Source: a virus. Taken from it: DNA of 35,475 nucleotides. The stretch spans positions 1 through 35,475 of the IMG/VR virus record IMGVR_UViG_3300008110_000405. The stretch is one strand, 5' to 3'. The translations under genes and the position numbers were made by a program. Shown here piece by piece: positions 1 through 35,475 of the stretch; position 1 is the first letter of the stretch; every line of letters begins with the position of its first letter. Below the pieces are notes generated by a model, which did no database searches, had not been told where the DNA came from, and saw only the letters and a program-made list of their open reading frames with translations.

Positions 1-110
1 AGGGTGGTCCTGTGGTCAAGAATCCCAAGCAGGCCATTGCCATTGCAATGAGTGAAGCGAAGATGCCCATGCGCGGCCAGCGCACAGCAAAGAACAAGGC
101 GAAAAAATAA
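1..110 (+). CDS. 3' part of DUF6496-like small basic protein (cut by window edge)
   Basis: The reading frame enters at base 3 and ends at TAA 108-110. It encodes the C-terminal half of the same protein that is complete at 35283-35471, including the segment GGPVVKN and the Lys/Arg-rich tail. Its stop overlaps the start of the next gene by one base (TAATG). It should be counted once in the closed genome. Confidence 0.9.
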   Translation, partial: GGPVVKNPKQAIAIAMSEAKMPMRGQRTAKNKAKK

Positions 111-114
111 TGGC
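1..114. repeat. Left copy of 114-bp direct terminal repeat
   Basis: Bases 1-114 are identical to bases 35362-35475. The repeat cuts through a coding sequence that is complete only at the right end. It is therefore most simply the overlap left when a circular or circularly permuted genome was assembled, not a biological terminal repeat. A true short terminal repeat as in T7-like phages cannot be excluded from sequence alone. Confidence 0.95.
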
Positions 115-583
115 AACGATGCAGCGCACCATGAGCCAAGTCATGGACAAGGAAGAGGGCGAGGACATGGAGGGTGGCGAGAACTGCCCCATGCCCACGC
201 AAGACATTACATTGAATTTGAAAAACCGCGCCAAGGCAATCACCAGCGCGGCTTATGGCCCTGAGAATCCCAAACTGCCAAACAGCGCGTTTTGGGCTAA
301 GAAGGCAAACACCTGGGATGTGAGTACAGAAGACGCAAAGCAAAGCCTTTGCGGCAACTGCGCTGCATTCAATGTGTCTGACAACATGAAGCAGTGTATT
401 GCCCAGGGTATTGGCATGGAAGCTGACCCATGGGGAACAATCAAGCTGGCTGACCTGGGCTACTGCGAAATCTTTGACTTCAAGTGTGCCGCCAGCCGGA
501 CATGTGATGCCTGGGTGGTCGGTGGCCCGAACACTGGTGAGCAAGAAGATGAAGATATGGAAGATGAGGGAGAAGAGGAATGA
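110..583 (+). CDS. Cys-rich HiPIP-like protein of the virion operon
   Basis: The 157-residue protein has acidic ends (a Glu/Asp run at about 14-24 and another at 144-157) around a central Cys-rich domain. Cysteines are at 26, 81, 84, 96, 119, 126 and 132. The order CGNC, then C, then GYC followed by aromatic residues resembles the CxxC-C-C cluster arrangement of high-potential iron-sulfur proteins, although the spacings differ from the classical family. A zinc-binding structural role is the main alternative. The start overlaps the upstream stop (TAATG), and the end overlaps the next start (ATGA). It lies between terminase and portal, so it may be a virion component. Function is inferred only. 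Confidence 0.75.
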   Translation: MATMQRTMSQVMDKEEGEDMEGGENCPMPTQDITLNLKNRAKAITSAAYGPENPKLPNSAFWAKKANTWDVSTEDAKQSLCGNCAAFNVSDNMKQCIAQGIGMEADPWGTIKLADLGYCEIFDFKCAASRTCDAWVVGGPNTGEQEDEDMEDEGEEE

Positions 584-732
584 AACAAGGACTCTACGCC
601 AACATTCACGCCAAGCAGGCGCGTATTGCAGCAGGCAGCAAAGAGAAGATGAGGAAGCCCGGCACAAAGGGCGCTCCATCAGCTGCTGACTTCAAGGCTG
701 CGGCCAAGACTGCAAAGAAGCCAAAAAAATGA
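580..732 (+). CDS. Small basic conserved phage protein (50 aa)
   Basis: The protein begins MKQGLYANIHAKQ, continues with a Lys/Arg/Gly/Pro-rich middle (KMRKPGTKGAP) and ends in an Ala/Lys tail. Proteins of this look are common beside portal and capsid genes of environmental phages and have no assigned role. Its start overlaps the upstream stop as ATGA at 580-583, and its stop overlaps the next start at 729-732. That places it firmly in the operon. Its basic charge would suit DNA or capsid binding, which is inference. Confidence 0.8.
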   Translation: MKQGLYANIHAKQARIAAGSKEKMRKPGTKGAPSAADFKAAAKTAKKPKK

Positions 733-1025
733 AGACCCCAGCCTGGCAACGCAAAGAGGGCAAAAGCCCGTCTGGTGGCTTAAATGCCAAGGGACGGGCC
801 AGCGCCAAAGCCGCAGGCATGGATTTGAAAGCGCCTGTGAAGTCTGGCGACAACCCAAGGCGCGCCAGCTTCTTGGCACGCATGGGCAGCATGCCTGGTC
901 CTGAGTACAAAGGTGGCGAGCCGACCAGGCTGCTGCTGTCACTCAAAGCATGGGGCGCAAGCTCTAAGGCTGACGCCAAAGCCAAGTCGGCTGCGATCAG
1001 TGCCAGGAATAAGGCCAAGAAATGA
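729..1025 (+). CDS. DUF6321-like small basic protein
   Basis: The 98-residue basic protein begins MKTPAWQRKEGKSPSGGLN and carries the motifs LKAPVKSG, PRRASF, ARMGSMPGP and GEPTRL in order. I recognise this pattern as DUF6321, a small family found next to phage portal genes with no known function. It is coupled at both ends by ATGA overlaps. A virion or DNA-contact role is possible given the charge and position, but nothing in the sequence proves it. Confidence 0.8.
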   Translation: MKTPAWQRKEGKSPSGGLNAKGRASAKAAGMDLKAPVKSGDNPRRASFLARMGSMPGPEYKGGEPTRLLLSLKAWGASSKADAKAKSAAISARNKAKK

Positions 1026-1717
1026 TCTGCCCAATCGTCATTGCCACTGTCAAGGGTCATGGCCTGGCCGTGCTGCTCGAATCCATCAAGCAGTACGCGC
1101 CAGAGTGTCCGGTGTATTTGCGCGGCCCAGAGTCGGTGATTGAGAATTACCAGGCAGATTTCAAGATTTATGGCCAGCCAAGGAGCTTTGGCGAGGACTA
1201 CAACGAGATCATTGAGGCAGCACTGAAAGACTGGTCATCATGCATTGTGGCCAATGACGATATTGTGCTGACCCCAAGCAGCGTGAAGACGCTGATGGAG
1301 GATGTGGCCATCATCAAGACCATGAACAGCGTGAAGGCTGGGTGGGTGGCATCTAGAACTGATGCAGCCCGGCCTTGCCAGAATGTGCGCATCAGCGATC
1401 CTGGTGAAAAGCTGTATTTTTACAAATTCCCGTCTGAGGCCCACATCAAGATGGTTGAAGAGATCAGCCCCATCTTTGCCTGGATATCAAGCGATGCGTT
1501 TGAAGAGGCAAAGTTTCCCCCTCTGAATTGGTACTCAGATGATGTGCATTGTAGGGACTTGATTGAGAAGGGTTACTCTCATTTTGTAAGCGCCAGCTAT
1601 GTCCACCACATAGGCTCAAACACGATTGGCTTTAATGCGCAGAAGCTCCATGAAGACGCGCTGCCATGGCTCAGAGAGAATCGACCAACTTATGCGAGTG
1701 CCTGGTTTGATTCTTAA
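1022..1717 (+). CDS. GT-A-type glycosyltransferase-like protein
   Basis: The 231-residue protein starts with a strand typical of family-2-like glycosyltransferases (PIVIATVKGHG). At residues 78-80 it has NDD after a hydrophobic strand (CIVANDDIV), in the position of the metal- and nucleotide-sugar-binding DxD motif. A later aromatic/acidic stretch (WYSDDVHCRDLIEKGY) resembles the acceptor-side motif, and VHHIGS ends the fold. It is followed by a methyltransferase in an overlapping frame and both precede the portal. The pair may modify virion or host surface sugars. The glycosyltransferase fold is fairly secure; the substrate is unknown. Confidence 0.75.
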   Translation: MICPIVIATVKGHGLAVLLESIKQYAPECPVYLRGPESVIENYQADFKIYGQPRSFGEDYNEIIEAALKDWSSCIVANDDIVLTPSSVKTLMEDVAIIKTMNSVKAGWVASRTDAARPCQNVRISDPGEKLYFYKFPSEAHIKMVEEISPIFAWISSDAFEEAKFPPLNWYSDDVHCRDLIEKGYSHFVSASYVHHIGSNTIGFNAQKLHEDALPWLRENRPTYASAWFDS

Positions 1718-2225
1718 TCTAGGCTCTGGCAAAGACTGGTGCGCTGAATATCTGAATGCAGATATCCAGGCCAGCAAGAATCCTGACTGGCTGGTGGACA
1801 TCAGCAAGGTCAAGTGGGGCGACACGCTAGAGACCAGGTTTGGACAGCTGGAGATCGTGCCGGGCATGTTTGAGACGATCCTGGCCAATGATGTCCTGGA
1901 ACACATCCCCAATCTGGTCGATGCCATGACCAACTGCAAAGAGCTGCTGAAGGTGGGTGGTGAGATGCGCATCCATGTGCCGTATGACTTGAGCCTTGGC
2001 GCGTGGCAAGACCCGACCCATGTCCGGGCATTCAATGAGAATTCTTGGCGGTATTACACCGACTGGCATTGGTACTTAGGCTGGCCAGATCGGTTTGAGC
2101 TGACAACACTGGAAATGAGGCTCTCAAAGGTGGGAGAAGCACTAGAATTGCCACAAGACGAAATTATCCGCACGCCACGGGCTGTGGACTCCATGTTTGT
2201 GGTTCTAACAAAGGTCAAGCCATGA
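1692..2225 (+). CDS. SAM-dependent methyltransferase (class I, type 11-like)
   Basis: I chose the ATG at 1692. The first in-frame ATG (1626) would overlap the glycosyltransferase by 92 bases, whereas 1692 overlaps by 26 and gives a protein that starts just before the first Rossmann strand. Motif I is LILNLGSGKDW, followed by an acidic residue after the second strand (NADIQ). The motif ILANDVLEHI, then a helix and GGEMRIHVPY, match class I methyltransferases that act on small molecules or sugars. The length is 177 residues. It is coupled to the portal by ATGA at 2222-2225. The likely role is methylation of a sugar made or moved by the neighbouring glycosyltransferase, which is inference from context. 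Confidence 0.8.
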   Translation: MRVPGLILNLGSGKDWCAEYLNADIQASKNPDWLVDISKVKWGDTLETRFGQLEIVPGMFETILANDVLEHIPNLVDAMTNCKELLKVGGEMRIHVPYDLSLGAWQDPTHVRAFNENSWRYYTDWHWYLGWPDRFELTTLEMRLSKVGEALELPQDEIIRTPRAVDSMFVVLTKVKP

Positions 2226-4435
2226 TTGAAAATATTACCGAAAATTTATCGACTGACATTGCAGCCACCGAGCCGATGGACGATGCAGAGCTGCAAAGCA
2301 TCATTACCCAGGACTTGACCGATGCGGTGAGCTATGTGGACAGTGATCTGTCACCCACACGCGCCAAGGGTACTGAGTACTATCGCGGTGATTTATTCGG
2401 CAATGAGGTCGAAGGCAACAGCAAAGTGGTGGCCATGGAGGTGCGCGACACTGTGAGCGCCATGCTGCCAAGCCTGATGCGAGTGTTTTTCAATTCTGAG
2501 AATGTGGTGGAATTCACTCCCCGTGGCCCAGAAGATGTGAAGATGGCACAGCAGGCGACTGACTATGCGAACTACATTTTCCAGAACGACAACAATGGGT
2601 TTTTGACCAGTTACGCTATCTTCAAAGATGCCCTGGTGCGTAAATGCGGCATTGCCAAATTTTGGTGGGAAGATGAAGAGCAAGTGCGCATTGAGGAGTA
2701 CTCTGGCCTAGATGACCAGACACTTGAGATGCTGATGCAAGAGCCTGGCGCTGAAGTGAAGATCATCACATCGTACCCAGACCCCAGCATTGACGAGCTG
2801 CAAATCTCTACTGTTGACCCAGTGACTGGCCAGCCAGTGATGATGCCACCCGCCATGGTCCACGATGTGCAGATCAAGCGCATCACAAAGGATGGCCGAA
2901 TTCGCATCATGGCTGTGCCGCCAGAGGAGCTGCTGCTGGACAGACGCGCCAGGTCATTTGACGATGCCACGATCATTGCCCACCGCCAGATGGCCACCAT
3001 GGCTGATCTGTTGGCCATGGGCTACGACCAGGATGAGATTGAAGAGAATCTGTCAACGACAGACCTGGACAGCAATGACGAGTATTTGGCGCGTCAGCCA
3101 CTGAGTACAACATTTGGCACAAATGACGCTGCCAATCCGATGATGCGCAGAGTGCTGTACATCGAGGCGTATTCCCGTGTGGACTACGATGGTGACGGCA
3201 TTGCCGAGCTGCGCAAAGTCTGCTGCATGGGTGGTGGCTATAAGGTGGTGCGCAATCTGCCAGCCAGCTACATTCCATTTGCTGACTTCCCATGTGACCC
3301 AGAGCCACACACAAGCCCCTTGGAGGCAATGTCTATTTTTGACATCACCCGTGACTTGCAAGAGATCAAGTCTGAGATTCTGCGCAATACATTGGACAGC
3401 CTGGCTCAATCCATCCACCCGCGCACGGCAGTGGTTGAAGGCCAAGTCAATATTGACGATGTCTTGAACAACGAAACAGGGGCGATCATTCGCATGCGCG
3501 CCCCTGGTATGGTCCAGCCTCTGTCCACGCCATTTGTTGGCCAGGCTGCATTCCCGATGATGGAATACATGGACCAGATCAAGGAAGATCGCACGGGCAT
3601 GAGCAAGGCGGCCATGGGTTTGAATGCTGATGCATTGCAGTCCAGCACCAAGGCAGCTGTGAACGCCACGATCAGCGCCAGCCAAGGCCGCATTGAGCTG
3701 ACAGCACGCATCCTGGCTGAAGGCATGAAAAAGCTCTTCAAGGGCATTTTGTTCTTGACGATCACTCACCAGGACAAGGCACGCATGGTGCGTCTGCGCA
3801 ATGAGTGGGTGCAGATCGATCCCAGATTCTGGGACGCGACCATGGATGCCAACATCAACATTGCCCTGGGCAATGGCGACACCAACGAAAAGCTCCAGGC
3901 TTTGATGATGATCATGTCAAAGCAAGAGCAAATCTTGCAGCAGCTTGGTCCGACCAATCCATTGGTTACGCCACAGCAATTTAGCAACACCCTACGAAAA
4001 ATCGTAGAGCTGTCTGGCTTCAAAGACACGACAAGCTACTTTCAGCAAATCCCTGCCGACTATGTGCCGCCAACGCCACCACAAAAGCCAAGCCCCGAAG
4101 AGGTGCTGGCCCAGGTGCAGGCTGAGTCCATCAAGGCCGACATCCAGAAGAAAGCAGCCGAGCTGGAGCTAAAGCGCCAGCAAATGCTTTTGGACGATGA
4201 CCTGGCACGCGACAAAATGGCTCAAGACATGTATCTCAAAAAGTACGAAATTGAGTTAAAGTACAAATCACAGATCAGTACAGCCGAAATTGATGCGGCC
4301 CAGAATATTGATCGTGAAGCAATGCGTCAACAGGCATTGTTGGCCCAGCAGCAAGCAGCACAGTTTGTGCAGCAGCAGCAGCCACCAGCGCCTGAGATGA
4401 TGCCCCCATCAACCTTTAACGGAATGGCTCAGTGA
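2222..4435 (+). CDS. Portal protein (SU10-like)
   Basis: The 737-residue protein has the general layout of large podovirus portals. An N-terminal segment, RAKGTEYYRGDLFG, is followed by repeated references to a change in membrane-free packing core (AMEVRDTVSAMLPSLMRVFF) and a stem/clip region. Near residues 470-500 there is a segment rich in short helices. The C-terminal 110 residues are a Gln/Ala/Lys-rich coiled coil. I recognise similarity to portals of the phage SU10 group and of many environmental podoviruses. It forms the dodecameric ring through which DNA is packaged and ejected. It is followed by the scaffold and capsid genes, the usual order, with a GTGA overlap into the next gene. 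Confidence 0.9.
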   Translation: MIENITENLSTDIAATEPMDDAELQSIITQDLTDAVSYVDSDLSPTRAKGTEYYRGDLFGNEVEGNSKVVAMEVRDTVSAMLPSLMRVFFNSENVVEFTPRGPEDVKMAQQATDYANYIFQNDNNGFLTSYAIFKDALVRKCGIAKFWWEDEEQVRIEEYSGLDDQTLEMLMQEPGAEVKIITSYPDPSIDELQISTVDPVTGQPVMMPPAMVHDVQIKRITKDGRIRIMAVPPEELLLDRRARSFDDATIIAHRQMATMADLLAMGYDQDEIEENLSTTDLDSNDEYLARQPLSTTFGTNDAANPMMRRVLYIEAYSRVDYDGDGIAELRKVCCMGGGYKVVRNLPASYIPFADFPCDPEPHTSPLEAMSIFDITRDLQEIKSEILRNTLDSLAQSIHPRTAVVEGQVNIDDVLNNETGAIIRMRAPGMVQPLSTPFVGQAAFPMMEYMDQIKEDRTGMSKAAMGLNADALQSSTKAAVNATISASQGRIELTARILAEGMKKLFKGILFLTITHQDKARMVRLRNEWVQIDPRFWDATMDANINIALGNGDTNEKLQALMMIMSKQEQILQQLGPTNPLVTPQQFSNTLRKIVELSGFKDTTSYFQQIPADYVPPTPPQKPSPEEVLAQVQAESIKADIQKKAAELELKRQQMLLDDDLARDKMAQDMYLKKYEIELKYKSQISTAEIDAAQNIDREAMRQQALLAQQQAAQFVQQQQPPAPEMMPPSTFNGMAQ

Positions 4436-4698
4436 GTACAAACGAAGACCAGGTAAATAAAGGCCGAAAGGCCAAGCAGCTGCTTGAGGATGAAATCCTC
4501 AATGCAGCAATTGCGAAATTGGAAAATGACCAACTTTGGGTATTTCGATCATCGAAACCCGAAGAGTCTGTGAAACGCGAGACAGCGTGGTGCATGTTGC
4601 AGGCCATTGATGGTCTGCAGCAAGAGTTGATCAAGATCATGGACAACGGCAAGATTGCACAGAACGCCATCAGCAAATCACAGAAAAATCTAATTTAA
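4432..4698 (+). CDS. Small helical protein between portal and scaffold
   Basis: The 88-residue protein starts with GTG, and its start overlaps the portal stop (GTGA at 4432-4435). It is predicted by eye to be almost all helix, with charged heptad-like patterns, and has one Cys (AWCMLQ). I do not recognise a family. A short helical gene at this position is common in phages and could encode a head assembly helper, but no motif supports a specific role. Confidence 0.75.
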   Translation: MSTNEDQVNKGRKAKQLLEDEILNAAIAKLENDQLWVFRSSKPEESVKRETAWCMLQAIDGLQQELIKIMDNGKIAQNAISKSQKNLI

Positions 4699-4707
4699 GA
4701 AAATACT

Positions 4708-5688
4708 ATGGCAGAAACAACAGCAATGAATATGGCCGATGCGGCCAATGCTATCTCAGCAATGTTAGCCCCCGAAGAGGGACAGGCAGAAGTTACTGAG
4801 ACGCAGCAAGTCGAGGAATCCGAAGAGGAGACCGAGACAGCGGCTTCTGATGAAGATGACTCTGGTGTGGAAGACGCGCCAGATGATGAAACATCAGAGG
4901 AACAGTCCGAAGAAGAGGAAGAGCCAGAAGAAGAGGAACAGCAGCAGACTTTCACTGTCAAAGTTGACGGCAAGGAAGTTTCTGTAACGCTGGACGAGCT
5001 TCAGAAAGGCTACTCCAGGACTCAGGACTACACCCGGAAAACGCAGCAGATTGCCGAAGTGCGAAAGCAAGTCGAGCAAGAGACGCAGGCAGTCCGGGCC
5101 GAGCGTGAACAGTACGCTCAATTGTTGGGAGCATTGCAAGCCCAACTTCAGTCTTCAGAGCCTCAGATCGATCTGGATCGTCTTTATCACGAAGACCCGA
5201 TCGAGTGGGTGAGGCAAAAGGAAGTCATGCGGGAGCGACAAGAGAAATTAGGTGCTATTCAGTCAGAACAGCAGCGACTCTCTCAAGTGGCCCAGTATGA
5301 ACAACAGCGTGCCATGGAGGCCCAACTTGCCAGCCAGCAAGAAGCCCTATTGGCAGCCCTGCCAGATTGGAAAGACCCCAAGAAGGCAAAGGCCGAGAAG
5401 GCGCTGGTGATTGAGTCTGCGAAGGCGGCAGGCTTTACCGATGAAGACTTGAAGAGTGTTTACGACCACCGCCTGGTGCTGTTGCTGCGCAAAGCGGCAA
5501 TGTACGACCAGATGGTAAGTAAACGCCAAGGCATTAAGCCTGTGGTGAACAATGGCCCACGACCAGCCAAGCCTGGAGCAGCTGGTCGGGTTTCGACAAC
5601 AACTGAGGCTACCCGCGCAAAGCAGCGTCTTGCAAAAACTGGCCGTGTCGATGATGCGGCTTCTGCAATTGAACTTTTATTGAAATGA
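4708..5688 (+). CDS. Capsid scaffolding protein
   Basis: The 326-residue protein has a very acidic N-terminal region (residues about 22-80, mainly Glu/Asp). A conserved segment follows at about 81-112 (FTVKVDGKEVSVTLDELQ, then YSRTQDYTRKTQ), typical of phage scaffolds. A long coiled coil runs from about 115 to 225, and the C terminus is basic, as needed to bind the capsid shell. It sits directly before the major capsid gene. It would template procapsid assembly and leave before or during packaging. No protease motif is visible, so it is probably released whole or cut by another factor. Confidence 0.85.
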   Translation: MAETTAMNMADAANAISAMLAPEEGQAEVTETQQVEESEEETETAASDEDDSGVEDAPDDETSEEQSEEEEEPEEEEQQQTFTVKVDGKEVSVTLDELQKGYSRTQDYTRKTQQIAEVRKQVEQETQAVRAEREQYAQLLGALQAQLQSSEPQIDLDRLYHEDPIEWVRQKEVMRERQEKLGAIQSEQQRLSQVAQYEQQRAMEAQLASQQEALLAALPDWKDPKKAKAEKALVIESAKAAGFTDEDLKSVYDHRLVLLLRKAAMYDQMVSKRQGIKPVVNNGPRPAKPGAAGRVSTTTEATRAKQRLAKTGRVDDAASAIELLLK

Positions 5689-5695
5689 GAAAATT

Positions 5696-6658
5696 ATGGC
5701 TATCGTAAGCAATACATTTTTGACATACTCTGCAAAGGGTATCCGGGAAGATTTGAGCAATGTCATCACGAACATAGCACCAGAGGAAACTCCATATTCT
5801 TCAAACATTGGCCGTGAGAACGTGTCCAACAGTTTGTATGAATGGCAGACAGATACACTCGCCAGTGCTGCAAGTAATGCGCAGCTTGAAGGCGATGATG
5901 TTGCGTCATTTGACTCTGTGACTGCTACTGTGCGTTTGCAAAACTATGCACAGATTTCACGCAAGACAATCATCTTGTCAGCTACTGAAGAAGTGGTCAA
6001 CAAGGCAGGACGTCGCAGCGAGCTGGCCTACCAAATCGCGAAGCGTGGCGCTGAGCTAAAACGTGATCAAGAATTCGTCATGTTGAATGGCGGCATTGCT
6101 GTTGCTGGTGATTCCACCACTGCCCGTGTCACTGCCTCTTTGGGCGCGTTTGTAAAAACAAACACTGACAAGCAGACCAATGGTGCTGATCCTTCATACA
6201 CAACACTGCCAACATCTGCCCGTACAGACGGCAACGTGCGCACATTCACTGAAACCATTTTGAAAAATGTGATTCAGAAAGTGTGGACTGCTGGTGGTAC
6301 ACCTAAGATTTTGATGTGCGGTCCTGTTAACAAACAGCGCGTGTCAGGCTTCTCTGGTATCGCTTCCAGCCGTTTCAACATTGATGGCGGTGCAAAGCCT
6401 GCCACTTTGGTTGGCGCTGTTGACATCTACGTTTCAGATTTCGGCAATGTCCAAGTTATTGCCAACCGCTTCCAACGCGAGCGTGATGCATGGGTGATCG
6501 ATCCTGACTACGCCAAGATGACTGTGCTGCGTCCTTACCAGCAAGTTGAATTGGCCAAGACTGGTGACGCTGAAAAGCGTATGCTGATCGTTGAGTGGGG
6601 TCACAAAGTGTTGGCTGAAAACGCCCACGGCTTGGCCGCTGACTTGATCACTTCTTAA
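5696..6658 (+). CDS. Major capsid protein (DUF5309/SU10 family)
   Basis: The 320-residue protein has the pattern of the DUF5309/SU10 capsid family. It has the N-terminal stretch DLSNVITNIAPEETPYSSNIG, the motif YEWQTDTLA and the segment NYAQISRKTI. The long spine-helix region is AYQIAKRGAELKRDQEF, and the C-terminal part (DRDAWVIDPDYAKM-like, PYQQVELAKTGD, VEWGHKVLAEN) completes the HK97-type fold. It assembles the icosahedral head. Codons are more uniform than in neighbours, and a strong terminator follows immediately. Both fit a highly expressed gene. Confidence 0.92.
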   Translation: MAIVSNTFLTYSAKGIREDLSNVITNIAPEETPYSSNIGRENVSNSLYEWQTDTLASAASNAQLEGDDVASFDSVTATVRLQNYAQISRKTIILSATEEVVNKAGRRSELAYQIAKRGAELKRDQEFVMLNGGIAVAGDSTTARVTASLGAFVKTNTDKQTNGADPSYTTLPTSARTDGNVRTFTETILKNVIQKVWTAGGTPKILMCGPVNKQRVSGFSGIASSRFNIDGGAKPATLVGAVDIYVSDFGNVQVIANRFQRERDAWVIDPDYAKMTVLRPYQQVELAKTGDAEKRMLIVEWGHKVLAENAHGLAADLITS

Positions 6659-6671
6659 TCGGAAGCAATGG

Positions 6672-6701
6672 AAAGGGCCAGGGAAACTTGGCCCTTTTTT
6701 T
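6672..6701 (+). terminator. Rho-independent terminator after the capsid gene
   Basis: An 11-bp stem (6672-6682 with 6687-6697, one G-T pair) closes on a GAAA tetraloop at 6683-6686 and is followed by a run of T to 6701. It lies 13 bases after the capsid stop and ends just before the next start at 6705. It would stop or reduce transcription between the highly expressed head genes and the tail genes, giving more capsid transcript. Confidence 0.9.
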
Positions 6702-6704
6702 AAC

Positions 6705-7022
6705 ATGATTGAAAAAAAATTATTTGATGTAAATGCCCAGCAGGGCATCACACGCACCTGGCACTACAACACTGACAACGATGAAGTCACCATCCAAACA
6801 CAACAAGATGTGACCGATGTCATTGAGGCCAACAAAGCCATCTACAACGCTGTGGATGAGAAAGCCACCTGGAAGGGTGAATGGCACTTGGTCGCATCCA
6901 TCCCAGAAGCGCTTTATTACAAAATGAAAGCCGAAGGCAAGATTGATGACCAGGAGTACATGAAGCGCTGGTTAAACGATAGCGAAAATCAATTCTTTAG
7001 GACTCGACCTGGAAAAGTATGA
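6705..7022 (+). CDS. Conserved phage protein after capsid (105 aa)
   Basis: The protein begins MIEKKLFDVNAQQGITRTWHY and contains DEVTIQTQQDV, then a region ending in WHLVASIPEALYYKM and a C-terminal RTRPGKV. I recognise this layout from hypothetical proteins just after the capsid gene in environmental podoviruses. No function is assigned. The start is only four bases after the terminator's T run. Without a clear promoter seen here, expression probably depends on readthrough. It is joined by ATGA at 7019-7022 to the glycosyltransferase. Confidence 0.75.
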   Translation: MIEKKLFDVNAQQGITRTWHYNTDNDEVTIQTQQDVTDVIEANKAIYNAVDEKATWKGEWHLVASIPEALYYKMKAEGKIDDQEYMKRWLNDSENQFFRTRPGKV

Positions 7023-7669
7023 ACTACATTGCTGTATGCACCCCTGCCCGTGATCAAGTCCACACCAATTACACCTACTGTATGGTGAATTTAGTCGCGT
7101 ATCACACACTCAACACAACAGACGCAATCAGTCTGAAATTGATGCAAGGCACGATCATCCAAAACCAAAGGGCTGACCTTTGCCTGGATGCCATGAGAGA
7201 GGGCTGCACCCACATTCTCTTCATCGACTCTGACATGACATTTCCCCAGGATATGGTCGGCAGACTTCTGGCCCATGACAAGCCAATCGTGGCCGCCAAC
7301 TGCGCAAGACGCAGAATGCCAACTGGTCCGACAGCTCAGAACTATGACGAAAATGGCAAGCGAATCCCCATCTATACGATGCCAGAATCGACTGGACTGG
7401 AAGAGGTGGGAAGCATTGGAACAGGCATAATGCTGATCAAGCGCGAGGTGTTTGAGGGCATGAGTGAGCCATGGTTTGATATGCCGTGGCAAACAACACG
7501 GGGCTACATGGGAGAGGATGTTTTCTTTTGTAAGAAAGCTCAAGAGCTGGGTTACAAAATCTACATCGACCATGATGTCTCAAAGGAAATTGGCCACATT
7601 GGCACATTTGAGTTTCGCCATGACCACACCTGGATTGTGAAAGAGGAAATGGAAAAAGAGGCCCAATAA
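7019..7669 (+). CDS. Glycosyltransferase family 2-like protein
   Basis: The 216-residue protein has the GT-A fold pattern. THILFIDSDM supplies a DSD metal-binding motif at residues 70-72, GSIGTGIMLIKREVF supplies the acceptor-side strand, and MGEDVFFCKKAQELGYKIYI gives the ED motif typical of family-2 enzymes. A conserved His follows in IGHIG. It is the second glycosyltransferase-like gene of the virion block. Both lie among head genes, so transfer of sugar to capsid or tail proteins is a reasonable idea, but the acceptor is unknown. Confidence 0.85.
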   Translation: MNYIAVCTPARDQVHTNYTYCMVNLVAYHTLNTTDAISLKLMQGTIIQNQRADLCLDAMREGCTHILFIDSDMTFPQDMVGRLLAHDKPIVAANCARRRMPTGPTAQNYDENGKRIPIYTMPESTGLEEVGSIGTGIMLIKREVFEGMSEPWFDMPWQTTRGYMGEDVFFCKKAQELGYKIYIDHDVSKEIGHIGTFEFRHDHTWIVKEEMEKEAQ

Positions 7670-8292
7670 TGGCACTGACAACTTATGCAGAACTAAAGAC
7701 ATCAATTGGTGACTGGCTTAATCGATCTGATCTGACTGCTGTCATTCCAGACTTTATCTCACTGGCCGAAGCGCAAATCGAAAGAACACTGCGCACCAGG
7801 CAAATGTTGACCAGGACAACTTTGTCAATTGATTCTGTTTTTGAATCAACACCAAGTGACTTTCTAGAAGTCAAAGCATTTAAGTTAACCAGCACAAATC
7901 CAGACACGCCATTGTCTTTTATGACAATGGATGCCTTGGACCAGGAATCGACAAAATTCACAGGCAGTGGCAGGCCAAAATTTTTTGGTGTGGTCGGCTC
8001 TGAATTTAGATTTGTGCCAACGCCAGATGCGACATACACGGCTGAAATTGTTTACTTTGCAAATTTGAACAAATTGTCTGGAAGTGTTGCGACCAATTTT
8101 CTTTTGACATCAAGCCCTGACATTTATCTGTATGGAAGTCTACTCCAGGCTGCTCCATATCTTCAAGATGATGCGAGAATTCAGACATGGGCAACGCTGT
8201 ATGAGCGTGCTTTGAATGATTTGCAAGTGGCCGATGATCGAGGCTCTACTTCTGGTGGGGGTTTGTTGACTCGCGCAAAAACTTTTGGCTAA
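7669..8292 (+). CDS. Head-tail adaptor protein (SU10 adaptor-like)
   Basis: The 207-residue protein begins MALTTYAELKTSIGDWLNRSDL and has the helix IPDFISLAEAQIERTLRTRQM. Both are typical of the adaptor that binds below the portal in SU10-like and related podoviruses. A beta-rich middle and a C-terminal helical part (YLYGSLLQAAPYLQDD) complete the usual length of about 200. It would connect portal and tail nozzle. Its start shares one base with the upstream stop (TAATG). Confidence 0.85.
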   Translation: MALTTYAELKTSIGDWLNRSDLTAVIPDFISLAEAQIERTLRTRQMLTRTTLSIDSVFESTPSDFLEVKAFKLTSTNPDTPLSFMTMDALDQESTKFTGSGRPKFFGVVGSEFRFVPTPDATYTAEIVYFANLNKLSGSVATNFLLTSSPDIYLYGSLLQAAPYLQDDARIQTWATLYERALNDLQVADDRGSTSGGGLLTRAKTFG

Positions 8293-8302
8293 GGATTAGA
8301 AA

Positions 8303-10702
8303 ATGGCAGATACCACAACCACAAACCTATTGCTGACAAAACCAGAAGTCGGTGCATCTACCGACACCTGGGGGACAAAGATCAATACCGACCTGGACAC
8401 TATTGATGCATTGTTTGATGCTGGTCCATTATTGAAGGTCACAAAGGGTGGCACTGGTGTCGGCACAAGCACTGGCACTGGCAACAATGTGTTGTCAAAC
8501 AGTCCAACACTGGTGACACCAGCTCTTGGCACACCATCAGCTGCTGTCTTGACCAATGCAACGGGCCTGCCAATTTCGACTGGTGTAAGTGGATTGGGAG
8601 CTGGAGTCGCGACATTCCTGGCAACGCCATCATCAGCCAATCTGGCAGCTGCTGTGACTGATGAAACAGGCACGGGCAATTTGGTGTTTACCAATTCACC
8701 AACTTTGGTGACGCCAGCTCTTGGCACGCCATCGGCTGCCGTGCTGACCAATGCAACGGGTTTGCCTTTATCAACTGGTGTTACTGGTGTTCTGCCAGTG
8801 GCAAATGGTGGAACAGGATCGGCCTCTGGAGTGGATTTGGCCACTGGCGTGACGGGGACACTGGCGGTGGCCAATGGCGGCACGGGCCAGACAAGTTTTA
8901 CCAATGGCCAATTGCTGATTGGTAACAGCACTGGCAACACATTGACCAAGGCATCATTGACTGCTGGCTCTGGCGTGACTATTACGCCAGGCGCTGGATC
9001 AATTGAGATCGCATTTACTGGCCCAGGAGCTGGATCAGTGACCAGTGTTGATGTGTCTGGCGGCACAACTGGTTTGACAACTTCTGGAGGTCCAGTTACG
9101 GCATCAGGAACAATTACCCTGGCTGGGACACTTGCTGTTGCAAATGGTGGTACTGGTCAAACATCTTATACAGATGGTCAATTGTTAATTGGAAATTCGA
9201 GTGGAAATACGCTTAATAAAGCAACATTGACTGCGGGTACTGGAATATCTATTACCAATGCTGCGGGTGAAATCACAATCGCTTCAAATGTATCAGGTGG
9301 CGCATTTGGTACTGACTTGTCTTACACAGACTTTTTCTTGACCTTATCAAGCGCAATAAGTTCAAGCGCAGTTAATTTGCAAGCTGTTTCTTTGGATGGA
9401 ACTAGCGAGTTAATGATTGTTCATGGCACTACTTCTGCCCATGCTGTAGTTTTTAACACAAGCACCAACACTTTTGGAACGCCTGTTCTTGTCAGAACTA
9501 CTAGTTTAAACAGTCGTAACAGCATTGCGTTAGCTTCTGTTTCTTCAACTTCGGTTTTGGTTTGTTCTTTAGTTCCAAGTACTTCGGCACTTGAAACTGT
9601 GGTTTTAACTGTTAGCGGAAGCACTATAACTGTTGGCACTCCTGTTGCAACAACTTTGTCTGCAAACAGCAGTTTAGTCGTACCCAACACACGTCTAGTA
9701 ACTGTTGGGTCAAGCTATGTTTTGAATTACTGGAATGTAACAGGAACAACACCAAAGTTTAGAGCTATTACAGTATCAGGCTCAACACCTACTGTTGGCT
9801 CTGAGTTTGCTTACACAGGTGGTGGCTCAAGTAACAACTACCATCACTCTTATGCACACAGCAGTTCTATGCTTATGAGTTTTAGCGTAACAGGTGGTTC
9901 TACTGTTTATGCTTACCCTATTTCAGTTAGTGGCACAACATTAACTGGTGGAACTGCTGCAACAGTATCAACAACAGACACGATTATTTGCACAGGACAA
10001 CTAAGTAGTAGCCGTTATGTTTTGGCTTATTTAAACACTACTGGTCGTGGCGCAGTTGTTTCTGTTAGTGGAACTACTGCAAGCATTTCAACAGCGGCAA
10101 CAACATTAACTGTTGGTACATGGTCACCACAAATTCAAGTTTTTTCTAACAAAGCATTTATCTTGACTGGTTCATCTGGCACAGACAGAATAAATGTGTT
10201 GACTGATACAGCAGGCTCTGCCTCTCTTGGTACAGAATTACAAGTTCCCGCTAATCCAGGAAACATTGTTGGCTATTTAAGTACAGAAAAAATTCTTTGG
10301 GCTTATTCCGCTTCTGGTTCAAGTGTAAATATACAGTATGGAATTTCTTCAGGTAGTCCTGTAAGAGAAAAAACATTTCAATCTGTAACAAGTACATCTC
10401 CAATTACTGCAACTGCTTTTAGTAGCGCTTACTACACTCGCCCATTGTCTGGGCCTCCTCAAAGCGGAAGCAATGTAGAAACAATTCAAAGAACATCAGC
10501 AGGCAAAATTGCCCCTGGCTATTCTGTGTTAAATCCATTTACAGTTTCTATTGATGGAACTTACGCCACAAAACTGCAACAAGCTGCAAATCCATTTGCG
10601 TCATTTAATGATGGAATATCTGAAGCAACTGTATGGGGATTGCCTCAAACAACATCTGACACGGCTACAACTATTCAACTCAGAAAAGTGACATTAGTAT
10701 GA
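8303..10702 (+). CDS. Mosaic tail fibre protein with propeller-like C-terminal half
   Basis: The 799-residue protein opens with a virion-anchor-like segment ([21 protein letters not shown]). Repeats of the type [15 protein letters not shown] and [10 protein letters not shown] follow at residues about 50-320, a common shaft module of phage fibres. From about residue 330 the protein changes. A motif like VSGST/VSGTT recurs near residues 383, 437, 491, 542 and 587, a spacing of 45-54 residues, which suggests a beta-propeller-like receptor domain. The DNA becomes clearly richer in A and T from about 9130, with different codons. This implies the distal part was acquired from another source. It is coupled to a small partner gene by ATGA. 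Confidence 0.85.
8501..8786 (+). repeat. Imperfect direct repeats in the tail-fibre shaft
   Basis: Segments at about 8501-8586 and 8694-8786 repeat with an offset of 195 bases (65 codons) and encode [19 protein letters not shown] plus flanks. A further protein repeat, [12 protein letters not shown] onward, occurs at 8861 and 9131 (offset 270 bases). Its second copy uses mostly A/T-ending codons. Such repeats allow recombination that lengthens or swaps fibre modules. Confidence 0.85.
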
Positions 10703-10959
10703 AAAAGATCATTACTGCCTCTGGCAAATTTGGCCCTTACGAATCGGTTGAAGTTCTTGAAGATCGTTACCGAGTGGATGGCCCATCAGACTTACCTTTT
10801 ACTGTCATTGGTCAAGGTGAGATTAGTGATGTTGTGGATGGGGATTTCCCCATTCCTGAATATGTTGCGCCCATTGTTGAAGTAACACCAGAGCCAACTA
10901 AAGAAGAATTGCTTGCTCAACTGCAAGCACTTTCCGAGCAAATTCAAGCGTTACAGTAA
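10699..10959 (+). CDS. Small tail-fibre partner/chaperone-like protein
   Basis: The 86-residue acidic protein begins [20 protein letters not shown] and ends with a coiled coil ([19 protein letters not shown]). Proteins of this shape after tail-fibre genes are often fibre assembly chaperones or short fibre partners. It overlaps the fibre stop by ATGA and shares some of its A+T richness, so both may have been gained together. Role inferred from position and shape. Confidence 0.7.
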
Positions 10960-10961
10960 TC

Positions 10962-11159
10962 ATGGACGCTGATGTCGATAAGCGCCTGGCGGTGCATGAG
11001 GCAATTTGTGCAGAGCGATATAACTCCATCGCCAACACATTGAAAGATGGCGACAGACGCATGACCAAGATTGAATATCTGCTTTATGCAGCAATCTTGG
11101 CCGTCTTACTTGGACCAGGTGTGGCTGCCGAATTCGTCAAAAAGATTTTCGGGCTATGA
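10962..11159 (+). CDS. Putative holin (XhlA/class II-like, one membrane segment)
   Basis: The 65-residue protein has a charged N-terminal part (MDADVDKRLAVHEAICAER and RRMTKIEYLL). One hydrophobic segment follows at about 43-58 (AAILAVLLGPGVAAEF), and the C terminus is Lys-containing. This layout resembles XhlA-like haemolysin/holin proteins at the start of lysis cassettes. It is followed by a second tiny membrane protein in an ATGA overlap. Holin function is plausible but other membrane genes nearby compete for it. Confidence 0.6.
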   Translation: MDADVDKRLAVHEAICAERYNSIANTLKDGDRRMTKIEYLLYAAILAVLLGPGVAAEFVKKIFGL

Positions 11160-11266
11160 AAGACTGGGCCGTGGCACTGATCGCTGCGGCCCTTTTATCG
11201 GCCACCATCATCTGGGGCTTTTTTGTCATCATTGTTTCTCTGCCATGGTCTATGCTCTGGTCCTAA
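11156..11266 (+). CDS. 36-residue hydrophobic membrane microprotein
   Basis: The start overlaps the upstream stop (ATGA at 11156-11159) and the stop is TAA 11264-11266. Apart from the first four residues the peptide is almost wholly hydrophobic (about residues 5-32, ending PWSMLWS), so it should span the membrane once. It lies in the lysis region and could be a holin, antiholin or holin partner. No family is recognised. Confidence 0.65.
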   Translation: MKDWAVALIAAALLSATIIWGFFVIIVSLPWSMLWS

Positions 11267-11361
11267 TAGCAGCTGCCGAATACCGATGCACTAGGTGGAC
11301 ATGGACTGGTGACATCTACAATCGCAAGGTTGTCTGCATCAAGTGGGAGAAGAGGAAATGA
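11245..11361 (+). CDS. 38-residue microprotein with CTRWTWTGDIYNRKVVC-type motif
   Basis: The frame starts at ATG 11245, inside the preceding microprotein gene, and stops at TGA 11359-11361, overlapping the next start by ATGA. It encodes a short hydrophobic N terminus, a first Cys in a Trp-rich stretch, GDIYNRKVVC with a second Cys, and a basic end. I have seen this Trp/Cys pattern in small lysis-region proteins of phages. The lack of its own good ribosome site means it would depend on coupling. Confidence 0.5.
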   Translation: MVYALVLIAAAEYRCTRWTWTGDIYNRKVVCIKWEKRK

Positions 11362-11855
11362 TCATTGATCCAATGGACGCGCTAAATGGCCTGCAAAGTG
11401 CCATTAGCATGGTCAAAAAGGCCAGTAAGGTGGCCAATGACATAGGCGGTCTTGCCCCCATGATTGGCAAGATGTTTGATGCCAAGAGCCAGGCGACCAA
11501 GGCCATGCTCCAGGCCAAGCGGGAGAAAAAAGGCTCAAACATGGGCGCGGCTCTCCAGATCGAGATGGCCTTAGAGCAAGCCCGAGCTTTTGAGGAAGAG
11601 CTGAAAATGCTCTTCATGCAGACTGGCAAGATCGATGTCTGGAACAAGATCAAGGCGCGCCAGGCTGAGATGGACAGGGATGATGCCAAGGAGATGGCCG
11701 CCCTCAAAGCCGCAGACAAGAAGGCCAAGCAAAAAGAAGAAGAGATGCAAGAATGGGCCATGATCATTGGCGGCACGGCATTTGTGATTTTGCTGGTCTT
11801 CATCGGCATCAATGAGATGATGGAGCTATGCAAGGGGGCAAGGTGCGGTAGATGA
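11358..11855 (+). CDS. Helical membrane protein of the lysis region (165 aa)
   Basis: I chose ATG 11358, which has an AGAAGAGG site upstream and an ATGA overlap with the preceding stop. The in-frame GTG at 11343 is less likely. The protein is Lys/Ala/Met-rich and helical over about residues 15-130, a probable coiled coil. One membrane segment follows near 135-155 (AMIIGGTAFVILLVFIGI), then a short Cys-containing tail. No known family; possibly a virion or lysis-associated membrane protein. Confidence 0.7.
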   Translation: MIIDPMDALNGLQSAISMVKKASKVANDIGGLAPMIGKMFDAKSQATKAMLQAKREKKGSNMGAALQIEMALEQARAFEEELKMLFMQTGKIDVWNKIKARQAEMDRDDAKEMAALKAADKKAKQKEEEMQEWAMIIGGTAFVILLVFIGINEMMELCKGARCGR

Positions 11856-12001
11856 ACGAGTATCAGAAGCAGTTTGACAAACTGCTAAAGGTGTTCATTT
11901 ATATGTTGGTCGCGTGGTGGGTGCTTGGACTGCTCCGATTTTTCCCAGATGATATTAGCGACCGAATAGTGGCCAAAATATTGGGAATGTTTGGAATATG
12001 A
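11852..12001 (+). CDS. 49-residue single-span membrane protein
   Basis: ATG 11852 overlaps the upstream stop (ATGA) and TGA 11999-12001 overlaps the next start. The peptide begins MNEYQKQFDKLLKV, has one hydrophobic segment (FIYMLVAWWVLGLL) and a charged outer part. It is one of several small membrane proteins in a row here. A lysis or entry-block role is possible; nothing specific is visible. Confidence 0.65.
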   Translation: MNEYQKQFDKLLKVFIYMLVAWWVLGLLRFFPDDISDRIVAKILGMFGI

Positions 12002-12162
12002 AAATCACTCTCTACCAGGTCAATGCAAACATGCTGAAAGAGGCCCAGAGAGTGATCCATCAGCAGAATCTAAAGCAGATGGAGATTTTGAACAGACAAG
12101 CCCAAGAGGCCCACAAAAAGGCTCAGTGGATCAAACCTAATTCTGTGGATGTGATGGCATGA
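11998..12162 (+). CDS. 54-residue helical Gln/Lys-rich protein
   Basis: The gene uses ATG 11998, sharing ATGA with the upstream stop, and ends at TGA 12160-12162, again overlapping the next start. The peptide is soluble and helical, rich in Gln, Lys and Met, with a heptad-like pattern (VNANMLKEAQRVIHQQN). No membrane segment or known motif. Support is its clean place in the coupled chain. Confidence 0.6.
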   Translation: MKITLYQVNANMLKEAQRVIHQQNLKQMEILNRQAQEAHKKAQWIKPNSVDVMA

Positions 12163-12362
12163 AATATTTACTGCTGCTTTTACTGTTGACTGGCTGCGAA
12201 GATCGGTATCGATACAAATGCCAGAATCCTGACCATTTCCACGCACCAGAGTGTCAGAAGCCCAAGTGCTTATTTACTCAGCAGTGTCCAGAATACCTGG
12301 TCGCACCAATCCTAGAAAAGAAGGTGACAGATGTCCAGCCAGAATCAAAGACTAACAACTGA
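12159..12362 (+). CDS. Small Cys-rich lipoprotein
   Basis: The 67-residue protein starts with a short signal peptide of Leu residues ending in the lipobox LLTGC (Cys 13). It should therefore be lipidated and held in a membrane facing the periplasm. Four more Cys follow at about 21, 32, 37 and 43, with the pattern YKCQNP, APECQKPKC and QQC, likely forming disulfides. I recognise similar small lipoproteins in other podoviruses' lysis regions. It may act in lysis or in blocking superinfection; neither is shown. Confidence 0.75.
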   Translation: MKYLLLLLLLTGCEDRYRYKCQNPDHFHAPECQKPKCLFTQQCPEYLVAPILEKKVTDVQPESKTNN

Positions 12363-12876
12363 AGAATTCGAGGTAAGAATTTGGGGCTTTGTAGTTGGTG
12401 TTGTCACACTGATCCTTTGCTTCATCGTCATTGCACTTTTGTACTCAGTGACATTTGTCACTCAGCCGATCAAGAGCATGGCGCCAATTGACCAGGCATA
12501 CACAAAGATGCTAAACGACATCGTGCTGCTGATTGTGGGCGGCATTGGTGGTGTGATGACCAAACGGGCGGCAGGTGCTGCGGCCAAGGCTTTTGGAATG
12601 CAGCCACCACCACAGCCCATGATGCAGCAGCCCATGATGTACATGCCCCAGCCCATGATGGGCGGCTATGCAGCGCCAGGTTACAGCAACAATCACGGGT
12701 TTACTGCCAACACCAACGGCATCCCCGCGCAGCCCTTTGGCGCGATGCCGACCTGGACCAACCCAGAGCTTGATGAGTCCTGGACACCTGGACCACCACC
12801 AGACACGCCACCAGAGCATTTGGAAGATGACCATGAGCGTGTGCAGCTGGCTGCGGCCAGACAGGAGGCAGACTGA
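12331..12876 (+). CDS. Two-span membrane protein with Pro/Met/Gln-rich tail
   Basis: The 181-residue protein has membrane segments at about residues 18-45 and 65-82, separated by a short loop (PIKSMAPIDQAYTKML). A proline-, methionine- and glutamine-rich region (about 88-125) and an acidic C-terminal end follow. It overlaps the lipoprotein gene by 32 bases and its stop meets the spanin start (TGATG). A two-span protein just before the spanins is a fair holin candidate. The long Pro-rich tail is unusual for that. Confidence 0.65.
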   Translation: MSSQNQRLTTEEFEVRIWGFVVGVVTLILCFIVIALLYSVTFVTQPIKSMAPIDQAYTKMLNDIVLLIVGGIGGVMTKRAAGAAAKAFGMQPPPQPMMQQPMMYMPQPMMGGYAAPGYSNNHGFTANTNGIPAQPFGAMPTWTNPELDESWTPGPPPDTPPEHLEDDHERVQLAAARQEAD

Positions 12877-13376
12877 TGTTTGGCATCCCATTACCCTATA
12901 TTGCCATTGGCATCATCATCGCTTTGTTTGGGTCTTACCGAGGTGGCTATCACTTTGGGTGGGAAGACAGGGACAAGGAGATGCAAATCCAAATTGCCAA
13001 AAAGAATGAAGAGGCCAGGGCCACTGAGCAAAAGCTCAATGAGAAATTAAACGCAAACGCTGCCAAGTTACAGGAGACCACAGATGTCATCAATCAAAAA
13101 CAAAATGCTCTTGATCGCGCCATTCGTGCTGGCCGGGTGCGCATCAGCGCCCCAAGTTGTCCACAAGCCCCCACAACTGCCGCCACTGCCACCGCAGATC
13201 GCAAAGAAGCAGGAAGTCAATCTGACAGAACGGCTGACCCAGCTCCTGATGCCGAGCGAGAAACCCTCCAAGCCATTGCCGAAATAGTGGCCCAAGGGGA
13301 TAGGAACACAGCACAGCTCAATGCCTGCATTGACGCATATAACGAAGCGAGGGATTTGCTCCATGGTAAACGCTGA
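12876..13376 (+). CDS. Inner-membrane spanin (Rz-like)
   Basis: The 166-residue protein has an N-terminal membrane segment (about 5-20) followed by a long charged coiled-coil periplasmic domain (about 32-82) and a Cys (SCPQ) at about 93-96. A helical end completes the standard layout of an i-spanin. An o-spanin is nested in its +1 frame, and the endolysin gene follows. With its partner it would fuse inner and outer membranes at the end of lysis. The family assignment rests on layout and context. Confidence 0.85.
   Translation: MFGIPLPYIAIGIIIALFGSYRGGYHFGWEDRDKEMQIQIAKKNEEARATEQKLNEKLNANAAKLQETTDVINQKQNALDRAIRAGRVRISAPSCPQAPTTAATATADRKEAGSQSDRTADPAPDAERETLQAIAEIVAQGDRNTAQLNACIDAYNEARDLLHGKR
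13084..13287 (+). CDS. Outer-membrane spanin lipoprotein (Rz1-like), nested
   Basis: This 67-residue frame lies wholly inside the i-spanin gene in the +1 frame. It begins MSSIKNKMLLIAPFVLAGC, where LAGC is a lipobox giving a mature lipoprotein starting at Cys 19. A proline-rich segment (KPPQLPPLPP) follows, a hallmark of Rz1. The nested arrangement matches that of lambda Rz/Rz1. It would sit in the outer membrane and bind the i-spanin across the periplasm. Confidence 0.88.
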   Translation: MSSIKNKMLLIAPFVLAGCASAPQVVHKPPQLPPLPPQIAKKQEVNLTERLTQLLMPSEKPSKPLPK

Positions 13377-13956
13377 ACAACTAGAGAAGCTGCACATTGG
13401 TCCACAGTGGGTGGATGCACTCAATGAGACTTTCCAGCGCTTTGACATTTCAACGCCACTGAGGCAGGCTGCTTTTATCGGCCAGTGCGGCCATGAATGT
13501 GGAAACTTCAGAATCCTGGAAGAGAACTTGAACTACAAAGCCGAGGCTTTGCAGAAACTTTGGCCAAAGCGCTTTGACGCTGCCAAGGCCCAGATGTGTG
13601 CCAGGAATCCAAAGCTCATTGCCAACACTGTTTACAGCAACAGGATGGGCAACAGGGATGAGGCATCAGGTGACGGCTGGCGCTTCAAGGGCCGTGGCTG
13701 CATTCAATTGACTGGGTCTGCCAACTACCACCATGCAGGCAAAGCGCTTGGCGTGGACCTGATCATGCAGCCCGAGCTGGTGGCCACGCCCCAGTATGCT
13801 GCGCTGACTGCCGGGTGGTTTTGGGACACCCACAAGCTCAACCAGTATGCGGATGCCCAGGACTATCGGACCATGACCAAAAAAATCAATGGCGGGTTTA
13901 TTGGCCTGGATGATCGCATCAAACATATTAACCACGCGCTATCTGTCCTGACATAA
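13363..13956 (+). CDS. Endolysin, glycoside hydrolase family 19-like
   Basis: I chose ATG 13363 (start MVNAEQLEKL). The upstream ATG at 13321 would extend the protein far into the spanin gene without adding a recognisable segment. The 197-residue protein carries the GH19 lysozyme/chitinase-like motifs. AAFIGQCGHECGNF has the catalytic Glu at about 45, ENLNYKAEAL follows, then NTVYSNRMGNRD and the segment GWRFKGRGCIQLTGSANY. It would cleave the glycan strands of peptidoglycan. There is no signal peptide, so it needs a holin to cross the membrane. Confidence 0.92.
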   Translation: MVNAEQLEKLHIGPQWVDALNETFQRFDISTPLRQAAFIGQCGHECGNFRILEENLNYKAEALQKLWPKRFDAAKAQMCARNPKLIANTVYSNRMGNRDEASGDGWRFKGRGCIQLTGSANYHHAGKALGVDLIMQPELVATPQYAALTAGWFWDTHKLNQYADAQDYRTMTKKINGGFIGLDDRIKHINHALSVLT

Positions 13957-13962
13957 TTAGCC

Positions 13963-14613
13963 ATGGCCAGTCAAACACAACAGCTTGAAAACCCAACGAC
14001 ACCAAACCTTGGTTATCCGACCGAGGTTTACGATCGTAGGCATTTCAATGAAAACAATGGTTCTTTGAATATTTACTTCAAAAAACTCTCAAGCATTTTT
14101 GGGTCTTTGTTTGGTCCAAGGGGCGGTAAGTTTATGAATGCACCTTATGGTGCTTTCCAGGATTCAACAGACCAAACAGCTGCCAGCACCACGGCTGCCT
14201 ATGCGGTCACATTCAACACCACAGACTTTTCTAATGGCGTGACATTGGCCAGTGGATCGAGATTGACTGTGGCCGATGCTGGAATCTGGAACTGTCAGTT
14301 TTCAATTCAATTTAAAAACACAACAAATGACACCCAGGATGTGGATGTTTGGTTCAGAAAAAATGGCACTGATATCAGCAATTCAAACAGTAAGTTTGGA
14401 TTACCAGCGAGAAAATCATCAGGCGATCCATCTCATGTGATTGCGGCCATGAACTTTTTTGCTTCATTGAACTCGACAGACTATCTTGAGATAATGTGGC
14501 GTGTGAGCGATGTTGGTGTCTCCATTGAGCATTACGCTGCTGGAACAAGCCCCACAAGGCCAGCAGTCCCATCAGCCATTGTCACAATGAGCTTTGTGTC
14601 AAACATTACCTAA
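13963..14613 (+). CDS. Virion protein with C1q/jelly-roll-like domain
   Basis: The 216-residue protein has an N-terminal anchor region (about 1-65). A beta-rich domain (about 70-216) follows with alternating strands (TVADAGIWNCQFSIQF, DVDVWFRKNGTDI, STDYLEIMWRV). Its order and spacing resemble C1q/TNF-like jelly rolls found in phage fibre tips. It lies between the endolysin and a large tail protein, so it is probably a minor tail or head decoration protein. The fold is inferred from pattern alone. Confidence 0.65.
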   Translation: MASQTQQLENPTTPNLGYPTEVYDRRHFNENNGSLNIYFKKLSSIFGSLFGPRGGKFMNAPYGAFQDSTDQTAASTTAAYAVTFNTTDFSNGVTLASGSRLTVADAGIWNCQFSIQFKNTTNDTQDVDVWFRKNGTDISNSNSKFGLPARKSSGDPSHVIAAMNFFASLNSTDYLEIMWRVSDVGVSIEHYAAGTSPTRPAVPSAIVTMSFVSNIT

Positions 14614-14620
14614 TACTGCC

Positions 14621-16099
14621 ATGTACATACCACTCAAATTACCGCCAGGCATTTATAGAAACGGCACTGAATACCAGTCAGCAGGGCGCTGGTATGACGC
14701 AAATCTGGTGCGCTGGTATGAGAACACTTTGCGGCCCATGGGTGGCTGGCGAAAGCGCGCTGCTGGTCAAATGACTGGTCTGTGCCGTGGCTTTATCACC
14801 TGGCGCGACAACAGCGCCAATCGATGGATTGCGGCAGGCACTCAGTCCAAGCTCTATGCCATGGACGAGCTTGGAACACTCAAAGACATCACGCCAAGCG
14901 GATTCACAACTGGCGCGGCCAGTGCATTGTCAACCACTGGTTATGGATATAGCACATACGGCTCATTGGCTTATGGCACTGCCAGGCCAGACAATGGTGC
15001 AAGTGCGCCAGCTACCACCTGGTCCATGGACACATGGGGTGAGTATTTGGTGGCATGCTCCAATGCTGATGGCAAGCTGTATGAGTGGCAATTGGGTTTC
15101 ACGACACCAACACTTGCGGCTGCAATTACCAATGCACCAGTGAGCAATAAGGCTTTGCTTGTCACTTCTGAGCGTATTTTGATGGCGCTGGGCGCTGGTG
15201 GAAACCCACGCAAAGTGCAATGGTGCGACCAGGAAAACAATACCCTGTGGACACCAGCGGGTGACAACCTGGCAGGCGACTATGACTTGGCCACACCAGG
15301 CTCACTGTTGGCTGGCAAGCGCGTGAAGGGTGTAAACCTACTGTTTACTGATGTGGATGTCCACACAGCTCAGTATGTGGGCGCTCCATTTGTTTATGGC
15401 TTTGAAAAGGCTGGCTCTGGCTGCGGCCTCATTTCGGCCCAGGCTGTGGCTGCAATTGACACTGCTGCCATTTGGATGTCTAGGGCAGGCTTTTGGATAT
15501 ATGACGGCTATGTCAAGCCATTGCCAAGCGATGTGTCGGACTATGTCTTTGGGAATATCAACTTTAACCAGGCATCCAAAGTCTATGCTGTCCACAACAG
15601 TAAGTATGGCGAAATCTGGTGGTACTACCCCAGCAGTGGAAGCAATGAGAACGACTCTTATGTGACTTTCAACTACCGCGAGAATCACTGGAACATCGGC
15701 ACATTGGCCAGGACTGCTGGAACTGATGCCAGTGTTTTCACAAACCCAATGGCGGTATCGACTGACGGCTACATCTACGAGCATGAAGTTGGCTTTGCTT
15801 ATGACAGTGCCAGTGTATTTGCCGAGTCTGGACCAGTCCAATTGGGCAATGGCGACAACATCATGTCGGTTCGCCAGGTGATCCCGGATGAGCAGACATT
15901 GGGTGAGGCTGTGGTGTCATTCAAGACCCGAAATTACCCCACTGGCACACAATCCACATTTGGACCATACACGGCAGCCAATCCGACTTCTGTACGCTTT
16001 TCTGGTCGCCAGGTCAATGTCAAAGTCACTGGTGACACATTGGCTGACTGGCGAATTGGCGTGATGAGATTAGAGGCTGTGCCGTCTGGTAAGCGATGA
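14621..16099 (+). CDS. Tail protein (P22 gp10/stabilisation- or nozzle-like)
   Basis: I chose ATG 14621, after the upstream stop; the in-frame ATG at 14594 overlaps that gene. The 492-residue protein starts MYIPLKLPPGIYRNGTEYQ, then RWYDANLVRWYEN and GGWRKR. This opening is shared with phage DNA-stabilisation and nozzle-type proteins of podoviruses. The remaining protein is beta-rich with repeated short Trp/Gly/Asp segments, in keeping with a propeller-like tail nozzle. It likely closes the tail channel below the adaptor. It is coupled to the next gene by ATGA. Confidence 0.75.
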   Translation: MYIPLKLPPGIYRNGTEYQSAGRWYDANLVRWYENTLRPMGGWRKRAAGQMTGLCRGFITWRDNSANRWIAAGTQSKLYAMDELGTLKDITPSGFTTGAASALSTTGYGYSTYGSLAYGTARPDNGASAPATTWSMDTWGEYLVACSNADGKLYEWQLGFTTPTLAAAITNAPVSNKALLVTSERILMALGAGGNPRKVQWCDQENNTLWTPAGDNLAGDYDLATPGSLLAGKRVKGVNLLFTDVDVHTAQYVGAPFVYGFEKAGSGCGLISAQAVAAIDTAAIWMSRAGFWIYDGYVKPLPSDVSDYVFGNINFNQASKVYAVHNSKYGEIWWYYPSSGSNENDSYVTFNYRENHWNIGTLARTAGTDASVFTNPMAVSTDGYIYEHEVGFAYDSASVFAESGPVQLGNGDNIMSVRQVIPDEQTLGEAVVSFKTRNYPTGTQSTFGPYTAANPTSVRFSGRQVNVKVTGDTLADWRIGVMRLEAVPSGKR

Positions 16100-16464
16100 G
16101 CGACCAAGAACATTTGGAGAGGCTGCGCCACCATGTGGAGGCTGCCTTAGAATACTCTGGAGGCACACATAATTTTGAAGACATCACCCAGATGGTTGAA
16201 GATCACAGATTGCAGCTGTGGCCAGCCAAAGATTCGGTGGTGTTGACTGAGATCATTGTCTATCCCAGGCTCAAGAATTTGCATTATTTTCTGGCTGGTG
16301 GCGACCTAGATGAACTCTCACGGATGAGACCACTGATCGAATCCTGGGGCAAATCAATTGGTTGCACCAGGGTGACTTTGGCAGGCCGAAGAGGCTGGGC
16401 AAAGACATTTTTGAAAGACGAAGGTTACAGCCCACAATGGACTGTAATGGCAAAGGAACTTTAG
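16096..16464 (+). CDS. GNAT-like fold protein (T7 gp13-like region)
   Basis: The 122-residue protein has an N-terminal helix, then a segment LQLWPAKDSVVLTEIIVYPR and strands leading to HYFLAGGDLDEL. A helix follows with SWGKSIGCTRVTLAGRRGWAKTFL, ending in GYSPQWTVMAKEL. This is the pattern of reduced acetyltransferase-like proteins common in T7-like and environmental podoviruses beside ejection genes. The usual acetyl-CoA loop is not evident, so it may be structural rather than enzymatic. Confidence 0.75.
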   Translation: MSDQEHLERLRHHVEAALEYSGGTHNFEDITQMVEDHRLQLWPAKDSVVLTEIIVYPRLKNLHYFLAGGDLDELSRMRPLIESWGKSIGCTRVTLAGRRGWAKTFLKDEGYSPQWTVMAKEL

Positions 16465-16474
16465 GAGATAAGCA

Positions 16475-17620
16475 ATGGCATCAGAAGCACTCAATTGGGC
16501 ATTGGCCAATGGCATGAGCCAGGCTGAATTTGATAAACGAATTTTTGATTCGGTGGTCGCTGCCCAGCAGCAAGGCACAAGCAATGCTTTATTGCGCACA
16601 GAGATGGACCGACTTGGCATTAGCGCTGAAGATGTGGCCCGTGCTACTGGCGTCACAACTCAGAGTGTTGCATCACAATATGCCACAGCAACTCCGAAGA
16701 CTGAGGCTGAATTGATTGCGGCTGCGGCTGCGGCCAATGAGCTGGCAGCGCGTACAGCACGCGACACGACTGCCAGCCAGTCTTTGATCGATGCCAGAGC
16801 TTTAGCGGCACAAAACGCGACTGGCACTTTGACCACAGCGCAGCAATTAGCGGCTGCACAAGCGCAAGCGGCTTTGGTGGCCCAACAAAATGAAGCGGCT
16901 TTGGCTTTGCAGCAAAAGAATGCTGCGGCTGCGGCTGAAGCTGCGCGTTTGGCACAGCAGCAAAATGCAGCAAATCAGGCCGCATGGGCAGCGCAGCAAA
17001 AAGCCAATGAGGCCGCATGGGCTGCACAGCAAAAGGCCAATGCAGACGCATGGGCCAAACAACAGGCTGGTGGAGGCACTGACACTGGTTTACTTGGCCC
17101 AACTGGCAACACCAGCGTTACTGGCACGACACCATTTGCCAATGCCACTCAAGGCTTTGCACAGAACTTTGCCAATTACCAGTCAATCCCAATTGGCGCT
17201 CAATACAACCCTGGCGTGACTGCTGGTGGTGCGTCTCCATATTCTCAAATCATGGGTCAGATGAAGCCCATTGGCAACCCCTATGCAGGCGTGGTGGCCG
17301 GGCAAGCCATGGGTGGATATAACCCAGCTTTGTACGACCAAATCGCTGCTGTCAATGCCGCCAACACTGTGGCAGAGCAAGCGGCTGCCGCACAAAATAC
17401 TGGCGGCCAAATATCCGATGGCATGGCCGAAGGTGGCATGGTCCATGGTGGCTTGATGTTTGGCATGAATCCTCCTGGTCCAGACGATGGCGCTGTCAAC
17501 TTGCAAAAAGGCGAGTATGTAGTCAAGAAGTCTTCAGTCAATAAATACGGCAAGGGACTTCTGGACATGATCAATGAAGGCAAAGTGCCTGCCAAGAAAA
17601 TGAAATCTTTACTGGGATAA
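16475..17620 (+). CDS. Ala/Gln-rich internal virion protein candidate
   Basis: The 381-residue protein has a helical N-terminal region (NWALANGMSQAEFDKRI). A long Ala/Gln-rich coiled coil runs from about residues 70-195. It includes 11-residue repeats of the type AAWAAQQKANE at about 169-197. A Gly/Asn/Tyr-rich linker follows, then a C-terminal domain with DGAVNLQKGEYVVKKSSVNKYG. That motif is common in phage tail or ejection proteins. It is the first of five consecutive probable ejection-block genes. The ribosome site AGGAGA precedes the start. Confidence 0.7.
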   Translation: MASEALNWALANGMSQAEFDKRIFDSVVAAQQQGTSNALLRTEMDRLGISAEDVARATGVTTQSVASQYATATPKTEAELIAAAAAANELAARTARDTTASQSLIDARALAAQNATGTLTTAQQLAAAQAQAALVAQQNEAALALQQKNAAAAAEAARLAQQQNAANQAAWAAQQKANEAAWAAQQKANADAWAKQQAGGGTDTGLLGPTGNTSVTGTTPFANATQGFAQNFANYQSIPIGAQYNPGVTAGGASPYSQIMGQMKPIGNPYAGVVAGQAMGGYNPALYDQIAAVNAANTVAEQAAAAQNTGGQISDGMAEGGMVHGGLMFGMNPPGPDDGAVNLQKGEYVVKKSSVNKYGKGLLDMINEGKVPAKKMKSLLG

Positions 17621-17629
17621 GGTGGCAAT

Positions 17630-18586
17630 ATGTCAAAAGGTGGAACAACTACATCAACCAGCTCCATTGATCCTCAGATCAAGGAAGCATTCCTGGCCAA
17701 CTTTCAGCAGGCCCAAGGTGTTGCTGGTGCATTGCCAGTCCAGCAGTTTGCTGGCTATAACCCCATGTACCAGGCAGGCGAGGAGGCTTTGGTCAACACT
17801 GCCTTGGCTGGCCCAGGCATTACTGGCACTGACCTGGCAGCCCAGATGGCCGCTTATGGTGGTGTCTATCAGCCTGCACAGATCACAGCGCAGCAGACCA
17901 ATCTGGGCATGACTGGACCAGGCTCAATTGGCTCATACATGAATCCATACACAAGCCAGGTGCGTGAAAACGCATTGGCCGACTTGGAATCTGCACGCCA
18001 GGCTGCCATTCAGCAAACTGGTGAGCGTGCCACGGCTGCCCGTGCGTTTGGTGGCTCACGCCAAGGTGTGGCCGAGGCTTTGACTAACCAAGGGTTTGCC
18101 AAGCAGGCTGCCAACTTAGGCACGACTTTGAACGAGCAAGCATTTAACCAGGCAATGGCCATGCAGCAGGCTGACATTGCACGCCAATCAGCAGCCGACA
18201 TTGCCAATCAGCAAGCAGGCTTGCAAGGTGCGCAATTGCGCTTGGGCGGTGCAAGCCAGCTTGGTAATTTGGCTGCGCAGCAGCAAGCCTTGCGTCTTGG
18301 TGGCGCTCAAGCTGTCATGGGCGCTGGTGGTGCGCGTCAGGCTTTGGACCAGCAGCAGATGGATGCCATCCGCAACATTGGCCTCCAGCGTCTGGGTGTG
18401 GTGCAGTCATCTCTCGGTGCGCAGCCTGCCAACCTTGGCATGGTGGCACAGACTCCATACACACAGAATGCAGCCTCTGGCGCTTTAGGTGGCGCTTTGG
18501 CTGGTGCAAAATTGGGAAGTATTGTGCCAGGTGTTGGCACTGGCATCGGTGCTGGTGTTGGCGCTTTGCTTGGCCTGTTAGGTTAA
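17630..18586 (+). CDS. Internal virion/ejection protein with glycine-zipper end
   Basis: The 318-residue protein is rich in Ala, Gln and Gly. It has an aromatic-containing N-terminal third, a long helical middle with many Gln (about 120-250), and a C-terminal glycine-zipper-like segment (GALGGALAGAKLGSIV, then VGTGIGAGVGALLGLLG). Such segments insert in membranes. That fits a protein ejected with DNA to form a channel across the cell envelope. The preceding AAGGTGG is a fair ribosome site. Assignment is from composition and context. Confidence 0.7.
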   Translation: MSKGGTTTSTSSIDPQIKEAFLANFQQAQGVAGALPVQQFAGYNPMYQAGEEALVNTALAGPGITGTDLAAQMAAYGGVYQPAQITAQQTNLGMTGPGSIGSYMNPYTSQVRENALADLESARQAAIQQTGERATAARAFGGSRQGVAEALTNQGFAKQAANLGTTLNEQAFNQAMAMQQADIARQSAADIANQQAGLQGAQLRLGGASQLGNLAAQQQALRLGGAQAVMGAGGARQALDQQQMDAIRNIGLQRLGVVQSSLGAQPANLGMVAQTPYTQNAASGALGGALAGAKLGSIVPGVGTGIGAGVGALLGLLG

Positions 18587-18596
18587 GGGGTAAAAG

Positions 18597-20039
18597 ATGG
18601 CAAATGAATTCAGCATGGACGGCCTATTAGGCACGATGTTTGGCAGTGCAGACAGTGAGCTTGAAAAGCTACTGACAGCCAAACAAAAAGAGCAATTGGG
18701 CTTGCAGTCCACATTGGCGGCTGCTGCTGCATTGCTCCAAGCTGGTGGCCGCAGCCCACAGCGCATTGGCCTGGGCCAAGCATTAGGATCAGCTCTCCAG
18801 GCTGGCCAGGGTGCTTATGAGAAAGGCACAACAGGCGCTATCAATCAAATGATGCTGGGAGAGAAGCTCAAGGAAATGCAGCGCTTAAACCAATACCAGC
18901 GTGCATTGGTGGGTGGCGGTGCAGAAGGCACACCTACACCGGCCATGCAGGCTTTGGCAGCCCCTGGATTACAAGCTGGTCCAACTGTTGATCGTGCTGC
19001 AATCATGGATCAGATCAAGCCCATGTCAGCCGATGACAAGCGCTTTGAAGATTACATGCGCAAAGCCGATATCGCGACTCAATATGGCCGTATCGAAGAC
19101 GCTGACAAATACTTGAACATGGCTTACAAGATCAAGCCACAGGCTGAAGTTGTTGGCCAGCCGTTTGAAGTGACAGATGCAGCTGGCAAGCCTTTGATGG
19201 TCCAGCAGTTTAAGTCTGGAAAGATTCAGACGCTGGAAGGCTTTGGTCCAAAGCGCGAGATCGTTTTGCAGAACTTGAATAACCGAGTCATTGCTGTTGA
19301 TAAGTCAAAGCTGACTGGCAAAGAATCATTTGCCATGGGTATGTCGCCAAGTGAGGCCGCAAACCTTGGTATTGCAAACAAGCGTCTTGCTCTTGACCAG
19401 GCCACATTTAATCGTGGTGCTTACGACATCAAAGAAACGCCAGAAGGTTTTGCCTATGTGCCAAAAATGCCTGGTGGCGAAGCCATGCCAGTCATGGGTG
19501 CGGCAGGCCAATTGCAGCCAGCCAAAGAAGCGCCACAAGCATTCTCAGAAGCCACCAGAAAGCTCAACAACTTGAAGGGCAATATCTCTGCATACAAAAC
19601 AGAGGTTCAATCTGACAAAGTTGTTTTCCCATCAGAAGTGCCATTGCCATTTGGCGCGAAGATTCCATTGCCAACAGGCGAAGACACTGCAAGAATGCGC
19701 GGCAAATACCAGTCGCTGCTGATGGGTGTCAAAGACCTGTACGAGCTTGGTGCATTGACTGGTCCAGATATGGGCATCATCAGTGAGCAATTGACAAACC
19801 CTGCATCATTCTCTGGTGTGTTTACTTCACGCAATGCGATGAAAGAGCAGATCAAGGTGCTTGAGGATATGGCTGCACGCGCTGAAGAGAATCTTTCTGC
19901 CACCTATAAGCGCAAACTGCCTGGTGCATCACAAGCTGGCATTCAAGCAGCTCCGGCTGCACCAGCTGCGGCTGCACAGCCAATGATGTCTGGTGTTCCG
20001 ACCTGGGACCCGGTCAAGAAACAATATGTTTATCAATAA
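18597..20039 (+). CDS. Internal virion/ejection protein candidate (480 aa)
   Basis: The protein begins MANEFSMDGLLGTMFGSAD and has an Ala/Leu/Gly-rich helical region at about 30-90. A beta-containing middle follows (GQPFEVTDAAGKPLMVQQFK, and FGPKREIVLQNLNN). The C-terminal part is helical and ends in a Pro/Ala linker and WDPVKKQYVYQ. I recognise the middle motif from uncharacterised proteins in phage ejection blocks. The start has AAGGGG nearby. No enzymatic motif is seen. Confidence 0.65.
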   Translation: MANEFSMDGLLGTMFGSADSELEKLLTAKQKEQLGLQSTLAAAAALLQAGGRSPQRIGLGQALGSALQAGQGAYEKGTTGAINQMMLGEKLKEMQRLNQYQRALVGGGAEGTPTPAMQALAAPGLQAGPTVDRAAIMDQIKPMSADDKRFEDYMRKADIATQYGRIEDADKYLNMAYKIKPQAEVVGQPFEVTDAAGKPLMVQQFKSGKIQTLEGFGPKREIVLQNLNNRVIAVDKSKLTGKESFAMGMSPSEAANLGIANKRLALDQATFNRGAYDIKETPEGFAYVPKMPGGEAMPVMGAAGQLQPAKEAPQAFSEATRKLNNLKGNISAYKTEVQSDKVVFPSEVPLPFGAKIPLPTGEDTARMRGKYQSLLMGVKDLYELGALTGPDMGIISEQLTNPASFSGVFTSRNAMKEQIKVLEDMAARAEENLSATYKRKLPGASQAGIQAAPAAPAAAAQPMMSGVPTWDPVKKQYVYQ

Positions 20040-20048
20040 GGTGCAGTC

Positions 20049-21944
20049 ATGACCAAGTATGTAAATGTGATTGGTGTTGGTCCTGTTGGGTTTCCCGATG
20101 ACATGACCATGGAGCAGATCACCGAGGTGTTAAAGACAATGCCTCCCCCAGCTGCTGCACCAACTGCACAGCCAGACACATTGGGTCGCCAAGTTGGTTT
20201 GGCCACACGCCCAATGGCCCAGGCTGCATTGACTGCTGGTGGTCTGCTGCCCATGGTGGTCGATCCAATGGTCAATCTGTTCAACCTGGCCACCGGAAGC
20301 ACTTTGCCGACACAAACCCAGGCTGTTGAAAAGACATTGTCGGCTGTTGGTTTCCCACAGCCACGAACAGCTCAAGAGCGAATCATCCAGGATGTGGCCA
20401 CTGCTGGTTACGGCACTGGTGGTGTTACCCGTGCGGCCAGTGAGATGGCGCCAAAACTTCCAGGCATGGCATCTGAGCTGGCCAAATTCTTTGCGGCCAG
20501 TCCACAGGCCCAGTCATCGGCTGCACTGACAGCAGCTGGCGCTGGCGGCATGTTGCGTGAAGGTAACGCGCCACCAGCTCTGCAAGTTGGCGGTGCAATG
20601 CTGGCAGGCATGGTCGCCCCTGGTGGTCCAAAGCTCACGCCCACGCAGAAAATCTTGGAAGCGCCTGGCGCATTGGTCAAGCCATTCACGCAAACAGGCC
20701 GTGAGGTCATTGTTGGCAATGTCTTGAATCGATTGGCCACAAACCCAGAGCAAGCTGCGCGTAATTTGCAGCAGGCCCAGCCTCTAGTGCCAGGTGTGCG
20801 AGTGACCACAGCTGCGGGTGCGCGTGATCCTGGTCTGGCTGCGGCTGAGACTGCTATTAGAGCATTGGACCAGTCCGGTGCATTCCCCAATGTGCTGTCT
20901 GCAAATCAGCAGGCTTTGCTTGAGTCATTCCGAAGACTTGGTGGCCGTGCTGGTGATGCAGCCACGCCAGGCTCTATCCCCTACGCTGAAGCCAAACGCG
21001 CCAGTGTGACCGGGCCAATGCGTGAGTCTGCATTTGCCAATAAGCAGCCAGTGAGCGTATTGCCAATTGCTGATGCCATCTCAGGCATTATGACCAATCC
21101 AGCTACGCAGCGCCAGACAGTGGATGAGGCCATGCAGTATGTGAGCAAGCTGTTGGCCAAGCGCGTGGACAAAGAGACTGGCACGATTGACCCAATGGCT
21201 TTGTACAGTGTGCGAAAAGACATCACAGATGCCATGGCTGGAAAATTGTCTGGTGATCTATCTAACTTGCGTTTGGCCAGAGGGCAGATGGCCGAGCTGC
21301 TGCCAGTCATTGACAATGTGATCGAGTCTGGCGCTCCAGGCTTTAAGAACTACATGAGCCAGTTTGAGAAGTCATCAAGCGCCATTGACCAAATGCGTCT
21401 GTTGCAAGGAATTGAGTCTAAAGTCACAACTGGCCAGCCAAACTTGATGACCAATGAGCCAGTCTTGGCCGCTGCTGCCCTGCGCAGACAAGTGGCCACA
21501 AAGGCTGAAGACATTGGCACTCAACTGTCACCAGCTGCACAGCGCAGACTGGACAACATCATTGATGAGATCAATCGTGGCCAGGCTGCAACTGCACCAG
21601 GCGTGAAAGCTCCAGGCTCAAACACATTCCAGAACATGAGCATGGGCAATCTGATTGGCCGAGTGTTTAGCGAGTCATTGGCTGACAACACGACACTGCG
21701 CACCATGACACGCCCACTGGACTTTTTGTACAAATTGCCGGACCAGCAGATTCAGCAATTGTTGGTTGAGGCTATGCTCGACCCCAAGTTGGCTGCAACT
21801 ATGATGAGCAAAGCGAATGTGATGAAGGTCGAGCCACTGGCCAAGTCACTGCGCAAAAAGGCTGAAGAGATGGGATTTGGCGCTGCTATTGGCGCGTCTC
21901 AAGAGCCTTATCGCGTAGATTTAACTGGCATGGCTAATCGTTAA
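20049..21944 (+). CDS. Large internal virion/ejection protein candidate (631 aa)
   Basis: The protein starts with a short segment resembling a baseplate or structural peptide (VNVIGVGPVGFPDDM, EQITEVLKTMP). A Pro/Ala linker follows, then several glycine- and alanine-rich hydrophobic stretches (about 50-200), which could insert into membranes. A mostly helical C-terminal half with many Gln and Asn completes it. The length and composition match the longest member of podovirus ejection sets. No lytic transglycosylase motif is evident. Confidence 0.65.
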   Translation: MTKYVNVIGVGPVGFPDDMTMEQITEVLKTMPPPAAAPTAQPDTLGRQVGLATRPMAQAALTAGGLLPMVVDPMVNLFNLATGSTLPTQTQAVEKTLSAVGFPQPRTAQERIIQDVATAGYGTGGVTRAASEMAPKLPGMASELAKFFAASPQAQSSAALTAAGAGGMLREGNAPPALQVGGAMLAGMVAPGGPKLTPTQKILEAPGALVKPFTQTGREVIVGNVLNRLATNPEQAARNLQQAQPLVPGVRVTTAAGARDPGLAAAETAIRALDQSGAFPNVLSANQQALLESFRRLGGRAGDAATPGSIPYAEAKRASVTGPMRESAFANKQPVSVLPIADAISGIMTNPATQRQTVDEAMQYVSKLLAKRVDKETGTIDPMALYSVRKDITDAMAGKLSGDLSNLRLARGQMAELLPVIDNVIESGAPGFKNYMSQFEKSSSAIDQMRLLQGIESKVTTGQPNLMTNEPVLAAAALRRQVATKAEDIGTQLSPAAQRRLDNIIDEINRGQAATAPGVKAPGSNTFQNMSMGNLIGRVFSESLADNTTLRTMTRPLDFLYKLPDQQIQQLLVEAMLDPKLAATMMSKANVMKVEPLAKSLRKKAEEMGFGAAIGASQEPYRVDLTGMANR

Positions 21945-21953
21945 GGAACAAAC

Positions 21954-23348
21954 ATGGCTGGATTGCTGGACTACTTGGAAGGCATTGGCGAGACTGGCGC
22001 GACCCTTGGCACTGGACTCTTGTCTGGTGTTGTTGGCGCGCCATATGGCCTCTACAAAGGCATTACCAGTGGCTACTATGGCAGCCCAGAAGCTGTGCGC
22101 ATTGCCCAGGAAGAGGCCAAGAAATTCATGGAGCGAAACACCTATGTCCCCAAGGGCAAGGTGGCCAAAGAGGCTTTAGGAAAGGCTGCGCAGCTCATGG
22201 AAGCAAGCAAGCTGCCACCAGTGCTGCCAGAAGCCGCGGTGCTTGGCTCTATTCCGCGCCAGGCTTATCTGGCCCAGGCAGAGAGAAGGGGCATGGACCT
22301 AGAGCGTGCCATGGCGCCAGTGGTCGAAAGAACATTGCAGCGCGGTGGTGTTGGTGCTGACATCTTGCAGGGCTTGGCACAGGGCGCTCAGTCAAATGTC
22401 TTGCCACAACAAGGACGCAGTGGCTTTGGCGCGTTTGACCCAAGATACGACCCAAGGGTTAATGAGCAGGCCAGAATGCAGGCAATGACCCGTGATGTGC
22501 AGCTAAATCCAAATGCTGCAAACGCACCGACCATTTCATTGGCCAGCCTGGCCGGGATGCCATTTATTACAAGCATGGCCGATCGCACAGCTGCTGGCGG
22601 CAATTTGCTTGGAATTGACAATGTGCAATTCAATCGACCAGTGGGCTTGCTTGGTGGCCAGGACTTCATGTTTAACAATCCTGGACTTGTTTGGTCCTCT
22701 GGCAATGCCCCGGCCAATGCTTTGATGAAATATGCGGCAGAGGTTAAAAGTGCCACTGGCCAGAATCCAATCTATTTGCCTTATCGCATGGCCCCGACTG
22801 GTGGCGACTTTGCACAAATGACTGGTGAGACGATGCTGGCCTATGCTGATGCATCTATGGGCAAAAGACAAAAAGGCAGATTAGACAAGTCAATCAAGAA
22901 ATTTATTCCAGATTGGTATGGCGTGTCTGACCCTGCAAGCGTGGACCAGTTTAGGGCTGCACCAGATAAAAAGCGCAAGGCCATCAAAGCAATGATGGAC
23001 AGGGATTTCCGCGATGAGGGCGGCATCAACATTGGCGGTGCAAGACTGGCCGTCTCAGACCCAATGCAATTGGCGGCTCAAGAGGGTGGCCTGCAAAATG
23101 TTGGCGAGATATTCGCAAGCAGTCCATTGATTAAATCAACTCACCCGGCTTATCCTGGCGGTGTGCCTGGTCGGGGTATTGGCACATTGGCTGAAGACAT
23201 CAATGTCTTCCAATTGCTGCCTGATGTCGTGAAGGCCAGGGGTATTCCAGACCCATTAAATCCAAGACCATCAGACTTGAGAGCAATGCAAATGCATCCC
23301 TATGCCGGGATCATTACCGATGAATTGCTCAGAGGTCTTGGCTACTAA
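21954..23348 (+). CDS. Ejection-block virion protein candidate (464 aa)
   Basis: The protein begins with a Gly-rich hydrophobic segment (DYLEGIGETGATLGTGLLSG, VVGAPYGLYKGI) that could contact membranes. An Ala/Glu/Lys helix follows, then a Gly/Asn/Gln-rich middle and a compact C-terminal domain (DEGGINIGGARLAVSDP, YPGGVPGRGIGTLAEDINV). It ends the long late block. Its last 20 bases overlap the end of the leftward gene at 23329-23538. I do not recognise a named family; the C-terminal domain could be enzymatic, but no catalytic set is clear. Confidence 0.6.
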   Translation: MAGLLDYLEGIGETGATLGTGLLSGVVGAPYGLYKGITSGYYGSPEAVRIAQEEAKKFMERNTYVPKGKVAKEALGKAAQLMEASKLPPVLPEAAVLGSIPRQAYLAQAERRGMDLERAMAPVVERTLQRGGVGADILQGLAQGAQSNVLPQQGRSGFGAFDPRYDPRVNEQARMQAMTRDVQLNPNAANAPTISLASLAGMPFITSMADRTAAGGNLLGIDNVQFNRPVGLLGGQDFMFNNPGLVWSSGNAPANALMKYAAEVKSATGQNPIYLPYRMAPTGGDFAQMTGETMLAYADASMGKRQKGRLDKSIKKFIPDWYGVSDPASVDQFRAAPDKKRKAIKAMMDRDFRDEGGINIGGARLAVSDPMQLAAQEGGLQNVGEIFASSPLIKSTHPAYPGGVPGRGIGTLAEDINVFQLLPDVVKARGIPDPLNPRPSDLRAMQMHPYAGIITDELLRGLGY

Positions 23349-23538
23349 ATAAAAACTTTGGATCGAAAGCACTGGCGAGCTTTTCGCCATAACGATCGGC
23401 CAGGAATGATCTGACAGACTCTTCTGTCACAGATTTAACGCCAGTCACAACGCAGCGCGTCTCATGCAGGCCAAGAGCTTCAAGCATCTTGGCTGGCATT
23501 TTTTGGTCTGTATTTACGATTGGTGAAAGCATGGTCAT
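23329..23538 (-). CDS. Small leftward protein of unknown function (69 aa)
   Basis: The gene is read leftward and its ATG overlaps the stop of the upstream leftward gene at 23535-23538. The protein begins MTMLSPIVN and has CVVTGVKSVTEESVRSF and a helix DRYGEKLASAF. A second ATG two codons on is also possible. The 3' end overlaps the late-block gene tail to tail by 20 bases. No family is recognised. Support is the coupled start and conserved-looking composition. Confidence 0.55.
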   Translation of the reverse strand: MTMLSPIVNTDQKMPAKMLEALGLHETRCVVTGVKSVTEESVRSFLADRYGEKLASAFDPKFLFSSQDL

Positions 23539-23921
23539 TTCCCAAAAAACGCAGCGACAAGCGGGTCTCTTTTCACGACCCGTCTTTGTTGCCTGCGTCT
23601 GGCATTGTTGAAATCCTTATCGTCTGCTGACATCTTCTCGCGGTATTTCCTGATGCGATCAGCGCCTGGCACTGGACCAGGTGCAATCGCATCAACACCC
23701 GCGCCCCATGACCACAGTGGCCGCCACTGGCCATTGGCATGGACTTTTGTGTGGCCAGAGATATGGACCAGGCCCTCTTTGTGGAACTCAAACAAAGCCC
23801 TGGCTGCACTTCTGCGCACGCAAAAGCAGATTCTTGCCAAGTCCACATCAGAGAGGTTTGACTTCTTTCTGAGAGCCGCCTCAATGGCAGGCTCTACACG
23901 GGGTTTTAAGCCTCTGGACAT
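23535..23921 (-). CDS. Winged-helix-like DNA-binding protein
   Basis: The 128-residue leftward protein has a helical region AIEAALRKKSNLSDVDLARIC followed by VRRSAARALFEFHKEG and LVHISGHTKV, the pattern of a winged helix. A segment WRPLWSWGAGVDAIAPGP and a basic tail with RYRE and RRRQQRR follow. I know this combination from phage proteins with a winged helix and a WGxGxDA motif next to control regions. It probably regulates transcription or replication. No clear ribosome site is visible. Confidence 0.7.
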   Translation of the reverse strand: MSRGLKPRVEPAIEAALRKKSNLSDVDLARICFCVRRSAARALFEFHKEGLVHISGHTKVHANGQWRPLWSWGAGVDAIAPGPVPGADRIRKYREKMSADDKDFNNARRRQQRRVVKRDPLVAAFFGK

Positions 23922-23969
23922 GTGCTGGTGTCCAAGCGTGCTTTTAAGCGCTCCAGCATTGGTGGCAAT

Positions 23970-24245
23970 TCATTTGTCATGGAACTTCTCCAGCGCAGAC
24001 ACTTCAATGTGGTCAACCATGGACTGCAAGATCATGTGGGCAATGTCCACATCAGTGCCGTAGATGTATGCGTTATTCAGCGTCATGGACTCTTCAAAAT
24101 CAGGCTCATAAGCCGCGCCATAAGAATCGGTCGAGCCTTTCTCGGCTGGGCTGTATTCCAGGAAGCATGTCAGCTCGACATCTTCAATGATGGCTTTGAA
24201 CTCAAAGAGGTCTTTGGGGCAGGCGGGTGTTGATGGGTACTGCAT
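23970..24245 (-). CDS. Acidic leftward protein (91 aa)
   Basis: I chose ATG at 24245 because GGAGGGG stands six bases upstream. The longer frame from 24308 would overlap the microprotein gene. The protein begins MQYPSTPACPKDLFEF, has strands (AIIEDVELTCFLEYSP) and is acidic in the middle (YEPDFEESM). The C-terminal half is helical (DIAHMILQSMVDHIEV). Two Cys are present. No known family. It lies two bases after the stop of the tiny membrane gene upstream, so it belongs to the same leftward transcript. Confidence 0.7.
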   Translation of the reverse strand: MQYPSTPACPKDLFEFKAIIEDVELTCFLEYSPAEKGSTDSYGAAYEPDFEESMTLNNAYIYGTDVDIAHMILQSMVDHIEVSALEKFHDK

Positions 24246-24247
24246 GA

Positions 24248-24340
24248 TCAACCCCTCCAAGCCAACATAACGCCAATGCCACCAAATATGATGATGGCCA
24301 AGGCCCATTCAATTAAGGCTGTAATGATTTTCTGTTTCAT
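24248..24340 (-). CDS. 30-residue membrane microprotein
   Basis: The frame from ATG 24340 to TGA 24248-24250 encodes a short basic start (MKQKIITAL), one hydrophobic segment with IIIFGGIGVMLAW, and a basic end (RG). The upstream CGAAAG is a weak ribosome site like those of other early genes here. Its stop is two bases from the next leftward start, whose strong ribosome site lies inside it. It is the first gene of the leftward cluster and is next to the control region. Confidence 0.6.
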   Translation of the reverse strand: MKQKIITALIEWALAIIIFGGIGVMLAWRG

Positions 24341-24455
24341 CGGTTTCTTTCGTTAAGTTAAATACGAGTTACGAATGATGACAGAATTAAATATTGTTGC
24401 AACAACTATTTTTAGACTGTTGTTTTTATACATATTCCGCAATTAGAATGCGGCC
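24341..24455. promoter_or_regulatory. Divergent control region with palindromic operator
   Basis: The 115-base A+T-rich gap separates leftward genes from the rightward helix-turn-helix gene. It contains a perfect 12-bp palindrome, TTGTTGCAACAA at 24394-24405, and a nearby half-like TGTTGTT at about 24418-24424. For the rightward gene, TTGTTT at about 24419 and TAGAAT 18 bases later could be -35 and -10 elements. The palindrome would suit binding of the adjacent Cro/CI-like protein. Promoter positions are uncertain. Confidence 0.6.
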
Positions 24456-24656
24456 ATGGAATCAATCTTCACTATCAGGGACAGGGCCAAGGCCCACAAG
24501 ATCACCATGTCTGCCGTGTGCAGCAGGGCTGGCATTCAGCAGTCCCAGGTGAGCCGATGGCTGTCTGGGACTGTTGAGCCACTTTGGACATCAATCAATC
24601 AATTGAACATTGCACTCAATGCATTGATTGAAGAGAGATCACCAGTCGCTGTCTGA
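24456..24656 (+). CDS. Cro/CI-type helix-turn-helix regulator
   Basis: The 66-residue protein has a classic lambda-repressor-like helix-turn-helix: AKAHKITMSAVCSRAGIQQ, then the recognition helix SQVSRWLSG. It includes WTSINQLNIALNALI as the fourth helix. It has no C-terminal dimerisation or cleavage domain, so it resembles Cro rather than a full repressor. It is the only rightward gene between leftward neighbours, and its 3' end overlaps the leftward ssDNA-binding gene by 18 bases. It probably acts on the operator directly upstream. Confidence 0.85.
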   Translation: MESIFTIRDRAKAHKITMSAVCSRAGIQQSQVSRWLSGTVEPLWTSINQLNIALNALIEERSPVAV

Positions 24657-25205
24657 TACAGCTTCAGCAGCTGGTTTGGCGCTGGCACTGATACCGAAAT
24701 CAGATGCAGCAGATGGCTTTGCACCACCCAATGAGTCACCCTTGGCCAGAAGCATGATGTTGTTCAAACCATACGACACGCCCTTATTGCCAGCCTGGTC
24801 ATAAGCATAAGCATTCAAAGACACACGGCCAAAGTCGCCAGAGACGATGTCCTGGTTGCCAATGATGTCGTGGCCATGGGCATCCACAGCGCCAGGCTTA
24901 TTGGTGGACTTGGTGTTGAAGAAGTAATGGCCAGCGTATTCTGGTCCAAGAGGTGAGCCATCAGACTTGGTCTCAGTGTCGCCATCACGCAATGGGTTGC
25001 GCACAGTCTTGGGAATCTTGTCACCAAACTTGGCAGTCAATGCGGCCTTGGCTGCCGCTTTCAATTGGTTCACAGTCTCGGTATCTGATTTGGGGACAAG
25101 CACCTGAGTCGAGAACTCTTCTTTGCCGTTCATCTCATTCTTGCGAGCAGTCAGTGCTGAGAAATAAGAGAAGCGAACTTTTCCGGTTACAACGCGTGTG
25201 GACAT
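24639..25205 (-). CDS. ssDNA-binding protein (DUF2815-like)
   Basis: The 188-residue leftward protein begins MSTRVVTGKVRFSYFSALTA and has SKEEFSTQVLVPKSD-like and DTETVNQLKAAAKAALTA segments. NPLRDGDTE, then YAGHYFFNTKS and the aromatic pattern of a T7 gp2.5-like OB fold are followed by GVSYGLNNIMLLAKGD and an acidic tail (AVSDSDW). DUF2815 proteins are phage ssDNA-binding proteins. The acidic C terminus ending in Trp is typical of tails that contact replication partners. AAAGGA stands seven bases before the start. It is read opposite to the rest of the replication genes. Confidence 0.88.
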   Translation of the reverse strand: MSTRVVTGKVRFSYFSALTARKNEMNGKEEFSTQVLVPKSDTETVNQLKAAAKAALTAKFGDKIPKTVRNPLRDGDTETKSDGSPLGPEYAGHYFFNTKSTNKPGAVDAHGHDIIGNQDIVSGDFGRVSLNAYAYDQAGNKGVSYGLNNIMLLAKGDSLGGAKPSAASDFGISASAKPAAEAVSDSDW

Positions 25206-25249
25206 TTTTGATCCTTTTAAGGTTTACAGGGTTTAACGATTTATTTCGT

Positions 25250-25267
25250 TTTCTGCGTTTGCAGAAA
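25250..25267. promoter_or_regulatory. Perfect 7-bp inverted repeat between divergent early genes
   Basis: TTTCTGC at 25250-25256 and GCAGAAA at 25261-25267 form a perfect inverted repeat with a GTTT spacer. It lies in the 118-base gap between the leftward ssDNA-binding gene and the rightward helicase gene and touches the -35 region of the rightward promoter candidate. It could be an operator for a dimeric regulator, or an RNA hairpin. Confidence 0.6.
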
Positions 25268-25295
25268 TTGCACTTTAGCACAAATCGGATATGAT
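25268..25295 (+). promoter_or_regulatory. Candidate early promoter for the helicase operon
   Basis: TATGAT at 25290-25295 is a good -10 element, with TTGCAC at 25268-25273 as a weak -35 element and a 16-base spacer. The ATG of the helicase gene is 28 bases after the -10 element, with GAAGGA between. The site fits transcription of the early + strand block. The weak -35 and adjoining inverted repeat suggest regulation. Confidence 0.55.
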
Positions 25296-25323
25296 GCACA
25301 CAAATTAAACGAAGGAAACGATC

Positions 25324-26550
25324 ATGCAGTTATTCCCCCATCAGCAAGAAGCAAAGCTCTTTTTGCTGTCCAGGCGCAGGGCCATCCTGGCCGACCAGCC
25401 CCGTGTTGGTAAGACGCTACCCACAGCAGCAGCAGCCCTGGAAAACCTACCAGCCCTCATCGTCTGCCCGGCCATCGCAAAGACAGTCTGGGAAGCGGCT
25501 TTCAACAAGCTCGCGCCAAATGTCTCAGTGCATGTGGTCAACGGCAAAAAGGACGCTGGCCTGCCCACATCATCCGATGTCACCATCATCAACTACGATG
25601 TTTTGCAGTATGGCGTGACAAACTGTGACAGATATAACACGCTTGTACTGGACGAGTGCCACCGGATCAAGAATCCAAAGGCTGCCAGGACCAAGGCCGC
25701 CATGCTGGCCATGAAAAAGATCGATTGCGTTTATGCCTTGAGTGGCACACCAATACCCAACAGGCCCATCGAGCTGTGGCCCGTGCTGCACGGCCTGGGC
25801 ATCTACCGGGGTGGCTGGTTTGACTTTGCTGCAAGGTACGCAAAGATGTGGTCAGCCCCCTGGGGCTTGGATACATCAGGCGCGTCCAACTTGCCAGAAC
25901 TGAAAGAGCTGATGAAGCCCCATGTACTCAGAAGAAAAAAAGAAGACATCTTCAAAGACTACAAAGAGCCGCAAGTCAGCCTCATCACCTTTGATCTACC
26001 AAACGACAAACGCGAGCAAAGTTTTGATGCCGATGCCCTGGTCGCAAACCCCAATGCCTTGCTGGCCTTTGAGGGTCTGGCCGAGGTCATGCGCGAAGCA
26101 GGCATGCGCAAGGTCCAATACGCTGCCGACTTCATTGATGATTTGCTCCAGGCCAATGAGCCAGTGGTGGTCTTTGCGCACCACAAAGATGTGGTCCAGG
26201 CTTTGCAAGATGAACTCAAAGCCCACAAGCCCGTGATCGTGGTGGGTGATACCACCAGGCTCAAGCGCGACATGGCCATTGCCGACTTCCAAGCTGGCAA
26301 GACCAAATGCATCATCGGCAACATTGCCGCCATGTCTGAAGGTGTGGACTTATCCGCTGCCGACACCATCGTCTTTGTCGAATGCACCTGGTCCACATCG
26401 GCTCTGGAACAAGCCTCAAGCCGGGTTGAAAATATCAACAAATCAGGCATCCCACCCGTCATTTACATATTGACCATCAAAGCCAGCTTGGACCATACAG
26501 TCCTGGCCAAGGTGCTGAAGAAGCTCAATGTGGTCAGTCAGATTATTTAA
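25324..26550 (+). CDS. SNF2-like superfamily 2 DNA helicase/ATPase
   Basis: The 408-residue protein has the ordered helicase motifs: QPRVGKT (about 25-31), LIVCPAIAKTVW, the DECH box at 112-115 (VLDECHRIKN), SGTPIPNRP at about 142-150, and the second lobe with VVFAHHKDVV, GNIAAMSEGVDL and ALEQASSRVENI. The order and YALSGTP segment match SNF2/phage helicases. The motif VI stretch has SSRVENIN rather than the usual R-x-x-R arrangement, so one arginine finger is missing or displaced. It would unwind or remodel DNA in replication or recombination with the DUF2800 nuclease nearby. Confidence 0.88.
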   Translation: MQLFPHQQEAKLFLLSRRRAILADQPRVGKTLPTAAAALENLPALIVCPAIAKTVWEAAFNKLAPNVSVHVVNGKKDAGLPTSSDVTIINYDVLQYGVTNCDRYNTLVLDECHRIKNPKAARTKAAMLAMKKIDCVYALSGTPIPNRPIELWPVLHGLGIYRGGWFDFAARYAKMWSAPWGLDTSGASNLPELKELMKPHVLRRKKEDIFKDYKEPQVSLITFDLPNDKREQSFDADALVANPNALLAFEGLAEVMREAGMRKVQYAADFIDDLLQANEPVVVFAHHKDVVQALQDELKAHKPVIVVGDTTRLKRDMAIADFQAGKTKCIIGNIAAMSEGVDLSAADTIVFVECTWSTSALEQASSRVENINKSGIPPVIYILTIKASLDHTVLAKVLKKLNVVSQII

Positions 26551-26560
26551 AAGGAGAAAA

Positions 26561-27406
26561 ATGTCAAACCCGTACCGAATAGACAGCCCCACTTGCATCA
26601 GTTTTTCTGGTGGTAGGACCAGCGCCTACATGCTCTACAAAGTCTTGGAGGCCAATGAGATGAAGCTGCCAAGTGAGGCCATCGTCTGCTTTGCCAACAC
26701 TGGCAAGGAAGACGAGGCCACCTTGCAATTTGTAAAAGACTGCCAAGAAAAATGGAATGTGCCAATCACTTGGCTTGAATATGTTGATGCAGAAGAAACA
26801 AAAGACCGATGGAAGCAAGTCAATTTTGAGTCAGCCAGTCGAGATGGTGAGCCATTTGAAGCTCTCATCAGAAAGCGCAATTACTTGCCAAACCCAGTGT
26901 CAAGGTTTTGCACTGTCGAACTCAAAGTCAGGACCATCCACAGATATTTGAAAGCCCATGGATGGAAAGAATGGGACTCAATGCTTGGTATCAGAGCTGA
27001 CGAACAAAGGCGACTGGCAAAGATTGGCAACCAAGACTATGGCAAACACGAAGAAAAGATTGCCCCATTAGGCCGTCTTGGCGTGACCAAGGAAACAGTC
27101 GGTGAATTTTGGCGTAATCAGTCATTTGACCTGGGCTTGCCAAACATGAATGGCGTGACCATGCATGGCAACTGTGATTTGTGCTTTTTAAAGGGTGGCG
27201 CTCAGGTGTTAAGTCTTATTCAAGAGAAACCAGAACGCGCAGTTTGGTGGGCCAAGATGGAGGCCCTGGCCCTGGCCTCTCGCCCATCGGGGGCAGTCTT
27301 TAGATCGGATCGCCCAAGCTATGCCCAAATGATTAAGTTTGCATCAGAGCAAAAAGATATGTTTGACCCCAACGAAGAAACCATTGCTTGTTTTTGTGGA
27401 GATTAA
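26561..27406 (+). CDS. PAPS reductase/PP-loop family protein
   Basis: I chose ATG 26561, preceded by AAAGGAG. The first in-frame ATG at 26528 overlaps the helicase gene. The 281-residue protein has the PP-loop SFSGGRTSAYML at about 14-24, which binds ATP for adenylation, and VCFANTGKEDEATL as the next strand. Cys residues at 117 (RFCTVELK), 205 and 208 (NCDLCFLKG) and 277 and 279 (ACFCGD) could bind an iron-sulfur cluster. The family includes sulfonucleotide reductases and DNA phosphorothioation proteins. With nucleases and a helicase around it, a role in DNA or RNA sulfur modification is possible but unproved. Confidence 0.85.
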   Translation: MSNPYRIDSPTCISFSGGRTSAYMLYKVLEANEMKLPSEAIVCFANTGKEDEATLQFVKDCQEKWNVPITWLEYVDAEETKDRWKQVNFESASRDGEPFEALIRKRNYLPNPVSRFCTVELKVRTIHRYLKAHGWKEWDSMLGIRADEQRRLAKIGNQDYGKHEEKIAPLGRLGVTKETVGEFWRNQSFDLGLPNMNGVTMHGNCDLCFLKGGAQVLSLIQEKPERAVWWAKMEALALASRPSGAVFRSDRPSYAQMIKFASEQKDMFDPNEETIACFCGD

Positions 27407-27409
27407 AAA

Positions 27410-28429
27410 ATGAAAGCACCAGTAAACCATGAAGTCAGAAAACACGCCCGACTCTCAGCATCCCGCACAGACCGCTTCATGTCTTGCCCAGGCTCATACA
27501 GGCTTGAGTCACTCATGCCTTATGAGCCAGCAGGCGAAGCCGCTGCCATTGGCACAGCGATCCATGAACTGTCTGAGATCATTTTGCGCAATGGCCAGAT
27601 ACCAGCCGGAACTGATCCTGACCACACTGCAATGGCCCAAGCCTATGCAGACTTTGTCAACACTCTGGTCGAGAATCCGCGTAAAAAGCTCATCGAAGTA
27701 AACCTGGACGATGGCCTCAAATCCCTGCACCAGGCACTTGGTGGCACGGCTGACGCTGTCCTAGTGGATGGCGACCATTTGCATGTGATCGATCTGAAGA
27801 CTGGCCGTGTGGCTGTGGACGCAACCGATAACAAGCAGCTGCTGACCTATGCATTGGGCGCGATGAGGCAATTCAAAGCGCCCAGCCACATCACTTGCAC
27901 CATGCACATCTTCCAGCCCAAGGTCGGCCACAGCAAGTGGACAGTCACTGGCCAAGACCTGGTGGACCATGGTGATCGTTTAAAGGCCGCAGCCGAGCTG
28001 GCGCTGACAGCCGATGCACCGACAAGCCCATCTCCCGATGCATGCCGATATTGCAAGGCCAAGACCATTTGTCCAAGCATGCGCGAGAAGGTCCAGGAAG
28101 CCGCCAGAAGCGACTTTAAGCCTGACACCACTGTCACCCCCGAGATGCTGGACAACGCTGCTTTGGTGGCCGCATGGGCCGATGCCGTACAGAACGCTGC
28201 CAAAGAGCAGCTGGCCCAGGGCAAGTCGATTCAAGGCTGGACCATGCGTCTTGGCCGCAAGACCAAATTCTGGAAGGATGAGAAGCTGGTCCAGGAAGCA
28301 TTCAAAGACATGCTGATCGCATGGGAACTCAAAAGCCCCAGTGCTGTCTTAAAACTTGGTGTCGAAGTGAGCGAAGACCTGGTCGGTGAGAAGGTCGCTG
28401 CGTCCAGCCTAGTGAGGGCCAAGGAATGA
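27410..28429 (+). CDS. DUF2800 (Cas4/RecB-like) nuclease
   Basis: The 339-residue protein begins with SASRTDRFMSCPGSYRLE, the typical opening of RecB-like nucleases with a first Cys. It has GTAIHELSEIIL, then GTADAVLVDGDHLHVIDLKTG, where the second Asp and Lys make the PD-(D/E)xK active site. CRYCKAKTICP near residues 207-217 supplies the remaining cysteines of an Fe-S cluster. This is the layout of DUF2800, a Cas4-like phage exonuclease. It would process DNA ends in recombination with the ssDNA-binding protein. It is followed by a membrane microprotein whose start overlaps by ATGA. Confidence 0.9.
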   Translation: MKAPVNHEVRKHARLSASRTDRFMSCPGSYRLESLMPYEPAGEAAAIGTAIHELSEIILRNGQIPAGTDPDHTAMAQAYADFVNTLVENPRKKLIEVNLDDGLKSLHQALGGTADAVLVDGDHLHVIDLKTGRVAVDATDNKQLLTYALGAMRQFKAPSHITCTMHIFQPKVGHSKWTVTGQDLVDHGDRLKAAAELALTADAPTSPSPDACRYCKAKTICPSMREKVQEAARSDFKPDTTVTPEMLDNAALVAAWADAVQNAAKEQLAQGKSIQGWTMRLGRKTKFWKDEKLVQEAFKDMLIAWELKSPSAVLKLGVEVSEDLVGEKVAASSLVRAKE

Positions 28430-28590
28430 CAAAGAAAACCAGAGCATATTTGCATGTAATAACTTTGCCGTTTGTTATTTCAGCATCATTTGAATTTTTA
28501 GATGCGTGGCTTTATTGGCCAATCACATTGATTTGTGCAATGGCTTGGCTTGGTGCTTGCGGAATTTTGGCTGAAAAGGAAAAAGCATGA
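28426..28590 (+). CDS. 54-residue two-span membrane microprotein
   Basis: ATG 28426 overlaps the nuclease stop (ATGA), and TGA 28588-28590 overlaps the next start. The peptide has a basic start (MTKKTRAYLH) and two hydrophobic stretches (VITLPFVISASF and YWPITLICAMAWLGACGIL), with a charged end. Its codons are richer in A and T than those of the neighbouring nuclease gene, a hint of separate origin. No known function. Confidence 0.7.
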   Translation: MTKKTRAYLHVITLPFVISASFEFLDAWLYWPITLICAMAWLGACGILAEKEKA

Positions 28591-29063
28591 GAAAGCGCAG
28601 CAAGTACAAACCGCGCAAAGTCTTTGCAGACCCAGTGTCCTGGGTGATCAATGGCTTCAAACCAATGAGCGAGTCAGGTGAGGCTGTCAGTCTGAAGATC
28701 AAAAACCATTCAGCCTTATCAGACATCACTCAGGGCCAAGGCAACAAAGACAAGGTCGATGTCCTGATCGCTGCCATGAACATGGCTGAAGCTCTGCACA
28801 TCGTCAACCCAGCTCTTGGCAAGGAATACGCGCCAGAGATCAAAGCCGCCCAGGACGCGATCTACATGATGGCCAAGAGAGGCGTGGCCAAAGGCCGCTT
28901 TGTCTTCACAGGCCCAGAGATGCAGGCCATGAACACGGGCATGGAGGTCCATGACGCGCAACTCGATGCCTGCACCATTGGTGAGCTGGAAGCAGCCATC
29001 AAGTATGTCTATGAAGCTATCAAGCACCGAAGAGCAAGAGCCATTGTGGAGGCGGCAGTATGA
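28587..29063 (+). CDS. Conserved early phage protein (158 aa)
   Basis: The protein begins with a basic segment (MRKRSKYKPRKVFADPV, then WVINGFKPM). It continues through LKIKNHSALSDITQG and DKVDVLIAAMNMAEAL, and helices with GPEMQAMNTGMEVHDAQLD. I recognise a similar protein in the early regions of other proteobacterial phages but know no function. Basic start and position between nuclease and primase suggest DNA metabolism, which is inference. Coupled by ATGA at both ends. Confidence 0.75.
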   Translation: MRKRSKYKPRKVFADPVSWVINGFKPMSESGEAVSLKIKNHSALSDITQGQGNKDKVDVLIAAMNMAEALHIVNPALGKEYAPEIKAAQDAIYMMAKRGVAKGRFVFTGPEMQAMNTGMEVHDAQLDACTIGELEAAIKYVYEAIKHRRARAIVEAAV

Positions 29064-29149
29064 AAGTCACTCACACCTGGGCAATTCTGTTTGCCATGCT
29101 CATCGCCTTTTGGTCTTATGTGTTTTGGCTTATCTGGACAAACACATAG
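29060..29149 (+). CDS. 29-residue single-span membrane microprotein
   Basis: ATG 29060 overlaps the upstream stop (ATGA) and TAG is at 29147-29149. The peptide has a hydrophobic, aromatic core (AILFAMLIAFWSYVFWLIW) with a short polar start and end. Coupled start and a clear membrane segment support it. It is one of three tiny membrane proteins in the early block. Confidence 0.6.
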   Translation: MKVTHTWAILFAMLIAFWSYVFWLIWTNT

Positions 29150-29176
29150 AATCCAATCCCTGCCCCAAAAAGAAAA

Positions 29177-29208
29177 CCCCTGGTCCATGCGCAAACAGTG
29201 ACCAGGGG
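29177..29208. terminator. Perfect 9-bp inverted repeat, possible leftward terminator or leader hairpin
   Basis: CCCCTGGTC at 29177-29185 and GACCAGGGG at 29200-29208 form a perfect 9-bp stem with a 14-base loop. Read leftward, the hairpin is followed by TTTTCTTTTT, like a Rho-independent terminator. Read rightward, it has no T run and would instead form a hairpin 26 bases before the primase start, able to affect its translation. No leftward gene is known to end here. Confidence 0.55.
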
Positions 29209-29233
29209 CAAATTCCCTAAAGGCAACTCACAA

Positions 29234-31399
29234 ATGAAACACCCAAACAAAGGAATTTCAGTGGCCATCATAACTGAAACACCCCAAAACGATACATTCA
29301 GCCAGTCCCAACAAGTGGCCTGCAAGATAGGCGCTGTCGCACCCGATGCCGTCTTTTGTACCTTTGCCCTACAAGGCGGTAAAAAGATTCCATTCAAGCG
29401 AAGCGGCCAAGGCGTGGCACGGGACACCGACCCATCAGACCTTTACAGCTCTGAAGACATCTGGGCCATGGAATCATGCCCATTTGGTCAATACCTTGGC
29501 CTGGTCCAGCAGCGCCCCATCATCAGCGCATCAGGCGACTATTTGGTTTGCCTGGATGTGGATATGAAGCACGCTAGTGGCCCGACCAATGTGGCCATCC
29601 AGCGCATGGCGAAATACGTCAAGGCCAACAACATGCTGACCGAGGTGTCAGTCTCTGGCCGTGGCCGCCATGTCTTTCTGTGGGTCAAAGCGCCACCAGT
29701 CAAAGACCTGATCCTGCCCAAGTACAAACTGGGCGGTGGTCAAGAGCTTGAGGTATTCGGCCTGCCCAATAGTGCAGGCAAGTCAGTGCTACTCAGCGGC
29801 AATGCTGTGGCTGGGGAATTCCAAGAAGCTGTGGACTTGCATGATCTGCTGACCGAGTGGGGCATCATCGAGCAGCACCAGCTGCAAGAGCCAAAGCCTG
29901 CACCATCACAAGCCTTTGACTTCAGCAAAATAATGTCAAACGCAGGGCCAAGCGACTTTGACAAGGCAATTGATGCCTTGAACTACATCAACCCAGACAT
30001 TGATTACGACAACTGGATTGCCATTGGCCAGGCGCTGCACACAGAATTTGGCGAGCATGGCCGGAATGCTTGGTATTACTGGTCAAGCCTTGGCAGCAAA
30101 TACCAAGGTGAAAAGGACCTAGACAGCCACTGGAAGAGCTTTCACCAGGGCAAAGGTGTTGGTCTTGGCACGCTCTTCAAGTACGCCAAAGATGCTGGCT
30201 GGGAAGCGCCCACCAAACAGACAGAGCGAAAGTCAGCCGTTGAAGACTTTGCAGCTGTTATCAGCCAGGCCAAAGCGCCAGTCATTGACCAGGAAGCACC
30301 AGACCCATCATGGCCAGAGCTGTCGATTGACCTGACCCATCTCAAAGCCATTGACTACCTGATCGAAGGCTTCATGGCCCACAGCTTCTTCATTCTGGCT
30401 GGTCAGCCTGGAGTCGGTAAGACCACAGCAGTGCTGTCCATGTGCATGGTCATGGCGGGATTTTCTATTGATGGCTGCGAGATATACGCCAAGAACAAGC
30501 GCAAATCCATCATCGTGACTGAAGATTCTGACCAGGTAATCAGAACTCTTTTCGCATATTCAAAGCATTATCGTATTGATAATCTGAATGACTGGTTTGT
30601 GGTTATTGATGCCAGAAGGTCCAATGTCAAGGATTTATTAAGGCTTGCACATAATATTGAACGCCACACAGTTAATGGCACACGGCCATTATTGGTGCTG
30701 GACACGGCCAATGCGACCATGGATATTGACAATGAGAATGACAACTCAGAAGTTGGCAGCTTCATTGCCGCTATCAAGCAGACCATCTATGTCCAGCAAA
30801 AAGCGCCAGTCTGCATTCTGACCCACACCAACAAAACAATCTCAAGACAAGACTCAGATGCCATGGCCCGTGGTGCTTCTGCATTCACAGGCGATGCAAC
30901 GCTGACAGGCGTGCTTTTCATGGATGAGGACAACCAAAGATATCTCAAGCTCACAAAGACCCGCTACGAGCCAGCATTCAGAGAGATCAAGTTTGACAGC
31001 ATCACATTCCCAGAAGTGGTCACCACACCAGCTGGCGACATGCAAGAGATCATTTGCCGGGTATCTATTCCGGCCATGTCGTCAGAACAAGACCGAATGG
31101 CCGCCAAGCAATTGATGCAAGACAGCGCCAGAGAGCAGCGCATCCAGGACAAGTGCGATGAGGTCTGCATGCATGTCCAGTCCATCATTAACGACAAGGG
31201 CAATGTCATCATGCGAAGAGGGCCAGGTCGCCCCAACATTCCAAAAGAACTCACAAACCACTACCAACTAGATTGGACTGAGATATTCAGCAGCGTCAAA
31301 GGCAGTGATGCAGGCTATATCCGCAAACACATTGGCACGGCCATCTTCACCAGGTTCGCTCCAAATGAGCCACTGTCTGGGTGGGTGAGGTTGACATGA
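29234..31399 (+). CDS. Primase-helicase fusion (AEP prim-pol, PriCT, RecA-like helicase)
   Basis: I chose ATG 29234; the in-frame GTG at 29198 lies inside the preceding hairpin. The 721-residue protein has an archaeo-eukaryotic primase-like N-terminal part with DVD at about 108-110 (LVCLDVDMKH) and SGRGRH at about 141-146, the catalytic acid and basic motifs. A PriCT-like middle (DNWIAIGQALHTEFGEHGRN, then SHWKSFHQGKGVGLGTLFKY) links to a RecA-like helicase. That has Walker A AGQPGVGKTT at about 388-397 and Walker B LLVLDTANATMD at about 483-494. It would prime and unwind DNA at the phage origin. An iteron array starts six bases after its stop, which suits a RepA-like initiation role. Confidence 0.9.
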   Translation: MKHPNKGISVAIITETPQNDTFSQSQQVACKIGAVAPDAVFCTFALQGGKKIPFKRSGQGVARDTDPSDLYSSEDIWAMESCPFGQYLGLVQQRPIISASGDYLVCLDVDMKHASGPTNVAIQRMAKYVKANNMLTEVSVSGRGRHVFLWVKAPPVKDLILPKYKLGGGQELEVFGLPNSAGKSVLLSGNAVAGEFQEAVDLHDLLTEWGIIEQHQLQEPKPAPSQAFDFSKIMSNAGPSDFDKAIDALNYINPDIDYDNWIAIGQALHTEFGEHGRNAWYYWSSLGSKYQGEKDLDSHWKSFHQGKGVGLGTLFKYAKDAGWEAPTKQTERKSAVEDFAAVISQAKAPVIDQEAPDPSWPELSIDLTHLKAIDYLIEGFMAHSFFILAGQPGVGKTTAVLSMCMVMAGFSIDGCEIYAKNKRKSIIVTEDSDQVIRTLFAYSKHYRIDNLNDWFVVIDARRSNVKDLLRLAHNIERHTVNGTRPLLVLDTANATMDIDNENDNSEVGSFIAAIKQTIYVQQKAPVCILTHTNKTISRQDSDAMARGASAFTGDATLTGVLFMDEDNQRYLKLTKTRYEPAFREIKFDSITFPEVVTTPAGDMQEIICRVSIPAMSSEQDRMAAKQLMQDSAREQRIQDKCDEVCMHVQSIINDKGNVIMRRGPGRPNIPKELTNHYQLDWTEIFSSVKGSDAGYIRKHIGTAIFTRFAPNEPLSGWVRLT

Positions 31400-31474
31400 T
31401 TGGTCTAATGTGGAAAGGCGGAACTAATGCGGAACTAATGCGGAATTCCGTATTAGACAATGGCTGGGATTGTT

Positions 31475-31505
31475 GGATAAGTGGGGTCATTAGACCCACT
31501 TATCC
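31475..31505. repeat. Long inverted repeat in the origin-like region
   Basis: The arms GGATAAGTGGG (31475-31485) and CCCACTTATCC (31495-31505) are perfectly complementary. With one bulged G the stem extends to 13 pairs around an ATTA loop. The right arm contains most of the DnaA box TTATCCACA at 31500-31508. Such a structure could be extruded as a cruciform or bind a dimeric initiator. Confidence 0.8.
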
Positions 31506-31508
31506 ACA
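31500..31508 (+). promoter_or_regulatory. DnaA box
   Basis: TTATCCACA matches the E. coli consensus TTATNCACA at every fixed base. It lies in the right arm of the long inverted repeat and within the iteron-like array. Confidence 0.8.
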
Positions 31509-31619
31509 GACCAGTCTCGGCTTGGAAGGTACTTCAGTTTCTAATGCGGAAAGGCGGAAAAAACCTTAAGGGCTTTCCGTATTAGAAGCGAGCATTAGAT
31601 GGTCAGACAAGGAGGAAAG

Positions 31620-31639
31620 TTATGCACAGGTTATCCACA
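31620..31639 (+). promoter_or_regulatory. Tandem DnaA boxes over a start codon
   Basis: TTATGCACA at 31620-31628 and TTATCCACA at 31631-31639 both match TTATNCACA, two bases apart and in the same direction. The first contains the ATG (31622) of the next gene. DnaA bound here could both help opening of the origin and repress that gene. The chance of three perfect boxes in 140 bases is low. Confidence 0.8.
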
Positions 31640-31942
31640 GATCAGGAATTTATCGAAGATGACAGGGTTTTCTGTCAAAACTGCGCTAATGCGGAAATGG
31701 TCGAACAGCGCCAGTCCATGCCAGCGGATCAGATGGAAAAGCATCGCAAGGTCAACGCAAAACCTTTGCAGTGGATGTTTGACCAGGCAAAGATCAGGAA
31801 TGGATGGGCAACTGTCACATGGTCCGAACGCCAGTGCGGCAAAAATGGTCTGGCCGCATTCCCGGCAGATGTGAAGCACCGATGCCACATGTTCCAGGCC
31901 AAACCCTCGGCTGTAGAATCCGAGGAATGGTGGTTGACTTAA
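31622..31942 (+). CDS. Cys-rich small protein after the origin-like array
   Basis: The 106-residue protein starts at ATG 31622, six bases after a strong GGAGG site (31611-31615). It has Cys at about 18 and 21 (VFCQNCAN), then 72 (ERQCGKNG) and 88 (KHRCHMF), which may bind zinc. The middle is helical with QWMFDQAKIRNGWATVTW. It lies directly over two DnaA boxes and includes the last iteron copy, so origin DNA and coding DNA overlap. Function unknown; a DNA-binding zinc protein is a guess. Confidence 0.75.
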   Translation: MHRLSTDQEFIEDDRVFCQNCANAEMVEQRQSMPADQMEKHRKVNAKPLQWMFDQAKIRNGWATVTWSERQCGKNGLAAFPADVKHRCHMFQAKPSAVESEEWWLT

Positions 31943-32334
31943 AGCGCAAAAGGAAAAGTGTTGAACACATTGACCAGGTCAAGGTGGTGCAGCACTTTCG
32001 TGCGTTTTATCCGGATGTCATCATCGCGGCAATACCGAATGGAGGCGATAGAACGGCCTCAGAGCGCGTTAGGTTGCATTCTGAGGGTGTACTGGCAGGG
32101 ATGCCTGATCTGTGCGTTCTGGAGGCTAAAAACGGGTTTCACGCGCTGTTTGTGGAGATGAAGACGAAGGTTGGTGTGGTATCGAGCAAACAAAGTGCTG
32201 TGGGTTTGCAGTTAAACGCAAAAGGATATCGGTCAGTGGTCGCAAGGTCAGCAGCCGATGCAATCAAAACAATTGAGGAGTATTTGAATGGCAACAGCAA
32301 AGAAGAAGGCCCAGACACTTGCAGAGGTGGCTGA
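31927..32334 (+). CDS. VRR-NUC domain nuclease
   Basis: I chose ATG 31927, since the longer frame from 31804 overlaps the preceding gene by 139 bases and adds no domain. GTG 31930 is also possible. The 135-residue protein has the VRR-NUC signatures IAAIPNGGDRTASERVRLHSEG, shortened here to PNGG plus ASERVR, then GMPDLCVLEA with the metal-binding Asp and FVEMKTKVGVVSSKQ with the Glu-x-Lys. This PD-(D/E)xK-like nuclease cleaves branched or structured DNA in many phages. Its position before the small terminase suggests resolving replication products before packaging. Confidence 0.88.
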   Translation: MVVDLKRKRKSVEHIDQVKVVQHFRAFYPDVIIAAIPNGGDRTASERVRLHSEGVLAGMPDLCVLEAKNGFHALFVEMKTKVGVVSSKQSAVGLQLNAKGYRSVVARSAADAIKTIEEYLNGNSKEEGPDTCRGG

Positions 32335-32794
32335 CAACATTGCCGAAAGGCAGATGAACCTCAGAGAGAAGGCAGCCATTGCACGCAAAGAAGCCTCTGA
32401 GGTCAACAAGAAAATTCACAGAGCTGGTGGCGAAAGTGCCATCTTAGACAAGCTCTCACAAGGAGATACCATTCTCAGCTTGGCTCGGTCGATGGGGATA
32501 AGTCACACGGCTTTTTATGACTGGATCGACAGAGGAGGTGCAGAACGGGCTGATGCCCTTGCGCGCGCCCGTGCGCGAGGTGGTCGAAGTTTAGCAGAGC
32601 AGACGATCGAAATCGCAGACAGCGCAAGCCCTCAAGAGGCACAAGTGGCCAAGCTGCGCGTGGATACCAGGCGCTGGCTGGCCTCCAAACAAGCGCCAGA
32701 CGAGTATGGCGACAAGCAGCAGCCACTGGTCAGCATAGACCTGGGAAGCATGGCTCTGGACGCATTGCGCAAGCGCAGCATCACAATCGAGTAA
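32288..32794 (+). CDS. Small terminase subunit
   Basis: The 168-residue protein has a Lys/Ala/Glu-rich start, a helix-turn-helix-like segment GDTILSLARSMGISHTAFYDWID at about 60-82, and a conserved stretch QEAQVAKLRVDTRRWLASKQAPDEYG at about 116-142. The last motif is typical of small terminases. It recognises phage DNA for packaging. It overlaps the nuclease gene by 47 bases, with GAGGAG before its start. Unusually, the large subunit is over 1 kb downstream, past an origin-like spacer and four small genes. Confidence 0.88.
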   Translation: MATAKKKAQTLAEVADNIAERQMNLREKAAIARKEASEVNKKIHRAGGESAILDKLSQGDTILSLARSMGISHTAFYDWIDRGGAERADALARARARGGRSLAEQTIEIADSASPQEAQVAKLRVDTRRWLASKQAPDEYGDKQQPLVSIDLGSMALDALRKRSITIE

Positions 32795-32841
32795 GTGAAT
32801 ACCGAAGCACTCAGTCACTTTATACAATGACCATTATGTTA

Positions 32842-32943
32842 AGTGGATAAGTCGATATCCACAGAAAAAGTAATGCTCTGGTGTTACTTGCAAGGTTATC
32901 CACAGGAATCTGTGGATAGAAGTGGACAAGGTGCTGTGGACAA
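32842..32943. other. Cluster of DnaA-like boxes after the small terminase gene
   Basis: One perfect box, TTATCCACA, is at 32896-32904. One-mismatch boxes are at 32842-32850 (inverted), 32855-32863, 32911-32919 (inverted) and 32935-32943 (inverted). The cluster lies in the longest gene-free stretch of the window (32795-33123). It is followed by a GC-rich part and a pure A/T tract. The arrangement resembles a bacterial or plasmid origin with its unwinding element. Confidence 0.7.
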
Positions 32944-32977
32944 GCCTGCCGTGGCCACCAGCCGACCTGGGCGCGAG

Positions 32978-33008
32978 CCCCCCCCCGGCTGCCGTTTGGC
33001 GGGGGCGA
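32978..33008. other. GC-rich C-run segment, possible packaging-site element
   Basis: A run of nine C (32978-32986) is followed by a small inverted repeat (GCCGTTTGGC) and a G5 run, giving a GC-rich stem-loop candidate. The segment stands between the two terminase genes, where cos or pac sites are often found. It contrasts with the A/T tract that follows. No overhang can be recognised. Confidence 0.4.
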
Positions 33009-33031
33009 CTGTGGCGGTGCTAAACACCTAC

Positions 33032-33056
33032 AAAAAAAATTTTTTAAAAAAATTTT
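33032..33056. other. A8T6A7T4 tract, possible DNA unwinding element or bend
   Basis: Twenty-five bases contain only A and T in four blocks. A tract of this kind is easily melted and strongly bent. Set beside a DnaA-box cluster, it is a good unwinding-element candidate. A transcription stop for the early block, helped by the small GGTG/CACC hairpin just upstream, is an alternative. Confidence 0.65.
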
Positions 33057-33063
33057 GAGGTAG

Positions 33064-33093
33064 TTGACATAAACCGCAAAAAACAATCACAAT
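33064..33093 (+). promoter_or_regulatory. Candidate promoter for the late block
   Basis: TTGACA at 33064-33069 is a perfect -35 element. CACAAT at 33088-33093, 18 bases later, is a fair -10 element. The first gene of the chain leading to the large terminase and virion genes starts 30 bases downstream. A perfect -35 element is rare in this window's gaps. Confidence 0.55.
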
Positions 33094-33123
33094 TCGATCT
33101 CCAGCAACCAAACCAGTAAACCT

Positions 33124-33288
33124 ATGAAAACCAAACAGGCAACAGTCATCATCGACAGGCAGGAGTGGATCGTCTTAGACACTGATGAGCGAAGAGACCG
33201 AAAAGTTTTTTGCACACTGATGAGTCCAGACGGCATCACGACCTGGCACACATGGGTGGACGAAGAGTTAATCAAAGGAATAATATGA
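33124..33288 (+). CDS. 54-residue small protein at the head of the late block
   Basis: The peptide begins MKTKQATVIIDRQEWIVLD and has VFCTLMSPDGITTWHTW and an acidic end (VDEELIKGII). TGA 33286-33288 overlaps the next start (ATGA). It looks like a small beta-rich protein, with one Cys. No known family. It is the first gene after the TTGACA promoter candidate. Confidence 0.65.
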   Translation: MKTKQATVIIDRQEWIVLDTDERRDRKVFCTLMSPDGITTWHTWVDEELIKGII

Positions 33289-33446
33289 AAACCGAAATGC
33301 TTATTAAGGTGCGTCAGTTATTTAATGTTGATTATGTGCCGCGCCATATAAATCGACATAATCAGAAACAATATATTAAATCTATTCGCCAGTTAGGTGA
33401 TAAATGGTTAATCCACAAAACAAACAAAATAAATAAAATCCAATGA
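33285..33446 (+). CDS. 53-residue basic A+T-rich small protein
   Basis: I chose ATG 33285 by its ATGA overlap with the upstream stop. The peptide is basic (VRQLFNVDYVPRHINRHNQKQ, shortened by cut; YIKSIRQLGDKWLIHKT). Codons are mainly A/T-ending (TTA, AAT, ATT, TAT), unlike those of neighbours, so it may be a recent arrival. Possible nucleic-acid binding from its charge; no motif. Confidence 0.6.
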   Translation: MKTEMLIKVRQLFNVDYVPRHINRHNQKQYIKSIRQLGDKWLIHKTNKINKIQ

Positions 33447-33643
33447 AGAGTAATTTTGTAAATAACCACCTGAGATTAAATGGGAATACCCATGCGCATA
33501 AATTGCAGCTGTGCAGTAAGTGCAATCAGCAAAAGCCTCCAGAGGGTGGGGTTGAGATGAGTGCGACAAAGTGGGTGTGTGCATCGTGCTGGACCGACCG
33601 GGTGACTGGGAGGAATTTGAAGCAAGTGAGGCAAAACAAATGA
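33443..33643 (+). CDS. Zinc-ribbon-like small protein (66 aa)
   Basis: The protein has two CxxC pairs, LCSKC at about 23-27 and VCASC at about 45-49, with a Lys/Gln/Pro-rich spacer. This is a four-cysteine zinc-ribbon pattern. The ends are basic. It is coupled by ATGA at both ends. Small zinc ribbons in phages can act in transcription or packaging, but nothing more specific is visible. Confidence 0.75.
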   Translation: MKSNFVNNHLRLNGNTHAHKLQLCSKCNQQKPPEGGVEMSATKWVCASCWTDRVTGRNLKQVRQNK

Positions 33644-33843
33644 ATGAGCTGTTGACAGTGCTGCACCTGGAGGTGGTGATCCTGGACCTAAAGATCAAGA
33701 TGATGGAGGCCATTGAGAGTGGGTACTATGACCTGGCCATGACTTACCAGCTGCTGATCTTGGTGCGAAGTGATGAGCTGAACGCGCATAAGTTTGCGAT
33801 GCCTGCCAAGCAGTGGTCTGTTTATCGGACAATGAGTCCATGA
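33640..33843 (+). CDS. Small helical protein before the large terminase (67 aa)
   Basis: I chose ATG 33640, coupled by ATGA to the upstream stop. The longer frame from 33571 overlaps the zinc-ribbon gene. The peptide has a helical start (MNELLTVLHLEVVILDLKIKM) cut here to its pattern of alternating Leu/Val and acids, then YYDLAMTYQLLILV and a basic end. It overlaps the large terminase start (ATGA). It might help terminase assembly; no family known. Confidence 0.6.
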   Translation: MNELLTVLHLEVVILDLKIKMMEAIESGYYDLAMTYQLLILVRSDELNAHKFAMPAKQWSVYRTMSP

Positions 33844-35249
33844 TTAAAGAGAATGTGTTTGAGCAGTGGGTCAAGAGATATCAGCCTGACCCCGTGCTGT
33901 TTGTCCAGGAAGTGCTGGGGGTTGACCCTGATGTCTGGCAGATTGAGTTTTTGAGGGCCATCGCCCGTGGGGATCGGAAGATATCGGTTAGGTCTGGCCA
34001 CGGGGTGGGCAAGTCAACAGCTTCATCCTGGGCCATGCTCTGGTACTTTATGACCAGGTCGCCAGTCAAGGTGGTGGTCACTGCACCGACAAGCAGCCAG
34101 CTGTATGACGCGATGTTTGCTGAGCTGAAGCGCTGGATCAACACGATGCCTGTGCCTTTGCAGGGATTGCTGACAGTCAAGCAAGAGAGGATTGAATTCA
34201 ATGCTGCACCGACTGAGATGTTTATTTCGGCCAGGACATCTAGGGCCGAGCAGCCAGAGGCTTTGCAGGGAATTCACTCAGAGAATGTGATGCTGGTGGC
34301 TGATGAGGCAAGTGGTGTGCCGGAGCAAGTGTTTGAGGCTGCGGCTGGATCGATGTCTGGCCACAACGCTGTGACTTTATTGCTGGGCAACCCGGTGAGG
34401 TCAAGCGGGTTTTTCTACGACACCCACACCAGGCTGTCAGAGGAATGGACCACATTCCAGGTGAGCTGCCTGGACAGCCCGAGGGTGTCGGATGAGTATG
34501 TCAAAGAGATGGCCATGCGCTATGGGGAGGACAGCAATGTCTATCGCATCAGGGTGGTCGGGGAGTTTCCAAAAGGGGACGATGACACTGTCATTGCCAT
34601 GGACCTACTGGAAAGCGCATTGAACAGGGATGTGGCTGCCAGTGAATACGCGCCAATGATCTGGGGCTTGGATGTGGCAAGGTTTGGATCGGATAGATCG
34701 GCACTGTGCAAGCGCCAAGGCAATGCGGTGACTGAGGCGATTAAGACTTGGAAGAATCTGGATTTGATGCAACTGACTGGTGCGGTGGTGGCCGAGTACC
34801 AGGCTTTGGCGCCAAGTGCGCAGCCTAAAGAGATATTGGTGGACAGCATTGGATTGGGCGCTGGGGTGGTGGACAGGCTGCGGGAGCTGGGCCTGCCAGC
34901 TAGGGGCATCAATGTGTCTGAAAGCCCAGCCATGGGTGGCACTTACCGAAACCTAAAGGCCGAGCTTTGGTATCGAGCGCGTGCCTGGCTGGAGGCGCGG
35001 GACTGCAAACTGCCAAGGGACGATGTCCTGATTGGTGAGTTGGCCACTGTGCGGTATTCGTTCACCAGCAACGGCAAGATCGCTATTGAGGGGAAAGACG
35101 AGATCAAGCGAAGGGGTCTGCCAAGTCCCGACAAGGCTGATGCCTTTGTCCTAACCTTTGCCAGTGATGCCATTGCCGGGATGTATGGCAGTGCATCGAG
35201 CAGCAAGTGGAGTCAGCCACTGCGCAGAAATCTATCGCGGGTTGCATAA
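33840..35249 (+). CDS. Large terminase subunit
   Basis: I chose ATG 33840 at the ATGA overlap; the upstream in-frame ATG (33813) overlaps the preceding gene by 31 bases. The 469-residue protein has Walker A RSGHGVGKST at 51-60, Walker B MLVADEAS at about 151-158, and a nuclease domain beginning WGLDVARFGSDRSALC at about 275-290. ILVDSIGLGAG and a late DKADAFVLTF supply further acidic residues. It packages phage DNA into the procapsid through the portal ring and cuts it. The arrangement resembles P22-like and other phage terminases. Confidence 0.93.
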   Translation: MIKENVFEQWVKRYQPDPVLFVQEVLGVDPDVWQIEFLRAIARGDRKISVRSGHGVGKSTASSWAMLWYFMTRSPVKVVVTAPTSSQLYDAMFAELKRWINTMPVPLQGLLTVKQERIEFNAAPTEMFISARTSRAEQPEALQGIHSENVMLVADEASGVPEQVFEAAAGSMSGHNAVTLLLGNPVRSSGFFYDTHTRLSEEWTTFQVSCLDSPRVSDEYVKEMAMRYGEDSNVYRIRVVGEFPKGDDDTVIAMDLLESALNRDVAASEYAPMIWGLDVARFGSDRSALCKRQGNAVTEAIKTWKNLDLMQLTGAVVAEYQALAPSAQPKEILVDSIGLGAGVVDRLRELGLPARGINVSESPAMGGTYRNLKAELWYRARAWLEARDCKLPRDDVLIGELATVRYSFTSNGKIAIEGKDEIKRRGLPSPDKADAFVLTFASDAIAGMYGSASSSKWSQPLRRNLSRVA

Positions 35250-35282
35250 TTCACATATCCACAAACATCTAGGAGGATGGCC

Positions 35283-35471
35283 ATGAAGGCAATGTCTAAA
35301 GCGCAAAAGAAGGTCGGAAAGGTGATGCATGAGTTTGGCTCTGGCAAGCTGCATAGCGGCAAGGGTGGTCCTGTGGTCAAGAATCCCAAGCAGGCCATTG
35401 CCATTGCAATGAGTGAAGCGAAGATGCCCATGCGCGGCCAGCGCACAGCAAAGAACAAGGCGAAAAAATAA
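35283..35471 (+). CDS. DUF6496-like small basic protein (complete copy)
   Basis: AGGAGG at 35271-35276 fits ATG 35283 with a six-base gap better than ATG 35277, which directly follows it. The 62-residue protein has SKAQKKVGKVMHEFGSGKLH, then SGKGGPVVKNPKQAIAIAMSEA and a Lys/Arg-rich end. This is the DUF6496 pattern, found in bacteria and phages, with no known function. Its last 110 bases are repeated at the window start. The strong ribosome site suggests high expression. Confidence 0.88.
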   Translation: MKAMSKAQKKVGKVMHEFGSGKLHSGKGGPVVKNPKQAIAIAMSEAKMPMRGQRTAKNKAKK

Positions 35472-35475
35472 TGGC
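35362..35475. repeat. Right copy of 114-bp direct terminal repeat
   Basis: Identical to bases 1-114. It shows that the sequence closes on itself, with the complete copy of the interrupted gene at this end. The closed genome would run from the large terminase through this gene into the HiPIP-like gene without a break. Confidence 0.95.

Follow-up and report, generated by a model that had tools for sequence, protein, structure and literature searches.

The region around 31400-31640 of the freshwater phage contig IMGVR_UViG_3300008110_000405 probably is the replication origin of the phage (probability about 0.84, on sequence evidence), built like a plasmid iteron origin and served by an unusual all-in-one initiator. 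Origins of this kind are known (iteron origins, P4 alpha, RSF1010, P1), and it is the combination of parts that is new. The contig was analysed over its whole length of 35,475 bp, called the window hereafter. It is circular: its 114-bp ends are identical (1-114 and 35362-35475), as in a circular or circularly permuted genome of ~35.36 kb.

Repeats, DnaA boxes and hairpin downstream of the rep gene

The array and its flanking genes consist of the following features.

29234-31399, + strand: Rep, with PrimPol (AEP), PriCT-2, RecA/SF4-type ATPase and putative C-terminal winged-helix-like domains
31097-31396, + strand: C-terminal domain of Rep (residues 634-733), the proposed iteron reader
31405-31456: iteron block 1, with direct copies at 31405-31415, 31424-31434 and 31435-31445, a half-copy at 31415-31423 and an inverted copy at 31446-31456
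31471-31508, + strand: bulged hairpin, the 3' arm of which carries a DnaA box
31500-31508, + strand: DnaA box TTATCCACA, in the 3' arm of the hairpin
31541-31585: iteron block 2, with a direct copy at 31541-31551, a half-copy at ~31551-31559 and an inverted copy at 31575-31585
31620-31628, + strand: DnaA box TTATGCACA, including the ATG of the 106-aa ORF
31622-31942, + strand: Cys-rich ORF of 106 aa, with no family match
31631-31639, + strand: DnaA box TTATCCACA, 11 bp (one helical turn) past the preceding box
31686-31696, + strand: iteron copy within the 106-aa ORF, missing in some relatives

The repeated unit is an 11-bp element, CTAATRYGGAA. The first-pass annotation had listed seven copies, and all are exact, five in direct (31405, 31424, 31435, 31541, 31686) and two in inverted orientation (31446, 31575), those at 31424, 31435 and 31446 being set back to back. 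The copies span 292 bp (31405-31696), adjoin the initiator gene, and are unique to the array, as none was found elsewhere in the 35,475 bp at 0 or 1 mismatch; the expectation in first-order Markov sequence of the same dinucleotide make-up is 0.01 per window. Half-copies (AAGGCGGAA), absent from the earlier list, follow copies 1 and 5, and these places hold further iteron copies in relatives. A further correction concerns the 106-aa ORF, within or at the start of which the iteron copy at 31686 and the second and third DnaA boxes are located.

The three DnaA boxes (TTATNCACA at 31500, 31620 and 31631) proved exact, as described earlier. Three exact boxes within 140 bp were encountered in 0/200 random (simulated) windows. 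Of 73 loci in relatives, 70 keep all three boxes exact, and the remaining 3 keep two of them exact. Because perfect boxes are conserved, it is highly probable that host DnaA is used and binds the boxes of the array, and the earlier proposal that the phage borrows this protein gains support to that extent.

The inverted repeat had been described as 13 pairs with one bulge. Its arms (31474-31485/31495-31506) form 12 perfect pairs, and more pairs are formed beyond a one-base bulge; the folding of the DNA has a z of -5.5 relative to shuffled sequences. Across 18 sequences, 98.6% of the cells of the inner eight pairs are paired, and two pairs have changed on both sides. One such compensatory pair, in locus L057, falls within the DnaA box (TTGTCCACA), and the opposite arm carries the matching change. 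The two more distant relatives described below form equivalent hairpins from other stem sequences, each bulged and each with TTATCCACA in the 3' arm. Compensatory changes are moderate evidence for a conserved stem, the changes being few. By analogy with the ssi sites of RSF1010, the hairpin may provide a single-strand priming site; alternatively, its extrusion could hide the DnaA box.

An AT-rich unwinding element, which is expected beside the repeats of an iteron-type origin, was not found: the array has no 60-bp stretch of low stability, and the nearest ones are at 32814 and 33028, more than 1 kb away. A search of phages with the array DNA returned nothing useful.

Conservation of the array in related phages

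The Rep protein was used to search IMG/VR, and 80 loci were obtained, 73 with enough flank to read the array; an alignment-based re-search for relatives returned mostly the same contigs. An array next to the primase gene, which the first-pass annotation had proposed to look for, is present in 73/73 loci. Position, order and spacing are alike in all, near base for base. The shared order is direct repeats, inverted repeat, hairpin with DnaA box, direct/inverted pair, and two boxes 11 bp apart.

The repeats fall into three close types. Type A (CTAATRYGGAA) is that of the window and occurs in 29 loci, type B (GTAATGCGGTA) in 8 and type C (GTAAANNGGTA) in 36. Departures from the type of the locus within an array amount to a single copy in L065 and a mixed one in L020. 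In types B and C the inverted copy 4 has C rather than G as first base, the remainder being of the type. The copy located within the 106-aa ORF is less constrained: it is lost in some loci, and in L030 is of type A in a type B array. Concerted change of repeats at kept spacing is what is expected of sites for one co-evolving protein.

Two relatives are more distant. L082 (Rep 58-60% identical) keeps the array plan. In MW202879 (L083; Rep 51% identical) the repeats are different in sequence (TCGAAGATACC/TCGGAGATCC), and occur at a nearly constant offset from the positions in the window. MW202711 has a gene named repA as well; in the stretch compared, it shows neither a comparable array nor an exact DnaA box.

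GC skew and proposed mode of initiation

The detrended cumulative GC skew of the window has its global minimum at 31378, and its range is reached by 0.2% of block shuffles (p 0.002). In all 9 of the other near-complete genomes the minimum precedes the hairpin DnaA box by 108-287 bp, and it is thus at the array in 10/10 genomes counting the window. The maximum varies in place, and is not consistently opposite the minimum. Genes on both sides of the array run in one direction, so that transcription polarity does not explain the turn of the skew. The first-pass annotation had read the region as an origin, and had named the lack of arrays in relatives and of a skew change near the repeats as grounds for abandoning this reading. 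Arrays in all relatives with readable flank, and a skew minimum in each genome, support it strongly instead.

Initiation may be pictured as follows. Rep would bind the 11-bp repeats, each about one helical turn in length, through its winged-helix-like C-terminus, host DnaA would bind the three boxes, and the two proteins together would open the duplex. Once single-stranded, the conserved hairpin would be the priming site for the PrimPol domain of Rep, the RecA-type ring of which would unwind the DNA. Elongation would fall to the host replicase, because none of the phage genes scanned was recognised as coding for a DNA polymerase.

The proposed initiator and iteron reader

Rep measures 721 to 733 aa, depending on the start (ATG at 29234 or GTG at 29198). 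The ATG is probably used, and the GTG not, since in relatives stop codons interrupt the frame shortly before the ATG. Sequence matches were obtained to PriCT_2 (1e-19) and AAA_25 (1e-16). In structure comparisons based on a full-length model of low overall confidence, the N-terminus resembles the NrS-1 PrimPol 6jon (Z 11.5, rmsd 3.7, 164 aa), and the middle region resembles RecA/KaiC/T7 gp4 cores. The DxD and sxH motifs of PrimPols occur as LDVD and SGxGRH, both invariant in A1. The helicase core is thus of the RecA/KaiC/T7 gp4 type, not SF3/AAA+ as in NrS-1 and pRN1, and the primase has a PrimPol fold, not the Toprim fold of the P4 alpha family. Matches of the whole-Rep profile in PDB were pentatricopeptide designs over a short stretch, and were judged spurious.

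The C-terminal domain is modelled as alpha-beta-beta-alpha-alpha-beta, with a long first helix (pLDDT 86, pTM 0.72), and is provisionally classed as winged-helix-like. No significant match was found by Foldseek, and no relative by sequence in PDB. In a fold search the best match was VIA (Z 5.4), and winged-helix chains were among the low-Z matches.

Alignment columns of Rep which separate the repeat types are 34, and all are located within residues 634-731. In trees of 71 sequences, changes of iteron type were counted for each region, 2 being the minimum for three states. The tree of the C-terminal 100 residues requires 2 changes, that of the helicase 6, those of the primase and PriCT 20 each, that of the 106-aa body 14. 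Natural recombinants follow the same rule. In loci L029 and L032 a helicase domain resembling type A is combined with a tail and repeats of type B; in L054, L061, L065 and L080 the helicase resembles type C, and tail and repeats are again of type B. In L036 the front half is divergent, while both tail and repeats belong to type A. Primase and PriCT segments (29250-30200) reassort freely against the C-terminal domain, denoting strong intragenic recombination in this phage group.

The first-pass annotation had left the role of binder to either the primase-helicase or the 106-aa protein. The former part of the suggestion stands, and can be narrowed to the C-terminal 100 residues: since iteron type changes twice on the tail tree and more often elsewhere, the winged-helix-like tail of Rep, not the 106-aa protein, is likely to be the iteron reader. 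No column in the body of the 106-aa protein sorts with iteron type. Nine columns do, all at the N-terminus, where the ORF overlaps the DnaA boxes; a tree in which iteron-encoded codons are kept gives a misleading 5 changes, and 14 are counted when these are removed. The 106-aa protein was therefore rejected as leading candidate. In type A phages the ATG of this ORF is inside a DnaA box (31616-31640); in types B and C the start is further upstream, and the DnaA boxes are translated. Iterons serving as operators of the rep gene were also rejected, as no copies are found upstream of rep in the window.

The coding sequence of residues 634-733 stops 9 bp short of the first repeat, and part of the co-segregation of tail and repeat type is physical linkage. 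It might be argued that linkage over this short range is all there is, and that a different protein reads the repeats. Linkage alone is a poor account of the data, because no linkage is seen for the 106-aa body, which flanks the array at about the same distance on its other side (14 changes versus 2); moreover, repeats change together across the array, as expected for the sites of one reader. That another protein is the reader seems, on balance, quite improbable.

A second conserved element between the terminase genes

A noncoding element overlooked in the first-pass annotation is conserved in 55 sequences between terS and terL (32817-33060). It comprises the following.

32817-32844, + strand: XerCD/dif-like 28-mer, ACTTTATACAA-TGACCA-TTATGTTAAGT
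32842-32943: second cluster of DnaA boxes, exact and near, in mixed orientation (32842 -, 32855 +, 32896 +, 32911 -, 32935 -)
33030-33058: A/T tract following a GC-rich stretch, among the least stable stretches of the genome

According to published rules, XerCD sites have a XerD arm close to TTATGTTAAAT, a centre of 6-8 bp and conserved inner arms, and the 28-mer conforms to these rules (PMC11724359). The XerD-type arm TTATGTTAAGT is invariant in the 55 sequences, as is the inner ACAA on the XerC side, and the 6-bp centre is variable. The XerD-type arm occurs once per genome in 10/10 genomes tested. On these sequence features a functional Xer site is somewhat favoured, and the variable centre is more in keeping with a site at which the phage resolves its multimers than with one for insertion into the host dif. 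The site raises a plasmid-like stage without proving it. MW202879 lacks the 28-mer, and its corresponding interval holds a gene with a gamma-delta resolvase annotation (L083:23866-24534). The second cluster features 1-3 exact DnaA boxes in 54 loci. Searches of phages and plasmids with the DNA of the element returned nothing useful.

Other readings of the array

The second cluster might be the true origin, or one of two cooperating parts of it, as ori and crr in P4. Its DnaA boxes adjoin the least stable duplex nearby and are conserved in 55 loci, and P1 likewise has two DnaA-box arrays (PMC4980987); yet the element has no iterons, is ~1.4 kb off the GC-skew minimum, which is at the array, and is missing from MW202879, which keeps the array. 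This reading is regarded as unlikely. Much less probable is that the origin is elsewhere and the array is an operator or attenuator for the genes downstream (the 106-aa ORF, a VRR-NUC nuclease, terminase), with repeats bound by a phage regulator. An intergenic position 5' of an operon would suit an operator, and the start of the 106-aa ORF overlaps the second and third DnaA boxes. However, repeat type tracks a replication protein, whereas it does not follow the downstream protein that was tested; the DnaA boxes are perfect, and the skew minimum is at the array in 10/10 genomes though the flanking genes are co-directional. A packaging site (pac/cos) is suggested by the terminase small subunit gene, ~0.9 kb 3' of the array, but neither DnaA boxes nor a skew minimum are expected at such a site, and repeat type goes with Rep; this hypothesis is hardly tenable. 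An origin at the array is the reading adopted below.

Comparison with known replicons

Iteron plasmids (RK2 oriV, P1 oriR, F, pSC101) have in common with the array clustered repeats beside a rep gene, conserved DnaA boxes and a winged-helix-type initiator, which is predicted here (PMC4980987). They differ in that here repeats measure 11 bp, the array has no AT-rich unwinding element, and a conserved hairpin holds a DnaA box (PMC4980987). In iteron plasmids a small Rep helps to load the host DnaB; here the initiator is a PrimPol-helicase fusion. The missing AT-rich element and the type of initiator argue against counting the origin fully among those of classical iteron plasmids.

In P4 one protein binds origin repeats by a winged helix, unwinds and primes (PMC4234260). 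A single multifunctional primase-helicase is thus shared, with a C-terminal winged helix that binds the repeats in P4 and is proposed to do so here (PMC4234260). P4 alpha is a Toprim-type primase (PMC4234260), whereas the window encodes a PrimPol with a RecA/SF4-like helicase, and has conserved DnaA boxes. In RSF1010 (IncQ) binding, unwinding and priming at repeats and hairpins are carried out by separate proteins; RepC, RepA and RepB' correspond to the set of functions proposed here, repeat binder, hexameric helicase and primase, and repeats plus hairpin are also shared (PMC4234260). Unlike RSF1010, which has iterons and two ssi hairpins, one polypeptide and one hairpin are involved, and DnaA boxes are added.

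A stem-loop immediately 3' of the PrimPol-helicase gene is required for the replication of pRN1, and a similar origin 3' of the Rep gene has been proposed for the Bordetella phage BIP-1 (PMC4234260). pRN1 orf904 and BIP-1 Rep are PrimPol-helicase-winged helix proteins with the origin directly downstream of the gene, as is proposed here, and pRN1 provides a precedent for the present origin reading (PMC4234260). In pRN1 and BIP-1, by contrast, the helicase is SF3 and the stem-loop is without iterons; here a RecA-type helicase and iterons are found. The PrimPol domain fold is also shared with NrS-1 PrimPol and with PrimPol-PV1 families such as PrimQH (PMC7102993, PMC5862659). NrS-1 differs in that its recognition sequence is 8 nt long and its helicase SF3-like, and iterons are not mentioned for either NrS-1 or PrimPol-PV1 (PMC7102993, PMC5862659). 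Fusions of AEP, PriCT, RepA/DnaB-type helicase and winged helix have been catalogued, and the winged helix was suggested to recognise origins (PMC5862659). The first-pass annotation held the arrangement to be unusual for small podovirus-like phages. The description suits the combination, but P1, itself a phage with two DnaA-box arrays (PMC4980987), P4 and extrachromosomal prophages use related arrangements.

Three close repeat types, and at least two more distant ones, make a natural experiment in the co-evolution of initiator and origin, in which natural recombinants localise specificity to ~100 residues. Winged-helix recognition of iterons, as proposed for PrimPol-helicase fusions, becomes directly testable by domain swaps.

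Genome context and lifestyle

Sequence data may suggest, tentatively, that this widespread freshwater podovirus-like group is a phage-plasmid lineage, in which a DnaA-assisted iteron origin would be read by one PrimPol-helicase-winged-helix protein, multimers would be resolved at XerCD sites by host recombinases, and Rep tail and array would be exchanged as a cassette, giving new specificities. If so, plasmid-like incompatibility groups would follow from the exchange of the cassette. Uncultured freshwater phages may, like plasmids, rely on host DnaA and perhaps also on Xer, and such dependence bears on lifestyle and on superinfection incompatibility. Of plasmid maintenance genes, no ParA/ParB was recognised among the genes scanned, nor was an integrase; an Xer-like site and a Cro/CI-type HTH protein are present. 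The HTH protein (24456-24656, 66 aa, Pfam HTH_26) is a possible regulator of lysogeny or copy number. The portal protein has few matches in plasmids, all weak and on large replicons, and GTDB genomes, searched for a host, provided one MAG contig only (L082), phage-derived in appearance.

Head and tail genes (2222-16099) are related to those of Sinorhizobium phage phiM5, the record of which mentions LUZ24-like proteins. The replication module varies among phiM5-type relatives sharing these head and tail genes.
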